64,000 nt of DNA, taken from Xylanimonas allomyrinae (GTDB taxonomy: Bacteria; Actinomycetota; Actinomycetes; Actinomycetales; Cellulomonadaceae). Position numbers and translations under genes: made by a program. The notes under the pieces were generated by a model. The model was given only the letters and a program-made list of their open reading frames with translations. It searched no databases and was not told the origin of the DNA. Positions 1 to 64,000 of the stretch are shown here, one piece after another (the first letter of the stretch is position 1; each line of letters starts with the position of its first letter). The DNA lies in the NCBI RefSeq assembly GCF_004135345.1, contig NZ_CP035495.1, forward strand, positions 1,178,001 through 1,242,000, read 5' to 3'.

Positions 1-1
1 C

Positions 2-121
2 GAGGCGGCGCCGACCGGCGGCGGGCAGGTCGCCCTGTTCGCGCTCGTCTACGCCCTCGTCCTCGGCGCGTGCGCCCTGCTGCTGCGCCTGCGCTACCGG
101 AAGGCGGGTGGTGCGCTGTGA
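2..121 (+). CDS. ABC-2 type permease, C-terminal end (partial)
   Basis: The reading frame is open from the window edge to a TGA at 119-121. The 39 visible residues are a hydrophobic segment (ALFALVYALVLGACALLL) followed by a basic tail, as at the C-terminus of a membrane permease. The TGA overlaps the GTG of the next gene (GTGA), so it is the upstream member of the exporter operon that follows. The substrate cannot be told from this fragment. Confidence 0.65.
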   Translation, partial: EAAPTGGGQVALFALVYALVLGACALLLRLRYRKAGGAL

Positions 122-1029
122 GCGCGATCGTCCTCGACAAGGTCTCCCGCTGGTACGGCAACGTCGTCGCCGTCAACGACGTCAGCATGACCATCGGGCC
201 CGGCATCACGGGCCTGCTCGGCCCCAACGGGGCCGGCAAGTCCACCCTCATCGCCATGATGGGCGGCTTCCTCGCCCCGTCCGCGGGCAGCGTCACGCTC
301 GACGGCACCGGAGTGTGGAAGTCCCCCGCGATCTACCAGCGCATCGGCATCGTGCCCGAGGCCGAGGCCATGTACGACATGGTCACCGGCGCCCAGTTCC
401 TGCTCGCCAACGCCCGGCTCCACGGCCTTCCCGACGCCGGCGCGGCAGCCCGCCGCGCCCTGGAGCTCGTCGACATGGTCGAGCCGAGCACCCGACCGAT
501 CGCCACCTACTCCAAGGGCATGAAGCAGCGCATCAAGATGGCGACGGCGCTGGTGCACGACCCCGAGGTGCTGCTGCTCGACGAGCCGTTCAACGGCATG
601 GACCCCCGCCAGCGCCTCCACCTGATGGACCTGCTGCGCGGCCTCGCGGCCGAGGGCCGCACCGTGCTGTTCAGCAGCCACATCCTCGAAGAGGTCGAGC
701 AGCTCGCCTCCACCATCGAGGTGCTCGTCTCCGGGCGGCACGCCGCCTCCGGCGACTTCCGGCGCATCCGCCGCCTCATGACGCAACGCCCGCTGCAGTA
801 CACCGTCTCCTCCAGCGACGACCGCCGCCTCGCCGCGGCCCTCGTCGCCGACGGCTCGGTCGACGGCGTCACGCTCGCCGACGGCGCGCTGGCCGTCCAG
901 ACGTCGCAGGACGGCCGGTTCGTGCTCGCCCTTCCACGCCTCGCCCGCGACGCGGGCATCCGGCTGCTCGAGGTGTCCCCCACGGACGAGTCGCTCGAGT
1001 CCGTCTTCTCCTACCTGGTGGCCCGATGA
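118..1029 (+). CDS. ABC transporter ATP-binding protein (ABC-2 exporter type)
   Basis: A 303-residue cytoplasmic ATPase that would power the flanking ABC-2 permeases. Walker A GPNGAGKST lies near residues 35-43, the degenerate signature YSKGMKQR near 127, Walker B VLLLDEPF near 150 and the switch histidine in SSHILEEV near 185. A C-terminal accessory domain of about 90 residues follows. GTG 118 was chosen because it overlaps the upstream stop (GTGA) and starts just before the conserved domain; an in-frame GTG at 70 would lie inside the upstream gene. The downstream permease starts at an ATGA overlap. The domain set resembles multidrug, antibiotic or Na+ exporters; the substrate is unknown. 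Confidence 0.9.
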   Translation: MSAIVLDKVSRWYGNVVAVNDVSMTIGPGITGLLGPNGAGKSTLIAMMGGFLAPSAGSVTLDGTGVWKSPAIYQRIGIVPEAEAMYDMVTGAQFLLANARLHGLPDAGAAARRALELVDMVEPSTRPIATYSKGMKQRIKMATALVHDPEVLLLDEPFNGMDPRQRLHLMDLLRGLAAEGRTVLFSSHILEEVEQLASTIEVLVSGRHAASGDFRRIRRLMTQRPLQYTVSSSDDRRLAAALVADGSVDGVTLADGALAVQTSQDGRFVLALPRLARDAGIRLLEVSPTDESLESVFSYLVAR

Positions 1030-1754
1030 ACCTCGTCGTCATGCAGCTCACGTCGCGCGCCTTGCTCGGCCGGCGCCGCTCGCTGCTGCTCCTGATCCTC
1101 CCCCTGGTGCTGCTCGCCCTCGCGGCCCTGGTCCGCTGGACCGCCGACGGCGCACCCGAGGTCTCCGCGAGCGTGACGAGCGACTTCGCCATCGGCACCG
1201 CGCTGCCGCTGCTGTGCCTCCTGATCGGCACCGGCGTCATCGGCCCCGAGATCGACGACGGCTCGATCGTCTACCTGCTGGCCAAGCCCGTGCCCCGCTG
1301 GCGCATCCTGGTCTCCAAGCTCGCCGTCGCGCTGGCGGCGACCGTCGTGCTCGCCGTCCTGCCGATCGTCGTGGGCACCGCCCTCGCCGGCGACGACGGC
1401 CTGCGGCTCACCACGGCGTTCGGCGTGGGCGCGCTCCTCGCCGGTATCGCCTACACGACGATCTTCGTGGCGCTGTCCACGGTGACGCGCAACGCCGTCG
1501 TGGTGGGCCTGCTGTACGCGCTGGTCTGGGAGTCGCTTCTCGGCGGGTTCGTGCCCGGCGTGCGCAACGTGTCGGTCCGCCAGTGGGCGCTCGCGTCCTC
1601 CGAACGGCTGCTCGGCGACGACGCCGCCCGCTTCGGCGTCGACTCCGCGGTGAGCATGACCGCCGGGTGGGTGCTGCTCGCGGTCGTGTCGGCTGGAGCC
1701 ACCTGGATCGCCATCAGCCGGCTGCGGACGCTGCGCCTGACCGGTGCGGACTGA
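1026..1754 (+). CDS. ABC-2 type transporter permease
   Basis: A 242-residue integral membrane protein with about six hydrophobic segments (first at roughly residues 18-38, SLLLLILPLVLLALAALV). It carries the motif GVIGPEIDDGSIVYLLAKPV, typical of ABC-2 permeases in which the ER.G/DDGS segment precedes TM3. It starts by ATGA overlap with the ATPase gene, so the two are translationally coupled. With the partial permease at the window edge it forms a permease-ATPase-permease exporter operon. Nothing in the sequence shows the cargo. Confidence 0.88.
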   Translation: MNLVVMQLTSRALLGRRRSLLLLILPLVLLALAALVRWTADGAPEVSASVTSDFAIGTALPLLCLLIGTGVIGPEIDDGSIVYLLAKPVPRWRILVSKLAVALAATVVLAVLPIVVGTALAGDDGLRLTTAFGVGALLAGIAYTTIFVALSTVTRNAVVVGLLYALVWESLLGGFVPGVRNVSVRQWALASSERLLGDDAARFGVDSAVSMTAGWVLLAVVSAGATWIAISRLRTLRLTGAD

Positions 1755-1815
1755 ACGCCGGCCCCGCTCCGGTGAGCCCGCACGGTGCCCCACGTCGGCC
1801 GGTTAGGCTCCGGGG

Positions 1816-2691
1816 ATGGAGCTTGCCGACGACGTCGGGCGCGGGGCATGGCTGGCCGGCCGCGCCGGCGGCTGGGGCCGGGTGGGCGGCGTCGCCGGCA
1901 CCGGGTTCGAGGCGTACGCCCGCCTGCTGCATCCCGTCGACGCCTGGCGCGACGACCCCGTTCTCCTGACCGCGTGGGGAACGCCCGTCGTCGCGGAGGA
2001 GGCCCGGTGGCCGTGGGCCGAGGTCGCCGCGCGGCGCGAGAAGGTGATGCACCCGCTGGTGCAGTGGCGGCGCCTGACCGACGACGAGACCGCGCTGGAC
2101 CTGCCCGGCGGGTGGCACGTCGAGCAGAGCAGGGAAGGCTGGTTCGCGCCCGACCTCCTGGCCGCCCTGACCGTTCACCTGGGAGCCGCGACCACCACGC
2201 CCGAGGGCCTCACCGCCGGCGTCTGGAACGGGTTCGGCAAGCTCACGGGCTCCTCGTTCGTGTTCGTCTTCGCCGACGGAACCGACCCGCAGGAAGCGGA
2301 GCGCACCCGCGCCGAGCTCGCGGCACAGCGTGAGCGGTCCGTCTCCCCCGCCGTCCGCGCCGCCTGCACCCGCGGGCCGTTCCTTCACTGGCCGGGACGG
2401 GACTTCCTGCTGCTGGACACCAGCCTCGACGAGCTGTCCGACCCCGGGTGGGTCCACCGCGCGGGGCTCGGCTGGGATGCCGACACCAAGGGAGTCATGC
2501 CTCAGCTCCTCTGGCCGGCCGACCACGCGTGGGTCGTGGCGAGCGAGATCGACTGGGACTCGACCATCGTCGCCGGTCCCCGCACGCTCATCGACGCCGT
2601 CCTCGGCGATCCGCTGTTCGAGGCGTACGGGGTGAGCGAGGACGCCGACCTGACCTGGGACGGCGACACCGTCAACCCGCGCATCCCGTGA
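1816..2691 (+). CDS. Conserved hypothetical protein, 291 aa
   Basis: A 291-residue soluble protein, acidic and rich in tryptophan, without signal peptide or membrane segment. I do not recognise a catalytic motif. Codon use has strong GC3, so it is a real gene. A TAGGCT hexamer at 1803-1808 sits 7 nt before the ATG, which fits a leaderless transcript starting at the initiator codon, common in actinobacteria. It stands alone between the exporter and the tRNA pair. Confidence 0.8.
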   Translation: MELADDVGRGAWLAGRAGGWGRVGGVAGTGFEAYARLLHPVDAWRDDPVLLTAWGTPVVAEEARWPWAEVAARREKVMHPLVQWRRLTDDETALDLPGGWHVEQSREGWFAPDLLAALTVHLGAATTTPEGLTAGVWNGFGKLTGSSFVFVFADGTDPQEAERTRAELAAQRERSVSPAVRAACTRGPFLHWPGRDFLLLDTSLDELSDPGWVHRAGLGWDADTKGVMPQLLWPADHAWVVASEIDWDSTIVAGPRTLIDAVLGDPLFEAYGVSEDADLTWDGDTVNPRIP

Positions 2692-2748
2692 CGTCCGCGC
2701 CGCTGCGGCGCTGCGGGGTGCGCGCGCGGCAGCCCCCGCAGACGTCGA

Positions 2749-2780
2749 AAGGCCGTCTCGGATTCTCCCGAAACGGCCTT
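2749..2780 (-). terminator. Rho-independent-type terminator after tRNA-Val(GAC)
   Basis: Inverted repeat AAGGCCGT (2749-2756) / ACGGCCTT (2773-2780) with extra TCGG/CCGA pairing in the loop. On the minus strand it lies about 20 nt beyond the CCA end of the tRNA and is followed by TTCGAC. It probably ends the tRNA-Gly/tRNA-Val transcript. Confidence 0.6.
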
Positions 2781-2798
2781 GGACCTGGCGCTACATGG

Positions 2799-2873
2799 TG
2801 GTGGGCGATACTGGGATCGAACCAGTGACCTCTTCCGTGTCAGGGAAGCGCGCTACCGCTGCGCCAATCGCCC
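2799..2873 (-). tRNA. tRNA-Val (anticodon GAC), CCA encoded
   Basis: Read on the minus strand the acceptor stem GGGCGAT/ATCGCCC pairs perfectly. The anticodon stem CTTCC/GGAAG encloses the loop CTGACAC, giving anticodon GAC. The T-arm has GGTTCGATCCC. CCA is encoded (TGG at 2799-2801 on the plus strand). It decodes GUC, a preferred valine codon in this genome. It lies downstream of tRNA-Gly on the same strand. Confidence 0.97.
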
Positions 2874-2917
2874 GCAGGTCAGTCGCATGCCCCGAGAGGG
2901 GCAGACGACGAACCGAG

Positions 2918-2990
2918 AGCGGATGACGGGACTCGAACCCGCGACCCTCACCTTGGCAAGGTGATGCTCTACCAACTGAGCCACATCCGC
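2918..2990 (-). tRNA. tRNA-Gly (anticodon GCC)
   Basis: A 73-nt cloverleaf on the minus strand: acceptor GCGGATG/CATCCGC, anticodon stem TCACC/GGTGA with loop TTGCCAA (anticodon GCC), T-arm GGTTCGAGTCC. CCA is not encoded. Forty-four bases separate it from the downstream tRNA-Val, so both are probably processed from one transcript. Confidence 0.97.
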
Positions 2991-3103
2991 ACGGCTGGAG
3001 CGTTCGGGGAAACCCCCGCGTCCAGCGCCTCCGGAACTCTAGACGACCGGGCGCCCCAAGGTCCAATCACCTGTCCGCACCCGTGAGCCTCTACGATCGC
3101 GCG

Positions 3104-3616
3104 ATGACTCCCCTCACCGACGGTGCCGTGCTGCGCCCCGCCGCCGCGGGCGACGAGCCCGGCATTCTCGCCTGCATCCACGCCCTCGCGGCCTACGAAC
3201 GCGAGCCCGACGCGGTGGAGACGACGACGCAGGACCTCACCGCGGCGCTGTTCGGCCCGTCGCCGGCGACGTTCGCGCACGTCGTCGAGCTCGACGGGCA
3301 GATCGTCGGCATCGCCGTCTGGTTCCTGACCTACTCGACGTGGACCGGACGCCACGGCATCTGGCTCGAAGACCTCTTCGTCGTCCCCGAGCAGCGGGGC
3401 AAGGGGTTCGGGCTCGCCCTGCTGCGCGAGCTCGCGGCGCTCGCCGCCGAGCGCGGGTACCGGCGGCTCGAGTGGGCAGTCCTGAAATGGAACGCGCCGT
3501 CGATCACGCTGTACGAGGCCATCGGCGGCCGGCCCCAGGACGAGTGGGTGACCTACCGGCTGACGGGGGCCGCCCTCGACGGCTTCGCCGCCGGGGAGCG
3601 CCTGCCTGCGGTGTAG
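3104..3616 (+). CDS. GNAT family N-acetyltransferase
   Basis: A 170-residue single-domain acetyltransferase. The acetyl-CoA pyrophosphate loop is in VVPEQRGKGFGLALL (Q/RxxGxG/A type), preceded by the beta-4 strand GIWLEDLFV and followed by WNAPSITLYEAIGG, a pattern of the diamine/amino-acid acetyltransferase branch. ATG 3104 was chosen because a TACGAT -10 hexamer lies at 3092-3097, six bases upstream, which suits a leaderless start; an in-frame GTG at 3083 is the alternative. The 3' end runs into the opposite-strand gene at 3504-3797. The acceptor substrate is not determined. Confidence 0.88.
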   Translation: MTPLTDGAVLRPAAAGDEPGILACIHALAAYEREPDAVETTTQDLTAALFGPSPATFAHVVELDGQIVGIAVWFLTYSTWTGRHGIWLEDLFVVPEQRGKGFGLALLRELAALAAERGYRRLEWAVLKWNAPSITLYEAIGGRPQDEWVTYRLTGAALDGFAAGERLPAV

Positions 3617-3797
3617 CCGGCTCCCGGGCAGCCTGGGTCGCACCCGGCTCAGTCGCCTCGTCCGTCAGGGTCACGACGTGGACGCCCTCCCCCGGCCTGG
3701 CCAGACCGAGGACGTCGTGGGCGGCGGCGAGGTCGGACGGCGACCAGTGCATGTCGGCGGGCGGTTGCGGCGTGGGAGCCGTCGTGGGCCCGGTCAT
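3504..3797 (-). CDS. Small hypothetical protein coupled to membrane-protein gene
   Basis: A 97-residue frame that starts by ATGA overlap with the upstream membrane-protein gene and shows strong GC3 for its first ~65 codons. The proline-rich start (MTGPTTAPTPQPPAD) leads into a stretch that looks folded (HWSPSDLAAAHDVLGLARPG). The arginine-rich C-terminal third overlaps the 3' end of the convergent acetyltransferase gene by 113 bp, so its true length is uncertain. It is the third gene of a tightly coupled minus-strand unit (4806 to 3504). Function unknown. Confidence 0.5.
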   Translation of the reverse strand: MTGPTTAPTPQPPADMHWSPSDLAAAHDVLGLARPGEGVHVVTLTDEATEPGATQAAREPATPQAGAPRRRSRRGRPPSAGRSPTRPGAGRRWPRTA

Positions 3798-4624
3798 CGG
3801 CGGGGGTCCCCGGGCATGCCGTGGATGCGCTGCTCAACCGGGATGCCCAGGTGCTCCGCATCCGCCCAGGAACCGGCGATCCTGCGCGCCGGCAGCGCCA
3901 CGGCCTCCACACCCTCGACACCCGCCGCACCCGCCGCCCGCATCGCCTCGACAAGCACACGCACCAGCCGCTCCAAGCGGGCCTCGTTGACCACGGTGAA
4001 CACCCACAACCACCCTGCCGTCGTCTCCCCGAGCACAACCGGCGTCAGCCGTGTCGCCCGCCTCCACTTCCCGGCTCCACGCACCACCTGCGGATCCGGG
4101 CCCAGAAACGAAACCGTCCAGAACGCGAACGGGAACTGCGTGTGCTCGTGACCCCGCTCCGACATCACGACGGGATCGAGCAGCCGGCCCACCTGTCGCG
4201 GCTGCGCGATCCCCCGAGCAGCACGCACCGTGCCCGCGTCGACCGCATGGAACGGCAACGCCATCGGCCTCATCCCCGGCACGAACCCACCGACCACGAG
4301 CCCCCGCTCGAACACCAGCAACTTGTACTGGGCAAAGAGCCACAAAGGGATCCAGACCACGACGCCGAACGGCAGTGCGAACGACGCCACCGACCCCAGC
4401 GTCACCGGAACTCCGCGATCGAGATCGCCGTACAGGGCGGCGGCGCACGCCGCGACCCACACCAGCCCGCCGGTCGCCCAGAATCCGGCGCCGAACCGTG
4501 CGGCCTCGACGTGCAGCAGCCGCCCGAAGTCGCCGCGCCGCTCGCTCGCGATGCGACGCACCTTCCACGTCATGCGGTCGCCGCTGATGCTCGGCGATCC
4601 GGTGTCGCGATCCTTGCGTCTCAT
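3794..4624 (-). CDS. Hypothetical membrane protein, 276 aa
   Basis: A 276-residue protein with two clear hydrophobic segments near residues 43-62 (GLVWVAACAAALYGDL) and 75-97 (FALPFGVVVWIPLWLFAQYK), flanked by charged regions, and a C-terminal soluble domain. The ATG at 4624 overlaps the stop of the upstream small gene (ATGA), which decides the start. The layout is reminiscent of actinobacterial proteins with a PH-like domain after two TM helices, but I cannot confirm this. Function unknown. Confidence 0.75.
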   Translation of the reverse strand: MRRKDRDTGSPSISGDRMTWKVRRIASERRGDFGRLLHVEAARFGAGFWATGGLVWVAACAAALYGDLDRGVPVTLGSVASFALPFGVVVWIPLWLFAQYKLLVFERGLVVGGFVPGMRPMALPFHAVDAGTVRAARGIAQPRQVGRLLDPVVMSERGHEHTQFPFAFWTVSFLGPDPQVVRGAGKWRRATRLTPVVLGETTAGWLWVFTVVNEARLERLVRVLVEAMRAAGAAGVEGVEAVALPARRIAGSWADAEHLGIPVEQRIHGMPGDPRR

Positions 4625-4806
4625 GAGAACAACCCCTTGACGAAGCCACCGGCAGCGCCCGGCGCATCCCTGGCAGCGGAGGCGACGGCGTCCATCCCGC
4701 CGCGTACCGCGTCGGCGATTCCGGAGGCCGCTCGTGCAACTGCCAGGCCCGCCCCTTCGCGGACTTCGCCCCTCAACCGTAGCGAGGACGCGCCCGCCCC
4801 ATCCAT
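4621..4806 (-). CDS. Small alanine/glycine-rich protein, 61 aa
   Basis: A 61-residue Ala/Gly-rich protein, amphipathic in its middle (ARAASGIADAVRGGMDAVAS), ending GGFVKGLFS. Its stop overlaps the start of the next gene (ATGA), strong evidence that it is translated as the first cistron of the three-gene unit. ATG 4806 was preferred; GTG or ATG codons further upstream would extend it into the divergent VOC gene. Function unknown. Confidence 0.55.
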   Translation of the reverse strand: MDGAGASSLRLRGEVREGAGLAVARAASGIADAVRGGMDAVASAARDAPGAAGGFVKGLFS

Positions 4807-4909
4807 GGGCAGATCTCCCCGCCGCGGCCGCCGGACGCGACCGCGCGCCGCACCCGGCCAGGCACCTGCTCGCGAGGCAGCGGACCTCGCCGAGGGTGAT
4901 GATCGAGCC

Positions 4910-5272
4910 ATGCACCTCACCCAGGTTGGCCTGCGCGCCGAGGACCTCGACCGCGCCGCCGAATTCTGGTCCCACCTGCTGGACGCCACGCCCACCGGCC
5001 GCTTCGACCCACCCGGCCTGCTCTTCTTCGATCTTGACGGCGTGCGGCTGATGCTGACGCGAGAGGCGACGTCGTCGGTGCTCTACCTACGGTTTCCCGG
5101 TCTGCGCGAGCGCTGGGCCGGACTCGTCGCGGGCGGCGTCGTCGCCGTCGAGGAGCCGCACGTGATCTTCCATCACCGCGACAACACCCTGGGACCGGCG
5201 GGCACGGACGAGTGGCAGGCGTTCATCCATGACTGCGACGGAAACCTCGTGGGGCTGGCCGACTTCGCGTAG
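4910..5272 (+). CDS. VOC (glyoxalase/bleomycin-resistance fold) family protein
   Basis: A 120-residue single VOC module: N-terminal QVGLRAEDLDRAAEFWSHLL, then a beta strand with GLLFFDLDGVRLML, and a C-terminal half ending HDCDGNLVGLADF, the usual strand carrying the last metal ligand region. Members are metal-dependent lyases, dioxygenases or drug-binding proteins; the sequence does not say which. It lies directly upstream of the arsenite permease on the same strand but with a 249-bp gap and a separate promoter, so a shared function is not implied. Confidence 0.85.
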   Translation: MHLTQVGLRAEDLDRAAEFWSHLLDATPTGRFDPPGLLFFDLDGVRLMLTREATSSVLYLRFPGLRERWAGLVAGGVVAVEEPHVIFHHRDNTLGPAGTDEWQAFIHDCDGNLVGLADFA

Positions 5273-5457
5273 CCACGGCCGCCACGTCACCGTCGCGCGC
5301 AGTTGCCCTTCCCGAGGTCTTCCTGTGATCGCAGTGGGCCCTGCCATCCCGGAACCTCTGGCGGCCCCAGGGCCGATCCGGACCTGTCCCCCGCCGCGTG
5401 CGGCCTGACGCCGTCGCAGTTCCGCGCTCGCTGCACCTGACGGACGATCGCTTCGCA

Positions 5458-5508
5458 TTGACAGATGTCGATAGGCGCCTAGAGTCACATCGACGTCGAT
5501 CAATGCGA
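5458..5508 (+). promoter_or_regulatory. Promoter with palindromic operator before the arsenite permease
   Basis: TTGACA (5458-5463) and TAGAGT (5480-5485) are spaced by 16 bp. A perfect palindrome ATCGACGTCGAT occupies 5489-5500. The wider region is an imperfect inverted repeat: GCATTGACAGATGTCGAT on the left mirrors ATCGACGTCGATCAATGC on the right. An operator overlapping the promoter fits an ArsR/SmtB-type metalloid repressor, but no arsR gene is present nearby. A GAAGGG ribosome-binding site lies at 5507-5512. Confidence 0.65.
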
Positions 5509-5521
5509 AGGGTAGCCGCAC

Positions 5522-6655
5522 ATGCCAGACCCCACCCCCGGGTCCACCACGAGCGCCCCGATCCCCCCGGCCGCACGGCGCCTGCCGACCCTCGACCGCT
5601 GGCTGCCCGCGTGGATCGGGCTTGCCATGGTCGCGGGCCTGGTGCTGGGCCGGTTCGTCCCCGGTCTCTCCCGCGTGCTCGCCGCCCTGGAGGTCGGCGG
5701 CATCTCCGTGCCCATCGCGATCGGCCTGCTCGTGATGATGTACCCGGTGCTGGCCAAGGTCCGCTATGACAAGGTCGCCGCCGTCACCGGGGACAAGCGG
5801 CTCCTGGTCACCTCGCTCACCCTCAACTGGGTCGCCGGGCCGGCCCTCATGTTCGCCCTGGCCTGGCTCCTCCTGCCCGACCTGCCGCAGTACCGCACCG
5901 GCCTGATCGTCGTCGGCCTGGCCCGGTGCATCGCGATGGTCGTGATCTGGAACGACCTCGCGTGCGGCGACCGGGAGGCCGCCGCGGTGCTCGTCGCCCT
6001 CAACTCGGTGTTCCAGGTCGTCGCCTTCGCGCTGCTCGGCTACTTCTACCTGACCGTGCTGCCCGGCTGGCTCGGCCTCGACACCCAGGGGCTCGACGTC
6101 TCCGTCGGACAGATCGCGCTCAACGTGCTCGTCTTCCTCGGCATCCCCCTCGTCGCCGGCTTCGCCTCGCGGCGGCTCGGCGAACGAACCCGGGGCCGCG
6201 CCTGGTACGAGGAACGCTTCGTCCCGCGGGTCGGCCCGTGGGCCCTGTACGGGCTGCTGTTCACGATCGTCCTGCTGTTCGCGCTCCAGGGGCAGCAAGT
6301 CACCGCCCGGCCGCTCGACGTGGCCCGCATCGCCCTGCCGCTGCTGGCCTACTTCGCCGTCATGTGGACCCTAGGGATGGCCCTCGGCCGCGCCCTGCGG
6401 CTCGGGTACGCCCGCTCGACGACCCTCGCCTTCACCGCCGCAGGCAACAACTTCGAGCTCGCCATCGCCGTCGCCATCAGCACGTTCGGCGCCACCTCGG
6501 GGCAGGCGCTGGCCGGGGTCGTCGGCCCGCTCATCGAGGTTCCCGTCCTGGTCGGGCTCGTCTACGTGTCGCTCTGGGCGGCCCGGCACTGGTTCGGCAC
6601 CGACCCGTGGACCACCGCGCGGCGCGGCACGCAAACGGCCGTGGCGGCGCGCTGA
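5522..6655 (+). CDS. acr3: Arsenite efflux permease, Acr3/ArsB (BASS) family
   Basis: A 377-residue membrane protein with about ten hydrophobic segments. It exports arsenite (and possibly antimonite) across the cytoplasmic membrane. The Acr3 hallmark GLARCIAMVVIWNDLA contains the conserved thiolate cysteine, and the second half carries FTAAGNNFELAIAVAISTFG, the other Acr3 core motif. ATG 5522 follows a GAAGGG site by nine bases. Unlike most ars operons, no arsR or arsC gene lies next to it; a palindromic promoter immediately upstream suggests control by a repressor encoded elsewhere. Confidence 0.92.
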   Translation: MPDPTPGSTTSAPIPPAARRLPTLDRWLPAWIGLAMVAGLVLGRFVPGLSRVLAALEVGGISVPIAIGLLVMMYPVLAKVRYDKVAAVTGDKRLLVTSLTLNWVAGPALMFALAWLLLPDLPQYRTGLIVVGLARCIAMVVIWNDLACGDREAAAVLVALNSVFQVVAFALLGYFYLTVLPGWLGLDTQGLDVSVGQIALNVLVFLGIPLVAGFASRRLGERTRGRAWYEERFVPRVGPWALYGLLFTIVLLFALQGQQVTARPLDVARIALPLLAYFAVMWTLGMALGRALRLGYARSTTLAFTAAGNNFELAIAVAISTFGATSGQALAGVVGPLIEVPVLVGLVYVSLWAARHWFGTDPWTTARRGTQTAVAAR

Positions 6656-6731
6656 GGCGGGGACCCGCGCGTCGCGGCGTGACCGGTTCGCCGCGGCGCG
6701 CGGTGCCGGGCGGCCAGCTCAGCGCGCCGCG

Positions 6732-7652
6732 TCAGGCGCCCAGCTCGGCGCGCGTCGGCGGGTCGGCCCCCGGCCGCGAGACCGTGACGGCGGCCGCCCG
6801 CGCGGCCCAGCGGGCCGCCTCGGCGATCCGGTCGGCACCGAGCGACACCAGCACGTCTCGCGCCCCGGGACCGACCGCGCCCAGGTCCACGAGCGCGTCC
6901 AACAGCGCCCCGGTGAACGTGTCGCCCGCCCCGATGGTGTCGGCGACGACGACGGGCACCCCGAGCACGCGAACAACGTCGGCGCCGCGCACCGCGAGCG
7001 CGCCCTCGGCGCCGAGCGTGACCACGACCAGCGCCGGACCCGTCGCCGCCCAGGCGCGCGCGACCTCCAGCAGGTCGGCACCCGGGTGGTACCACGCCAG
7101 GTCCTCGGCCGAGACCTTGACCACGTCGCTCAGCGCGACCAGTCGTTCGACGCGGGTGCGCGCGGCGTCGGCGTCCGGCGTGATCGCCGGACGTGCGTTG
7201 GGGTCGAACGAGACCAGCGCACGCCTGCGCGCCGCACGCAGTGCCGCCTCGACCGCCGTCGCCCCGGGTTCCAGGACAGTGGCGATCGAGCCCACGTGCA
7301 CGACGTCGGCCGCTGCGACCACCTCGGCGAGGGCCGCGGCAGGCGGGTCCCAGGTCACGTCGAAGGCGTAGGACGCTGCGCCGTCGGGTCCCAGGGCGAC
7401 GGTCGCCGAGGACGTGCGTCCCGTCGCGGGCGCGGACGCCACGACGTCGACCCCGGACGCGTGGAGCCAGCCACGCACGAGCGCGCCGCGCGCGTCGTGG
7501 GCCAGCGTGGTCATCAGGACGGCCTGCCGGCCGAGGCGGGCGAGCGTGACGGCGACGTTCGCCGGGCTGCCGCCGGGCAGGTCCCGCATGCCGCCGTCTG
7601 CGGGCACCACGTCGACCAGCGCCTCGCCGACCACCGCGATACGCGCGCTCAT
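6732..7652 (-). CDS. Fructokinase, PfkB family carbohydrate kinase
   Basis: A 306-residue PfkB-family kinase. The N-terminal region has GEALVDVVPADGG and the substrate motif GGSPANVAVTLARLG; the C-terminal signature DTIGAGDTFTGALLDAL contains the catalytic Asp and anion hole. Fructokinase is the best call because it is the last gene of a beta-mannoside operon and follows a mannose isomerase whose product would be fructose; phosphorylation gives fructose-6-phosphate for glycolysis. The start overlaps the isomerase stop by ATGA-type coupling (7649-7652). The kinase fold is certain; the exact sugar is inferred from context. Confidence 0.87.
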   Translation of the reverse strand: MSARIAVVGEALVDVVPADGGMRDLPGGSPANVAVTLARLGRQAVLMTTLAHDARGALVRGWLHASGVDVVASAPATGRTSSATVALGPDGAASYAFDVTWDPPAAALAEVVAAADVVHVGSIATVLEPGATAVEAALRAARRRALVSFDPNARPAITPDADAARTRVERLVALSDVVKVSAEDLAWYHPGADLLEVARAWAATGPALVVVTLGAEGALAVRGADVVRVLGVPVVVADTIGAGDTFTGALLDALVDLGAVGPGARDVLVSLGADRIAEAARWAARAAAVTVSRPGADPPTRAELGA

Positions 7653-8902
7653 CGCAGCGCCCCCTCACGCAGCGCCCGCGCCAGCGTCGGGGCGAGCGGC
7701 AGACGCGGGATCAGGGTCGCCTGCAGGGCGTGGTAGACGTCCGGCTTGCCCGGCCACACGCTCGACGCGGCACGGTTGGCCTGGTCGAGCTCGTGCACCC
7801 ACGACCCGCGCTCACGGTCCAGCAGGAACCGGTCGGCGTAGTCCCACCACGTCGCGTACCAGTCGGCGAACCGTGCCTCGCCGGTCCGCGCGAAGAGCGC
7901 CGACGCCGCCGCGATCGCCTCGGCCACCACCCAGTGCATCCGCGTGCGCACCACGGGAGCCCCGGACCAGTCGGTCGTGTAGACGAACCCGTCGGCCCCG
8001 TCGGCGGCCCACCCGTCGGCCACGGCCCTGTCGAAGAGCGCGACGGCGGCAGCCGTCAGGCGCGTGTCGGGCGCGACGGCGTCCAGGTGGACCAGAAGGC
8101 GCGCCCACTCCAGGCCGTGCCCGGGCGTCGCCCCGTAGGGCTTGAACGGGTCGGCGGGCCGGTCGCGGTTGAGGTCGAGGTCGGGAGACCAGTCCGGCCC
8201 GAAGTGCTCGGGCAGGCGGGCGTCATGCACGTCCGCGAGAGCGACCACGAACGCGGCGGCGCGCCCCGCGCGCGCACGCCACGCCGCGGCCTCGTCCGGC
8301 GGGGACGCGTCGGCCACGGCGAGCATCGCCTCGACCGAGTGCATGGTCGCGTTCAGCCCCCGGTACGGGTCGAGCGCCGTGAACGCGCTGTCCCACGCGT
8401 CCACCGGCCGACCGGCGGCGTCGTCCCAGAAGCGGTGCAGGTAGACGTCCGTCGCCTCGCTGAGCAGGTCGCGCGCCCCCGGCCGTCCGGCGACCGTCGC
8501 CGACGCCGCCGCGAGCATGACGAACGCGTGGTCGTAGCAGGACTTGCCGGCGGCCACGTCGGGCTCTCCCGACGCCGACACCGCGTGATGCCACCCGCCG
8601 TGCACGGCGTCCCGCAGCAGCCCCGCCAGCCCGGCGAGCGCGGCGTCGGCCACCGCGGCGCTGCCGGGAACGCCCAGCAGGTGCCCCAGCGAGTAGACGT
8701 GCGCCGTGCGCGCGGTGATCCACGTCTGCACGCCGTGCGCGGCGTCGGGCCGGCCGGTCTCGTCGAGGTAGGCGGCGCCCCCGCCCGCGAGCGCGGCCCC
8801 GGCGCCGAAGCGCAGCAGCCGCCGCGTCTCAGCGTCGAGCCACGCCCGATGGCTGGGCAGCGCCGGCCACGGCACGGGGACCGGCGTCGCACGCCGGGTC
8901 AT
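7649..8902 (-). CDS. AGE-family sugar isomerase, probable D-mannose isomerase
   Basis: A 417-residue (alpha/alpha)6-barrel enzyme of the N-acylglucosamine 2-epimerase/YihS family. Visible family features include YLDETGRP near the N-terminus, the barrel histidines in HSVEAMLAV and [10 protein letters not shown], and a C-terminal [22 protein letters not shown]. The size and the pairing with beta-mannosidase and fructokinase favour mannose-to-fructose isomerisation over N-acyl epimerisation. ATG 8902 overlaps the beta-mannosidase stop (ATGA). It should act in the cytoplasm on mannose released by the GH2 enzyme. Confidence 0.85.
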
Positions 8903-11454
8903 CGGACGCCCCCCACGATCAGGTCGTTCGCGCAGCGCAGCGCCGCACGCAGCGCGCCGGCCTGCGGGAGCGTGGTCAGCGGCCGGCCCCCGCGGCACGT
9001 CACGACGACCTCGAGCACCTCCCCGGGCAGCACCGTGTCGAGCATCCGGTCCACGAACAGGTCCGCTGGCGCCACCGCCAGTGCCGCACCGAAGGTGTCG
9101 GCCAGCAGGCAGACGTCGCGCAGCACGGCGTCAGCCTCGACCCGGACCCGCAGCGCTCCCCCGTCGAGCCGCGCATGGACGCGCGGCGCCGTCCGCCGCA
9201 GACCGGAGACGCGGTCGGGGACGTAGGACCAGACCGTCCGCCCCCACGGCGAGTCGACGACGAGCAGCTCGCTCGCCCGGTCACCCGGTGCGGCGACGCG
9301 ATCCGGCAGCCGCAGGCGGGCCGTCCCGTCGGGCGCGGCGGCGAGCGTGACCTCGTGTCTGGCCAGGACGACGCCGTCGACGTCGATCCGTCGCACCGTG
9401 GCCGCGACCGTGGCCGCGTCCGCCCCGTCGTTCACGAGCACCACCTCGAGCCCGTCGGGACCGCTCGGGTCGTGCACCGGCCCCGGAGTCACGGGCTGCA
9501 CCGTCAGCAGCCGCTCGGCGAAGGAGCCGCGCAGGGCGTACCACAGCGGCTTCTCGATCCCGGCGTGGTCGATCGCGGCCCAGCTCGTGACGGGCCAGCA
9601 GTCGTTCAGCTGCCAGACGACGGCGCCGGAGCATCGCTCCCGCGAACGCAGCCACTCCACACCCGTCGTCATGGCGCGCGCCTGGACGAGCTGGGTCGCG
9701 AAGTGCCACGCCTCGCCGTCGGCGGGCGCGGCGACGTGTGCCTGCAGTCCGCGCGTGAGCTTGTGGACGCCGTCGATCGCACGCAGATGGTGACGTGTCA
9801 GCGGTGAGCCGGGCCCGGGCACCTCCCCCTCGACGACGCCGGCCAGGGTCGTCCATGCGGGCGGGCCGCACCAGCCCATCTCGGACACGAACGACGGGTC
9901 GTGGTCGCGGTAGTGGACGTAGTCGAGGTCGTTCCACGCGTCCCACAGATGGCTGACGCCGTGCAGGGAGTCCGTCGGATCGCTGTCGATGCTCCCGGAC
10001 CAGGGCGAGTTCGGCACGTAGGGCCGGGTGGGGTCGAGGCGCGCGAGGACGCCCGGCAGGACGTCCGTGTAGTAGCGCGCTCCCCACCCACGGGTGCCGA
10101 CCTGGTCCGCCCAGCCCCACTCGTGGCGGCCGAGCACCGTCTCGTTGCCGCCGCACCAGATCGCCAGGCTCGGGTGGCCGGCCATGCGCGCGACGGCCTG
10201 CTCGGCCTCGGCGGTCACGAGTGCGGCGGTCTCGTCGTCCTCGCTGTAGGCCGCGCAGGCGAACAGGAAGTCGTGCCAGACCAGCAACCCTCGCTCGTCG
10301 CACGCGTCGAGGAACGTCTCGGTGGCGAAGTACCCGCCTCCCCACACGCGCAGCAGGTTGGCGTTGCCGGCAACCGCCTGGTCGAGCCGGGCCGCGATCC
10401 GCTGCGGCGTCTCGCGGCTGGGGAAGGTGTCGTCGGGGATCCAGTTGTACCCCCGCACGCGCACGCGCCGGCCGTTGACGGCGAGCGCCCAGCGGGTGCC
10501 GCGCTCGTCGCGTTCCTCGCGCACCTCGACGTCACGCAGGCCGACGCGCCGCGAGGTCGAGTCGAGCCGCCCGTCGCGCCCGGCCAGCTCGACGTCGAGG
10601 GCGTACAGCGGTTGGCCACCCAGACCGGTCGGCCACCACAGCCGCGGCCGTTCGACCACCAGGACCACGACGGCTTCGCCGTCGGCGACCGTGGCCGTGC
10701 CCGCGGCGACGGCGAGCCCGTCGGGGTCGGTCAGGCGGGCGGTCAGGCGGGTCCCGTCCGGCGCGTCGGCCCGCACGTGGGTGTGGACCTCGGCGTGGTC
10801 GCGCTCGGCGGTCAGCCGTACGAGCGGCCGCACGTGCTCGATGCGGCCGGCGTACGTCTCCAGCCGGATCGGGCGCCAGATGCCCGCGGTCACCACGTGC
10901 GGGCCCCAGTCCCAGCCGAAGTTCGCGGCGGCCTTGCGCACGTGGGCGTACGGCTCGTCGTAGGGGCTCGGCAGCGGGCCGTGGGCGCGCTCGTGCGCGG
11001 TGGCGGCGTCCCATGCGGACGCGAACCGGACCTCGAGCGTGTTCTCCCCGTCGACCAGGACGTCCCCGACCTCCCAGCGGTAGGTGAGGTGCTGGTCGCA
11101 CGCGGACCCGATCACCCGGCCGTTGACGAGCACCTCGGCGACGGTGTCGAGCCCTTCGGCCACGAGGTCGGTCCTCGTGGGGCCACCGGGCCGCGTCCAC
11201 TCGAAGCGGCGGGAGTAGACCCAGGTCGATCTGCCGACCCACATCTGGCTCAGCTCTCCCCAGCCGACGTTCGGGTCGAGGATCAGCCCGGCGTGGAGCA
11301 GGGCGCCGTGGACCTCGCCGGGGACGGGCGCGTCCAGCACGGCGTCGCGCACGTCTCGCGGGGCGTCGTCCGGGCCGTCCGCCCAGCGCAGCCGCCACGT
11401 CCCTCCGAGGTCGACCCGGGTCGCCAGGACCGGGGTGGAGTCCGTGAGTGTCAT
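8899..11454 (-). CDS. Beta-mannosidase, glycoside hydrolase family 2
   Basis: An 851-residue GH2 enzyme without signal peptide, so probably intracellular and acting on imported manno-oligosaccharides. The N-terminal jelly-roll includes LGGTWRLRW and NFGWDWGP; the TIM barrel begins near [10 protein letters not shown]. The acid/base glutamate is in WCGGNE and the nucleophile glutamate in [12 protein letters not shown], the pattern of GH2 mannosidases (GNE, SE.G). ATG 11454 overlaps the permease stop (ATGA) and the stop overlaps the isomerase start. It releases mannose for the two downstream enzymes. Confidence 0.94.
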
Positions 11455-12311
11455 CCCTTCACCGCCCCTGCCGTCAGCGCCTCCTGCATGCGCCGGCTCA
11501 TCACCGTGTAGACGAGGTAGACCGGCAGCACCGTGAGGACGGTGCCGGCGGCGAGCACGCCGTAGTTCGTCGAGTCCGAGATCAGGGTCGGCAGCGCGAC
11601 CTGGACCGTGCGCACGTCGGGTGCCGTGCCCGTGATCGTCAGGGAGAAGAGGTACTCGTTCCAGAACGTGAGCAGCTGCAGGATCGTCACCGTCACGACG
11701 CCGGGCATCGCGATCGGCAGGAAGATGTGCACGAGCGTGCGGAACTGCCCGACGCCGTCCATCGCGGCCGCCTCGACGAGCTCGCTGGGCACGGTGCGCA
11801 TGAACTGGGTCAGCAGCAGCACCGACAGCGGCAGCGCCGATGCGGGCAGGAACAGCATCTGGAACTCGCGCGTGTAGAACAGCCCGAGGTGGATCGCGAG
11901 GATCACCGTGGGGATGAGCGCCGCGAACGGCGGGATGAGGAACCCGGCGGAGAAGGCGCCGGTGATCGCCCGGGCGACCTTGGTGTCCGAGCGGGCGAGC
12001 GCGTACGACGCCGGCACGGCCAGCACGAGGGTGACGGTGATGGCGACCAGGCAGATGAGCGCCGTGTTGGCCAGCGCCTTGCCGAGGGACGCCTGGGTCC
12101 AGGCGGTCGAGAAGTTGTCCCACAGCCACAGCGACGGCAGGTGGAAGGGGCGCGTGAAGATCTCGATGTTCGTCTTCAGCGCGCTCACCACCAGGTAGTA
12201 GAGCGGCAGGGCGAGGATCAGGGCGTAGAGCCACGACAGGGCGCCGGCGATCGGCGCGGCCTGCCGGGTGCGCGCGCTGCGGCGCAGCCGCGGGCGTGCC
12301 TGGGCGGTCAT
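11451..12311 (-). CDS. Carbohydrate ABC transporter permease, MalG type
   Basis: A 286-residue permease with six hydrophobic segments. The cytoplasmic EAA loop is visible as [20 protein letters not shown], where it contacts the ATPase subunit. It forms a heterodimer with the MalF-type permease encoded just upstream (ATGA overlap) to import manno-oligosaccharides delivered by the binding protein. No ATPase gene is in the operon; such actinobacterial importers usually share a MsiK-type ATPase encoded elsewhere. Confidence 0.92.
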
Positions 12312-13261
12312 CGTTCATCCTCCAGGTCGGACCGCAGCAGGGCCCGGATCAGGAACATCCCCGCGATGCCGACGACGAGCAGCGCGACTCCCACGACCTG
12401 GCTGTAGCCGAGGTCTTGCTGAGAGAACGCCTTGGCGTAGACGAGGTAGGACAAGGTGGTGGTGGAGTTGCCGGGGCCGCCCTTGGTGAGCAGCAGGATC
12501 AGCGCCGCAGACGTGAAGAGCGTCCACAGGAACTGCAGCATCGTCAGCGTGCTGACGTACGACTTGACCATCGGGAAAGCGATCTGCCACATGACGCGGG
12601 TGCGGCTGGCGCCGTCGACCTGGGCCGCCTCGAGCACCTCGCCGGGGATGCTGGACAGCCGCGCGGCCATCAGGACGGCGGTCCATCCCACGCCTCGCCA
12701 CAGGTCGATGAAGATCAGCGTCGCGAGCGCGGTGCTGGGGTCCGCGAGCCACGGGGTGACCAGCGAGTCGAGGCCCACCAGGCTGAGCAGGCCGTTGACG
12801 CCGCCGTTGGGCGACAGCACGCCGTAGAAGATCGTGGCCGTCACGGAGATGGAGATCAGCCCGGGCGAGAAGTACAGCACCGACAGCAGGCGGTAGCCGC
12901 GCGGCTTGGTGTACAGGTGGTAGCCGAGCATGTAGGCCAGCGGGATCATGACGGGGACGGCGATGCCGACCTGGATGGCGCTGTTGCGGATCGCGGCGAG
13001 GAACACCGGGTCCGCCAGGACGCGCGTGACGTTCTCGAACCCGACGAAGGTGGGCTCGTAGATCAGGCCCTTCCAGCGCAGGGTGGCGATGACGAACATG
13101 GCCGCGAGCGGGCCCACGAGGAAGACGACGAACCAGGCGAGCGCGGGGACCGTGAACCACAGGACCCGCGCCGAGCGGGGGCCGCGCCGCACACGGCGCG
13201 GGGGCTGGTCAGGCGTCGTGACGGGTGCAGGGGGTGGGGCGGTGGACAGTGGTGAAGACAT
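12308..13261 (-). CDS. Carbohydrate ABC transporter permease, MalF type
   Basis: A 317-residue permease with a proline-rich cytoplasmic N-terminus and six membrane segments. The EAA loop reads [23 protein letters not shown] 13261 was chosen because it gives a normal family length; in-frame codons upstream would extend it into the binding-protein gene. It partners the MalG-type protein and lies 59 bp after the binding protein, so all belong to one transcript. Confidence 0.91.
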
Positions 13262-13320
13262 GGGTGTCCCTGGGTGCGGGGTGGTGGGGGCCGCCGAGAC
13301 GGCCCCCACCGACGGCGGGG

Positions 13321-14637
13321 TCAGGACGCGGAGGCGGTCGCGTCGTCGAGGCCCTGGCAGATCTGCTGGGCCGATGACGAGCCGTAGGCGCTGGTGAGCA
13401 CCTGGATGATCGGGTCGGAGGCCGAGCCGATCCACACGTCGGGCAGCACCGCGATGCTCACGCTCTGGTCGAGCTTGAGCGACTGCGCGAGCAGCGGGTT
13501 GGCGGCGAACGCGGTGAAGTCACCGGTGACGGACGGCAGCAGGCTCGTGGTCTGGACGAAGTCGCCGACGTTGGCCTCGGTGTAGAGCGCCTCGATCAGC
13601 TGCCGGACCTTCTCGATGTGCCCGGGCTGCGCGCCTTCCTTGGTGATCATGAAGCCGACGCCGGTGAAGTCCTGGAAGGCCGTGGGCTTGTCGAACGCGG
13701 CACCGCCGGGCAGCGGGAACCCACCCAGGGTCGTGACCTTCTCGACGCCCGTGCCCGCGTCGACGGCTCCGGCGTAGGCCCACGACCCCGCCGACATGAT
13801 GGCCGCCTTCTGCGAGTAGTACTGGGCGTACATGTCGTCGGAGTTGAGCCCGGCCGCGTTGTCGACGAACACGCCGCCGTCACGCAACTCGGTGAACAGC
13901 TCGATGCCTTGCATCACCGAGTCGGTCGAGCAGTAGCCGCCCTTCTGCATGACGGTCTTCATCGCGGCGGCGTCGGTGAACGACTGGGCGATCTGGTAGA
14001 AGAGCTTCTGCCCGGTCCAGTCGCTGCCCCCGACGACGAGCGGCCCGATCCCCGCGGACCGCAGCTTGGCGGCGGCGGCGATCAGGTCGTCGGTCGTCTG
14101 CGGGATCTCGTCGACGCCGGCCGACGTGAGCAGGTCCGTATTGTACCAGACCGGCCAGCTGAACCCGGAGAACGGCAGCCCCTGCAGCTCGCCGTCGTCG
14201 GTGCCGCCCACGCGCCACGCCTTGAGCGCGTCGGGCTTGAGCGTGTCCGCCAGCCCCCAGTCCTCGACGTACTGGTCGGCCGCGACGGTCACGCCGGCGT
14301 CGAGCCATCCGAGCGTCTTGTCGAAGAGGTTGACGATGACCAGGTCGGGCGACTTGCCCGCGGCGACCGCGGTCTCCACCTGGTCGTCGATGTTCTCCAG
14401 GCCCTCGGTCACGTTGAGCTTGATTCCGGTCTCCGCGGTGAACGCGTCGAACACCCGCTTCTGGACGGCGGCCTCGGGGCTGCCCGAGGCCCACCGGGTG
14501 ACGACGTCGATCGAACCGCCGTCAGATGCGTCGTCCGAGCCGGAGCCCGTCGACGTCGAGCACGCCGTCAGGGCGAGCGTGGCGATGGCGATGGCGGCCG
14601 TGGCGGCGCGCGCACGCTGGGAGATGCGGTGGTGCAT
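13321..14637 (-). CDS. Extracellular solute-binding lipoprotein for (manno-)oligosaccharides
   Basis: A 438-residue family-1 binding protein. The signal peptide ends in the lipobox LTAC, giving a lipid-anchored cysteine near residue 27, followed by a Ser/Gly/Asp linker. The mature domain begins with VTRWASGSPEAA and has typical clamshell elements such as GLPFSGFSWPVWYNTDLL. ATG 14637 follows a strong GAAGGAG ribosome site. It is the first gene of the mannoside operon and should define its substrate; the mannoside assignment rests on the downstream enzymes. Confidence 0.92.
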   Translation of the reverse strand: MHHRISQRARAATAAIAIATLALTACSTSTGSGSDDASDGGSIDVVTRWASGSPEAAVQKRVFDAFTAETGIKLNVTEGLENIDDQVETAVAAGKSPDLVIVNLFDKTLGWLDAGVTVAADQYVEDWGLADTLKPDALKAWRVGGTDDGELQGLPFSGFSWPVWYNTDLLTSAGVDEIPQTTDDLIAAAAKLRSAGIGPLVVGGSDWTGQKLFYQIAQSFTDAAAMKTVMQKGGYCSTDSVMQGIELFTELRDGGVFVDNAAGLNSDDMYAQYYSQKAAIMSAGSWAYAGAVDAGTGVEKVTTLGGFPLPGGAAFDKPTAFQDFTGVGFMITKEGAQPGHIEKVRQLIEALYTEANVGDFVQTTSLLPSVTGDFTAFAANPLLAQSLKLDQSVSIAVLPDVWIGSASDPIIQVLTSAYGSSSAQQICQGLDDATASAS

Positions 14638-14726
14638 GGGGCTCCTTCGTCCAATCCGGCACCGAGCTCTTCGACGAGCTCGTTGCCTCATGGTGCAGCA
14701 CGCACAGCACTCGCGTCAAAACATTC

Positions 14727-14744
14727 ATTACTAATCGAAGTAAT
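14727..14744. promoter_or_regulatory. Operator-like inverted repeat upstream of mannoside operon
   Basis: Perfect inverted repeat ATTACT (14727-14732), six bases, AGTAAT (14739-14744), in an AT-rich patch that stands out from its high-GC surroundings. It lies about 90 bp before the binding-protein ATG and just after the stop of the LacI-like gene. This position suits a repressor site, most likely for the nearby ROK protein. A second imperfect palindrome, GAGCTC-N6-GAGCTC, is at 14664-14681. Confidence 0.5.
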
Positions 14745-14749
14745 ACCGA

Positions 14750-15613
14750 TCAACGGGCGCCGTCGAGCGACTGCCGCGCGACAAGCAGCGCCGGTGCCGC
14801 CTTGATGACCCGCGGCGGATCGCCGCGCAGGACGTCCGCGAGCGCCCGCCCCGCGACCTCGCCCAGGGCCTGCACGTCGTGGCTCACCGCACTCAGCGGA
14901 GGGTCGGCGAGCTGGCACAGCGCCGAGTCGTCCCAGGCGACCAGCGAGAGCTGGTCCGGGACGCGCAGGCCGAGGCGGGCAGCCTCCTGGAGCGCGCCGA
15001 GGGCCATGACGTCGTTGTCGAAGACGAGGGCGGTCGGGCGGTCCGGCTGCCCGGCGAGCGCCGAGACGGCCCGCACGCCGGACGCCTCCGAGTAGTCGCC
15101 GTCGAAGCTCGACGTGCGCAGGCCGAGCTCGTGTGCGGCCTCGACGAACGTCTGGCGCCGGATGATCGTGTGGGCCATCTGCGTCGGACCCGTGACGTGA
15201 CCGATGTGCGTGTGCCCGTACCGCGCCAGCGACCCGACGACGTCCCGCATCGCGACGTCGTCCTGGGTCCACACGCAGGGCAGGCCGTCGGCCGTCCGCG
15301 GGTCACCGATGACGACCGCCGGCAGGCCCAGGCTCGTCACCAGCCCGACGCGCTCGTCCCCCGGAACCAGGTCGATCAGCACGACACCCTGAACCTGGCG
15401 GCCCGCGCTCCACCGCCGGATCCGCTGCGCGGACTCGGCGACGGACGCCACGACCTGCATCCGCACCGACACCCCTTGCGGCACCAGGACGCGTTCCATC
15501 CCGGCGATCAGCTCGTGGAAGAACGGCTCCGCGCCCAGGACCTCGGCATCACGGACCAGCGCCAGCCCGACCGGCTTCCCCCGCACCAGGCTCCGCGTCG
15601 ACGTCGTCGCCAT
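14750..15613 (-). CDS. LacI-type effector-binding protein lacking the HTH domain
   Basis: A 287-residue protein made only of the periplasmic-binding-protein-like sensor domain of LacI regulators. It opens directly with GKPVGLALVRDAEVLGAEPFF, and the C-terminal lobe has PTALVFDNDVMALGALQEA and SLVAWDDSALCQLADPPLS. No helix-turn-helix precedes it: an in-frame TGA lies 27 bases upstream of ATG 15613 and the divergent ROK gene begins within 80 bp, leaving no room for a missing domain. AAGGAG sits 6 bp before the ATG. It may sense sugar and act through a partner such as the ROK protein. Confidence 0.85.
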   Translation of the reverse strand: MATTSTRSLVRGKPVGLALVRDAEVLGAEPFFHELIAGMERVLVPQGVSVRMQVVASVAESAQRIRRWSAGRQVQGVVLIDLVPGDERVGLVTSLGLPAVVIGDPRTADGLPCVWTQDDVAMRDVVGSLARYGHTHIGHVTGPTQMAHTIIRRQTFVEAAHELGLRTSSFDGDYSEASGVRAVSALAGQPDRPTALVFDNDVMALGALQEAARLGLRVPDQLSLVAWDDSALCQLADPPLSAVSHDVQALGEVAGRALADVLRGDPPRVIKAAPALLVARQSLDGAR

Positions 15614-15692
15614 CTGCTCTCCTTGCCCTCGGCGTCACTCCTGGTCGTCCATAATGACGCCACGGAAGACCGACCAGCGAGAGGGTGGGAAC

Positions 15693-16919
15693 GTGGCGCG
15701 CAGGGAAGCCGCAGCAGCGGGGCCCGGAAGCCGCGCGCTCGTCGTCGACCTCATCCGATCCGCGGGTCCGATCAGCCGTGTCGAGCTCGTCGAGCAGACC
15801 GGGCTGACCCAGCCGACCATCTCCAACATCGTGCGCCGCCTCATCGCCGACGGCGTCGTCCGGGAGACCGGCGAGACGGTGGCGACCGGCGGCAAGCCCC
15901 GCGCGCTGCTCGTCATCAACTCGCAGGCACTGTTCGGCGTCGGGATGCACCTCGGACCCGACACGATCACCGCCGTCGCGACCAACGCTCGCGGCGGCAC
16001 CGTCGGGCACGAGCTCGTCGCCCGGCCGGCCGACCACGACCCGAGCGTTCTCGCCGACACGCTCATCGGCCTGTACCGCAGCCTCACACAAGGACTCGAC
16101 CTCGACCCCCACACGATCGCGGGCCTGACCGTCGTCGGCCCCGGCCCCGTCGACGTCGCCCGCGGGCGGCTGCTCGGTCCCGGCGAGCACGGCGAGCAGG
16201 CGGGCTTCGACCTCGGAGCCGCCCTCTCGCGCGCGCTCGCTATCCCCGCGCTGGTCGACAACGACGCCACGGCGGCCGCCATCGGCGAGTTCTGGGGACG
16301 GCAGGTCTCGCGGGACCGCACGTTTGGCTGCCTGTACCTCGGGGCGGGCATCGGGTCCGGCGTCGTCCTCGACGGAGCGCTGCACCGTGGTGCGAGCTCG
16401 AACTCCGGCGAGATCGGGCACAACACCGTCGTGCGCGACGGCGCACCGTGCGTCTGCGGGAACCGTGGCTGCCTCGAGAGGTACGCCTCCCCCTCGGTGC
16501 TCGTCGACCGCGCGCGCGCCACGCCCGGCCTCGCCGAGAGGCTCGAGATCGCCGCCGAGGACGGCTACGGCCACGCCTTCGACACCCTCGCCCGCGCGGC
16601 GGTCTACGGCGACGCCGACGCGAGCGCGCTCATCGAGGAGTCGGCACGCTGGCTCGCCGACGCGGCGGTGACGCTCGCCAACCTCTGGGACCTCGACACG
16701 CTCGTGCTCGCCGGCCCCGGGTTCGCCGTCGCCGGGTCGATCTACGTCCGCGAGATCCGCGAACGCCTCGCGGACCGGGCCTTCGCCCGCCGCCTGCACC
16801 CCGTCGCCGTCGACCTGTCGAGCAACCCGCGCGACTCGGCCGCGATCGGTGGCGCCGCGCTGATCCTCCAGGGGTCGGTCGCCCCCGGGCACGGACCCCA
16901 GGTCGCCATGCGCGCGTAG
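15693..16919 (+). CDS. ROK family transcriptional regulator
   Basis: A 408-residue repressor/sugar sensor. The winged-helix N-terminus reads GPISRVELVEQTGLTQPTIS with the recognition helix in TQPTISNIVRRL; the ROK kinase-like domain follows, with the zinc motif CVCGNRGCLERYAS near residue 265 and a GAGIG loop. GTG 15693 was chosen because GAGG sits eight bases upstream and an ATG at 15654 falls inside a CATAAT -10-like hexamer; the latter would add 13 residues. It is divergent from the mannoside regulon genes and is their most likely repressor, released by a sugar. Confidence 0.88.
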   Translation: MARREAAAAGPGSRALVVDLIRSAGPISRVELVEQTGLTQPTISNIVRRLIADGVVRETGETVATGGKPRALLVINSQALFGVGMHLGPDTITAVATNARGGTVGHELVARPADHDPSVLADTLIGLYRSLTQGLDLDPHTIAGLTVVGPGPVDVARGRLLGPGEHGEQAGFDLGAALSRALAIPALVDNDATAAAIGEFWGRQVSRDRTFGCLYLGAGIGSGVVLDGALHRGASSNSGEIGHNTVVRDGAPCVCGNRGCLERYASPSVLVDRARATPGLAERLEIAAEDGYGHAFDTLARAAVYGDADASALIEESARWLADAAVTLANLWDLDTLVLAGPGFAVAGSIYVREIRERLADRAFARRLHPVAVDLSSNPRDSAAIGGAALILQGSVAPGHGPQVAMRA

Positions 16920-17120
16920 GCAGTAGCGGGCGAGCCGGACGCCGCGAGGCAGACCCCCACCCTGACGCGCGAGATCGGCGCCCCACGCCGCGCGCCCGTC
17001 CGGGATGGGAGAAGTGCCGCTTGCAGAGCGCAGGCCGCCCCTGACAGCATCTGCCGAGGCCCGGCGTTCGCGCAGAGCCCGGATCACCCACGCCGACCCC
17101 GCGGGTGGTAGGAAGGTCCG

Positions 17121-18815
17121 GTGCCGCACCTTTTCCCGAGCGATCCGCTGTGGCCCGACGACTCGGGAGCCGAGCGCCTCGTGTGGGAGGCACTGCGGGA
17201 GCAGCTCCCCGATGACGCGGCGCTCTTTCACGGGGTGCGGATCCAGGACGACGCCGACGAGCGTGAGATCGACCTGCTCGTCGCGTGGCCGGGGTTCGGG
17301 ATCGCCGTCATCGAGGTCAAGGGCGGACTCATCACGCGCGACGGCGACGGGTGGTGGCAGGCCGACGCACAAGGACGGCACCGGATCGACCCCGTCGGCC
17401 AGGCACAGCGGGCCCGCCACGCGCTCTCGACCTACCTCGTAGGGCACGGTTCGGCCGCCGGCCACGCGCAGTTCGTCCACATGGTCGCTCTGCCCTTCGT
17501 GCGTGTCCCCCGCTCCTGGGAAGCCATCGACCTGCCCCGGGCGATGGTGATCGACCAGACCGACCTCGACTCCCCTGGGGCCGTGGCCGCGCAGGTGGAG
17601 GCCGCGATCCGCCGACACGGCAAGGGCACGCTCCGCCTCGACGTCGGCAGTCTGCTCGATCTGGCGGAGCGCGTCGCCGCACGACTCCAGCCGCACAGCG
17701 CATCGATCGCGGCGGCCGAGGCGCACGAGCGCATCATGGACGCCTTGACCGAGGACCAGGCGCACTACCTCGACCTGCTCTCCCGCCAGCAGCGGATGCG
17801 GGTCCTGGGCGCTGCAGGCTCCGGCAAGACGGTCCTCGCGCTCGAGCAGGCCCGGCGTCGCGCCAAGGCCGGCGAACGCGTCGCGCTGCTGTGCTACTCA
17901 CGGGGGCTCGGCCGCCACCTCCAACGCGTCACGGGAGGTTGGAAGCCCGCCGAGCGGCCCGCGTACGTCGGGCTGTTCCACAACCTCGCCATCGAGTGGG
18001 GCGCGCCGCCACCGCCGTCGGACGACGCCCCCCTGGAGGTCCGCGCGGCCTACTACGAGACGGACCTGCCCGAGGCGCTGGGGCGGATCGCCGCCGACAC
18101 GCCGACCGCGCAACGGTTCGACTCGATCGTCGTCGACGAAGCCCAGGACTTCGGCGAGATCTGGTGGCCCGCACTCGTGCAATCCCTCCGCGACCGTGAA
18201 CACGGCGGGCTGTTCGTCTTCGGCGACGACGACCAGACAGTCTTCGCCCGCGTCGGCGACGCCCCCATCACCCTCGAACCATTCACCCTCACGGAGAACC
18301 TCCGCTCCACCAAACAGATCGCCCAGACCTTCGGCGCCCTCTCGACCTGGGACGTGCACGCCCGCGGCAGAGCCGGCCTGCCCGTACGCATCCTCGACGT
18401 GCCGTACGACGACGCCGTCGACGTCGCCGACGACATGGTCGACACCCTCATCGACGAAGGCTGGGACGAGAGCAAGATCGCACTGATCACCACAGGCCGC
18501 CGCCACGTCGAACAGCGCAACACCATCGATCTCGTCGGCTACGACGAGTACTGGGACGACTACTTCGACGGCACCGGCGTGTTCTACGGGCACGTCCTCA
18601 ACTTCAAGGGGCTCGAACGCTCCGTCGTCGTCCTGGCCATCAACGGATTCCAAGAGACCGAGCGGGCCAGATCGATGCTGTACACCGGCATGTCCCGCGC
18701 CCGCTCACTGCTCGTCCTCGTCGGGCCGCGCGACCAGATCGAGTCCATCGGCGGCGAAGCGATCAAGCGCCGGCTCGCCGCAGCTGAAACCTGGGTCACC
18801 GGCGGCGACGGGTGA
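17121..18815 (+). CDS. NERD-domain SF1 helicase (UvrD/Rep type)
   Basis: A 564-residue fusion. Residues about 10-120 form a NERD nuclease-related domain with EREIDLLVAWPGFGIAVIEVKGG (E...D...ExK pattern). The rest is an SF1 helicase: Walker A GAAGSGKT, Walker B SIVVDEAQDF, motif III VFGDDDQTVF, motif VI MLYTGMSRARSLLVL. AGGAAGG precedes GTG 17121. It probably cleaves and unwinds DNA in repair or in defence against foreign DNA. It stands alone after the ROK gene, and an IS5 remnant begins 15 bp after its stop, marking the edge of the accessory region. Confidence 0.88.
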   Translation: MPHLFPSDPLWPDDSGAERLVWEALREQLPDDAALFHGVRIQDDADEREIDLLVAWPGFGIAVIEVKGGLITRDGDGWWQADAQGRHRIDPVGQAQRARHALSTYLVGHGSAAGHAQFVHMVALPFVRVPRSWEAIDLPRAMVIDQTDLDSPGAVAAQVEAAIRRHGKGTLRLDVGSLLDLAERVAARLQPHSASIAAAEAHERIMDALTEDQAHYLDLLSRQQRMRVLGAAGSGKTVLALEQARRRAKAGERVALLCYSRGLGRHLQRVTGGWKPAERPAYVGLFHNLAIEWGAPPPPSDDAPLEVRAAYYETDLPEALGRIAADTPTAQRFDSIVVDEAQDFGEIWWPALVQSLRDREHGGLFVFGDDDQTVFARVGDAPITLEPFTLTENLRSTKQIAQTFGALSTWDVHARGRAGLPVRILDVPYDDAVDVADDMVDTLIDEGWDESKIALITTGRRHVEQRNTIDLVGYDEYWDDYFDGTGVFYGHVLNFKGLERSVVVLAINGFQETERARSMLYTGMSRARSLLVLVGPRDQIESIGGEAIKRRLAAAETWVTGGDG

Positions 18816-18829
18816 CCGACATGAGGTCC

Positions 18830-19609
18830 AGGCCGTGTCTCCTCCCCGCAGGGTGGGTGCGCGGGGCAGACCGCGTGCCGTGAGTCGTACTGCGGTCTTG
18901 TCGGACGCCGAGTGGGAGCGGATCTGCTCGTTCATGCCCGCGGCGGGCGCGAAGGGCGGGCGCCCGTTCGCCGATCACCGGTTGATAGTCGAGGGCATCA
19001 TCTACCGGTACCGGACCGGGATCCCGTGGCGGGATCTCCCGCGGGACCCGTTCGGTGTGGAAGCGGCACTACCGGTTCACGCAGGACGGGACCTGGGACA
19101 AGATCTTGGCCGCGCCGATCGCGGAGGCCGACGCGGCCGGCGAGGTCGACTGGGACGTGTCGGTCGACTCCACGATCAACCGGGCGCACCAGCACGCGAC
19201 GAACACGACGCGCCCCGAGAAGGACACGGGGGCGGTGTCGATCTACACGAACCAGCGGCGCAGCGCCTTCCAGACACCTGAGCCTGCAGGTCACGCGGCC
19301 GGGAGGTCGCGAGGCGGGCTGACGACCAAGGTCCACCACGCGACCGGCGGGCGCGGCCGACCCCTCGCGGTCGTGGTCACGACCGGTCAGGCCGCGGACG
19401 GGGTCTGGCGCCGCGGAGCCCGCGGCGGGCGCCCGGTCGGCCTCGACACGATCGCCTACAAGGGACGCAACGTCGTCGAGCGATCCTTCGCCAAGTTCAC
19501 GCAGTGGCGAGCACACGCGACCCGCTATGACAAGCACGCCACGATCTACCGCGCCGCCGTCGTCCTCACCGCCATCCTCGTCTGGCTACGCAGTGAGGAG
19601 ACACAGCCT
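18830..19609 (+). mobile_element. IS5-family insertion sequence, decayed
   Basis: Terminal inverted repeats AGGCCGTGTCTCCT (18830-18843) and AGGAGACACAGCCT (19596-19609) differ at one position and frame a broken transposase. From GTG 18880 the N-terminus (DAEWERICSFMPAAG, GIPWRDLP) runs to about 19050, then the frame shifts and continues as VWKRHYRFTQDGTWDKIL. The first catalytic Asp is in DSTINRAHQH. After TTGQAADG a block of about 60 residues with the second Asp is missing, and the sequence resumes at RGGRPVGLD; the Glu is in NVVERSFAKF. It cannot encode an active transposase. Confidence 0.85.
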
Positions 19610-19853
19610 AGAGGCCAGCGGCGCAGTGGTGATGTCAGCATCCCGGGCATCGATGCAGGCTCGGGTGTGGGACAGGTCTCTGCGTGCCACGCCGCCAACG
19701 AACCGAACCTCGTCCTCCATCCTGTCCATCACAGACGAGAAGGCAGGTGACGATGCGCAACGGGAGCCCGCGTCCCACGGCGGCAATCGTGCCGACCACG
19801 GCAGTTGCCACCGCAGGACACTCCGCCTCGACGTCAGCACGGAGGGCAGAGTC

Positions 19854-21005
19854 ATGCTGAGGGCAGCATTCCAGTCGAGCATCCGTCCGGCCGTAGTCGT
19901 TGCTGTCTCGGCGGTCATTGCAACTGGTGCGGGCGCCGCCATGGTCATCGCGAACACCCGGCCCGAGACAGCGACGGTTCAACGGGTCGTCGATGGCGAC
20001 ACGATCGACGTGCTGATTGGCGGCAAGCCCTTCAGGGTGCGGCTACTCAATGTCGATGCGCCCGAGACGGTCGACCCCGCGCGGGACGTCGAGTGTCTCG
20101 GTCCTGAGGCTTCGGCATGGATGAAGGAACGCCTACCGAGCGGCACCACCGTCAGGCTCGAACGCGACGTCGAGACGACAGACCGGTACGGCCGGGAGCT
20201 GGCCGCCGTGTTCATCGGTGACTCGATGATCAACGCCGAACTCGCACGCGCTGGGCTCGCAGAAGCTGTCGTCGTCGGCGACAACGACCGCTTCTACCCT
20301 CCCGTGGCGCAAGCGCTGGAAGAGGCCCGTATCGCTCAGCGTGGTCTCTTCGACACGACGACGGATTGCGCTCCGCTCACCCAGATCAAGGACATTGAGG
20401 CAGCAGCCAGCGCACTCTCCGAGCCCGCAGACGGCGCCACGTTGGCTGCGCTGAGCGGCTATAGCGCGGCCGTCGGGCTCCTGGTGTCCCGCGCGGCGGA
20501 CGTCGACTACCGGACACATCTGAACGACCCGTCCGTGGCCATCCTGTCGGCGATCGACAGAAGCCGGATGCGCGACCGCATACGCGACCTCCGAGCCGAC
20601 CTCGAGGCCCGGGCGGACGAGGCTCGGTCCGCGGTAAAGGTGGAGTCTGAACGCCTCGCCGAAGAGGCCCGTCGCGCCGCGGAGGAAGCCCGACTCGCCG
20701 AGGAAGCACGGAAGGCGGAGGAAGCCCGACTGGCCGAGGAGGCACGGTTGGCCGAGGAAGCACGCAAGGCAGAAGAGGCACGCAGGGCTGCGGAGCAACG
20801 TCAGGACGCCGAGCGGCGCGCTTCAGAACGAGGCTCCAGCAGCCAGGGTGCGGCGAAGCCCAAAGCGTCATCCGGAAGCGGCAGTAGCTCCAAGGGCTCT
20901 CCTGACACAGGATCGCCGGACTACTCGGGCGACATGAAGAACTACACCGGCTGCCGCGCGTACGCACCTGGCGGAAAGACGTGGCACCCCATCCCATGCC
21001 CGTGA
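19854..21005 (+). CDS. Staphylococcal-nuclease-like protein with coiled-coil tail
   Basis: A 383-residue protein: an N-terminal signal/anchor segment (residues ~10-32), an SNase domain, a linker, a long charged coiled coil and a Cys-containing end. SNase residues are complete: VVDGDTIDV, RVRLLNVDAPETVDP and TDRYGRELA. The coiled coil is built of EEARLAEEARKA-like 11-residue repeats between about residues 262 and 325. The C-terminus GCRAYAPGG...PIPCP has two cysteines, as in a small secreted module. GGAGGG precedes ATG 19854. It probably acts outside the membrane as a Ca-dependent nuclease. Its upstream neighbour is the IS5 remnant; the 244-bp gap between them shows nothing I recognise. Confidence 0.85.
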   Translation: MLRAAFQSSIRPAVVVAVSAVIATGAGAAMVIANTRPETATVQRVVDGDTIDVLIGGKPFRVRLLNVDAPETVDPARDVECLGPEASAWMKERLPSGTTVRLERDVETTDRYGRELAAVFIGDSMINAELARAGLAEAVVVGDNDRFYPPVAQALEEARIAQRGLFDTTTDCAPLTQIKDIEAAASALSEPADGATLAALSGYSAAVGLLVSRAADVDYRTHLNDPSVAILSAIDRSRMRDRIRDLRADLEARADEARSAVKVESERLAEEARRAAEEARLAEEARKAEEARLAEEARLAEEARKAEEARRAAEQRQDAERRASERGSSSQGAAKPKASSGSGSSSKGSPDTGSPDYSGDMKNYTGCRAYAPGGKTWHPIPCP

Positions 21006-21252
21006 CGGCCGGACGTTCCCTCACGTGACCGCCAGCTCGTTGCCCTGGCATCCCCGACGGGTCAGTTCGGGACCTCCATGCGGCCCGTGCGCAGTTGCAG
21101 GCTGGGCCGCAGCGCGGTCGCATTGGGCGCGGTCCTCACGCATCCCGAGTTCCCGCATGCTCGTTTCGACGCTGGATCCTCCGAGTTGGCTGCTGGCCCG
21201 GAGTTCACGGCACCGAGGGCCTACGGCCGCCTCACTCCCCTTATGTCGCGCT

Positions 21253-22383
21253 TCAGAGCGCGATTCCGGCGCTCCTCATGGGCTCGACGAGCCGGTCAAA
21301 CACCTTGTCGTCGAGACGGTCTTGGACCACGAGCGCACGGGCAGCCCATCCCGTCGCCTCTGCGATTGTCCGTGCGAGAGACGCACGCATCCGTTCCACG
21401 TCACCCGCCGACGACAAGGTGAACTGATCAAGCACACCGTTCACGGCCTCGATCGACAAAGCCCCGGCAACGCTCCTCGCGACACTCACGGCTGCACCAA
21501 CGGCATCCTGTCGCATGTCCTCGCCGCCGATGAAGCCTGCAGCAGCGTCCAGCCCGAGTGCCGACTTGTCGAAGTCGACGGCTCGCGCGCCCTCACGCAT
21601 CGAAGTGCTCTGAACCTCCTTAACGCGGGCACCCTCGATGGCGCTGGCGTTGTACGCCGCGGTCAAGGCCGACACCAACCCTTGAAGCCCATTGCCTCGA
21701 CTGTTCTCGGACCAATTCTTGAGGAACGTCAACTCGTCGTACTTCAGTCGGTCGACACCCCGCGCCAGAAGTTTCTCTGCCTTCTCGTGATCAGGGTCTG
21801 GGGCAGTCGACACCAAAGCCGCCGCGAGAACATCGGTCCACTGAGTCACGGTGAGACTCTTCAGATCTGCCAGATACCGAATCACCTCGCCGGTATTGGG
21901 GCCGAACGGGTTCCGGTCCGCGCCAGCGGGCTTCGCAGCGGTCAATGCGGATCCATCGCGTCCGCTTGAGACCAGGGCGAACGCGGCACCGTTGACCGGC
22001 GCCATCGTGCCATCCGGCTCATAGGTGAACAACGCAATCGCCATCGCGTCGGCGTACTCGACCGCTTGAGCCGTGTACCCGCTGGCGGCAAAGAACAGGA
22101 GCTCGAGATGATCCTCCGCCATCCTCGCTCCGACGAGCGCTTGGAGCACTGGCCGACCAACGTCGATGGCTTCTCGCTTGACCTGGGCGATCGCAGCGGC
22201 AGACCGGATGTCGATGCCACTGTCCGTTCCAGATCCGGTCACATCCGCATCAGCAAACCCCCACCAACGCATCCAGTCGCGCGCGTTGACTTCCGCGGTC
22301 TGCCAGGAGTCAATGCGACGCGGCTCAGGCCTGCCGCCAACGTGCTCGTGATCTCTCGTCTCGATCACCTGGGTCCACCTCAC
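21253..22383 (-). CDS. Mrr-like restriction endonuclease family protein
   Basis: A 376-residue protein. Residues about 25-140 match the Mrr-type PD-(D/E)xK core: WMRWWGFADADVTGSGTDSG, then GIDIR with the catalytic Asp, then IAQVKREA (QxK), followed by FFAASGYTAQAVEYADAMAIAL, the usual post-catalytic strand and helix. The C-terminal ~230 residues are helical and unrecognised; they could recognise the target or mediate partner binding. GTG 22383 directly abuts the stop of a decayed upstream frame. Mrr enzymes cut methylated DNA, and the C-terminal domain here is not the usual Mrr N-terminal DNA-binding domain. Confidence 0.75.
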   Translation of the reverse strand: MRWTQVIETRDHEHVGGRPEPRRIDSWQTAEVNARDWMRWWGFADADVTGSGTDSGIDIRSAAAIAQVKREAIDVGRPVLQALVGARMAEDHLELLFFAASGYTAQAVEYADAMAIALFTYEPDGTMAPVNGAAFALVSSGRDGSALTAAKPAGADRNPFGPNTGEVIRYLADLKSLTVTQWTDVLAAALVSTAPDPDHEKAEKLLARGVDRLKYDELTFLKNWSENSRGNGLQGLVSALTAAYNASAIEGARVKEVQSTSMREGARAVDFDKSALGLDAAAGFIGGEDMRQDAVGAAVSVARSVAGALSIEAVNGVLDQFTLSSAGDVERMRASLARTIAEATGWAARALVVQDRLDDKVFDRLVEPMRSAGIAL

Positions 22384-22855
22384 TCACCATCGACTGGGAC
22401 GCGGGAGACGATAGTGCGTGCGGTACCGCCCGGCCGGACCCGTGGCATCGGACTTGCTTCCACATGGCGCGACATAGACGCGCGGAGCCAGTCTCGGCAA
22501 GAAGGTCGGGTTCGCTTGCGGGATCCGCTGAACGAAGTCCGACACGGGCCACCCCGCGCGGGTGGGCCGTGTCGCCGATCTGGATCTCCGCGAGAAGGAC
22601 CACCCGGTCCAACCGTTCAACCGTCGCCGTCACCCTCTCGAGATCGACGACGCCGACGGCCGACCGGCGCCCGTGATCGGCGCCCAAGCCATCGGCGAGT
22701 CCGTGCCCGATCCCGAAGCCTTGCTCACAGTAGCCGGCAGCCAGGTCGATCCCTCGCCCGCGCTCGAACCCATCGATCCTGCGGACCTCAGCCTCGCCAG
22801 CCTGAACCCCGCGACGGTCAGCGCGTGTGATCCACGCTTGGGACTCTGACAGCAA
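22384..22855 (-). pseudogene. Frameshifted hypothetical gene upstream of Mrr-like nuclease
   Basis: From ATG 22855 a GC3-rich frame runs through GYCEQGFGIGHGLADGLGAD and VVDLERVTATVERLDRVVLL to about 22545. Coding character then moves to another frame, with GWPVSDFVQRIPQ and APRVYVAPCGSKS, which stops at 22384, directly before the GTG of the nuclease. Together they look like one protein of about 155 residues translated just ahead of the nuclease, now in two frames. Family not recognised. It could be a real partner if the shift is a sequencing error. Confidence 0.4.
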
Positions 22856-22863
22856 CGGTCAGA

Positions 22864-23290
22864 TCATGTTTCGTCACGGGCCGCCCGCTCATAGTCACGC
22901 GACCGCCCTCGCGCTCGTTGCTTGCTTGCTGCGCCACGTGGTCGGCCGCACAACACTCGTCGTCGCATCTCCCCGATCGACTGCGCGACGTCGGCATCGG
23001 TCACGCAGGGCGAGACGCGGGTAGATGGCCCCGTACCCCCGCAGCCTCCATGCCGCGCGCGTCGACCGCGCACGATGCTCAAGACGCTCGAGCCCGTTCG
23101 GACCGTCCTCGTTCTTGTTCGCCGCCGGTCGGCCGACGGCGAGGAGGCCAGCCAACTGGGTGAGCGGATCGCTCCCGCGAGACCCGACCCGGTGTCGAGG
23201 AACGTTCGGGTGGGAAGTCATGTCTGCCTTCCGATGCGGGACGAGCCCGCCCAACGCAGGCCTCACCCACTCATCGCGTTGAATCCGCAA
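22864..23290 (-). pseudogene. Decayed coding remnant, unrecognised
   Basis: The 560 bp between 22856 and 23417 hold no intact gene. On the minus strand, coding-like segments appear in two frames: one with HPNVPRHRVGSRGSDPLTQL to AAWRLRGYGAIYPR (about 23290-23022), the other with VSPCVTDADVAQSIGEMRRR to a TGA at 22864. A frameshift near 23020 would join them. Codon use is weaker than in neighbours. I see no family match. Confidence 0.3.
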
Positions 23291-23432
23291 ACCCCGCGCG
23301 CGATTCCGCCGCAGGTCCGTCGTCTCTCTGCAGGGGTCTGCTGCGTGCCTTCCGTCCGGCGAAGCCCCGACAGCGCGGAGCACTCAGTGCCAGGCATGGG
23401 CGCCACCTGCGCGCCGAATGAACACTTGGGCC

Positions 23433-24536
23433 ATGACAGAGCAGACGACGACGTCACAGTTCATCGAAGACGACGCACAGGACGCCTTCGCTGCTGGCTT
23501 CCACGACGCTTCTGAGGACTACGGGCGCTTGAACATCGCCGTGCTTGGGAACACTGGAGTCGGCAAGTCAACACTCGTGAACGCCATGTTCCAGAAGGAT
23601 CTTTGCCCAGTCGGGTTGGGGAAGCCCGTCACTACTGAGGTGAGCCCGTACGACAACGAGAGCGGCACCCTTCGCATCTATGACTTCCCCGGATTCGAAC
23701 ACGGGAAGAAGCGCGACCCCGTCGAGTACATGACGAAAGAACTCAAGAAACTGCAGAAAGGACCAGAGGAAGACCGCGTCCACCTAGCCTGGTTCTGCTG
23801 GGCGCTGCCGCGCTTCGAAGACTCCCACAAGCGAGTGGTAGAAGCCCTTGCGGCGCAGGGCATCGTGACGATCGGCATCGTCGCGAAGGTAGAAGACAAC
23901 GAACTTGATGATGCCCATGCATTCGCGCGTCTGCTTAGCGACTACTTCGGATCTTTGATCCATCACCGCGTCATGGTAGTGCGTGCGGGTAAGGCCCCCG
24001 TCAAGGGCCTGCGGGAACTCCTGGACGAGACACGCGAGGTCGCACCAGATGCCTTTCGTGAAGCTCTCGAAGCGGCACAGCGAGTCGATCTTGCGGCGAA
24101 GGATCGACAGGCCCGCGCGATAGTTGCCGCCGCGGCCGCGTCGGCGGGCGCGGTTGCGGCAACTCCGATTCCGGTTGCGTCCGCGACAATCCTTGCGCCC
24201 ATCCAACTGGGGATGATGGGCAAACTCGCAAACCTCTACGGCCTCTCGCTCGTCGGCATGCTTGGGATGAGTGGCCTCGTTCAACTCAGCCTGCAGTTGA
24301 CCGGCCGGGCTGCGGCTCAGAGCCTCGTGAAGCTGATTCCCGGACCGGGAAGTGTGGTGAACCTCGCGGTCGCGACCATCTGGACGGAAGCTGCCGGTGA
24401 GGCCTGGATACAAATCTGCAAGGGCCTCGCGACTGGCAAACTCGATCCGTCGAAGATCAGCAACGTCCTCGACATGCTTTCACCGCTAGTTGAGGCAATC
24501 CTCAGGTCGAAGATGCCGAAGGCCAAGAAGCGGTGA
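23433..24536 (+). CDS. Membrane-associated P-loop GTPase (Era/YcjF-DUF697-like)
   Basis: A 367-residue protein. The G domain starts with LNIAVLGNTGVGKSTLVNAM (G1), a T in KPVTTEVSPYD (G2) and DFPGFEHG (G3). At G4 the sequence is IVAKVEDNE, so the usual N/TKxD is altered. A hydrophobic Ala/Gly region (SAGAVAATPIPVASATILAP) followed by QLGMMGKLANLYGLSL resembles the DUF697 membrane-associated domain. ATG 23433 was preferred over ATG 23418 because it begins the conserved part. The stop overlaps the GTG of a hydrolase gene (GTGA), so both products are made together. It may act at the membrane as a switch for the hydrolase. Confidence 0.82.
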   Translation: MTEQTTTSQFIEDDAQDAFAAGFHDASEDYGRLNIAVLGNTGVGKSTLVNAMFQKDLCPVGLGKPVTTEVSPYDNESGTLRIYDFPGFEHGKKRDPVEYMTKELKKLQKGPEEDRVHLAWFCWALPRFEDSHKRVVEALAAQGIVTIGIVAKVEDNELDDAHAFARLLSDYFGSLIHHRVMVVRAGKAPVKGLRELLDETREVAPDAFREALEAAQRVDLAAKDRQARAIVAAAAASAGAVAATPIPVASATILAPIQLGMMGKLANLYGLSLVGMLGMSGLVQLSLQLTGRAAAQSLVKLIPGPGSVVNLAVATIWTEAAGEAWIQICKGLATGKLDPSKISNVLDMLSPLVEAILRSKMPKAKKR

Positions 24537-25402
24537 AGCACGACGCAGCTTGGTGGAACGATCGCGGTACGCGGCGACCGGCCGCGATCGTCTTCATCCA
24601 TGGTGCGGGATGGCGCGACGCCGCGTCGAGCGAGCGAGAAAGCAAGCGGGATAAGCACCGTGCGAGCATCCAGGCGGCACTGCTGAACTCTAGTCTGGGG
24701 CGAACCGTGCGAACCGTCGAGATTCCCGAGTACGTGACGGGCGCGCCTCAAACGGCGGCGGTCGAGTTGCGTCGGGCACCATCGCAACGCCCTCGGACTC
24801 GACTGCTGCCGGGCTCCTCTGATCGAAGCTGCACGTGCTGTCCAACGCGCGCTCAAGGGGATCGACTCAAGGGCGCCAGCGCTAGAGCGGCGGCGCCACC
24901 AGACGTGGTCGATCTCGGCGCTGGCGCGTTGAAGCGAGCGGGAGTGGATATGGGCGGCTTGCAAGAGGTCTGGGATTACATCGATGACAAACGTCGGAGA
25001 TCGACGACTCTAGCCGCGATTGCGTGCCAGTTGCCGCCGGTTCCCTTCATCCTGTGGGGGCACTCGCTCGGTTCGGTGATCGCCTTCGAGCTCGCCGCTC
25101 ACCTCCCGGCTCGTGCGGCGCCCGCACTCCTCGTCACCTCCGGATCTCCCCTTAACCTCCGCAAGGTCAGGGCAAACCCATTGTCCGGCGTTCGAGGGTG
25201 GTCGATTCTGTCCCGCGCCTTCCCGTGGATCAACGTCTACGACGGATTCGACCACATTGCGAAGTACGGGGGCCTCTCGGAGGCTGGGTACGGGCCGATC
25301 ACAGACATCCAGGTGCGGAACGGAGGTCGATTCCACTCCGGCAACCGCTACCTCGGCCACGACGACGTCTGGAGGGAAATGGACCGTCAACTGCGACGCT
25401 AG
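24533..25402 (+). CDS. Alpha/beta hydrolase coupled to the GTPase
   Basis: A 289-residue frame beginning at GTG 24533, overlapping the GTPase stop. It has an oxyanion-loop motif VFIHGAGW near residue 20 and the nucleophile elbow ILWGHSLGSVIAFELAAHLP near 175; a C-terminal GHDDVWREM could supply the late acid/His region. Residues about 80-130 (RRAPSQRPRTRLLPG...) look unlike protein, while the next frame across 24780-24930 reads as coding (ALGLDCCRAPLIEAARAVQR). Two compensating indels may therefore have scrambled this block. The substrate could be a lipid, peptide or ester. Confidence 0.68.
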   Translation: MKHDAAWWNDRGTRRPAAIVFIHGAGWRDAASSERESKRDKHRASIQAALLNSSLGRTVRTVEIPEYVTGAPQTAAVELRRAPSQRPRTRLLPGSSDRSCTCCPTRAQGDRLKGASARAAAPPDVVDLGAGALKRAGVDMGGLQEVWDYIDDKRRRSTTLAAIACQLPPVPFILWGHSLGSVIAFELAAHLPARAAPALLVTSGSPLNLRKVRANPLSGVRGWSILSRAFPWINVYDGFDHIAKYGGLSEAGYGPITDIQVRNGGRFHSGNRYLGHDDVWREMDRQLRR

Positions 25403-25527
25403 ACCGTATGCAGTGACCGCAGCGGATTTGGTGGTGCGGTTGCGGGCCGGGGCCTCGCCGCAAATCCTCGTGGGTTACCGAGCGGTGGTTCCGTGCTCGG
25501 CCTATCCGACAGTTGCGGGAGGCCCCG

Positions 25528-26610
25528 GTGTTCAAGGAACGTACAAGCGTCGGGCTGGACGTGCACGCGCGGTCGGTCGTCGCGGCCGCGATCGACGGGC
25601 AGACCGGCGAGGTTCTCTCGCGGCGGCTGACTCCTGCGTATGCGGACGTTGTCACATGGCTGGCCGGGCTCCCGGGCCCGGTGGCGGTGACGTACGAGGC
25701 TGGACCGACGGGATTCGGCCTCTACCGTGCGCTGACCGGCGCGGGGATCGAGTGCGTGGTCGCGGCGCCCTCGAAGCTGCAGCGTCCGGCCGGGGATCGG
25801 GTCAAGACGGACGCGCGTGACGCGCTGCACCTGGCGAAGCTGCTGCGTCTGGGCGAGGTCACCGCGGTCGAGGTCCCGACGGTGGAGCGGGAGGCGGCCC
25901 GGGATCTGGTGCGTGCGCGCGAGGACGTGCGCGCAGACCTGATGCGGGCCCGGCACCGGCTCTCGAAGATGCTGCTGCGCCACGGGATCGTCTACAGCGG
26001 CGGGAGGGCATGGACCCAGGACCACGACTACTGGCTGCGCCGGCAGCGGTTCGACCAGCGGGCTGCGGCGAGCACCTTCGACGCCTACTACGACACGGTG
26101 AAGCTGATCGAGGCGCGCCGTGACGTGCTGGACAAGGAGATCGTCGCCATGGCGGGTGACGGCGAGTACACCGCCGTCACCAACAGGTTGTGCGCCCTGC
26201 GCGGGATCGCGACCCTGACCGGGTTCGCGCTGGCCGTCGAGATCGGTGACTGGCACCGGTTCTCCGGCCGCACCATTGGCGCGTTCCTCGGGCTGGTCCC
26301 GACCGAGTACTCCTCGGGCGCCAGCCGATCCCAGGGCGAGATCACCAAGACGGGCAACGCGCACGTGCGTCGCCTCCTGGTCGAGGCCGCCTGGCACCAC
26401 CGCACCCGGTACGCGATCTCGGCGCACATGCTCAAGCGGTGGGAGCAGGCCTCTCCCGCGGTGCGTGCCCGCGCCGACGCGGGCAACCGGCGCCTGCACC
26501 AGCGATGGGTGACGTTCGCCGACCGCAAGAAGCGCAGCACCGTAGCCTGCGTGGGCGTGGCCCGCGAGCTCGCCGGCTGGTGCTGGTCCCTGGCCACGCT
26601 CGAGGAGTGA
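25528..26610 (+). CDS. IS110-family transposase (RNA-guided DEDD recombinase type)
   Basis: A 360-residue IS110 transposase. The RuvC-like DEDD part shows SVGLDVHARSVVAAAI, AVTYEAGPTGFGLYRAL and DRVKTDARDALHLAKLL; the C-terminal Tnp_20-type region has LRGIATLTGFALAVEIGD and the serine-bearing LGLVPTEYSSGASRSQGEI. GTG 25528 follows GGGAGG. Non-coding ends flank the gene: 25403-25527 upstream and the structured tract 26611-26930 downstream. It differs from the three tandem copies at 51-55 kb, so it is a separate IS. Confidence 0.93.
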   Translation: MFKERTSVGLDVHARSVVAAAIDGQTGEVLSRRLTPAYADVVTWLAGLPGPVAVTYEAGPTGFGLYRALTGAGIECVVAAPSKLQRPAGDRVKTDARDALHLAKLLRLGEVTAVEVPTVEREAARDLVRAREDVRADLMRARHRLSKMLLRHGIVYSGGRAWTQDHDYWLRRQRFDQRAAASTFDAYYDTVKLIEARRDVLDKEIVAMAGDGEYTAVTNRLCALRGIATLTGFALAVEIGDWHRFSGRTIGAFLGLVPTEYSSGASRSQGEITKTGNAHVRRLLVEAAWHHRTRYAISAHMLKRWEQASPAVRARADAGNRRLHQRWVTFADRKKRSTVACVGVARELAGWCWSLATLEE

Positions 26611-26851
26611 GCGGGCCAACCGACAAACGTCTTCGCCGACCCCAGGAGATGGTGGCAGCGCGTGGAGCGACTCGCGCCGAGGCTATGAGTACCCGAGAGG
26701 CCCCTGGTGGCTTCTCGGCCACGCTCGACATCTAGACCTGCGACGACGCTCCAGCCGAAGAACCGCCCTGCGGTACCCAACCCGCGCATATGAGAGTGAC
26801 CGCGCGTCGCCAACGACACGCTCACCATCACCACGCCGACGAAGACCAGCA

Positions 26852-26890
26852 CCGGGCGCCGCCAGACAACCACGGCCTGACGGCGCCCGG
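26852..26890 (+). other. Strong stem-loop downstream of IS110 transposase
   Basis: CCGGGCGCCGCCAG (26852-26865) pairs with CTGACGGCGCCCGG (26877-26890) with one mismatch and an 11-base loop. It lies about 240 bp after the transposase stop in the 510-bp stretch 26611-27120, which holds no gene. It may be part of the IS110 right end or a terminator; there is no T-run immediately after it. Confidence 0.5.
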
Positions 26891-26934
26891 CCGCGCTCTC
26901 TTGACAAGATCGGCTACATATGAGCCTCGATGTT

Positions 26935-27121
26935 GGGTCTGTACGGTCTTCGGCTCTGATGCACTTCCGGTGGTCTCCCACCGTTGGCTGGTGCTCGACG
27001 GCGTTGGCGAGCAGTTTCAGACGCGGGATCACGTTCAGACGGACGAACAGTCGGCAGAATCTGGTGGAAGGCGAGAGCCCGACCACCGAAAGTGCGCCAG
27101 AGCCGAAGACCGTACAGACCC
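26935..27121. repeat. 187-bp element bounded by 41-bp inverted repeats (MITE-like)
   Basis: The arm at 26935-26975 (starting GGGTCTGTACGGTCTTCGGC) is mirrored at 27081-27121 with three mismatches in 41. The 105-bp spacer has no complete gene; its minus strand encodes a protein-like tail (LFVRLNVIPRLKLLANAVEH) that runs into the left arm. This is either a miniature element or the two ends of a deleted IS. The right arm abuts the SCO6880 fragment exactly, so it marks the truncation point of that gene. I do not recognise the family. Confidence 0.6.
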
Positions 27122-27125
27122 CGCC

Positions 27126-27822
27126 GCAGGCGGCGGGCTCCGCGGCGCCGCCACCGTCCTGCGCCAAGAGGTCACCACGCTCAGCGCGGCACTCCGGGCA
27201 GCAGACCTGGCACCGTCGGCCATGCTCGACCCAGGCGACCTCGCCCTGACCATCCGCACCGCCTATGACCCCCCGGTCGGCGCGGCCCTCGAACGCCACG
27301 GCACCATCGGGCGCGACCTCGCCACCGCCGGACCCGTCGCCGTCACCGAGACCTGGGGACACCTGCGCTCCGACTCCACCTTCCACGCGGTCCTGTGGAT
27401 CTCCGAATGGCCGCGCTCCCTCGTCTACCGCTTCCTCGCCCCGCTCGTCCTCGCCCCCGGCGTGCGTCGCACCCTCGCCATCACGTTCACCCCGTGCGCG
27501 CCGACGTCGCCGCCCGCGACCTACGCCGCAAGAAGACCGAGTACATCTCCGACGCCGCCCAGCGAGCCCGCATCGGACAGATCGACGACGCCACCCAGAC
27601 CGCCGAATACACCGATGTCCTCCAGCAAGAAGCCGACCTCACCGCCGGCCACGGACTCCTGCGCGCCGTCGGCCTCATCGCGGTCAGCGCCCCGACACTG
27701 GACGAGCTCGAACGGGCCGTCGCGGCCGTCGAACAGGCCGCGATCCAGGCCTCCTACGAGACCCGGCGCCTCTGGGACAGCAGGCACGCGCCTTCACGCG
27801 CGCGGCACTGCCGTTGACGTGA
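27126..27822 (+). pseudogene. SCO6880-family conjugation protein, C-terminal fragment
   Basis: About 230 C-terminal residues of an SCO6880-type protein, a membrane-linked component of actinobacterial conjugative elements usually near a VirB4-like ATPase. Visible pieces: LDPGDLALTIRTAYDPPVGA, TAGPVAVTETWGHLRSDS, WISEWPRSLVYRFLAPLVL, then after a shift near 27490 RRKKTEYISDAAQRARIGQI and VEQAAIQASYETR, and after a second shift near 27770 LGQQARAFTRAALPL. Each shift is repaired by adding one C to a C-run. The N-terminal half is missing at the inverted-repeat element. Confidence 0.8.
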
Positions 27823-27862
27823 CCGGACCTGCGGGCGCCGCTCGGCCTGGGAAGATCGACGT

Positions 27863-28254
27863 GTGCCGGGTCTCCATCATGTCGAGCTGTGGGTCGCCGA
27901 CCTCGACCCTGCTGCCGCGCAGTGGGGCTGGTTGCTGACCCGAGTCGGCTTCCACCTCGAGCAGGAGTGGCCCTCGGGACAATCGTGGTCCGCGGGCGGG
28001 GCGTACCTGACCTTCACGACGTCGCCGACGATGACGAACCCGGTCCATGACCGCACGAACGCCGGGCTGAACCACCTCGCGTTCCATGCCGGCCCCACGA
28101 CGGCGGTCGACGCGATCATGGCCGATGCCCCCGCCCACGGCTGGACCCCGCTGTACCAGGACCGCTACCCCACGCCGGCGGCCCACTGCACTACGCCGGC
28201 TGGCTGGAGAACCCGGCAGGCTTCAAGGCCGAGGTCGTCGCCGACCCCCGCTGA
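27863..28254 (+). pseudogene. VOC family protein with single-base frameshift
   Basis: From GTG 27863 a VOC/glyoxalase-type module reads LHHVELWVADLDPAAAQWGW, GGAYLTFTTSP and LNHLAFHAG. Near 28168 the frame is lost; one more C in the run TACCCCACG restores HAGGPLHYAGWLENPAGFK and a natural stop at 28252-28254. Reconstructed length about 130 residues. The gene is either newly broken or intact with a sequencing deletion. Substrate unknown. Confidence 0.75.
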
Positions 28255-28280
28255 ACGCCGTCGTCGCCTGAACCTCGGGC

Positions 28281-29116
28281 CTACGGCGCCGCCGCGGGTT
28301 CGCAGGCCCCGTCAAGGAAGCCCGTCAGCGCATGCGCCCACTCCTCGAAGGCATCCAGGTGGGCGTCGTGCGACCCCCGTGCAAGGTCCACGCGCGTCAC
28401 GCGGCGACCACGTCCCACGAACGCAGCCTTCTGGTCCTCGCTGAACATCCCGTCAGGGGCGTAGACGACGAGAGTGGGCGCGTCCACGCTCTCCCACTCG
28501 ACCCACCGCGGAACGGCCACCGCCGTGATCGTCGCCTCCATGACATCCGCGTCGAACCGCGCGAAGAGCCCTCCGGCGCGTTCCTCGAGGTCCGCAGCCC
28601 ACGACCGCGCCAGCGGGCCCCCGCCCAGCACCTGCACCGCCGACTCTCGGCTCGCGAACGGCACCGGCCAGGAACGGAAGAAGTCCCCCAGCCTGGCCTG
28701 GCCAGCGGGCGTGCCACTGCCCTCGTCGCACTCCAGAAGCACAAGCCTGCGCACCAGGTCCGGCCGGGCGGCCGCCGTGAGCATCGCCGTGTGCGCCCCA
28801 TCGACTGGCCCACCAGGTCCACCGGCTCGTTCGCCTCGCGCTCGATGACCCGCACGACGTCGCGCACGTACGCCTCACGGGAGAGATCCCCCGGCCGGCG
28901 GGTGCTGCGTCCGTGACCCCGCAGATCGACCAGCACCACCTTGCGGCCCTCGAGCGCCTGCGCGGTCGGGACCATCTCGCTGGCGCTACCCGCAAGCCCG
29001 TGCAGGACGACCACCGCAGGCCCTGCCCCGTCGAAGACCATGAACGAGACCGTCACGCCGTCGTCGGTGACCACCTCACGCCTCGCGAACCCCACCGCAG
29101 CACTGTACGAGGGCAC
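28281..29116 (-). pseudogene. Alpha/beta hydrolase with single-base frameshift
   Basis: The N-terminal part from GTG 29116 shows MVFDGAGPAVVVLHGLAGSA, VVLVDLRGHGRSTRRPGDLS and DLVGQSMG, the nucleophile elbow. Immediately after it the frame shifts near 28800; one extra G in GATGGGGCG joins it to AHTAMLTAAARPDLVRRLVL and the C-terminal half ending in LARGSHDAHLDAFEEWA, which carries the catalytic His. Reconstructed length is about 278 residues, normal for the family. It is convergent with the VOC gene. Confidence 0.78.
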
Positions 29117-29236
29117 GACCCCCGGCCGCAGACAGCGCCCAGCGAGCGGACCCGGGAACTCCCACCACCATCCCCAGGCTCCGGGCTCGCCGCGACGCGG
29201 GACCCTCGCCACGGCCACCTCGATAACGTTGCCGAT

Positions 29237-29434
29237 ATGACCCCAGACGAGATGTTCGACTACTGCCTCGCCATGCCGGGCGCGTACCTCGACCACCCGT
29301 TCGGCCCCGAACACTCCGCCGTCCGACTCAAGGCCCCCACGATGGACAGCGGCCGGATCTTCGCCGAGGTGTTCACCCTCAAAGGCGGCGGCTTGATCGA
29401 TCTTGTCGAGGGCTTCGCGGAGGTCGTCGGGTAG
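29237..29434 (+). pseudogene. MmcQ/YjbR-like protein, truncated
   Basis: The first ~50 residues (DEMFDYCLAMPGAYLDHPFG, then HSAVRLKAPTMDSGRIFAEV) match the start of MmcQ/YjbR-type proteins. The rest, including the usual LR..Y..V.PGYHMNKxHW part, is replaced by sequence that belongs to a minus-strand remnant. The join is near 29395, so a rearrangement cut the gene. The stop at 29432 is accidental. Confidence 0.6.
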
Positions 29435-29569
29435 CGGCTTTCTGATGGGCAGGGTCTGTTTGCCGACCTTCGCCCAGGTCGTGCGGTACAGGCGGGCGGG
29501 CGTGACGAACTTCTTGACCACCAGCCGGTCGTGGTCCAGGGCAGCGGCAAAGTCGCCCTGGTCGAACAC
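29400..29569 (-). pseudogene. Unrecognised minus-strand coding remnant
   Basis: On the minus strand the segment reads FDQGDFAAALDHDRLVVKKF, VTPARLYRTTWAKVGKQTLP and KPLPDDLREALDKID, protein-like with good GC3, but it has no start of its own and merges into the truncated MmcQ gene at about 29395. It is evidently a piece of another gene brought here by the same rearrangement. Family not recognised. Confidence 0.4.
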
Positions 29570-29696
29570 CGGGGGAACGGGTTGGGTAAGGACTCGTCGC
29601 CGGACGAGGCACGAGGCCTCTGGACATCCTCACGCGCGTGGCGCAGGTCACATGTCTTGGGTGTTGCGATCCTCGCCCTGTCCCGACGTAGTGGGC

Positions 29697-30517
29697 ATGA
29701 GAACTCGAGCCGTCACGTCCCTCCTCGTGCTCGCCGCGGTCGCGGCGACCGCTGCGTGCTCAAAGGCCGCACCGTCTGCCATGTCCGCCGACGCCGTCGC
29801 TGGACGCTACGGGTACCGCGTCGCCGACGCGACGCTCACGCCGGTGTACGCGCTCGTGCCTGGGTTCAAAAAGACCCGTCTGATCTCTACGCCCGCGACC
29901 TCCTGATTGAGGACTGCTTGAACGGTGTGGTGCAGTACACGCCGAAGTCTCCAGACAGCCGGTGGGACGGCGCAGACCCGCGCACCGGCCAGTGGACGCT
30001 CGACGAGGCGACCGCCCAGGCGAGCGGGTACCCGTTCCTGCGTGAGCGCCCGCCGGCCGCTGAGGGGATCCCGGCCGATGTCGTTGTGACGGACGCGCTG
30101 CAGAAGACGATGGCGTCGTGTGCGGCGAAGGCAAACGAGCGTGTTGGCAAGGCACCGGAGCGGCTGCTCAACGACATCGAGACGGCAGGCTGGAACGCGC
30201 TGGACGGGGCGCCGGAGGCGAAGAAGGCGATCGCGGACTGGCGCACGTGTATGGCTCCGGTCGGGCTCGTTGATCTTCCTGCGGACCCAAGCGACATGCC
30301 GCCGACCTCGGTGGTCGCGCGTCCCGGCCAGGCGGACAACCCTGGTGTGCCGCTGACCAACCAGGAGCGGACGGTCGCCGTCGCGGACGCCAGGTGCCGC
30401 GCACAGGTCGACTACTACGGGACCGAACTGCGGCTGCGCGCGCAGGGTGAGCTCACGGCGATCGGCGCGAATCTCAAGGAGTTCGAGGCCGCGCGCGCGG
30501 GCTACCAGGAGCACTAG
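29697..30517 (+). pseudogene. Lipoprotein with single-base frameshift, first gene of exporter cluster
   Basis: ATG 29697 begins a lipoprotein signal (LLVLAAVAATAACSK, lipobox AAC). The frame is lost at GGTTCAAAAAGACC near 29868; one more A restores GFKKDPSDLYARDLLIEDCL and the remaining ~200 residues to the stop at 30517. The mature part has paired cysteines (IEDCLNGVV, MASCAAKA, DWRTCMAPV, DARCRAQVD). It precedes the PG-binding adaptor by 39 bp and is probably co-transcribed. Function unknown. Confidence 0.7.
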
Positions 30518-30556
30518 AAGAACGTCGACGCCGTCGTCGCAGAGCGGGGCTGAGAC

Positions 30557-31711
30557 GTGGCACGCAAGAAGCGCACTGGCGTGAGGGTCGTGGGCTTGGT
30601 CGTCGCGGCGGCCTTGCTCATCGGCGGCGGGTGGGCTCTGGCCCAGCAGATGGTCTCTCCGGACCAGGTCGCAGCGCGCGCCGAGCCGCCCGCTCCGGTG
30701 CCTGTCGTCGCGCCGCTGCGCGAGGGGTACCTGCACGGCGCGGTGACGATGTCGGTGACCGCCGGGCAGAGCGGCGTCCACGACGTCGTCGCCCCGGCGA
30801 CGCTGACCGGTGTCGTGACGGCGAGCGACCTCGTACCGGGGGCCTCTGTGACGGCAGGAGCATCGCTGGCGCGGGTCAACGGTAGGCCCGTGATCGTCCT
30901 GACGGGCTCGTTCCCGTTGTACCGGGACCTGGTGGCGGGCGACTCGGGCGACGACGTCAGGATGCTCCAGCAAGCTCTGATCGACGCGGGCCTGCTCACC
31001 GGTCGGGCCGACGGCGTGCTTGGGGCGCGGACGCTCACCGCGGTTCGGCAGCTATACAAGCACGTCGGGTTCACCGCGCCCACTGCGGCGTCCAGCCCGA
31101 CCGCCGACACCGGGAGCGCGCGGGGCGGAAACACGCCGGGCGACGGCGCGACGCCGCCTGCGCCGCCGAGCACGCAGACCTCTGTCGATGCGGCCGAGCT
31201 GGTCTTCACGCCCACGCTCCCGGCGACGGTGACGTCCGTCCTCGCGGTCGGCACGCCCGTCGAGACGGGCAAGCCCGTCGCGACGCTCGCAGCCGGGGCG
31301 ACGCAGTTGACGGCGGACCTGCCGCCCGAGTCGATCGGGTCACTGGCGGCGGGTGCGACGGGCACGTTCACGGACGCCGACGGCAAGGCCGGCACCGCGG
31401 TCCTGATGTCCCTCACGTCTGGCGCCGACGGACAGATGCGCGTGCTCTGGGCACCGACCGGCGCCGTGGAGCCGGGGACGACGTACGTGCTGTCGATCGA
31501 GAACCCTGCCGCGCAGGCCGACAAGATGCTCCTCGCCCCGGTCGCTGCCGTGGTGTCACGCGGCGGTGCGGACGCGGTTCAGCTCCGTGACGGCGCCACG
31601 TTCCGCGAGGTCCAGGTCAAGGTCGTCGGCGTCGAGGGCGCCGTCGCGGCAGTTCAGCCCGTTGGAGACGAGCCCACGCTCAAGGCCGGGGTGGAGGTGC
31701 GTCTTGGCTGA
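30557..31711 (+). CDS. Membrane-anchored adaptor with peptidoglycan-binding domain
   Basis: A 384-residue protein: a TM anchor at residues ~8-28 (VVGLVVAAALLIGGGWALAQ), an HlyD/MacA-like beta domain (TLTGVVTASDLVPGASV), a PG_binding_1 domain (YRDLVAGDSGDDVRMLQQAL, then DAGLLTGRADGVLGARTLTA) and a C-terminal beta-barrel. It resembles periplasmic adaptor proteins adapted to Gram-positive walls and should work with the MacB-like ABC protein that overlaps its 3' end by 8 bp. The exported substrate is unknown. Confidence 0.82.
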   Translation: MARKKRTGVRVVGLVVAAALLIGGGWALAQQMVSPDQVAARAEPPAPVPVVAPLREGYLHGAVTMSVTAGQSGVHDVVAPATLTGVVTASDLVPGASVTAGASLARVNGRPVIVLTGSFPLYRDLVAGDSGDDVRMLQQALIDAGLLTGRADGVLGARTLTAVRQLYKHVGFTAPTAASSPTADTGSARGGNTPGDGATPPAPPSTQTSVDAAELVFTPTLPATVTSVLAVGTPVETGKPVATLAAGATQLTADLPPESIGSLAAGATGTFTDADGKAGTAVLMSLTSGADGQMRVLWAPTGAVEPGTTYVLSIENPAAQADKMLLAPVAAVVSRGGADAVQLRDGATFREVQVKVVGVEGAVAAVQPVGDEPTLKAGVEVRLG

Positions 31712-33575
31712 CGCGCCCCTGATCTCGCTGCACGGCATCACGCGCCGGTTCTCCGACGGCACCGTCGCAGTCGCCGGAGTCGACCTCGACGTCGACCCCG
31801 GTGAAGTCGTCGCGATCGTCGGCCCGTCCGGTTCGGGGAAGTCGACACTCCTCAACGTCCTCGGCCTGCTCGACAAGCCCTCGTCCGGGTCGATCATGCT
31901 CGGAGGGGTCGACGTGAGCGGCCTCGACGACGGCGCACGCTCGGACCTGCGCTCCGCCGATCTCGCGTTCGTGTTCCAGCGCGCCCACCTGCTCCCGTCG
32001 CTCACCGTCGCCGAGAACGTCGGCATTGGCATCGAGTACTCACCCGACCGGCGCGACACCGACGCCCGCGTCGGGGACGCGCTCGAGCGGTGCGGGCTCG
32101 GCCCCAAAGCCGACGCGCTCGCCCGGACGCTTTCTGGCGGCGAGATGCAGCGCGCGGCGATCGCGCGCGCCTTGGTGCGTCGGGCACAGCTCTGGCTGGC
32201 CGACGAGCCGACCGGCAATCTCGACAGCGCGCAGTCCGTCCTGATCATCGACGAGCTGCGCGCGCGCGCCGCCGACGCTGGCGCCGCCCTTATCGTCGTC
32301 ACCCACGAGCCCGACATCGCCGCCCGCCTCGGCCGCACGGTTACGCTCCGCGACGGTCGCGTGGTTTCCGACCTCGGTGGAAGCAACCGCGGTATGCAGT
32401 CGCTGACGCCGCCGAACGCCCCCGCCCGCCGGACGCTCGGGCTCGTCCGGGCGCTGCGCACCTGCGCGACCATGCTCCGGGCCCGCACCCCCGGCGCCCG
32501 GGCAGGCGTCGTCGCAGCCAGCATCGCCGTCGCACTCACCGTCACCGCGCTCGGCCTCTCACAGAGCGCGGCCGCGCAGGTCACCGGCCTCTTCGACGCT
32601 CAACGCGCAGCCCAGGTCACCGCAAGCCTCAGCCGCGAAGACGCCACCATCCCCTGGAACGTCCGGGTCGCCGAGGTGCGCTCCTTCCCCGGCGTCACGG
32701 GCACCGAACTGTGGACCCTGTATCAGCAACTCCCCGTGGCGATCGGGGACTACGTCACCGGCACTGCCGACGTCGTCACCACTGCCGCCACACCCGGCGC
32801 AGCGAGCGGCACCACGATCGCGTGGGCGCCCCACACCGAGCACCGTCTCACCTCCGGTGAGGCCCTCGTCGGCTCAGCCCTCGCGCGCCGCCTCGGCCTC
32901 GCGTCGATCGACGCCGGACCCGAGATCACCGTCGCCGGCCAGCGCCTGCGTGTCGTCGGACTCCTCGACTCCGAACGAACCGGAACCGCAGCCGGGACCA
33001 TTTTCGTCTCCGACGACGCCCTCTCCCACCTATCCGGATCGCTCTCCGCGACCCTCTTCGTAACCACCGTCCCCGGTGGCGCACGCCAAGTCGCTGACGT
33101 GCTCAAGCCGCTCGCCGACCCGTTCGGACAGGCACGCATCGACATCGATCCCGTGCTCGGGCCCGAGGCATTCGCCGGCGCGCTCACCGACTCCGTCGGC
33201 GTCAGCCTCCAGGTCCTCGCCGTGGTCGCCGCGCTCGCCGGGCTCGGCACCGTGGTCTTCGTCAACCTGCTCGGCATCACCTCCCGCAGAGCCGAGCTCG
33301 GCGTCAGGCGGGCGTTCGGAGCACGCCGAGGCGAGATCGCGGTCATTGTCGCGTCAGAGTGCGCCGCCCGCTCCCTTCTCGGGGCCGTCATCGGACTGCT
33401 CGTCGGGCTGGTCGCGATCCTCGCCGTGACCATCACGGCCCGTTGGGAGCCCGTCTTCGACCTGCGCCTGCTGTCGGTACCACTCGCCGGGGCGCTCTTC
33501 TTCGGCCTCGTCGGCGGGGTCGCGCCCGCGGTTCACGCCGCCCGGATCGAGCCCGCCGACGCGGTGCGCTCGTGA
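31704..33575 (+). CDS. MacB-like ABC transporter, fused ATPase and permease
   Basis: A 623-residue fusion. The ATPase part (1-225) has Walker A GPSGSGKST, signature LSGGEMQRAAIARALV and Walker B LWLADEPTGNLDS, of the LolD/MacB type. The permease part has one TM near residue 270, a large extracytoplasmic domain, and three C-terminal TMs with RRAELGVRRAFGARRGEI, the FtsX/MacB loop. TTG 31704 was chosen for the GGAGG seven bases upstream and the coupling overlap with the adaptor stop; no ATG or GTG fits. It drives mechanotransmission-type export with the adaptor. Confidence 0.86.
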   Translation: MADAPLISLHGITRRFSDGTVAVAGVDLDVDPGEVVAIVGPSGSGKSTLLNVLGLLDKPSSGSIMLGGVDVSGLDDGARSDLRSADLAFVFQRAHLLPSLTVAENVGIGIEYSPDRRDTDARVGDALERCGLGPKADALARTLSGGEMQRAAIARALVRRAQLWLADEPTGNLDSAQSVLIIDELRARAADAGAALIVVTHEPDIAARLGRTVTLRDGRVVSDLGGSNRGMQSLTPPNAPARRTLGLVRALRTCATMLRARTPGARAGVVAASIAVALTVTALGLSQSAAAQVTGLFDAQRAAQVTASLSREDATIPWNVRVAEVRSFPGVTGTELWTLYQQLPVAIGDYVTGTADVVTTAATPGAASGTTIAWAPHTEHRLTSGEALVGSALARRLGLASIDAGPEITVAGQRLRVVGLLDSERTGTAAGTIFVSDDALSHLSGSLSATLFVTTVPGGARQVADVLKPLADPFGQARIDIDPVLGPEAFAGALTDSVGVSLQVLAVVAALAGLGTVVFVNLLGITSRRAELGVRRAFGARRGEIAVIVASECAARSLLGAVIGLLVGLVAILAVTITARWEPVFDLRLLSVPLAGALFFGLVGGVAPAVHAARIEPADAVRS

Positions 33576-33666
33576 AGGCGCCGTCTCGCACGACTCGGAG
33601 CGCGCCGCCCGTGGGCCGCAGGACCGGGCAGGCGAAACTAAGGGCGTCACGCGAGAGGAGCGTCTG

Positions 33667-34200
33667 ATGCCGCCCGAGGCACTGCAGAACGCGTCGTTCA
33701 CGCGCTGCTTCCGCACGAACTACGACGACATTCATGCCTACCTCGCCCGGCGGGTCGACCCGCAGCTCGCCGACGACCTCACCGCCGAGGTCTTCGCGAG
33801 GGCTTGGAACGCATGGCACAACGCCCCCGAACCCGCTCGACCCTGGCTGTTCGGCATCGCCCGTCACCTCGTCGCCGACCGCTACCGCGCACAGAACCAG
33901 GAAGACGAGCTCCATGCCCGGCTCGACAACGAGCGAACCAACACCCAAGACGAGGTCGGCGGCGTCGAGACCGCTCTCGACGTGCGCGCTGCCTGGGCTC
34001 AGCTCCCCGGACGCGATCGGGAGGTCCTAGCGCTCATCGCGTGGGACGGCCTGACCGTCTCCGAAGCCGCCGCCGCCCTGCACCTCCCGCGGCCCGCGTT
34101 CTCGATGCGCCTGACACGCGCCAGACGGCGCCTCAAACACCTCCTTGAACAAGGAGAACCCGCCCCCATGATCCCGTCGCTCGAAAGGAGCCCGCGATGA
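33667..34200 (+). CDS. ECF-type RNA polymerase sigma factor
   Basis: A 177-residue sigma-70 family protein. Region 2 includes YLARRVDPQLADDLTAEVF and ARAWNAWHNAPEPARPWLFG; region 4 has LPGRDREVLALIAWDGLTVS followed by the helix-turn-helix and RLTRARRRLKHLL. GAGAGGAG precedes ATG 33667. The stop overlaps the ATG of the CU044_5270-type gene (ATGA). In this arrangement the downstream membrane protein often acts as a cognate regulator, so the sigma factor may control the exporter cluster just upstream. Confidence 0.9.
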   Translation: MPPEALQNASFTRCFRTNYDDIHAYLARRVDPQLADDLTAEVFARAWNAWHNAPEPARPWLFGIARHLVADRYRAQNQEDELHARLDNERTNTQDEVGGVETALDVRAAWAQLPGRDREVLALIAWDGLTVSEAAAALHLPRPAFSMRLTRARRRLKHLLEQGEPAPMIPSLERSPR

Positions 34201-35025
34201 ACCGCCACCTCTCCGACGACGACGTGATGCGGGCACTGGCCGAGATGAACCCCGTGCCGCCCGGTTCGACCAGATCCGCAACCGAAGCGATCCGACGTGA
34301 GGCGCTGCTCGAACGCATCACGTCGACCCCTCCCACGGGGGCCGCGCCTTTCCCACGCAGGCGCCTGGGCGCACGCATCGCCGCCCTGCTCGGCGCGATC
34401 GCGGTCGCCCTCGCCGCGGTCTTCGGGGCCGCCAGCCCCGCGACAGCCGAGAGCGTCCTACGAGACACCGCCGCGGCCGCGGCGACCGTCAGCCTGGGCG
34501 ACGGCCAGTACTGGCACGTTCGCTCCCAGGTCCAATACCCCAACCTGCCACAGACCACTTGGGAGCTCTGGCAGTCCGATACCCGCATGCTCATCCGCGA
34601 CAGCCTCCCGGCTGCCATGGCCGCCGCCGAGAAGGGCACCGACACGCTCGACCCGAACCTCATCCGGGTCCGAGACATGACCAGCTCCGTCGAGGGTGAC
34701 CTCCCGCCCCGGTTCGGCGGCGACCTGAGAATGACCGCCCAGGAGATCGCCCTGCTCCCCACAGACCCCGACGAGCTGCGCCGCCGCATCCTGCAACGCA
34801 TCGATTGGCGCCCCTACGGCGACGACTACACCGTCTGGGACACCGTCCTCGGACTACTGTGGACCGACCCGCTCTCTCCAGCCCAGCGCCAGGCCGCTTG
34901 GGAAGTCCTCGCCGACATCGGGAAAGCCCGCCTCCTCGGCGAGCAGACCGACGCCGCCCTCTCTGACAGGCTTCTCTGAGACATGACGTCCGGGTCTGAT
35001 GAGGCTGGGCGGGGATCGGAGAAGC

Positions 35026-35445
35026 ATGGAGCAGTTCGGTAGCGTCTCGACCATGGTGGTCGAGGAGGAGGGCCCTCGGGCGGATCGGCCCAAGCGGCGG
35101 GTCTTCACCGCGGACTTCAAGCGGCGGATCGTCGCGGAGTACGACGCGGCCCCGCGGGGGTCGAAGGGTGCGGTGTTGCGCCGTGAGGGCTTGTACGACT
35201 CGCATGTGCTGGAGTGGAGGGCGGCGATCGCGGCGGGCACCCTGGACGCCTCGTCGGCGCGGCGGGGCCGTGCGCCGCGTGATGCGGAGCAGGCGCGGAT
35301 CGTCGAGCTCGAGCGGCAGGTCAAGCGGTTGGAGGCCGAGGCTGCCGTCAAGGACAAGGTGATCGCGGATCGTGAGGCCGCGCTCGAGGTCTTGGGAAAA
35401 GGTGTCGCGTTCTTGGAGGCTCTGTCGAGCAAGAACGCCCGATGA
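35026..35445 (+). CDS. IS3-family transposase OrfA
   Basis: A 139-residue DNA-binding subunit: HTH region KRRVFTADFKRRIVAEYDAA followed by a leucine-zipper-like coiled coil IVELERQVKRLEAEAAVKD. Its stop overlaps the ATG of orfB (ATGA), so OrfB may be made by coupling rather than only as an OrfAB frameshift product. A GGGAAAAGG run at 35394-35402 could allow slippage but is not a canonical A6G site. Confidence 0.88.
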   Translation: MEQFGSVSTMVVEEEGPRADRPKRRVFTADFKRRIVAEYDAAPRGSKGAVLRREGLYDSHVLEWRAAIAAGTLDASSARRGRAPRDAEQARIVELERQVKRLEAEAAVKDKVIADREAALEVLGKGVAFLEALSSKNAR

Positions 35446-36461
35446 AGGCCCAGGTCACCGCCTGGAAGACAGAGACCGTCGACGAGCTGGCCCCGCTGGT
35501 CGGTGTCGTGCGGGCGTGTGCCCTGGTGGGCAGGTCGCGGGCGACGCATCACCGGCACGCGAACCCGAAGCCGCGCATGCACGGGCCGCGGCTCAAGCAG
35601 TATCAGCCGGCCGAGCTCACGCCCGCGGAGCGGGACCGTGTCCTGGCCGTGCTGAACAGCGACAGGTACGCGAACCTCGCGGTGGCGCAGGTGTGGGCGA
35701 TGGAGCTGGACGAGGGCCGCTACTACTGCTCGGCGCGCACGATGTACCGCATCCTGTCCGCCGCGGCGATGAACCGGGAACGACGCCGGCAGGCGACCCA
35801 CCCGCCACGGGTGGTCCCCGAGCTGGTCGCGACCGGCGTCGGGGAGGTCTGGTCGTGGGACATCACGAGGCTGCGGGGTCCGGCCAAGGGCGTCTGGTAC
35901 CACGCGTACGTCGTGATCGACATCTTCTCCCGCTACATCGTGGGGTGGCGCATCGAGACGGTCGAGGACGGGGACCTGGCCGCCGAGCTGGTCCAGGACA
36001 TCGTCACCGAGCAAGGCCACCCGCCGCGGTATCTGCACGCCGACGGCGGCGCCGCGATGACGTCCAAGCCGCTGGCGTCCCTGCTCGTCGACCTCGACGT
36101 GCGCCGCTCGCACAACCGGCCCCGGACCTCGAACGACAACCCGTACTCCGAGGCCCAGTTCAAGACGATGAAGTACGACCCGCACTACCCGGCCCGGTTC
36201 GCCTCGATCGGGCACGCCCGCGCCTGGATGGACGAGTTCATCACCTGGTACAACCACGAGCACCGCCACTCGGGCATCGGGCTACTCACCCCCGCCTCCG
36301 TCCACCACGGCACCGCCGAGCAGATCCGCGTCGCCAGGCAGGCCACCCTCGACCAGGCGTACACCGCACACCCCGAGCGGTTCCACCGGCGGCCAGTGCC
36401 ACCCGAGCTACCCGCCCGCGTGACGACCAACGACCCCGAGAGACAACGCCTGCCCGCGTAG
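35442..36461 (+). CDS. IS3-family transposase OrfB (DDE integrase)
   Basis: A 339-residue catalytic subunit with all three acidic residues of the rve domain: WSWDITRLRGPAKG, YLHADGGAAMTSKPL and NDNPYSEAQFKTMKYDPHYP. The C-terminal WYNHEHRHSGIGLLTP motif is typical of IS3. The gene is intact, so the element may still be active. Confidence 0.93.
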   Translation: MKAQVTAWKTETVDELAPLVGVVRACALVGRSRATHHRHANPKPRMHGPRLKQYQPAELTPAERDRVLAVLNSDRYANLAVAQVWAMELDEGRYYCSARTMYRILSAAAMNRERRRQATHPPRVVPELVATGVGEVWSWDITRLRGPAKGVWYHAYVVIDIFSRYIVGWRIETVEDGDLAAELVQDIVTEQGHPPRYLHADGGAAMTSKPLASLLVDLDVRRSHNRPRTSNDNPYSEAQFKTMKYDPHYPARFASIGHARAWMDEFITWYNHEHRHSGIGLLTPASVHHGTAEQIRVARQATLDQAYTAHPERFHRRPVPPELPARVTTNDPERQRLPA

Positions 36462-36741
36462 AAATCAGGCAGGAAACGTCTCACTTGACTTGACAACTAC
36501 CGCCGCGGGCCGACGCGGACAAGCGATCGAGGTCCAGTGGGGCCACCGACTCGGCCACGAGATCATCGTCGTCGACCCAGACCAGGGTGCGCTCCTCGAG
36601 GTCCGCGACTACGAACCCGGCCGCGACGGCAAGCTCATCCACCGCACCACGATCCTCGAATGGGGCACCGTCGACACCGCACCGAGCCCGCAGCCACCCC
36701 TGTGCGGACCCGGCTCCGTCCCGGTCAAGTCGTGCTGACCG

Positions 36742-37586
36742 ATGGAAAACCTCGGCCGCCAGCCAGCCCAGCCGAAGTCGAGCCCGCGCACCGGTGCCGT
36801 CACCGCGTCGACGGCGGTGCCGTCGCGGCGCAGCACGGCCAGCACGGAGTGAAGCTCGCCGAGGACGGTCTTGGCCGAGGTGCGGATGTTGCGCACGGCG
36901 TCGGCGACGACCTGCTCGTCACGGCCGAGCATGTGCTCGGCCATCCCCGCCTGGACGCTGATCGCGGACACGTGGTGGGCCATGACGTCGTGCAGCTCGC
37001 GCGCGATCCGCAGCCGTTCCTCGGCGACCCGGCGCCGCGCGGCCTCCTCACGCCCCTGCTCGGCGCGCACGGCCCGGTCCGTGAGCGCGGCGACCGTGTC
37101 GCGGCGGCTACGGATCGCGATGGCGATCGCCGTCAGGGTCCACAGCCACAGCACCACGTCCTCGCGGCGCAGCAGGCCGTCGCTCGCGAACGCGGTCGCG
37201 AGGGCGAGCCCCTCGAAGATGACCGTGGCCGCGCCGGCGGCGATGATCGCCTTGCGCGGCGGCCGGGCGAGCGCGTAGCCGAAGACGGCGACGCTCATCG
37301 CGACCTGGGCGAGGTTCACGACGTGACCGCTCACGATCCCCGTGTAGGTCGCGGCGGCCGTGACCGCGAGCGTGCCCGCGGGGTGCCGCCGCAGCTGCGT
37401 CAGGGCGGTCGCACTGACGACCGTCAGGACCACGTCGACCCAGGTCGGCGACCCGATCGCCGGCGCGTACGGGCGCAGCACGAGCGGCAGCACGAGGAAG
37501 ACGACGGCGAGGGCCGCGGCGAGGATCAGCTCGCCGCGGCCCGCCCGCGCCACCGCGCGCGCCGTCGTCCAGGACACGGGCCTCAC
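36742..37586 (-). pseudogene. Sensor histidine kinase (HisKA_3), C-terminally truncated
   Basis: From GTG 37586 (or 37577) an N-terminal membrane sensor of about five hydrophobic segments leads to the HisKA_3 H-box RIARELHDVMAHHVSAISVQ with the phosphoacceptor His, then RTSAKTVLGELHSVLAVLR. The ATP-binding domain is absent: homology stops at about 36745, where the 3' end of the CU044_5270-type gene begins. Such kinases normally have a response regulator next to them; none is here. The gene was cut by a recombination event. Confidence 0.8.
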
Positions 37587-37632
37587 GGTACGTCCCGCGT
37601 CACGGCTCGGGTCCACCGACCGGCGCCCGCCG

Positions 37633-37825
37633 TCACACGTCGCGCCTCTGGACCAGGACGGCGCTCGCGCCGACGACCACCACGACCCAGGCGACCAGGA
37701 CGACGACGGCAACCGGGCCAGGCAGGACGTCGGCGCTGGCAGCATGCACCGTGGTGAACGCGGAAGCCGCCGAGTTCGGCAGGAACTGCAGCACGGCGTC
37801 CCAGGAGTCGGGGAGCAGGCCCTGG
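37633..37825 (-). pseudogene. ABC-2 permease, C-terminal fragment
   Basis: On the minus strand GLLPDSWDAVLQFLPNSAAS is followed by a TM helix (PVAVVVLVAWVVVVVGASAV) and RRDV, the end of an ABC-2 permease. Everything upstream of about 37825 is replaced by the UppP fragment on the other strand. With the truncated kinase 47 bp downstream it is a relic of an exporter/two-component operon. Confidence 0.6.
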
Positions 37826-37827
37826 GC

Positions 37828-38400
37828 CGGCTCGCGTGGTGGGTGGTCGTCGGGTCGGTCCCGGTGGGCGTCGTCGGGCTCGCGACCCGGCACGTCGTCT
37901 CTGGACCGCTGCGCAACCTGTGGGTGGTCGTCGCGGCGCTCGCCGGCTGGAGCGTCGTCATGTGGCTGGCCGAGCGTGCGGCGACGCTGAACCGGACCGA
38001 GGGAGACCTCACGCTCACCGACGCCGTCGTGATCGGGCTGGTGCAGTGCCTGGCCCTGGTGCCGGGTGTGTCCCGCTCGGGCGCCACCATCAGTGCCGGA
38101 CTCTTCCGTGGCCTGGACCGCGTGGTCGCCACACGCGTCTCGTTCTTCCTGTCGATCCCTGCGCTGGTGGCCGCCGGCGGGTACGAGGCAGCCACCAGCG
38201 CTTCAGACGTCGGCGCGTCGGTCGGCTGGGGTGCCACCGTTCTCGCGACGCTCGTGAGCTTCGCCGTCGCCTACGCGTCGATCGCGTGGCTCCTCCGGCT
38301 GGTCGTGCACCGCCTGATCAGCGTGTTCGCCGGATACCGGGTCGGTCTTGCCACCGCGGTCGCGGTGCTGCTCAGCACCGGCGCCCTCAGCGCGACATGA
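37828..38400 (+). pseudogene. uppP: Undecaprenyl-diphosphatase UppP/BacA, C-terminal two-thirds
   Basis: About 190 residues of an integral membrane phosphatase. The catalytic motif CLALVPGVSRSGATISAGLF is present, followed by ATRVSFFLSIPALVAAGGYE and the terminal TM LISVFAGYRVGLATAVAVLL. The N-terminal third, with the E..PISSTGH motif, is missing: sequence before 37828 belongs to an ABC-2 permease fragment on the other strand. It has no start codon of its own and is unlikely to function. Confidence 0.83.
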
Positions 38401-38460
38401 CCCGACGCACACTCCACCCCCGGCGCACGTCGGCGTACCGACCGGCGTCAGGATGTGGCC

Positions 38461-39207
38461 ATGACTGAGACGCTCGTCCGTGCCGTGGCCGGAGTAGCAC
38501 TCCTGGTCGTGATCACGGCGACGGTGCTGTGGTGGGCGCGGGTGCCGCGACCGTGGGCGCCTGGCAAGGCCGTGCTGCGCGGCACCCTGCAGCTCGCCGC
38601 GATCAGCCTGGTGCTGCGCGGCGTCATCGGCGACGCACGCTGGGTGGCCCTGGCGATGACCGTGATGTTCGCCGTCGCGTCCATCACCGTGGCACGCCGT
38701 CTCGGACTGGGCCCGTCACGAGCCGTTCCCGTCGTCGCAGCGATGGGCGTCGGCGTGGCCGTTGCACTCGGCACGGCGTTCGGCACCGGCGCCATCGACG
38801 CGACACCCCGGTACACGCTCGCGCTCGGAGGCATCGTCATCGGCGGGTCCATGACGACGGCCACGCTCGCGGGACGCCGGCTGGCATCGAGTCTCCGCCT
38901 GCGCTGGGCCGAGGTCGAAGCCTGGCTCGCACTCGGGGCCACACGCCGACAGGCGACGGCGGTCATCGCACGCGAGTCTGTCGCCGAGGCCCTCGTCCCG
39001 GCCATCGACCAGACCCGCACCACCGGGCTGGTCACCTTGCCGGGGGCGTTCGTCGGCGCGATCTTCGGTGGCGCATCTCCGGTCGAGGCCGGACGCTTCC
39101 AGATCGTCGTGCTTGCTGCCATTCTCGCCGCAGGGGCCGTGACTGCCGTCCTGCTACTGACCGCCATCGCGCCGACCCCGACCAGACCTATGGCACCCCC
39201 GGGCTGA
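38461..39207 (+). CDS. ABC transporter permease, FetB/UPF0014 family
   Basis: A 248-residue membrane protein with about seven hydrophobic segments. The FetB-type core is visible: VPRPWAPGKAVLRGTLQLAA, the glycine-rich GGIVIGGSMTTATLAGRRL, and WLALGATRRQATAVIARESV to TTGLVTLPGAFVGAIFGGAS. E. coli FetAB is an iron exporter; no ATPase partner is adjacent. ATG 38461 was used; GTG 38455 is an alternative. Confidence 0.85.
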   Translation: MTETLVRAVAGVALLVVITATVLWWARVPRPWAPGKAVLRGTLQLAAISLVLRGVIGDARWVALAMTVMFAVASITVARRLGLGPSRAVPVVAAMGVGVAVALGTAFGTGAIDATPRYTLALGGIVIGGSMTTATLAGRRLASSLRLRWAEVEAWLALGATRRQATAVIARESVAEALVPAIDQTRTTGLVTLPGAFVGAIFGGASPVEAGRFQIVVLAAILAAGAVTAVLLLTAIAPTPTRPMAPPG

Positions 39208-39282
39208 GCAGGCCCACTGCGATCTGGACAGCGCCTCCGCGACGCACACTCAGGTCGAGGCGCGTCCTGCGCGAGCGCCTCA

Positions 39283-39350
39283 CGTACGGCGCCTGACCTG
39301 CACTGACGCCAGTCGCACGGACGTACGTGGTCCGTACGTGGTGCCGTACG
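39283..39350 (+). repeat. CGTACG iteron-like repeat cluster before prim-pol gene
   Basis: Four CGTACG palindromes at 39283, 39322, 39333 and 39345. The last three are spaced 11 and 12 bp and share a longer unit (CGTACGTGGTC, CGTACGTGGTGC, CGTACGCCGTGC), about one helical turn apart. The cluster lies 42 bp upstream of the prim-pol ATG, where a replication origin iteron set or an operator would be expected. Confidence 0.55.
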
Positions 39351-39391
39351 CCGTGCGTTCGCGGTAACGGTGGCGGTCGAGCGTGGTGGGC

Positions 39392-39960
39392 ATGTCAACA
39401 CCGACCGACCTCACCTCGTCGCGGCTCTCACCGCTGCGTCGTGCCGCCGCCGCGCCGTCGCTGCCGGAGGCCGCGACCTCGCTGGCGCGGGCCGGGGTGC
39501 CGGTGTTTCCGTGCGCGCCGACGGGTAAGCAGCCGCTGACGCAGCGCGTGTTCCTGGACGCGACCACCGACGTCGACCAGGTCGCGGCGTGGTGGCGGCG
39601 TCGTCCGGACGCGAACATCGGCGTGCCGACCGGTGAGCGGTCGGGGTTCGACGTCGTCGATGTGGACCTGCACCCGGGTTCGTCGGGGTTCCCGGCGTTC
39701 GAGCGGGCCCGCCGCGGCGGCCTGGTGGCGGGGTGGTCGGTGGTGGTGCGCACGCCCTCGGGCGGGATCCACGCCTACTTCCCGCACTCTGCGGGGGTTG
39801 AACAGCGGTCGTGGCAGTCGCCGCGCACGCACGTCGACTTCCGCGGGGACGGCGGGTATGAGGCAGCCAGCGCGTCGAGCCGCATCGCCTGGCACACCGA
39901 CCCACCCATCACCCACGGCGTCGACCACGGGCCGACGGCGACGATCACCCCCATGCGCCC
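39392..39960 (+). pseudogene. Bifunctional DNA primase/polymerase (prim-pol), truncated
   Basis: From ATG 39392 about 190 residues of a prim-pol domain: GVPVFPCAPTGKQPLTQRVF, the metal-binding pair in GFDVVDVDLHPG, SGGIHAYF with the conserved His, and THVDFRGDGGYEAASASS. After about 39955 the frame stays open but reads as Arg/Pro-rich nonsense, because the DNA there codes the next gene in another frame. The C-terminal region is lost. It would have initiated replication of a plasmid-like mobile element. Confidence 0.8.
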
Positions 39961-40001
39961 TACCGACCGGAGGTCACGGCGGACGCGACGGGGCCCATGC
40001 C

Positions 40002-41951
40002 GTGACCGAGGACCGCGTCCACGCCTCCGTGCTCGTGACCCCTGCCGGAGAACGCCGTGGCCGGCGACGAGCCCGCCGGGCCGCAGCCGACGCCGTCGCA
40101 GCCCGCAGCCTCGCCGAGACGCGGGCCGCGGCGCGCACCACTCACGCGGCCGACCTGGCCGCCCGACGCGCGACCCGCTACCTGCCCGCAGCCGGCGAAC
40201 CCGGACCCGCCGCGCTGCGCACCCCGGGCCGCTTGCGCCTGCCGCAGCACCAAGACACCTCCGCCACGTGGGCGGGCGCGTACCCGTTCCTCGCCGAGGG
40301 CGGCCTCGGCGCCGACGGCGTGTTCATCGGACAAGACCACAACTCCGGGTCCGCGTTCGTCTACGACCCCTGGGTCCTCTACCAGCGCGGCCTGATCACC
40401 GCCCCGAACATGGTCATCGCGGGCATCGTCGGCGCCGGGAAGTCTGCCCTCGCCAAGTCCCTGTGCACCCGCTCGCTCCCGTTCGGACGCCGCGTCTACG
40501 TCCCCGGCGACCCCAAGGGCGAGCACACGGTCGTCGCCCGCGCCGTCGGCGGCATCGCCATCGAGCTCGGCCACGGTTCCCCGAACCGCCTCAACCCCCT
40601 CGACGAAGGCCCCCGCCCCACCGGCCTCGACGACGACCAGTGGCGCATTCAGGTGGCCGCCCGCCGCCGCGACCTCGTGGGAGCCCTGACCGAGACCGTC
40701 CTCGAACGACGCCTGACCCCGCTCGAGCACACCGCCCTCGACGTCGCGCTCACCGACACCGTCGCCGCCGCGACCGTCCCGATCCTGCCCATGGTCGTCG
40801 ACCGGCTCCTGACCCCCGACGACACCACCCTCACCGAAGACGGGCGCCTCGCCGGACACGCCCTGCGCCGCCTCGTGGCCGGCGACCTCGCCGGCATGTT
40901 CGATGGCCCCTCCACCGTCCGCTTCGACCCCACCGCCCCGATGGTCACCCTCGACCTGTCCGCCGTCGCCGAGAACACCACCGCCCTGTCCCTGCTCATG
41001 ACGTGCGCGTCAGCCTGGATGGAGTCCGCGCTCCTCGACCCCGACGGCGGCCAACGGTGGGTCCTGTACGACGAGGCCTGGCGGCTCATGGCCCACCCCG
41101 CCCTCCTGCGCCGCATGGACGCCCACTGGCGGCTCGCCCGCCACTACGGCATCGCGAACGTCCTCGTCTTCCACAAGCTCTCCGACCTCGACAACGTCGG
41201 CGACCACGGCTCCACGGCACGCGCCCTCGCGTCCTCACTTCTCGCCAACGCCGAGACCCGCGTCATCTACCGCCAGGAGACCGACCAGCTCGGCCCCACC
41301 GCGACCACGCTCGGACTCACCCGAACCGAGCGCGGACTCCTGCCCGAACTCGCGCGCGGGCAAGCACTCTGGCGAATCCGCGACAGATCCTTCCTCGTCA
41401 CCCACCAGATGGTCCCCGACGAGCTCGCACTCTTCGGCACAGATGCACGCCTCGACGTCCAGACCGGTGACGCTTCATCTCTGCCCTACCTGACCACGAA
41501 GCCCCTCCCACTTGAGGACCGGGTCCCACCGCGAGCGGACAACGCCGAGGGCTCGCGGCCAGGGGGAGCGCGGCGGCAGGGAAGGCTTCACGCGTTTCAC
41601 CCGGTCTCTCGATGGCCTGGGCTCGACCGCGGGCTGTGCTGGACGCACCCGAGGTGTCTCTTCACTGCGTCTATAGCCTGCACGTCGAGTGAGATCGTGA
41701 GGATGTCCAGATTCGCGTCCAGCTTCGTGACCTTCGCGACTCAACGCGTGGTCAGCAATGCCGATTCTGGACACCCTCACCCATCTGCTCGAACACCCCA
41801 CCGGCGTGCCGTGACGCCACCGCGAGAATGGGACCCGTTGGAGTCACTCGCTGCGGTCCCTTATGCCGAGATCGCCCGGTCTGAGCGCACCCGGACCAGT
41901 TCTTTGGCGACCTCGAGCAGCCGCACTCCGGCGGTTGACGGCACGCCATAG
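40002..41951 (+). CDS. VirB4-like conjugation ATPase, 5' fused and 3' readthrough
   Basis: A 649-residue frame. Residues about 10-490 are a conjugative-transfer ATPase of the type found with SCO6880: Walker A AGIVGAGKSALAKSL, VYVPGDPKGEH, Walker B-like RWVLYDEAWRLMAHPALLRR, and LAREL-type C-terminal strand ARGQALWRIRDRSFLVTHQM. Homology fades at about 41465 (ALFGTDARLDV); the remaining ~160 residues to 41951 look like readthrough into unrelated DNA. GTG 40002 is an arbitrary start; the natural N-terminus was probably lost at the prim-pol junction. Confidence 0.7.
   Translation: MTEDRVHASVLVTPAGERRGRRRARRAAADAVAARSLAETRAAARTTHAADLAARRATRYLPAAGEPGPAALRTPGRLRLPQHQDTSATWAGAYPFLAEGGLGADGVFIGQDHNSGSAFVYDPWVLYQRGLITAPNMVIAGIVGAGKSALAKSLCTRSLPFGRRVYVPGDPKGEHTVVARAVGGIAIELGHGSPNRLNPLDEGPRPTGLDDDQWRIQVAARRRDLVGALTETVLERRLTPLEHTALDVALTDTVAAATVPILPMVVDRLLTPDDTTLTEDGRLAGHALRRLVAGDLAGMFDGPSTVRFDPTAPMVTLDLSAVAENTTALSLLMTCASAWMESALLDPDGGQRWVLYDEAWRLMAHPALLRRMDAHWRLARHYGIANVLVFHKLSDLDNVGDHGSTARALASSLLANAETRVIYRQETDQLGPTATTLGLTRTERGLLPELARGQALWRIRDRSFLVTHQMVPDELALFGTDARLDVQTGDASSLPYLTTKPLPLEDRVPPRADNAEGSRPGGARRQGRLHAFHPVSRWPGLDRGLCWTHPRCLFTASIACTSSEIVRMSRFASSFVTFATQRVVSNADSGHPHPSARTPHRRAVTPPREWDPLESLAAVPYAEIARSERTRTSSLATSSSRTPAVDGTP
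41470..41860. other. Stretch without recognisable gene
   Basis: Between the end of VirB4 homology and the ARH operon I see no gene with normal codon use on either strand, and no RNA or clear repeat. It is the border between the conjugation remnants and the riboside operon. Confidence 0.4.
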
Positions 41952-42924
41952 CCGCGCAGAGTCTCAACCCGCTCGCGCCAGGCGGGCGGAATCGCCTCGA
42001 CACCCGCTACCGCGCCGAGGAGCGATCCGACCATCGCCGGCATGGTGTCGGCTTGCTTGGGCATCAGGTTCGCGACACCGATCGCCTCGGCGAAGGAAGC
42101 CGACTCGCGCGCGATGATCAGGGCGAGCGGGAGCGTCTCCGCCGCGATGTTCCCGAAGTTGTACTCCAGGTTCGCGACCTGGTCGTTCCAGTCGGGGATC
42201 GCGTCGATCAGCGACTCGCTCTCTCGCAGGATCGACTCGGCGAGCGCGAGCTTGCGTCCCAGCCAGGAGTCGCCGTCGATCGCGGCGATGGCTCGGGCGA
42301 CCGCTTCAGCCGTCGAGCCGCCGGAGGTCGCGACGGCGATGGCCGAGGCGAAGGCCGCCGCCGCGTCCACGCCGACGCCGTCGTTCGTGACCGACGCGAG
42401 CCGGCGTGCGACTCGGGCGGCCTGGTCGGGCGTTCCGCTGTAGACGATGCCGACCGGCACGGCTCTGGCGACGGATGAGTCGTCGTAGAAGTGCGGGTTG
42501 TCGGTTCCGGTCGCCGGTGGCGTCAAGCCCTCGACGGCGTTGCGGATCGCGGAGCGGTCGGCGACCGAACCCCACAGACCGTCGGCCTGTGGCAGGACGA
42601 TGGACCGCCATGCCTCAAAGATGTCGGCGATCTGCGGCTCACCGGAGCTGGCACCGATGGCCTGGAGCAGTACCGCGGCGGCGAGCGCGGCCTGCTCTGC
42701 ATCGTCGGTCGCCGAGAAGGTCGCCCTGTCGAGCGGGGCCGAGAGCGTGAAGGGCAGGGGAACTTGGAGACCCGGTGCTTGTCGAGCTCGCGCGCCTGCG
42801 TCCACAGCAAGTCGCGACGCCACCCGGTGGCAACCGTCTGGTGATACCGAGCGGGGAAGCCCGAGGCGTCGCCAGCGGCGAGGCCGAGCAGGGCGCCGTG
42901 CGCGTGGGTCAGGGGTTCAAGCAT
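41861..42924 (-). pseudogene. ADP-ribosylglycohydrolase family protein, single-base frameshift
   Basis: From ATG 42924 (8-bp overlap with the upstream ARH gene) the N-terminus reads THAHGALLGLAAGDASGFPA and WTQARELDKHRVSK. Near 42762 the frame is lost; one more C in AAGTTCCCCTG gives VSKFPLPFTLSAPLD and continues to 41861, about 354 residues in all. Metal motifs are partly degenerate: SATDDAEQAALAAA matches the first, but the second is KQADTMPAMVGSLLG instead of DADT. It is the last gene of the riboside operon. Confidence 0.78.
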
Positions 42925-43918
42925 GCTTCGTGGCCCTTCTTGTCTCGACGGCGTCAGAGATCCGGTCTGCCAGGTCTCCCAGGTCCACACCCGCCATCGC
43001 CGCGACGCAGCTACCGCGCAGCGGACCCAGACGGCGAGTCCACTCTCCAGGGATGGCGTCGACGCCGTGGAGCGCCCCGGCGAGCGCCCCAGCCATTGCT
43101 GCAATGGTGTCGGCGTCACGCCCGATGTTGACTCCCCCCAGCACCGAGTCGACGTACCCGCCCTCGGCGACGGCGAAGACACCCAGTGCCAGTGCGGTCG
43201 CCTCGGGAGCGGTGTCTGCCCAGGGGTAGTGGGACAGGGAGATCCGGCGCTCAAGCTCGTCGAGCCGCTCCTCGTCGGAACCAGAACCCTGAGCGATGTC
43301 GACCGCACGCACGAGCATCCTCCGCGACCACGAGTCCGCGGGGGTCGCGGCGACGGCCGCCTCGACGACCTGCGACCAGCCGTCCGCCTCGATGGCGACC
43401 GCGGTGGCTGCGGCGATCGCTTGCCCGCACCAGATGCCATCGCGCGCGTGGCTGACCGCCGCATCGACCGCCGCCAGGCGCGCGGCGAGCCCAGGGTCGC
43501 CGGCCGCGTACGCACCGATGGGCGCGACGCGCATCGCCGAGCCGTCGCTCCACTGCTCATGGCCGTCGGTTCCCGAGGCCGGGGGCCGCAGCCCTCGCTC
43601 CAGGTTATGGATGGCTTCCATCTCGGAGAACCCTCCGCCGTCGAACGGTGTGGCTTGGTCGACGAGTGCGTCGTGCCACTCGCGTGCGACGTCGGCGCTG
43701 GTCAGGTCGGTGCCGTACTTCAGCAGTGTTAGCGCTGTCAGGGCCGCGTACTCGGTGTCGTCGGTGCCGGCGGGGTCGGCGGCGAGGAAGCCACTGACGC
43801 GCCCCCAACGCTCCCGAATCTGGGCGCGCGTCATGCCTTCCGTGGGCGCACCGAGGGCGTCGCCGATGGCCTGGCCGATGACGGCGCCATGGATGCGCTT
43901 GCGAAGAGGGGGCGTCAC
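42917..43918 (-). CDS. ADP-ribosylglycohydrolase (ARH/DraG) family protein
   Basis: A 333-residue all-helical hydrolase with the dinuclear Mg site intact: GAVIGQAIGDALGAPTEGMT at the N-terminus, ADPAGTDDTEYAALTALTLL, and GGVNIGRDADTIAAMAGALA near the C-terminus. GTG 43918 overlaps the kinase stop (GTGA). The family cleaves ADP-ribose or other N-/O-ribosides. Its place between a ribokinase-like gene and a second ARH gene, behind a sugar importer, suggests catabolic hydrolysis of an imported riboside rather than protein de-ADP-ribosylation. Confidence 0.88.
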   Translation of the reverse strand: MTPPLRKRIHGAVIGQAIGDALGAPTEGMTRAQIRERWGRVSGFLAADPAGTDDTEYAALTALTLLKYGTDLTSADVAREWHDALVDQATPFDGGGFSEMEAIHNLERGLRPPASGTDGHEQWSDGSAMRVAPIGAYAAGDPGLAARLAAVDAAVSHARDGIWCGQAIAAATAVAIEADGWSQVVEAAVAATPADSWSRRMLVRAVDIAQGSGSDEERLDELERRISLSHYPWADTAPEATALALGVFAVAEGGYVDSVLGGVNIGRDADTIAAMAGALAGALHGVDAIPGEWTRRLGPLRGSCVAAMAGVDLGDLADRISDAVETRRATKHA

Positions 43919-44823
43919 AGGGGCATTCCTTTCTCAGTGGTCGGCGCCGCGTGGCATGGCGCGGCCATCGCGGCGTCGACGTCAGCCCGTGTCGGGATGG
44001 ACGGCACGGCGCCGTGGGACTCGACGGACAGGGATGCGGCGATCGCCGCCCGCCGTGCCGCGGCCTCATACCCGGCGCCAGCGGCGACGTCGGCGGCGAA
44101 GACGCCGACGAAGGTGTCGCCGGCGCCGGTTGTGTCCACAGCCACCGTCGGACGCGCCTCGATCCGCACCGGCGCAGACCCCCGGACGTCCAGCTCGGCA
44201 CCTGCCGCACCCATCGTCGTCAGGACGCATCGCACGCGCAGGTCGCGGACGCCCAGGTGCTGCGCCTCGTGCTCGTTGACGACGAGCACGTCGACGTCCG
44301 CGAGGACGACCGCGGGCACGGTGCGCACCGGCGCGGGGTTCAGCACCACCCGCGTTCCGCTCGCGCGGGCGACCGCGATCGCCTGGTGCACCACGCTGTC
44401 GGGAACCTCGAGCTGGCAGACCAGCACGTCGGCCGCCGCGATGAGCGCCCGGTCGCCGTCCGTCAGGCCGCGCAGGGCGTCGTTCGCCCCGGCCACGATG
44501 ACGATGTTGTTCTCGCCCGACGCCTCGGTCGTGACGAAGGCGGTCCCGGTCGGACCCTCCTGGCGGCGCACGGCGCTGTCGTCAATCCCCTCGGCGCGGA
44601 TCACTTGGGCGAGGGTCTCCCCGTGCTCGTCGGCGCCCAGCGCGGCGACGAAGACGGTGGCGGCGCCTGCACGACGCGCCGCGATAGCTTGGTTGAGCCC
44701 CTTTCCGCCAGGAAAGGCGGTGAGCGACTCCGCCGTCACGGTCTCCCCCGGTCGGGGGATGCGCGCGACACGGGTGACGACATCCATATTCGCGCTCCCT
44801 ACGACCACCACCCGGCCGCTCAT
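43915..44823 (-). CDS. Ribokinase-like PfkB kinase
   Basis: A 302-residue kinase with the N-terminal VVVVGSANMDVVTRVARIPR, the sugar-binding GGKGLNQAIAARRAG (Asn-Gln), and the catalytic TTGAGDTFVGVFAADVA. NPAPVRTVP matches the ribokinase family. It should phosphorylate ribose or a related pentose from ATP. It is coupled by ATGA to the permease gene upstream and by GTGA to the ARH gene downstream, which places it in the riboside pathway. Confidence 0.87.
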   Translation of the reverse strand: MSGRVVVVGSANMDVVTRVARIPRPGETVTAESLTAFPGGKGLNQAIAARRAGAATVFVAALGADEHGETLAQVIRAEGIDDSAVRRQEGPTGTAFVTTEASGENNIVIVAGANDALRGLTDGDRALIAAADVLVCQLEVPDSVVHQAIAVARASGTRVVLNPAPVRTVPAVVLADVDVLVVNEHEAQHLGVRDLRVRCVLTTMGAAGAELDVRGSAPVRIEARPTVAVDTTGAGDTFVGVFAADVAAGAGYEAAARRAAIAASLSVESHGAVPSIPTRADVDAAMAAPCHAAPTTEKGMPL

Positions 44824-45743
44824 CCCTTGACTCCCGAGGAGGCCAGGCCGCTGATGAAGCGGCGTTGCATGAACAGGAAGAGTCCGATGACGGGCAGGAC
44901 CATGACGAGACCGGCGGCGTTCTGGATGCCGTAGAGCCTGGTGAAACCCTGCTGGAACTGCAGGAACGCGGCCGAGATCGGCCAGTTGTCCGGCGAGGCC
45001 ATGAAGATCACCGCGAAGAAGAGCTCACCGTAGACCGCGAGCCCCACCACGAGGCCGGCGGTGAGGAATCCCGGGCGGGCCAGCGGCAGCATGACCTTGG
45101 TGGCGACCTGCCACTCGTTGGCGCCGTCAAGGCGGGCCGCCTCGTCGAGCTCCTTGGGGATCCCCACCAGGAAGGTCTCCAGAAGCAGGGTCGCGAATGG
45201 CGTGTTGAGCGCGACGTAGATGAGGACTAGGCCGAACAGGTTGTCGTACAGGCCCAGGCGCGTCCAGAGGAAGAACAGCGGGACGAGGAACATCTGGGCG
45301 GGTAGGGAGATGCAGACCAGCAGGTACGTCGAGATGCCACGCTTGAACGGCACGTTCAGACGCGCCAACGAGTACGCCGCCATCCCCGCGCAGACCCACA
45401 CCCCGACGACCGTGCCCGCGACCAGCACGGCGCTGTTGCGCAGGCCTTGGCCCAGTCGGCCAAGCGACCACGCGGTGGCGAGGTTGGACAGTTCCCAGGT
45501 GGACGGGAACCCCAGCGGGTTGGTGGCCAGCTCCGTGTCTGACTTGAACGCGTTGAAGACGAGGACCAGCACCGGCAGGATCGCGAAGAGCGCGAGCACG
45601 ACCAGGAGCGTGAACGAGATCGGGGTCCGCCTCAGTCCGCCCGCCCGCTCGGCGACGCCCCCGTCGTGATCGGCGCGGCGTCGCCGACGTCGGCGACGCC
45701 CGGGGGCCGCCACGACCCCGGGTCCGGTCGTAATCGCGGTCAT
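44820..45743 (-). CDS. Carbohydrate ABC transporter permease, MalG type
   Basis: A 307-residue permease with an arginine-rich cytoplasmic start (GRRRRRRRRADHDGG), six TM segments and the EAA loop DEAARLDGANEWQVATKVMLPL. ATG 45743 overlaps the MalF-type stop and the stop overlaps the kinase start. It imports the substrate bound by the lipoprotein at 46681-48108. No ATPase is encoded in the operon. Confidence 0.9.
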   Translation of the reverse strand: MTAITTGPGVVAAPGRRRRRRRRADHDGGVAERAGGLRRTPISFTLLVVLALFAILPVLVLVFNAFKSDTELATNPLGFPSTWELSNLATAWSLGRLGQGLRNSAVLVAGTVVGVWVCAGMAAYSLARLNVPFKRGISTYLLVCISLPAQMFLVPLFFLWTRLGLYDNLFGLVLIYVALNTPFATLLLETFLVGIPKELDEAARLDGANEWQVATKVMLPLARPGFLTAGLVVGLAVYGELFFAVIFMASPDNWPISAAFLQFQQGFTRLYGIQNAAGLVMVLPVIGLFLFMQRRFISGLASSGVKG

Positions 45744-46684
45744 GACTGATCCTCCTTGCGGCGTAGCAGGCCGATGATGACGAGCAGGACTCCGCCTAGC
45801 GCCGACATCGTCAGGCCCATGAAGGCGGCGTAGCCGGCCTCGTTCGCCCCGAACGCCGTCCGGTTGACCAGCAGCGAGACGAGGTCGCTGGCCCCCGCGG
45901 GTCCGCCGCCGGTCAGGGCGTAGGCGTAGTCGAACGCAAGCAGCGACCACAGCGAGATGATGGTCAGCGCGAAGACCAGGGTCGGGCGGATGCCCGGCAG
46001 CGTGACGTGCCAGAACTCCTGCCAGGCGTTGGCCCCATCAATGCGAGCCGCCTCGTAGCGGGCGTTGTCAATATTGGTCATGGCGGCGAGGAACAGCACG
46101 ACGAGGAAGCCCCAGAAGTGCCAGTTGTCGACAAACATCACGCTGCCGAGGGCGAGCCTCGTGTCACCGAAGAAATAGACGTCGTCGAGCCAGTGGACGC
46201 CGACCTGGTTGAGCGCCGCGGCCAGCCCGGCCTGCGGGTCGAGAATGTTCTTCCAGATCGCGGCGTTGACGACGCTCGCGATCAGATACGGGATGAAGAA
46301 CAGGACGCGGAACAGCGCCGCGCCACGGCGAATGCGCGACAGAGCGAACGCGCCGAACAGGCCCATGCAGATCGGGACCGAGAGGAAGAACGCCATGTAG
46401 ATCGCGTTGTGGCGCAGCGCGTTCCAGAACGCCTGGTCGTGGGCCAGCCGCACCGCGTTGTCCCAGCCGGTGAATGTCGCCGGACCGAAGCCGGTCCAGT
46501 CGGTGAAGGCGTAGTACAGGTTGGAGATCGACGGGCCGCCGACCACCAAAAGGTTCACCGCCAACGCCGGAGAGAGGAACAGGAGCGCGACGACGGTGCC
46601 GCGCCGTTGGCTCCGACCGCGGGCGCGACTGCGCGCCTCGCCCGCGGTCGCGGGGATGGAGCGTGCCGTCATAACCGTGCTCAT
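45740..46684 (-). CDS. Carbohydrate ABC transporter permease, MalF type
   Basis: A 314-residue permease; six TM segments, with FLSPALAVNLLVVGGPSISN at the first and the EAA loop YEAARIDGANAWQEFWHVTL. Coupled by ATGA to both neighbours. Pairs with the MalG-type protein to form the membrane pore of the importer. Confidence 0.91.
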   Translation of the reverse strand: MSTVMTARSIPATAGEARSRARGRSQRRGTVVALLFLSPALAVNLLVVGGPSISNLYYAFTDWTGFGPATFTGWDNAVRLAHDQAFWNALRHNAIYMAFFLSVPICMGLFGAFALSRIRRGAALFRVLFFIPYLIASVVNAAIWKNILDPQAGLAAALNQVGVHWLDDVYFFGDTRLALGSVMFVDNWHFWGFLVVLFLAAMTNIDNARYEAARIDGANAWQEFWHVTLPGIRPTLVFALTIISLWSLLAFDYAYALTGGGPAGASDLVSLLVNRTAFGANEAGYAAFMGLTMSALGGVLLVIIGLLRRKEDQS

Positions 46685-48108
46685 CGCGCGGCGGGTTTCC
46701 CGGTCGAGAAGACCGCGGGCACGTTGCCACGCCGCAGGTCCTCCTGGAACGCGGCGTCAAGGCCCTGGAGGAACGTCTCGGTGGTCATCACGTCGCTGAG
46801 CACCTTGTCGGTGTTGTCGACGATGAACTGGTTGGACTGCGCGCCCCACGACGTCCAGGTGGTGTAGCCCACGAGCCCGGCCTCGCTCGCCTCGGAGAGC
46901 GAGGTGTACACGCGGGCAAAGCGAGGGTCGACCTCGGACGGGATGTCGGCGTCGTCGATCGTCACCGGCATCGGGTTGGCGCCGGTCGCCGCGACCTGTG
47001 CCCACATCGTCTCGGAGTCCTTGAGGATCCAGTCGAGGTAAGTCTGGGCGGCCAGGGGGTTCTTGGTGTTCGCGTTGACGGAAAGCGCCCCACCGACCGA
47101 CAGCGGGAAGGTCGTCGGGACGCCATCGGCCAAGGGCGGCACCGGCGCCCAGTCGAACTCGGCGCCGGACTGGTCGAAGAACTCCGGCAGCGTGACGAAC
47201 TCCCACGTCCCAGAGATGTACATGCCGGCCTCACCGCTGGCGAACTGGGCGTACTTCACCGGGTCCGTGGTCGCGAAGTACTGGCGGACGCCGCCACCGA
47301 ACCACCCGGCGTCGAAGTACTCCTTGAGCAGGTCGATGGTCTGAGCGAAAGCGGGGTCGGTCCACGGAACAGTCCCGGAGAGAGCGTCGTGCACCTTCTC
47401 GGCGCCTGCGACGGAGTTGAGGAGCGCGCTCACCAGCCACTCGGTCCCGGCGGGGTAGTCAGAGTTGCCCGCGGCGAACGGCGTGACACCCGCCGCCGTC
47501 ATCTGGGCGGCCAGGCGCTCCAGTTCCTGCCGGTTGGTCGGCGGGACCCAGCCGTGCTCGGCAAAGAGCGTCTTGTTGTAGAACAGCACGAGCGTCTCGT
47601 ACGACTGGGGCAGCGTCACGAGCTTGCCGTCGGCGGTGGCGATCTCTTGCGCCCACGGGAGCAGATGATCACTCCACGCGTTCTCAGCGGCGAACGGGGT
47701 GAGGTCGTGAAGGAACCCGGCCTGGGCGTACGCGATCTGGTTCGTGACGCCGGGCGCGATGATCAGGTCAGGGCCCGTGCCCGCTGCAAGCGCCACCTGC
47801 AGTTGCCGGTCAAGGACGTTGAGGCCCTTCTGCACCGTCTGCAGGTCGACATCGGGGTGCAGCGCGACGAACGGGTCGACGTTGAAGCGCTTCCAGTCGG
47901 CCACTCCTTGGGCGTCAGGGGTGAACGGGGCGAACCAGTACGTCAGTGTGCCGCTCGGCTCCCCGGTCAGGTTCGCTGCCGGCGCCGGGGCGTCGTTGGA
48001 GCACGCGGTAGGGGCGAGGGCGGCCAAGGCCGCGACCGCACCGACGGCGAGCCTGCGGCGGCGGGCGCTGGCACGTCGACCAGGGCGCAGCGGGATGTGG
48101 TGCTTCAT
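46681..48108 (-). CDS. Extracellular solute-binding lipoprotein of the riboside operon
   Basis: A 475-residue family-1 binding protein. After an Arg-rich start, a hydrophobic segment ends in the lipobox APTAC (lipidated Cys near residue 36). The mature domain has TLTYWFAPFTPDAQ, GTGPDLIIAPG and ISGTWEFVTLPEFF, typical of carbohydrate-binding proteins. ATG 48108 was preferred to GTG 48117 because GAAGGAG is spaced eight bases from it. Its ligand is unknown; the downstream hydrolases suggest a ribosylated compound. Confidence 0.9.
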   Translation of the reverse strand: MKHHIPLRPGRRASARRRRLAVGAVAALAALAPTACSNDAPAPAANLTGEPSGTLTYWFAPFTPDAQGVADWKRFNVDPFVALHPDVDLQTVQKGLNVLDRQLQVALAAGTGPDLIIAPGVTNQIAYAQAGFLHDLTPFAAENAWSDHLLPWAQEIATADGKLVTLPQSYETLVLFYNKTLFAEHGWVPPTNRQELERLAAQMTAAGVTPFAAGNSDYPAGTEWLVSALLNSVAGAEKVHDALSGTVPWTDPAFAQTIDLLKEYFDAGWFGGGVRQYFATTDPVKYAQFASGEAGMYISGTWEFVTLPEFFDQSGAEFDWAPVPPLADGVPTTFPLSVGGALSVNANTKNPLAAQTYLDWILKDSETMWAQVAATGANPMPVTIDDADIPSEVDPRFARVYTSLSEASEAGLVGYTTWTSWGAQSNQFIVDNTDKVLSDVMTTETFLQGLDAAFQEDLRRGNVPAVFSTGKPAAR

Positions 48109-48134
48109 CGTGTTCACTCCTTCGTGATCAGTGG

Positions 48135-49499
48135 TCAGCTCAGGCCGTCGATGGCCAGGCGGGTGGTGCGCTCGGCGAGGTTGGAGATGCGCGAGTTGTC
48201 GAACCCGAAGAGCGCGGACCTGGTGCGGTCGGCGAGGGGGACGACGAGGTTGTCAGGCAGACCCGCGACGCCGGTCAGGATGCCGAGGACGGAGCCGACG
48301 GTCGCGCCGTTGGAGTCGGTGTCCCAGCCACTCATCACGATGCGACCGACCCCTGTGGTGAAGTCGTCGTCGGACCACAGCAGCGCGACGGCGACCGCTG
48401 CGGCGTTGTTGATCGTGTGAACCCACGAGTAGTGCCCGTACGCCCCCTGGACTGCGGCGAGCGCCTCCTCCCAGGTGACGTCCGCCTCTCGCAACGCCAG
48501 GACGTGGCGCAGGGCCTCGGCGAGCCGGGACTGCGGCGGGACGACGGCGATGGACTCGGTCACCGCCTCCCGCGCCGACGACGCCGAGAACGCGGCCGCG
48601 ACGAGCGCGGCGGCCCACATCTCGCCGTAGATGCCGTTGCCCACGTGCGAGAGCGAGGCGTCCTGGAAGGCGAGCCGGGCGGCGGCCCAGGGGTCGCCGG
48701 CGTGGACGTAGCCGAAGACGTCGCCGCGGATCTGCGCGCCGATCCACTCGCGGTGTGGGTTGCGCCGCCGCGCGACCTGCGGCGGGGCCAGCCCTTCGAT
48801 GAGGTTGACGTACGCCGCGCGCTCGGCGGTGAAGACCTGCTCGATTGGGAACAGCCGGGTCCATGCGGCGCCGACGTCCTGCGGGCGCAAGGCGGCGCCG
48901 TGGGTCTCCAGAAGGTGCAGGGCGAGGATCGCGTAGTCAATGTCGTCGTCGCGCGCTCCCCCGTCGACATTGCCTCGGGTGGTCTGCGGCCAGCAGTCGG
49001 TCAGGACGAAGCCGTCGGGCATCGGGTCGAGCCGGGGCACGTAGTCGCGCAGCGGGTAGGCGTCGGCCAGGACGAGGTAGTCGCGGATGTGGTCCGAGGT
49101 CCAGTGGAACCCCCATTCGACCGGCTTGCCCACATTGCAGCCGACGATCCGCCCGAGCCAGGCCGCGTGGATCTGGTCGCGCAGTCGCACCTCAGGGATG
49201 GCGCCGGCGCGAGGCTTGGCCACCAGCGACGCCTCGATCTGCACGATCTCGTCGGGCTCGTCGTAGGCCCAGCCTGCGAGGCGGGGGGCGGTGGCCATGC
49301 GGTCGACGATCGCAAGGACCGCGTCACGGTCGGTCGGGTCGGTCGCGTTCGCCTCGGCGACGAACGCGTCGACGTCGTAGCCGGTCTCACGGCGCTGGAC
49401 GACCTCGTCGTGCAACAGCTCGTGCGGCAAGAGCGGGTTGAAGAAGTCCGACCTGTAGGCCGGGCTGAGGGCAAGATCGAGGGCCTTGGTGTCAGTCAC
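48135..49499 (-). CDS. Large ADP-ribosylglycohydrolase family protein
   Basis: A 454-residue ARH-family hydrolase, longer than the usual ~300 because of an N-terminal extension of about 140 residues. The ARH core begins RLRDQIHAAWLGRIVGCNVG; metal motifs are GNVDGGARDDDIDYAILALH and MSGWDTDSNGATVGSVLGIL, both intact. GTG 49499 is preceded by GAAGGG at a rather long spacing and lies 32 bp after the LacI gene. It is the first enzyme gene of the operon, so probably the main hydrolase. Confidence 0.87.
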   Translation of the reverse strand: MTDTKALDLALSPAYRSDFFNPLLPHELLHDEVVQRRETGYDVDAFVAEANATDPTDRDAVLAIVDRMATAPRLAGWAYDEPDEIVQIEASLVAKPRAGAIPEVRLRDQIHAAWLGRIVGCNVGKPVEWGFHWTSDHIRDYLVLADAYPLRDYVPRLDPMPDGFVLTDCWPQTTRGNVDGGARDDDIDYAILALHLLETHGAALRPQDVGAAWTRLFPIEQVFTAERAAYVNLIEGLAPPQVARRRNPHREWIGAQIRGDVFGYVHAGDPWAAARLAFQDASLSHVGNGIYGEMWAAALVAAAFSASSAREAVTESIAVVPPQSRLAEALRHVLALREADVTWEEALAAVQGAYGHYSWVHTINNAAAVAVALLWSDDDFTTGVGRIVMSGWDTDSNGATVGSVLGILTGVAGLPDNLVVPLADRTRSALFGFDNSRISNLAERTTRLAIDGLS

Positions 49500-49531
49500 T
49501 GCGGGTGGTTCCCTTCGGGTGGTGGACGTGG

Positions 49532-50551
49532 TCAGGCTGAGCCGCGCACGACAAGGTGAGTCGCCAGCGCATACCGGTCGAACGGTCGTGCCGGGTGCTC
49601 GATGCGGCGGATCAGCGCGTCGGCGCAGGCGTAGCCGATGAGCGTGGCGGGGTTGATGACGGTGGTGAGCCGTGGGCTGAGCAGCTTGGACGTCGGGATG
49701 TCGTCGAAGCCGACGATCGCGATGTCTTCCGGGATGGCGAGATCTGCGTCGCGCGCCGCCTCGATGGCCCCGATCGCGATCTGGTCGTTGGCACACATCA
49801 CGGCGGCAGGGCGGTCGGCGCGCGCGAACAGGCGCTCCGCGGCGGCGAAGCCGCCGTCGATGGTGTAGCCGGTGGCGTGCTCGACCCACGCCTCAACGAC
49901 GGGGGCGCCATGGTCCGCCATCGCGGCGCGGAAGTGGGCGAGCCGGTTGCTACCGGGAACGGTCGCGTCCGGTCCGCTCAGGAAGCCAATCGCACGCCTC
50001 CCACGGTCGAGCAGGTGGGCGACGGCCTCGCGCACCCCCGTCTCGTCATCGGTGCTGACCTCGTCGGCGAGGATCCGGCGGGGGGAGCCGTCGGGGCCTT
50101 CGGGCGGCTCCCCGGTCAGCAACACGAGCGGGATCGTCGGACCCAGCACGCTGCGGATGCGCTCGGCGGAGAGCGACATCGTGCTCATGATGACGCCGTC
50201 GACGCTGCGCGAGCGCATCTCCTCCAGAACACGGACCTCGGTCAGCGGATCACCGTCCGTGTTGCCGATGAACGAGACGTAGCCGTGCGAGCCGACCCGG
50301 TCATGGATCGCGCGCGCGACCGCGGGGTAATAGGGGTTGGCGATGTCCGCGACCAAGAGCGCGATCGTCCTCGTCTCCTGCCGTCGCAGACCCCGTGCGA
50401 TGAGGTTGGGGTGATAGTCGAGCTCCTCCGCGACGCGGAAGACACGCTGCCGTGTGCTCTCGGCGACCGGGCGCGTGCCCGACAGCGCGTTGGACGCCGT
50501 CGCGACGCTCACACCCGCACGTCGCGCGACTTCTTTGAGGCCGACCTCCAC
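49532..50551 (-). CDS. LacI family transcriptional repressor
   Basis: A 339-residue regulator with the complete HTH: GLKEVARRAGVSVATASNAL then VFRVAEELDYHPNLIARGLR, and a sugar-sensing domain (VADIANPYYPAVARAIHDRV, CANDQIAIGAIEAARDADLA, VGFDDIPTSKLLSPRLTTV). GTG 50551 was chosen because AAGGGAG lies seven bases upstream. It heads the operon, so it represses itself and all eight genes from the operators just upstream until the imported sugar or a product binds. Confidence 0.93.
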   Translation of the reverse strand: MEVGLKEVARRAGVSVATASNALSGTRPVAESTRQRVFRVAEELDYHPNLIARGLRRQETRTIALLVADIANPYYPAVARAIHDRVGSHGYVSFIGNTDGDPLTEVRVLEEMRSRSVDGVIMSTMSLSAERIRSVLGPTIPLVLLTGEPPEGPDGSPRRILADEVSTDDETGVREAVAHLLDRGRRAIGFLSGPDATVPGSNRLAHFRAAMADHGAPVVEAWVEHATGYTIDGGFAAAERLFARADRPAAVMCANDQIAIGAIEAARDADLAIPEDIAIVGFDDIPTSKLLSPRLTTVINPATLIGYACADALIRRIEHPARPFDRYALATHLVVRGSA

Positions 50552-50571
50552 AGCGAACTCCCTTGTCTCAA

Positions 50572-50601
50572 AACGAACCAAATCGTTCTATATAAAACGA
50601 T
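50572..50601. promoter_or_regulatory. Overlapping LacI-type operators and AT-rich promoter
   Basis: Two overlapping inverted repeats: AACGA-N6-TCGTT (50572-50587) and ATCGTT-N8-AACGAT (50582-50601). They lie 20-50 bp upstream of the LacI GTG in an AT-rich stretch unusual for this DNA, with TATATA on the minus strand as a possible -10. They are the probable autoregulatory site for the riboside operon. Confidence 0.65.
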
Positions 50602-50713
50602 CTAACTCCTTGGGCGCGCACATAATGGGGTAGGTGCGAGGCCGTGTCAACACCTCGCGACGACGTTGGCGCCGCCAATGAGGGGTGGCGCTCCGGGTCG
50701 TCCAAGGCGAGCC

Positions 50714-50924
50714 ATGGTCCCCGTCCCTGAACAGACCGGCCGCCCGTGGCGCCGGTCACGGGCGCGAGCGGGCACCGGCCGTGAAGCGGCCATCCGACTC
50801 GCCGGAGCGGGTTCCCACCACATCCTCGCGGTGCGCGACCAGGCCCTGGATTGTGATCGGCACACGGTCGAGGTGACCGGCCCGCTGGACATCCCGGTCA
50901 ACTGTGCCGGCTGGGTGCCCCCCC
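50714..50924 (+). pseudogene. Short-chain dehydrogenase (SDR), 5' fragment
   Basis: The fragment reads GTGREAAIRLAGAGSHHILA then LDIPVNCAGWVPP, matching the Rossmann TGxxxGxG region and the NAG strand of SDR enzymes. The expected VAPVTGAS just before it lies in a second frame, so it also has a frameshift near 50750. The gene is split at 50924 by the IS110 array; the 3' part is at 55487. Confidence 0.7.
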
Positions 50925-51202
50925 ATTACTTCCTAGCGGGTCCTGCGAGGCTCCGGTTCTTGACCGGGTTGCCGCGTGAGGATGCGCGTGGTGGCCGCCG
51001 GGCCCGGCATGATTGCTGCCCCCTGTCGCGAGACATGATCTGGGGGGTGTTGTCACCGGGCTCGGCTGGCAGGTCGTCATCGCTGATAGGGGCAAGGCTA
51101 GAGGGGCGCGTCGGCGCCGCTCAGGTCGCTCGTAATGTGGATGCCGAGACGTCCTGCCGGTCGACCACCGCCTCGTGTCGGTTCGGCTGGGAGGATGCAC
51201 AG
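50925..51202 (+). ncRNA. Candidate bridge-RNA region in IS110 left end
   Basis: The 278-bp non-coding left end of the unit, repeated at 52446-52723 and 53967-54243, has several short inverted repeats (for example CCGCCGGGCCCGGC near 50996, GGTGTTGTCACC at 51046-51057). In IS110-group elements the guide (bridge) RNA is encoded in the long non-coding end upstream of the recombinase, so this is where it should be. No transcript or fold has been shown; this is position-based inference. Confidence 0.35.
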
Positions 51203-52420
51203 GTGGTCTCGCAGATCGTCGGGTACGACGACATCGCGGTCTTCATCGGCCTGGACGTCGGCAAGGGTGAGCACCACGCCGTCGCCCTCGACAAGGCCGG
51301 CGAGAGGCTGTTCGACAAGCCGTTGCCGAACTCCGAGGCGAGGCTGCGGGCGCTGCTCGAGCCGCTCATGGACCGCGGCCGGGTCCTCCTCGTGGTGGAC
51401 CAGCCGGCCACGATCGGCGCGCTGCCCGTCGCGGTCGCCCAAGCCCAGGGTGTGACCGTCGGCTACCTGCCGGGCCTGACGATGAGGCGTGTGGCGGACC
51501 TGCACCCCGGAGAGGCGAAGACCGACGCCCGCGACGCGCTGATCATCGCGGAGACGGCCCGCACGATGCCGCACACTCTGCGCAGCGTCGACCTCGGCGA
51601 CGAGCAGGTCGCCGAGCTGACGATGCTGTGCGGCTTCGACGACGACCTGACCGGCGAGATCACGAGAGTGACCAACCGGATCCGCGGGCTGCTCACCCAG
51701 ATCCACCCCGCCCTCGAACGAGCGGTCGGCCCGCACCTGGACCACCCCGCGATGGTCGACCTCCTGGCCCGCTGGGGCACACCCGCCGCGCTCCAGAAGG
51801 CCGGCAAGAGGCAGGTCGCCGACCGTCTGCGCAAGCGCGCCCCCAGGGCTGGGGCGCGGTGGGCCGAGACGGTCTTCACCGCCCTGGGCGAGCAGACCGT
51901 CGTCGTGGCGGGCACGGACGCGGCCGGGGCCGTCATCCCCCGCCTGGCCAAGCAGCTCGAGCTGCTGCGCGCACAACGTGACGACGTCGCCGAACAGGTC
52001 GAGGCCCTCGTGGAGGCCCACCCTCTTTCCCCAGTCCTGACCTCGATGCCAGCAGTCGGAGTCAGGACAGCGGCCCGCTTGCTGACCGAGGTCGTCGGCA
52101 AGACCTTCCCCACCGCCGGGCACCTGGCCGCCTACGCCGGCCTTGCCCCCGTGACCTGGCGCTCTGGGTCATCGATCCGCGGCGAGCACACCTCCCGGCG
52201 CGGCAACAAGATCCTCAAACGCGCCCTGTTCCTCTCCGCCTTCGCCGCCCTCCGCGACCCCAGGTCCCGGGCCTACTACGACCGCAAACGCGCCCAAGGC
52301 AAGACCCACACCCAAGCCCTACTCGCCCTCGCCCGCCGACGCTGCGACGTCCTGTTCGCCATGCTCCGCGACGGCGCCTTCTACGACCCGCCCACAGCCA
52401 CCCGACCCGCCGCCGCTTGA
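51203..52420 (+). CDS. IS110-family transposase, copy 1
   Basis: A 405-residue DEDD recombinase: FIGLDVGKGEHHAVALDKAG, LLVVDQPATIGALPVAVAQA, EAKTDARDALIIAETARTMP and the C-terminal MPAVGVRTAARLLTEVVGKT with YAGLAPVTWRSGSSIRGEHT (catalytic Ser region). GTG 51203 was chosen for the GGGAGG eight bases upstream; the frame is open further upstream but codes only the non-coding end. Intact, probably active. Confidence 0.93.
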   Translation: MVSQIVGYDDIAVFIGLDVGKGEHHAVALDKAGERLFDKPLPNSEARLRALLEPLMDRGRVLLVVDQPATIGALPVAVAQAQGVTVGYLPGLTMRRVADLHPGEAKTDARDALIIAETARTMPHTLRSVDLGDEQVAELTMLCGFDDDLTGEITRVTNRIRGLLTQIHPALERAVGPHLDHPAMVDLLARWGTPAALQKAGKRQVADRLRKRAPRAGARWAETVFTALGEQTVVVAGTDAAGAVIPRLAKQLELLRAQRDDVAEQVEALVEAHPLSPVLTSMPAVGVRTAARLLTEVVGKTFPTAGHLAAYAGLAPVTWRSGSSIRGEHTSRRGNKILKRALFLSAFAALRDPRSRAYYDRKRAQGKTHTQALLALARRRCDVLFAMLRDGAFYDPPTATRPAAA

Positions 52421-52445
52421 CACCCGAAGGAGATAGGGGCACCCC

Positions 52446-53966
52446 ATTACTTCCTAGCGGGTCCTGCGAGGCTCCGGTTCTTGACCGGGTTGCCGCGTGA
52501 GGATGCGCGTGGTGGCCGCCGGGCCCGGCATGATTGCTGCCCCCTGTCGCGAGACATGATCTGGGGGGTGTTGTCACCGGGCTCGGCTGGCAGGTCGTCA
52601 TCGCTGATAGGGGCAAGGCTAGAGGGGCGCGTCGGCGCCGCTCAGGTCGCTCGTAATGTGGATGCCGAGACGTCCTGCCGGTCGACCACCGCCTCGTGTC
52701 GGTTCGGCTGGGAGGATGCACAGGTGGTCTCGCAGATCGTCGGGTACGACGACATCGCGGTCTTCATCGGCCTGGACGTCGGCAAGGGCGAGCACCACGC
52801 CGTCGCCCTCGACAAGGCCGGCGAGAGGCTGTTCGACAAGCCGTTGCCGAACTCCGAGGCGAGGCTGCGGGCGCTGCTCGAGCCGCTCATGGACCGCGGC
52901 CGGGTCCTCCTCGTGGTGGACCAGCCGGCCACGATCGGCGCGCTGCCCGTCGCGGTCGCCCAAGCCCAGGGTGTGACCGTCGGCTACCTGCCGGGCCTGA
53001 CGATGAGGCGTGTGGCGGACCTGCACCCCGGAGAGGCGAAGACCGACGCCCGCGACGCGCTGATCATCGCGGAGACGGCCCGCACGATGCCGCACACTCT
53101 GCGCAGCGTCGACCTCGGCGACGAGCAGGTCGCCGAGCTGACGATGCTGTGCGGCTTCGACGACGACCTGACCGGCGAGATCACGAGAGTGACCAACCGG
53201 ATCCGCGGGCTGCTCACCCAGATCCACCCCGCCCTCGAACGAGCGGTCGGCCCGCACCTGGACCACCCCGCGATGGTCGACCTCCTGGCCCGCTGGGGCA
53301 CACCCGCCGCGCTCCAGAAGGCCGGCAAGAGGCAGGTCGCCGACCGTCTGCGCAAGCGCGCCCCCAGGGCTGGGGCGCGGTGGGCCGAGACGGTCTTCAC
53401 CGCCCTGGGCGAGCAGACCGTCGTCGTGGCGGGCACGGACGCGGCCGGGGCCGTCATCCCCCGCCTGGCCAAGCAGCTCGAGCTGCTGCGCGCACAACGT
53501 GACGACGTCGCCGAACAGGTCGAGGCCCTCGTGGAGGCCCACCCTCTTTCCCCAGTCCTGACCTCGATGCCAGCAGTCGGAGTCAGGACAGCGGCCCGCT
53601 TGCTGACCGAGGTCGTCGGCAAGACCTTCCCCACCGCCGGGCACCTGGCCGCCTACGCCGGCCTTGCCCCCGTGACCTGGCGCTCTGGGTCATCGATCCG
53701 CGGCGAGCACACCTCCCGGCGCGGCAACAAGATCCTCAAACGCGCCCTGTTCCTCTCCGCCTTCGCCGCCCTCCGCGACCCCAGGTCCCGGGCCTACTAC
53801 GACCGCAAACGCGCCCAAGGCAAGACCCACACCCAAGCCCTACTCGCCCTCGCCCGCCGACGCTGCGACGTCCTGTTCGCCATGCTCCGCGACGGCGCCT
53901 TCTACGACCCGCCCACAGCCACCCGACCCGCCGCCGCTTGACACCCGAAGGAGATAGGGGCACCCC
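52446..53966 (+). mobile_element. IS110-family element, tandem copy 2
   Basis: 1,521 bp, joined directly to copy 1 with no target DNA between them. The junction places the right end of copy 1 (GGAGATAGGGGCACCCC) next to the left end of copy 2 (ATTACTTCC), the arrangement also present in a circular IS110 intermediate. Confidence 0.9.
52724..53941 (+). CDS. IS110-family transposase, copy 2
   Basis: 405 residues, same protein as copy 1; the only nucleotide difference seen in the gene is C instead of T at 52789 (silent). All DEDD and serine-region motifs are kept. Confidence 0.93.
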   Translation: MVSQIVGYDDIAVFIGLDVGKGEHHAVALDKAGERLFDKPLPNSEARLRALLEPLMDRGRVLLVVDQPATIGALPVAVAQAQGVTVGYLPGLTMRRVADLHPGEAKTDARDALIIAETARTMPHTLRSVDLGDEQVAELTMLCGFDDDLTGEITRVTNRIRGLLTQIHPALERAVGPHLDHPAMVDLLARWGTPAALQKAGKRQVADRLRKRAPRAGARWAETVFTALGEQTVVVAGTDAAGAVIPRLAKQLELLRAQRDDVAEQVEALVEAHPLSPVLTSMPAVGVRTAARLLTEVVGKTFPTAGHLAAYAGLAPVTWRSGSSIRGEHTSRRGNKILKRALFLSAFAALRDPRSRAYYDRKRAQGKTHTQALLALARRRCDVLFAMLRDGAFYDPPTATRPAAA

Positions 53967-55486
53967 ATTACTTCCTAGCGGGTCCTGCGAGGCTCCGGTT
54001 CTTGACCGGGTTGCCGCGTGAGGATGCGCGTGGTGGCCGCCGGGCCCGGCATGATTGCTGCCCCCTGTCGCGAGACATGATCTGGGGGTGTTGTCACCGG
54101 GCTCGGCTGGCAGGTCGTCATCGCTGATAGGGGCAAGGCTAGAGGGGCGCGTCGGCGCCGCTCAGGTCGCTCGTAATGTGGATGCCGAGACGTCCTGCCG
54201 GTCGACCACCGCCTCGTGTCGGTTCGGCTGGGAGGATGCACAGGTGGTCTCGCAGATCGTCGGGTACGACGACATCGCGGTCTTCATCGGCCTGGACGTC
54301 GGCAAGGGCGAGCACCACGCCGTCGCCCTCGACAAGGCCGGCGAGAGGCTGTTCGACAAGCCGTTGCCGAACTCCGAGGCGAGGCTGCGGGCGCTGCTCG
54401 AGCCGCTCATGGACCGCGGCCGGGTCCTCCTCGTGGTGGACCAGCCGGCCACGATCGGCGCGCTGCCCGTCGCGGTCGCCCAAGCCCAGGGTGTGACCGT
54501 CGGCTACCTGCCGGGCCTGACGATGAGGCGTGTGGCGGACCTGCACCCCGGAGAGGCGAAGACCGACGCCCGCGACGCGCTGATCATCGCGGAGACGGCC
54601 CGCACGATGCCGCACACTCTGCGCAGCGTCGACCTCGGCGACGAGCAGGTCGCCGAGCTGACGATGCTGTGCGGCTTCGACGACGACCTGACCGGCGAGA
54701 TCACGAGAGTGACCAACCGGATCCGCGGGCTGCTCACCCAGATCCACCCCGCCCTCGAACGAGCGGTCGGCCCGCACCTGGACCACCCCGCGATGGTCGA
54801 CCTCCTGGCCCGCTGGGGCACACCCGCCGCGCTCCAGAAGGCCGGCAAGAGGCAGGTCGCCGACCGTCTGCGCAAGCGCGCCCCCAGGGCTGGGGCGCGG
54901 TGGGCCGAGACGGTCTTCACCGCCCTGGGCGAGCAGACCGTCGTCGTGGCGGGCACGGACGCGGCCGGGGCCGTCATCCCCCGCCTGGCCAAGCAGCTCG
55001 AGCTGCTGCGCGCACAACGTGACGACGTCGCCGAACAGGTCGAGGCCCTCGTGGAGGCCCACCCTCTTTCCCCAGTCCTGACCTCGATGCCAGCAGTCGG
55101 AGTCAGGACAGCGGCCCGCTTGCTGACCGAGGTCGTCGGCAAGACCTTCCCCACCGCCGGGCACCTGGCCGCCTACGCCGGCCTTGCCCCCGTGACCTGG
55201 CGCTCTGGGTCATCGATCCGCGGCGAGCACACCTCCCGGCGCGGCAACAAGATCCTCAAACGCGCCCTGTTCCTCTCCGCCTTCGCCGCCCTCCGCGACC
55301 CCAGGTCCCGGGCCTACTACGACCGCAAACGCGCCCAAGGCAAGACCCACACCCAAGCCCTACTCGCCCTCGCCCGCCGACGCTGCGACGTCCTGTTCGC
55401 CATGCTCCGCGACGGCGCCTTCTACGACCCGCCCACAGCCACCCGACCCGCCGCCGCTTGACACCCGAAGGAGATAGGGGCACCCC
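53967..55486 (+). mobile_element. IS110-family element, tandem copy 3
   Basis: 1,520 bp; one G fewer than copies 1 and 2 in the G-run at 54084-54088 of the left end. Its right end (GGGGCACCCCC) meets the SDR sequence GGCAGCGTGCTGC, closing the insertion. Confidence 0.9.
54244..55461 (+). CDS. IS110-family transposase, copy 3
   Basis: 405 residues, matching copy 2 throughout as far as I can compare by eye. Intact start region with GGGAGG and a stop at 55459-55461. Confidence 0.93.
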   Translation: MVSQIVGYDDIAVFIGLDVGKGEHHAVALDKAGERLFDKPLPNSEARLRALLEPLMDRGRVLLVVDQPATIGALPVAVAQAQGVTVGYLPGLTMRRVADLHPGEAKTDARDALIIAETARTMPHTLRSVDLGDEQVAELTMLCGFDDDLTGEITRVTNRIRGLLTQIHPALERAVGPHLDHPAMVDLLARWGTPAALQKAGKRQVADRLRKRAPRAGARWAETVFTALGEQTVVVAGTDAAGAVIPRLAKQLELLRAQRDDVAEQVEALVEAHPLSPVLTSMPAVGVRTAARLLTEVVGKTFPTAGHLAAYAGLAPVTWRSGSSIRGEHTSRRGNKILKRALFLSAFAALRDPRSRAYYDRKRAQGKTHTQALLALARRRCDVLFAMLRDGAFYDPPTATRPAAA

Positions 55487-55745
55487 CGGCAGCGTGCTGC
55501 ACGTTACGCCGTCCGAGTGGCAGGCCGCCTTCGACCAGAACGTGACGTCGACGTACTGGACGATTCGGGCCGTGCTTCCCGCCATGCTCACCCGCACACC
55601 GGAAGAGATCGCTGCGGCCGCGGTCTGGCTCGCCGGTGACGAGTCAGCCTTCGTCACCGGGACAGAGGTGGTGCTCGACGGCGGGCAGTCGCTGCAGCCC
55701 CCGCGCCAGCACCACCGAGGGGTCAAGCCCCGCGGAGTGGTGTAG
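55487..55745 (+). pseudogene. Short-chain dehydrogenase (SDR), 3' fragment
   Basis: Continues the SDR split at 50924: GSVLHVTPSEWQAAFDQNVT then TYWTIRAVLPAMLTRTP, and the C-terminal AAAAVWLAGDESAFVTGTEV with VLDGGQSL. Joining the two flanks restores VNCAGWVPPGSVLHV. Between PAML and TPEEI the central part with the catalytic YxxxK is deleted, so the gene was already dead or was deleted later. The IS256 element starts inside its 3' end at 55721. Confidence 0.75.
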
Positions 55746-57160
55746 CGCTTTCTGATCCTTCGTAGTGCTGGGTCAGGTCAGGCGGCGGCTCCGATCGTGA
55801 GGGCCTGGGTCGGGACGACGTCGGTCGTCATGACGGTCAGCGGGGTTCGTGCCCGCTTGAGCGCGTCGAGGGAGAGGTAGCGGCGCCCTTCGGCCCATTC
55901 GTCGTGCTGCTCGGCTAGGACGGCGCCTACGAGGCGGACGATGGCGTCCCGGTTGGGGAAGATCCCCACGACGTCGGTGCGGCGGCGGATCTCCTTGTTG
56001 AGACGCTCGTTGGGATTGTTCGACCAGATCTGGCGCCAGATCTCTTTCGGGAAGCTCGTGAAGGCGAGGACGTCTGCGCGGGCGGCGTCGAGGTGGTCGT
56101 GCACGTCGGGTAGGGCGGCGGCGACCATGTCGAGGAGCTGGTCGAACTGGGCGTGGACCGCGGTCTCGGTGGGCTGGTCGTAGACCGAGTGCAGCATGGC
56201 CTTGACCGCGGGCCAGGACGCCTTGGGGCAGGCGGCCATGAGGTTCGCGGCGTAGTGGGTGCGGCAGCGCTGCCAGGTCGCGCCGGGCAGGTTCGCCGCG
56301 ACGGCCTCGACCAGGCCGGCGTGCGCGTCGGAAGTGACGAGCTTGACGCCGGCCAGGCCGCGCGCGACGAGGTCGGCGAAGAACTCGTTCCACGCCGGCC
56401 CCGTCTCGCTGGTCACGACCCGGGTGCCGAGGACCTCGCGGTGCCCGTCACCATTCACACCGGTCGCCACGAGGACGACGGAGTTGATCACGCGGCCGTG
56501 CTCACGGACCTTCATCGTCAGCGCGTCCGCGGCGACGAACGTGAACGGACCCGACTCGCCCAGTGGGCGGTGGCGGAACGCGTCGACCTGGTCGTCGAGG
56601 TCTGCGGCCATGCGGGAGACCTGCGACTTCGAGAGGCCGTCGATCCCCAACGTCTTGACGAGCTTGTCCATCCGGCGGGTGCTCACACCTGCCAGGTAGC
56701 AGTCGGCCACGACGGTGGTCAGGGCGGACTCGGCGCGCTTGCGGCGCTCGAGGAGCCAGTCCGGGAAGTACGTTCCCTCGCGCAGCTTTGGGATCGCGAC
56801 GTCGATCGTGCCCACCCGGGTGTCCATCTCACGGTGGCGGTAGCCGTTGCGCTGCGCCTGACGGTCTGGGGAGCGTTGGCCCCACTCCGCGCCGACGACG
56901 GCGTCGGCGTGCTCGGACAGCAGGGCGTTGATCATCGTCTGCAGCAGTGAGCGCATCAGGTCGGGTGACGACTCGGCCAGCGCACCCTTGAGCAGACGTG
57001 CGGGGTCGACAATGTAGGGAGCGGTCATCGTGTGCTTCTCCATCCAAGAGTGCTTTCGCAAGGTCTCTTGAAGGATCACGCGGTGACCGCCTCTCATCTC
57101 CCGGCTGTCACGCCGGCGACGACCACCTGGCCGACCTACACCACTCTGCGGGACTCGACT
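55721..57160 (-). mobile_element. IS256-family element, copy 1 (minus orientation)
   Basis: 1,440 bp. Imperfect 25-bp terminal repeats: GGTCAAGCCCCGCGGAGTGG... at 55721 and, on the opposite strand, AGTCGAGTCCCGCAGAGTGG... ending at 57160 (21 of 25 match). An 8-bp target duplication CACCGAGG flanks it at 55713-55720 and 57161-57168, so this copy inserted by simple transposition. Confidence 0.92.
55778..57028 (-). CDS. IS256-family (mutator-type) transposase, copy 1
   Basis: A 416-residue DDE transposase: SPDLMRSLLQTMINALLSEH at the N-terminus, VAADALTMKVREHGRVINSV (first Asp), GVKLVTSDAHAGLVEAVAAN (second Asp), WQRCRTHYAANLM (C..H), and IWSNNPNERLNKEIRRRTDV (Glu). ATG 57028 follows GGAG by nine bases; ATG 57043 is an alternative. 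Residue 15 is Gly here and Asp in copy 2. Confidence 0.94.
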   Translation of the reverse strand: MTAPYIVDPARLLKGALAESSPDLMRSLLQTMINALLSEHADAVVGAEWGQRSPDRQAQRNGYRHREMDTRVGTIDVAIPKLREGTYFPDWLLERRKRAESALTTVVADCYLAGVSTRRMDKLVKTLGIDGLSKSQVSRMAADLDDQVDAFRHRPLGESGPFTFVAADALTMKVREHGRVINSVVLVATGVNGDGHREVLGTRVVTSETGPAWNEFFADLVARGLAGVKLVTSDAHAGLVEAVAANLPGATWQRCRTHYAANLMAACPKASWPAVKAMLHSVYDQPTETAVHAQFDQLLDMVAAALPDVHDHLDAARADVLAFTSFPKEIWRQIWSNNPNERLNKEIRRRTDVVGIFPNRDAIVRLVGAVLAEQHDEWAEGRRYLSLDALKRARTPLTVMTTDVVPTQALTIGAAA

Positions 57161-57297
57161 CACCGAGGTGGAGCCCAATCGCTCCTTCGCAGGAGCACAC
57201 GACGATTCACCCGCCCAGAGGTTGGCCGCCCCCAGACGTGCGCCGGAGACTGAAGACACGGCGGGCGCATCAGGCACCGCGTGGTCGGGGAGCGACG

Positions 57298-58692
57298 ATG
57301 GCACTGCTCGGACTGCCGCAAGACGGCGACGACGACCCGTTGGCCAGTCTCAAGTTCGCACTCAGCCACCCCGACGCCGCCACGCACACACCGAGCGTGG
57401 CGCTCTCGCCGGCCTCGGACGACACGCCCGGCGACGTCGAGCGATTCATCTCCGGCGGGCTCGCCCGCTGGGCGATCGTGCCGACGGACGACGCTGCCGG
57501 GCCGGTGCACGTCGTCGTGGACACAGGGATGGTCGGCGGCCTGTCCACGTTCACCGAGTCGCTGCAGGCGATCGACCCGCGCGTCGTGGTGAACCTCGCC
57601 GGGCCAGGGCCCGGCGTCTTCACCGACCTGCTCCGGGGGACGACGACGGTGCCCTTGCGCCTCTCCGACCTGCCTGTCGGCGACACCCCGCCTCGCGCGT
57701 GGCCCCGCACGACGGCGGGTAGCGGCGTCGTCGCGCAGGTGCCGGACAAGCCGCCCGCAGCACCGGACACATCCGAGCAGACGGCGCCGGCCCCGCCCGC
57801 GCCGCCCGGCGCACCCAACGCGGCGGGAAAAGGTGGGGGCGGCGCCGAGGCACAGCCGTGCTGCGGCGGCGCCGACGCCGACGTCGTCAAGGAGCTCGCC
57901 CAGGCTCGTCGGCCGCTGCCCGCCACCGTCGAGGAATGGGCGTCCGACGACGACGACCGGGTCGCGCGCGTGGCCGACGCCTTCCTGGCCGAACAGGAGC
58001 TGCTGAACCGGGCGATCGGCTGGCACACCGCGCCCGACGGGCAGTGGCTAGAGCAGGTTCCTGAGCCGGACCGCGGCGGCCTGGCCGCCGAGCTGCTCCG
58101 CGCGAAGCACGTGTGGAGTGCCGCCCCCGACGCGCACCTGTGGGCGCTCGTCGACCCCGCCGCGCGCGGCGCCCTGGCGGTGCAGGTTCTGCGCGGCCGC
58201 GCGGGCCTCGCCCCGACCGCGGAGCTGGAAGCCACACACGTCGCACTGGAACGGCAGCAGGTCGCGCTCGAGGAACAACGCGTCGCGTACTTCACGAAGG
58301 TCGTCGCCTACACGGAGGAGTACATCGAGCAGCGCAAGAAGTGGCGCACGCTCGCGACGAGCGCCCCGCGGTTCCTCGGATGGGGGCTGGGGCTGTCGAC
58401 GGCGTTGTCCGTGGCCACGCTCGCACTCGTCGCGTTGGGCGAGCTCGACGGGTGGCAGGGCGCGCTCATCATCTTCGTGCTTGCCGTGGTGGCGGTCTCG
58501 CCGTCCGTGCTGCTGCTGCTCGAACGGCCGCTCGCCGGGGTGGACGCGTTCCAGCCGCCCGGGCCGGGCGGTGCCCCGGCCGGCGGCGGTAGCGGTGGCG
58601 GTAGGGGCGACGGCGGTGCCGCGGGTGGCGGTGCGGCCGGTGGCGGTGCGGAAGCTCCGGGTGCCGGGAACGGGGCGGCCAAGGGCGCCTGA
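57298..58692 (+). CDS. Hypothetical membrane protein with coiled coil and Gly-rich tail
   Basis: A 464-residue protein I do not recognise. Residues 1-135 form a soluble domain (ARWAIVPTDDAAGPVHVVVD), 140-190 a Pro/Ala/Gly linker with CCGG, 195-325 a helical region ending in a coiled coil (LERQQVALEEQRVAYFTKVV), then two TM helices (FLGWGLGLSTALSVATLALV and ALIIFVLAVVAVSPSVLLLL) and a 45-residue Gly/Ala tail. GGGGAG precedes ATG 57298. It is the only cargo gene between the IS256 copies besides the integrase. Confidence 0.72.
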   Translation: MALLGLPQDGDDDPLASLKFALSHPDAATHTPSVALSPASDDTPGDVERFISGGLARWAIVPTDDAAGPVHVVVDTGMVGGLSTFTESLQAIDPRVVVNLAGPGPGVFTDLLRGTTTVPLRLSDLPVGDTPPRAWPRTTAGSGVVAQVPDKPPAAPDTSEQTAPAPPAPPGAPNAAGKGGGGAEAQPCCGGADADVVKELAQARRPLPATVEEWASDDDDRVARVADAFLAEQELLNRAIGWHTAPDGQWLEQVPEPDRGGLAAELLRAKHVWSAAPDAHLWALVDPAARGALAVQVLRGRAGLAPTAELEATHVALERQQVALEEQRVAYFTKVVAYTEEYIEQRKKWRTLATSAPRFLGWGLGLSTALSVATLALVALGELDGWQGALIIFVLAVVAVSPSVLLLLERPLAGVDAFQPPGPGGAPAGGGSGGGRGDGGAAGGGAAGGGAEAPGAGNGAAKGA

Positions 58693-58779
58693 CGTCTGCG
58701 GACAACACCGGTACTCGCGACCGACAGCACCAGGACGACTGTGCGCGGTGGTGGCCACGCGACCGCGGCAGGCCTGACC

Positions 58780-58815
58780 TCGAACCGCTGGCCCCACCTG
58801 TGGGGCCTGCGGTTC
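58780..58815. terminator. Long palindrome, probable bidirectional terminator
   Basis: CGAACCGCTGGCCCCAC (58780-58796) mirrors GTGGGGCCTGCGGTTCG (58799-58815), a near-perfect 17-bp stem with a 2-base loop. It lies between the convergent membrane-protein and integrase genes. Two more stems follow: GGGGCT/AGCCCC (58890-58910) and GTGGGGC/GCCCCAC (58911-58928), the last 10 bp from the integrase stop. Confidence 0.6.
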
Positions 58816-58938
58816 GTTCGCCGTGGGGCCAGACCCCGCGGACGGCTCACAGTCGCGCAGGTCAGACGCCTCGTATGCCCGTGCCTCATGGGGCTATGGG
58901 CTTGAGCCCCGTGGGGCCGACGCCCCACGCCAAGGTAC

Positions 58939-60078
58939 CTACCGCCCCTTCGACTTGACCGGCTCGACGGAAGGAAGCACGACATGCGCGTCGAGCGCGT
59001 CAGCGATCCGGGCGTCGGCCTCTTGGACGGCGGTCTGGTACTTCATCGCGGCGTTCGGTGTCGTGTGCCCGAGCCGCGCCATGAGTTCTGCGATGGTCGC
59101 GCCCTGGCGGGCCGCCATGGTCGCCGCAGTCGCCCGCAGGTCGTGAAGCCGCAGGTCAGGTCGCCCGATGGCGTTGCGTGCGCCGGCGAACTTGTTCCAG
59201 AGCACCGACTGGCTGATCGGTGTCCCGACTCGCGAGGGGAAGACCAGCCCGTCGGGCGCCGGCTGCGAAAACCGCGCGATGTGTCGCGCCAGCTCGTCCG
59301 CCACCGCCGTCGGCAGCGACACTACGCGCTGGGCCGCGGCTGTCTTCACGTCTCGAATGACCTTGCCCTGCCCGCGCAGGTTCTGGACCTGCACCCGCAC
59401 CGTGATCTGCCGCGCCTTGAGGTCGACGTCGGCTCGGGTCAGGCGGCGCAACTCACCGGAGCGGAACCCGCCCCAGGCTGCGACCAGGATCAGAGTCCGG
59501 TACCGCTCGGGGATCGCGGCCATCAGCGCGGCCGTCTCCTTGGGGGTGGCGATGGTCTTCGCGGAAGCGCGCGGCGACTCCGACGCGCCTCGGATCGTGC
59601 ACGGGTTCCGGCCGACGAGCTGGTCACGGTATGCGGCGTTGAACAGCGACGAGACGAAGCTGTAGGTCCGCGACGCCACGCCGGGTCCGGTCGACGCGCG
59701 GACCTTCTTGAGCCACTCCGCGATGTCGGCCGAGGTCACGGCCCGCAGCGGCTTGGATCCCAGCGGATCCGAGGTCACGAACCGCCGCAGGTGGCCTTCG
59801 TACTCCTCACGCGTGCGCGGGGCCAGCGTGCGCAAGGGCAGGTTGATCTCCGCGTACTCGTTGAGCGACATCGATCGCTCGGCCACGCGCAGGTTCGGCG
59901 CGACCCACTTGCCCTGCGCGACCAGCGACTCCTCGGAGTACAGCCACCGCTCTGCGTCGATCTTCGTGGTGAACGTGGCGCCGTATCGCTCCTTGTCGGG
60001 GCCGAGGTAGCGTGCCCGCCACCCGGTCGTCTTGCCGGTCTTCGCGTTCTTCCGGCGCTCGGTCTGGCCAAAGCCTCG
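58939..60078 (-). pseudogene. Tyrosine recombinase (phage/ICE integrase), 5' end cut by IS256
   Basis: About 380 residues of an integrase: N-terminal AP2-like RGFGQTERRKNAKTGKTTGW, SAM-like core-binding domain (SLNEYAEINLPLRTLAPRTR), and catalytic domain with GGFRSGELRRLTRADV (Arg), LRLHDLRATAATMAARQG (HxxR), LMARLGHTTPNAAMKYQTAV (H and Tyr). Only the first few codons are missing, replaced by the IS256 left end at 60079; the frame stays open into the IS, which might supply a start. Site-specific integration of a mobile element was its role. Confidence 0.85.
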
Positions 60079-61518
60079 AGTCGAGTCCCGCAGAGTGGTG
60101 TAGGTCGGCCAGGTGGTCGTCGCCGGCGTGACAGCCGGGAGATGAGAGGCGGTCACCGCGTGATCCTTCAAGAGACCTTGCGAAAGCACTCTTGGATGGA
60201 GAAGCACACGATGACCGCTCCCTACATTGTCGACCCCGCACGTCTGCTCAAGGACGCGCTGGCCGAGTCGTCACCCGACCTGATGCGCTCACTGCTGCAG
60301 ACGATGATCAACGCCCTGCTGTCCGAGCACGCCGACGCCGTCGTCGGCGCGGAGTGGGGCCAACGCTCCCCAGACCGTCAGGCGCAGCGCAACGGCTACC
60401 GCCACCGTGAGATGGACACCCGGGTGGGCACGATCGACGTCGCGATCCCAAAGCTGCGCGAGGGAACGTACTTCCCGGACTGGCTCCTCGAGCGCCGCAA
60501 GCGCGCCGAGTCCGCCCTGACCACCGTCGTGGCCGACTGCTACCTGGCAGGTGTGAGCACCCGCCGGATGGACAAGCTCGTCAAGACGTTGGGGATCGAC
60601 GGCCTCTCGAAGTCGCAGGTCTCCCGCATGGCCGCAGACCTCGACGACCAGGTCGACGCGTTCCGCCACCGCCCACTGGGCGAGTCGGGTCCGTTCACGT
60701 TCGTCGCCGCGGACGCGCTGACGATGAAGGTCCGTGAGCACGGCCGCGTGATCAACTCCGTCGTCCTCGTGGCGACCGGTGTGAATGGTGACGGGCACCG
60801 CGAGGTCCTCGGCACCCGGGTCGTGACCAGCGAGACGGGGCCGGCGTGGAACGAGTTCTTCGCCGACCTCGTCGCGCGCGGCCTGGCCGGCGTCAAGCTC
60901 GTCACTTCCGACGCGCACGCCGGCCTGGTCGAGGCCGTCGCGGCGAACCTGCCCGGCGCGACCTGGCAGCGCTGCCGCACCCACTACGCCGCGAACCTCA
61001 TGGCCGCCTGCCCCAAGGCGTCCTGGCCCGCGGTCAAGGCCATGCTGCACTCGGTCTACGACCAGCCCACCGAGACCGCGGTCCACGCCCAGTTCGACCA
61101 GCTCCTCGACATGGTCGCCGCCGCCCTACCCGACGTGCACGACCACCTCGACGCCGCCCGCGCAGACGTCCTCGCCTTCACGAGCTTCCCGAAAGAGATC
61201 TGGCGCCAGATCTGGTCGAACAATCCCAACGAGCGTCTCAACAAGGAGATCCGCCGCCGCACCGACGTCGTGGGGATCTTCCCCAACCGGGACGCCATCG
61301 TCCGCCTCGTAGGCGCCGTCCTAGCCGAGCAGCACGACGAATGGGCCGAAGGGCGCCGCTACCTCTCCCTCGACGCGCTCAAGCGGGCACGAACCCCGCT
61401 GACCGTCATGACGACCGACGTCGTCCCGACCCAGGCCCTCACGATCGGAGCCGCCGCCTGACCTGACCCAGCACTACGAAGGATCAGAAAGCGCTACACC
61501 ACTCCGCGGGGCTTGACC
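60079..61518 (+). mobile_element. IS256-family element, copy 2 (plus orientation)
   Basis: 1,440 bp, inverted relative to copy 1 with the same 25-bp ends (AGTCGAGTCCCGCAG at 60079; GGGCTTGACC ending 61518). Its flanks do not match (AAGCCTCG left, TGCCTGTC right), so it has no target duplication: recombination has replaced one side since insertion. Confidence 0.92.
60211..61461 (+). CDS. IS256-family (mutator-type) transposase, copy 2
   Basis: 416 residues, the same as copy 1 apart from Asp instead of Gly at residue 15 (GAC versus GGT). All catalytic residues (DAL, SDAHAG, NPNERLNKE) are present. ATG 60211. Confidence 0.94.
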   Translation: MTAPYIVDPARLLKDALAESSPDLMRSLLQTMINALLSEHADAVVGAEWGQRSPDRQAQRNGYRHREMDTRVGTIDVAIPKLREGTYFPDWLLERRKRAESALTTVVADCYLAGVSTRRMDKLVKTLGIDGLSKSQVSRMAADLDDQVDAFRHRPLGESGPFTFVAADALTMKVREHGRVINSVVLVATGVNGDGHREVLGTRVVTSETGPAWNEFFADLVARGLAGVKLVTSDAHAGLVEAVAANLPGATWQRCRTHYAANLMAACPKASWPAVKAMLHSVYDQPTETAVHAQFDQLLDMVAAALPDVHDHLDAARADVLAFTSFPKEIWRQIWSNNPNERLNKEIRRRTDVVGIFPNRDAIVRLVGAVLAEQHDEWAEGRRYLSLDALKRARTPLTVMTTDVVPTQALTIGAAA

Positions 61519-61579
61519 TGCCTGTCTTGCGGTTCGTGCGTCTTTCGACGGTGCCGAAACCGCGTCGTACTCCAGCCAT
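61519..61579 (-). pseudogene. 5' fragment of a second integrase gene
   Basis: ATG 61579 begins MAGVRRGFGTVERRTNRKTG before running into IS256 copy 2. It aligns with the N-terminus of the integrase on the other side (GFGQTERRKNAKTGK) but is a different sequence, so two related integrases contributed the two flanks. GAGG lies seven bases before the ATG. It is about 175 bp from tRNA-Val(CAC). Confidence 0.6.
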
Positions 61580-61710
61580 GGGGGCGCCTCCTCGGGGTGC
61601 AGGTGTGCGCCGATCCCCCGCCCCTGGTGGGACGCTGGTGGGATTTCGGGTGTCCCACAGGGCCCCACAGCGGGCATTTCGGTCCACGTGGGACCGGAAA
61701 GCGAAAGACC

Positions 61711-61740
61711 CCCTGACCTGCGTATTCGCTGGTCAGAGGG
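61711..61740 (-). terminator. Terminator after tRNA-Val(CAC)
   Basis: CCCTGACC (61711-61718) pairs with GGTCAGAGGG (61731-61740). Read on the minus strand the stem begins 14 bases after the tRNA 3' end and is followed by TCTTTCGCTTTC. A second stem GTGGGA/TCCCAC lies further on, before the integrase fragment. Confidence 0.55.
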
Positions 61741-61754
61741 CCTTCGGTGAAGGG

Positions 61755-61826
61755 TGGGCGATACTGGGTTCGAACCAGTGACCTCTTCGGTGTGAACGAA
61801 GCGCGCTACCACTGCGCCAATCGCCC
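61755..61826 (-). tRNA. tRNA-Val (anticodon CAC)
   Basis: 72 nt on the minus strand: acceptor GGGCGAT/ATCGCCC, anticodon stem CTTCG/CGAAG with loop TTCACAC (anticodon CAC), T-arm GGTTCGAACCC. CCA is not encoded, unlike tRNA-Val(GAC) at 2799. It decodes GUG. Its 3' end faces the integrase remnants, the usual layout of an integration site for tyrosine recombinases. Confidence 0.97.
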
Positions 61827-61958
61827 GAGTGCGGGATGACAGTAGCAAGGATCCCGCCGGGCAACCAAACCCGATCCGCGTCCTGCGCCTCTTCGAGGCA
61901 CCGCTCGCTCGCGCCCGCGTTCCGCAGGCCGGTTCGCGGCGCGCCGCAGGTCTCGCGC

Positions 61959-62819
61959 TCAGGGGTCCATCCGCTCCCGCACCCGCCGCTCGAACAGGTC
62001 TCGCGCGACCAGCGTGAGCGGTCCTGGGGCGACGCTGGCGCCGTCGAGCCAGGTCACGGGCTGGATGTTGCGCCCGGACGAGGTCAGGGCGAGCGCGGCG
62101 CGTCCTGCGGTGACGTCGTCGAGTACGGTGAACGGCAGTTCGCCGGGTTCGGCCTCGCGCACGGGGAGCCCGTCCTCGGCGCCCCACTCCAGGAACAGTG
62201 CGCGGGTGATGCCGGCGAGGCATCCGCTGGTGAGGGCGGGGGTGAGCAGTTCGCCGTCGCGTTCGACGACGACGTTGGATCCGGTTCCTTCGCACAGTTC
62301 GCCGACGGTGTTGGCGAGCAGCGCCTCGTCGCCGCCTTGGGCGACGGCGTCCGCGAGCGCCACCACGTTTTCGGCGTAGGACGTGGTCTTGAGTCCGGCG
62401 ACGGCGGAGCGTTCGTTGCGGACCCAGGGTGAGCGCACGGTGCGCGACTCGGGGCGCATGGTCGAGGTGGCGGCGGCGACGATCACGGTGGCGGGTGCGT
62501 CGGCGCGGCCGGAGCCGAGGGGTCCGATGCCGGATGTGACGGTGAGGCGCAGGCGGCCGTCGATGGTTCCGGCGCGGGTGAGCACGGCGTCGATCCCGGT
62601 GCGGATGCGTGTCTCGAGGTCGGGGGCGGGGTCGAGTCCGAGGCCGCGCAGGGAGCGGTCGAGGCGTCGCAGGTGCCGGGTGAGGGCGAAGACCTGCCCG
62701 TCGACGAGGGTGCAGGTTTCGAAGGCGCCGTCTCCCACGGTGATTCCGTGGTCGACCGCGCTGAGTGCGCGCTCCGACTCTCCGACCAGTTTCCCGTCTA
62801 CCCAGACGACCGTCTCCAT
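61959..62819 (-). CDS. pabC: Aminodeoxychorismate lyase, class IV aminotransferase fold
   Basis: A 286-residue PLP enzyme that converts 4-amino-4-deoxychorismate to p-aminobenzoate and pyruvate for folate synthesis. The PLP lysine is in AVAGLKTTSYAENVVALADA; the N-terminal DHGITVGDGAFETC and the C-terminal SGCLAGITRALFLEWG are family signatures. The pabB gene two positions upstream supports pabC over branched-chain aminotransferase. Start ATG 62819 is four bases from the DHFR-like stop. Confidence 0.87.
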   Translation of the reverse strand: METVVWVDGKLVGESERALSAVDHGITVGDGAFETCTLVDGQVFALTRHLRRLDRSLRGLGLDPAPDLETRIRTGIDAVLTRAGTIDGRLRLTVTSGIGPLGSGRADAPATVIVAAATSTMRPESRTVRSPWVRNERSAVAGLKTTSYAENVVALADAVAQGGDEALLANTVGELCEGTGSNVVVERDGELLTPALTSGCLAGITRALFLEWGAEDGLPVREAEPGELPFTVLDDVTAGRAALALTSSGRNIQPVTWLDGASVAPGPLTLVARDLFERRVRERMDP

Positions 62820-62823
62820 GCGG

Positions 62824-63438
62824 TCAGTCTGCCGGAACCTGTCGACGGCGGTAGACCAGGTGCGTGACCTCGGGTGTCCATCGGGCGCTGACGGCGGTCC
62901 AGGAGCTGGGTCCGACGCTATCGAACACCCGTGTTCCGGTGCGGAGTCCGGCGACGGCGGGGACGACGTGCAGCCGCATCTCGTCGATCTCGCCGAGTGT
63001 CAGGTAGTGGTTGACGGTGGTTGCTCCTCCGGCGACGGCGACGCGTCCGCCGTGTGCGGCGTCGCGCGCCTGGGAGAGGGCCTGGGCTGGGCCTTCGGTG
63101 ACGAAGTGGAAGGTGGTGCCGGTCAGCTCGACGGGGTCGTGGGGGTGGTGGGTGAGCACGAACACGGGGGCGCGGTAGGGCGGTTCGTCGCCCCACCATC
63201 CGGTCCAGTCGTCGGGCCACGGGCCGTCGCTGCGTGGGGCGAACATGTTGCGGCCCATGATGTAGGCGTCGGCGCCGACGATGGCGTCATGTTCGGCCTG
63301 GTGGGCGTCGATGTGCGCCAGGTGCCACGCGTGGAGGGTGTCGGCGTCGATCTCGCCGAAGGGCCGTTCGAGCGTCTGCGTGGGGCCGGCGGAGTATCCG
63401 TCGAGGGTGACGGCGAGGTCGCAGGTGACGATGCTCAT
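62824..63438 (-). CDS. Dihydrofolate reductase/RibD C-terminal domain protein
   Basis: A 204-residue Rossmann-like NADPH reductase: VTCDLAVTLDGYSAGP, DAYIMGRNMFAPRSD, then GGRVAVAGGATTVNHYLTLG and IDEMRLHVVPAVAGLRTGTR, as in YyaP/RibD-C proteins. It is coupled by ATGA to pabB and lies four bases before pabC. Members reduce flavin precursors or act as minor folate reductases; the folate-gene context makes a pterin or folate role attractive but unproven. Confidence 0.86.
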   Translation of the reverse strand: MSIVTCDLAVTLDGYSAGPTQTLERPFGEIDADTLHAWHLAHIDAHQAEHDAIVGADAYIMGRNMFAPRSDGPWPDDWTGWWGDEPPYRAPVFVLTHHPHDPVELTGTTFHFVTEGPAQALSQARDAAHGGRVAVAGGATTVNHYLTLGEIDEMRLHVVPAVAGLRTGTRVFDSVGPSSWTAVSARWTPEVTHLVYRRRQVPAD

Positions 63439-64000
63439 GCCGGTTCCGACGACGTCGGCGGCGGCGAGTCATCGGGTGTGCTGGCCAGCGCGGTGAGCCG
63501 GGCGGCCTTGAGCTCGGTCTCGTGCCATTCGGCGTCTGGGTCGCTGCCCCAGGTGATGCCTGCGCCGGTGCCGAATCGCAGGGTGCCGCCGCCGGGGTCG
63601 CGCTCCCACCAGAAGGTGCGGATGCCGACGGCGAGCTCGGCGCGCCCGGCGTCGCCGTCGATCCATCCGACGGCCCCGCAGTAGGGGCCGCGGGGGACGG
63701 GTTCGAGCTGGCCGATGAGGCGTAGCGCGGAGCTCTTGGGCGCCCCGGACACGGACCCGGGCGGGAAGGTCGCGGCCAGCACGTCGCGCCACAGGTGGGG
63801 TGAGGCGGCGACGTCGGCGGTGAGCGTGCCGTGCACGCGGGTGACGAGGTGGACGAGGCCGGGGTGGTGCTCGACGGCGAGCAGGTCGGTGACCTCGATG
63901 CTGCCGGCGCGGCACACGCGCTGGAGGTCGTTGCGGACCAGGTCGGTGATCATGATGTTCTCGGCGCGGTCCTTGGCGGTGAGGCCGCCGGGGGTGCGGG
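63435..64000 (-). CDS. pabB: Aminodeoxychorismate synthase component I, C-terminal part (partial)
   Basis: The last ~188 residues of a chorismate-binding enzyme. Conserved core: LTAKDRAENIMITDLVRNDL, PGSVSGAPKSSALRLIGQLE (the chorismate-binding GAPK loop), YCGAVGWIDGDAGRAELAVG and FGTGAGITWGSDPDAEWHET. With pabC in the same operon it is pabB rather than trpE. The N-terminal part lies beyond the window. Confidence 0.88.
   Translation of the reverse strand, partial: RTPGGLTAKDRAENIMITDLVRNDLQRVCRAGSIEVTDLLAVEHHPGLVHLVTRVHGTLTADVAASPHLWRDVLAATFPPGSVSGAPKSSALRLIGQLEPVPRGPYCGAVGWIDGDAGRAELAVGIRTFWWERDPGGGTLRFGTGAGITWGSDPDAEWHETELKAARLTALASTPDDSPPPTSSEPA

What the first reader, a model, noticed from the sequence alone, without database searches (positions are those of the whole stretch)
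41861..50601. Eight-gene operon with three ADP-ribosylglycohydrolase paralogues, a sugar importer and a ribokinase
LacI repressor, ARH, binding protein, two permeases, ribokinase-like kinase, ARH and ARH run on one strand with gaps of 32 bp or less and mostly 4-base overlaps. ARH enzymes are best known for reversing ADP-ribosylation, but here the context is carbohydrate catabolism. The simplest model is import of a ribosylated compound, metal-dependent hydrolysis by three ARH variants and phosphorylation of the freed sugar. The three ARHs differ in length and metal motifs, suggesting division of labour.
Basis: partly seen in the sequence, partly recalled or inferred. Interest (0 to 1): 0.75.

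Follow-up and report, generated by a model that had tools for sequence, protein, structure and literature searches.

The report
Riboside-catabolism operon built on ARH hydrolases
A bacterium carries a sugar-uptake operon in which enzymes best known for removing ADP-ribose tags sit beside a ribose kinase, as related ones do in many other bacteria, suggesting that this part of the enzyme family digests imported ribose compounds for food.

Summary
On the minus strand lie LacI, ARH1, binding protein, two CUT1 permeases, PfkB kinase, ARH2 and ARH3, with gaps of at most 32 bp, four 4-bp overlaps, and one candidate promoter and operator upstream. ARH3 is frame-interrupted in this assembly; it is intact in Diaminobutyricibacter, which has the same eight genes in the same order.

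The context looks catabolic. Of 49 sampled ARH1-clade places, 27 have CUT1 permeases nearby, 21 a PfkB kinase and 25 LacI; of 37 generic ARHs, 2, 0 and 1. Of 30 kinases near such ARHs, 29 keep all seven ribose contacts of E. coli ribokinase. The ARHs form orthologous groups (ARH1 to ARH4). Streptomyces-type loci carry ARH2-ARH3-ARH4-ARH1, six of nine with the kinase (SCO2028-2031, recalled): genes filed in print under de-ADP-ribosylation, of which two were inactive on ADP-ribosyl-uracil.

ARH3 follows ARH2 in 15 of 15 loci, yet 10 of 10 copies examined lack a metal-motif aspartate: probably a pseudoenzyme partner, not a third hydrolase.

Best reading: import of a riboside, hydrolysis by ARH1 and ARH2, phosphorylation of ribose. 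The substrate is unknown; nothing was assayed.

The parts
50622..50650 (-). promoter-like site TTGACA-17-CATTAT; similar sites upstream of LacI in L004 and L029
50582..50601 (-). palindromic operator candidate (20 bp, 9 of 10 pairs), only match in the genome to the pattern used; a perfect 22-bp palindrome lies at the same place in L004
49532..50551 (-). LacI-family regulator, RbsR-like (best NCBIfam models RbsR, below cut-off)
48135..49499 (-). ARH1, 454 aa ADP_ribosyl_GH protein; motifs RDDDID and DTDS
46681..48117 (-). CUT1-type extracellular solute-binding protein (SBP_bac_1)
45740..46684 (-). ABC permease A (BPD_transp_1)
44820..45743 (-). ABC permease B (BPD_transp_1)
43915..44823 (-). 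PfkB kinase, ribokinase-like; all seven ribose contacts of E. coli RbsK conserved; only strong ribokinase-model match in the genome
42917..43918 (-). ARH2, 333 aa, DraG-like with both metal motifs (TDDTE, DADT)
41861..42924 (-). ARH3, frame-interrupted; motifs TDDA and QADT, the second lacking the first Asp; intact in L004

Best explanation
This is a riboside-utilisation operon, probably horizontally acquired (inferred from its rarity in the order and the mobile genes beside it). A CUT1 ABC importer, its ATPase encoded elsewhere, takes up a ribose-containing glycoside. ARH1 and ARH2, metal-dependent hydrolases of the ADP-ribosylglycohydrolase fold, release D-ribose. The ribokinase-like kinase makes ribose 5-phosphate for the pentose phosphate pathway. 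LacI represses the operon from one palindrome downstream of the promoter until a pathway metabolite appears. ARH3 is most likely a non-catalytic partner of ARH2, and may be inactive in this strain. Shown by sequence: gene families, order, similar promoter and palindrome in L004, conserved ribose contacts, orthologous ARH groups, recurrent linkage. Inferred: direction of flux, ribose as product, metal use, inducer. Unknown: the aglycone.
For: Same eight-gene order in Diaminobutyricibacter. Linkage of the ARH1 clade with CUT1 permeases 27/49, binding protein 26/49, PfkB 21/49, LacI 25/49, against 2, 0, 0 and 1 of 37 generic ARHs. LacI, CUT1 parts, ARH and kinase together on plasmids of Mycolicibacterium and Deinococcus; CUT1 parts, ARH and kinase (no LacI recognised) in Subdoligranulum; LacI, CUT1 parts and two ARHs, without a kinase, in Nitratireductor and Phyllobacterium. 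29 of 30 kinases within 6 kb of these ARHs keep all seven RbsK ribose contacts; E. coli PsuK, YeiI, YegV and FruK do not. The operon kinase is the only strong ribokinase-model hit in the genome, 239 bits, next 53. RbsR-like LacI. Independent pairings: ribokinase-ARH-nucleoside hydrolase-sugar transporter in Parabacteroides; ARH-nucleobase permease-ribokinase in staphylococci (PMC3637587, PMC3321955, passages); YegT (nucleoside-symporter family)-ARH-kinase in E. coli. SCO2028 and SCO2030 showed no activity on U-ADPr (PMC13036486, passages).
Against: No substrate known and no assay. The kinase is below the curated ribokinase cut-off (244.6 vs 299.65 bits), LacI below the RbsR cut-offs. CUT1 binding proteins usually take oligosaccharides (recalled). 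22 of 49 ARH1-clade places have no CUT1 permease and 28 of 49 no PfkB within 6 kb on the same strand; one Streptomyces-type ARH1-like gene sits near a sirtuin and a glycerate kinase. The haloarchaeal L038 kinase and E. coli YegV lack ribokinase contacts. The permease, binding-protein and kinase profiles were built from operon loci and may under-detect unlike genes near generic ARHs.
Confidence: 0.6

Rival explanations
1. The ARHs are glycoside hydrolases for a non-ribose furanoside or a mixed oligosaccharide. The operon is sugar catabolism, but the freed sugar is another pentose or hexose that a ribokinase-like enzyme accepts.
For: CUT1 binding protein whose PDB relatives include chitin-oligosaccharide and maltose/acarbose binders; kinase and LacI below the equivalog cut-offs; 20 of 32 ARH1-clade places in the order have a second ARH subtype, as if two linkages were cut.
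Against: All seven ribose contacts conserved in 29 of 30 kinases; characterised ARHs act on ribosyl bonds (family knowledge, recalled).
Confidence: 0.22
2. The ARHs reverse ADP-ribosylation of proteins, nucleic acids or small molecules, and their place in a sugar operon is regulatory or accidental.
For: ARH2's best match among solved structures is DraG, and it keeps the same metal motifs; Streptomyces array genes are listed in print as putative ADP-ribosyl hydrolases (PMC9411070, PMC5087735, passages).
Against: Linkage with importer, LacI and ribokinase recurs in several phyla; no ADP-ribosyltransferase family among the eight operon genes; two ARHs of the Streptomyces array were inactive on U-ADPr, though other ADP-ribosyl linkages are not excluded by that.
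Confidence: 0.1
3. The operon salvages free ADP-ribose, NAD or poly(ADP-ribose) breakdown products from outside as a carbon source, with ARHs splitting ribosyl bonds.
For: Would reconcile the family's known chemistry with the importer and kinase; several ARH types would suit several ribosyl linkages. Inference only.
Against: No Nudix hydrolase or nucleotidase family among the eight operon genes; ribosyl-nucleotides are charged and need dephosphorylation first.
Confidence: 0.06

Closest known systems
E. coli yegTUV operon (YegT NHS-family MFS transporter, YegU ARH, YegV PfkB kinase)
   Same: transporter, ARH and PfkB kinase in one operon
   Different: one ARH, placed outside the clades found here (on a long branch); kinase lacks three of the seven RbsK ribose contacts; MFS in place of CUT1; function unknown, linked in print to glycogen (PMC10819704, passages)
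Streptomyces ARH array, taken as SCO2028-2031 (uncharacterised in print)
   Same: orthologues of ARH2, ARH3, ARH4 and ARH1 in a row in nine of nine loci, a ribokinase-like kinase after ARH1 recognised in six
   Different: no transporter or LacI recognised at these loci; a fourth ARH; treated in print as de-ADP-ribosylation enzymes
DraG, dinitrogenase reductase-activating glycohydrolase
   Same: ARH2 aligns over N- and C-terminal parts with both metal motifs
   Different: far below the DraG model cut-off (65 vs 337 bits); no nitrogenase gene in the operon
E. coli rbs operon (rbsDACBK, rbsR)
   Same: LacI-type regulator and kinase resemble RbsR and RbsK
   Different: the rbs importer takes free ribose (CUT2-type, recalled) and the operon has no hydrolase

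Membership tests
ADP_ribosyl_GH fold family (PF03747) | profile match above the gathering score | tested here: met
   155.0 (ARH1), 188.2 (ARH2) and 125.6 bits (ARH3, downstream piece) against 26.2
ADP_ribosyl_GH fold family (PF03747) | metal motifs (T/S)DD and DxD(T/S) | tested here: inconclusive
   DD and DxD kept in ARH1 and ARH2; ARH3 lacks the first Asp of the second motif
ADP-ribosylation-reversing hydrolase (DraG, Tri1) | curated equivalog score | tested here: not met
   ARH2 65 vs 337 (DraG), 43 vs 490 (Tri1); ARH1 (scanned as its longer 584-aa frame) no match
ADP-ribosylation-reversing hydrolase (DraG, Tri1) | activity on an ADP-ribosylated target | not testable with these tools
   no assay; SCO2028/2030 inactive on U-ADPr (PMC13036486)
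D-ribokinase (RbsK) | seven ribose contacts N14 D16 G42 K43 N46 E143 D255 | tested here: met
   NDGKNED in the window kinase; contacts named in PMC9604405
D-ribokinase (RbsK) | curated ribokinase score (TIGR02152) | tested here: not met
   244.6 vs 299.65 bits
CUT1 sugar importer | SBP_bac_1 binding protein and two BPD_transp_1 permeases | tested here: met
CUT1 sugar importer | dedicated or shared MsiK/UgpC ATPase | tested here: inconclusive
   none in the operon; UgpC-like ATPase elsewhere, 61% identity

The most novel reading that the evidence does not exclude
A previously undescribed, widespread catabolic branch of the ARH family: riboside-degrading operons with up to four ARH types, in which ARH2 and ARH3 form an obligate catalytic/pseudoenzyme pair. 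The Streptomyces SCO2028-2031 enzymes would belong to food metabolism, not to ADP-ribosylation signalling.
Probability: 0.4. Interest if true: 0.8.

Novelty: new variant of a known kind. Interest (0 to 1): 0.66.

Why it matters
ARH proteins are commonly annotated, and tested, as erasers of ADP-ribosylation. If the subfamilies in these operons are riboside hydrolases, many bacterial genes are misnamed, a ribose source of unknown chemistry remains to be found, and a pathway becomes directly testable in model Streptomyces. The ARH2-ARH3 pair would be a bacterial case of a conserved pseudoenzyme in this fold.

Tried and rejected
Structure prediction of ARH1 and of ARH3 from L004 gave poor models on two-row alignments (mean pLDDT 45.4 and 44.1), so no fold search was run. 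By sequence, ARH1 has no match among solved structures at E 0.001.

I first thought that ARHs in general sit beside PfkB kinases. Reading 39 regions around ARHs found in 60 Actinomycetota genomes showed this is not so: the link is confined to particular clades. Of the 47 places, I left out of the generic set three in the window, four of the G023 array and three of the ARH1 clade, which leaves 37. The Fisher values treat related genomes as independent and are only indicative. UgpC-type ATPases go the other way: 2 of 49 ARH1-clade and 5 of 37 generic places.

A first operator pattern missed even the window's own site and was loosened once. The L029 palindrome is no better than shuffles (223 of 1000). 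Salmonella STM3547 (PMC13432705, abstract and section 2.6) was considered; its neighbourhood as described there has no ARH. Passages on ARH genes in PMC10434189 and PMC10694973 told nothing of an ARH-kinase operon.

Ten paper searches were made, nine of them on ARHs. In their listings (20 of 141 papers shown, 40 of 63, every hit in the others) I saw no paper proposing a catabolic role for multi-ARH operons. The library holds open-licence papers only, so this is not proof of absence.
Full report
WHAT IS THERE. On the minus strand, from about 50650 down to 41861, one promoter-like site and one palindrome are followed by eight genes: LacI, ARH1, binding protein, permease A, permease B, PfkB kinase, ARH2 and ARH3. 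The gaps are 32 and 17 bp, four junctions overlap by 4 bp and ARH2/ARH3 by 8 bp. The genome (3.85 Mb, 99.99% complete) has no other ARH match at E 0.001. The palindrome is the only match in the genome to the pattern used, without mismatches, so the regulator may control this operon alone. Upstream of LacI in Diaminobutyricibacter (L004) lie a TTGACA promoter-like site and a perfect 22-bp palindrome (0 of 1000 single-base shuffles as good; 5 of 1000 for the window's own, 223 of 1000 for L029).

CORRECTION. ARH3 is not one reading frame in this assembly: the frame of the start codon matches the N-terminus of the intact L004 protein and the rest matches in another frame. Intact copies exist in L004 and L005. 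Whether this is a sequencing error or a real lesion cannot be told here. The operon has no ATPase gene; a UgpC-type ATPase elsewhere in the genome has 61% identity to the one in the related Mycolicibacterium operon.

SAME OPERON ELSEWHERE. L004 has the identical eight-gene order. Asanoa (L005) has LacI, binding protein and permeases divergent from ARH2-ARH3, with no ARH1 or kinase recognised in the 17 kb. The Mycolicibacterium plasmid (L029) has LacI-ARH1-binding protein-permeases-ribokinase-UgpC without ARH2/3. ARH3 is rare: 10 of 396 genomes drawn across the phylum (the own genome and nine of one genus, taken as Streptomyces from the gene neighbourhood) and 2 of 396 in the order. ARH1 relatives are commoner: 15 of 396 and 30 of 396 genomes. 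Of 32 ARH1-clade places in the order other than the window, 20 (L096-L115) show LacI-permease-permease-binding protein-ARH4-ARH1, 13 of these with a kinase (counted). Nonomuraea (L036) joins four ARHs to LacI, permeases and kinase, with a weak binding-protein match; L096 has all four ARH types behind an importer. The nine Streptomyces-type loci (L018-L026) carry ARH2-ARH3-ARH4-ARH1, with the kinase recognised in six. I identify this array with SCO2028-2031 from recalled gene order (gltB on one side, lgt on the other; neighbours read by eye) and from the papers' list of DraG-like genes.

PLASMIDS. ARH1 relatives were found in 32 plasmid records; I read ten regions. In the seven with annotation, a ribokinase lies beside the ARH in three (Mycolicibacterium, Deinococcus, Parabacteroides), both permeases and a binding protein in four (Mycolicibacterium, Deinococcus, Nitratireductor, Phyllobacterium), LacI and binding protein only in Enterobacter, and a UgpC ATPase next to the ARH in Agrobacterium. 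Of the three without annotation, Nonomuraea and Subdoligranulum show importer, kinase and ARHs, and the haloarchaeon Halostella (L038) shows no permease and an unlike kinase.

HOW SPECIFIC. Within 6 kb and on the same strand, ARH1-clade places have CUT1 permeases in 27 of 49, binding protein 26, PfkB 21, LacI 25, another ARH type 29; generic ARHs have 2, 0, 0, 1 and 0 of 37; UgpC 2 of 49 against 5 of 37. The 49 are every place except the window's own; the 37 come after the removals told under Tried and rejected. Genomes are related, so the counts are not independent; the profiles were built from operon loci and favour operon-like genes; some regions are short because contigs end.

PARTS. The tree (78 rows, quick method, SH-aLRT only, several long branches flagged) gives an ARH1-plus-large-ARH clade (100), an ARH4 clade (100), and ARH2 and ARH3 as sister clades (97 together; 93 and 100 alone). 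So ARH2 and ARH3 seem to have split before the window-type and Streptomyces-type loci did. All 15 loci with ARH3 have ARH2 just upstream on the same strand, and none of the loci annotated has ARH2 alone. Most of these loci were found through ARH3, but an ARH2 search of 286 genomes hit eight with ARH2, all of them also in the ARH3 list (a ninth hit, G212, is an ARH1-clade gene). The first Asp of the DxD(T/S) motif is kept by 15/15 ARH1, 6/6 large ARH, 7/7 ARH4, 9/9 ARH2 and 31/32 others, and lost in 9/9 ARH3 and in L096, which has lost the first metal motif too (read by eye); the five other Streptomyces ARH3 were not in the table. A conserved His is N or Q in the nine ARH3 but kept in L096. That these residues bind metal and substrate in DraG is recalled, not tested.

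KINASE AND REGULATOR. The kinase falls with E. coli RbsK (97) and keeps all seven contacts named in PMC9604405 (passages). 29 of 30 kinases near these ARHs do so; the exception is L038. In the own genome the next best match to the ribokinase model has 53 bits against 239. LacI scores best with RbsR models but below their cut-offs.

INDEPENDENT PAIRINGS. Parabacteroides: rbsK-ARH-nucleoside hydrolase-sugar transporter. Staphylococci: ARH-nucleobase permease-ribokinase (PMC3637587 and PMC3321955, passages). E. coli: yegTUV. Different transporters joined to ARH and kinase point to a riboside as the shared theme. E. coli YegU falls outside the clades found here and YegV lacks three of the ribose contacts, which weakens that example.

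MECHANISM. Import, ribosyl hydrolysis by ARH1 and ARH2, and ribose phosphorylation are inferred; no step is shown by assay. The aglycone is open. The frequent presence of two different ARH types suggests two linkages or two anomers.

AGAINST THIS READING. Kinase and regulator miss their curated cut-offs; 22 of 49 ARH1-clade places lack a nearby permease and 28 of 49 a kinase; at L118 an ARH1-like gene lies near a SIR2 gene and a glycerate kinase (L121 looks alike by eye), and L089 has an asparaginase-family gene nearby, so the clade may not have one function.

KNOWN WORK. SCO2028-2031 are called uncharacterised DraG/ARH homologues (PMC9411070, passage); SCO2028 and SCO2030 were purified and showed no activity on U-ADPr (PMC13036486, passages). 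I saw no paper on a catabolic role in the searches listed under Tried and rejected.

Noticed in passing
window 50666-55461: Three tandem IS110-family transposase genes, repeats 1520-1521 bp apart, lie just upstream of the operon promoter, followed by a short-chain dehydrogenase remnant (55458-55745); NCBIfam calls the first an RNA-guided IS110 transposase.
   Followed up: partly
window 39633-41951: VirB4/TraC-like conjugal transfer ATPase frame (below the curated cut-offs) converging on the operon's end from the other strand and overlapping it by 91 bp; with the IS110 array this suggests a mobile island.
   Followed up: partly
window 6732-15613: A second sugar operon with PfkB kinase, two permeases, binding protein and a weak LacI-like match.
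   Followed up: no
L089:11512-12516: Asparaginase_2 family gene, with permease-like genes after it, downstream of an ARH1-clade gene: a possible hint at N-glycosyl amino acid substrates.
   Followed up: no
L118:6675-10442: Streptomyces-type ARH1-like gene between a glycerate kinase and a SIR2 gene; sirtuins make O-acetyl-ADP-ribose (recalled), so this member may act differently.
   Followed up: no
L096:10150-11341: The most decayed ARH3, with both metal motifs gone by eye, still sits directly behind ARH2.
   Followed up: partly
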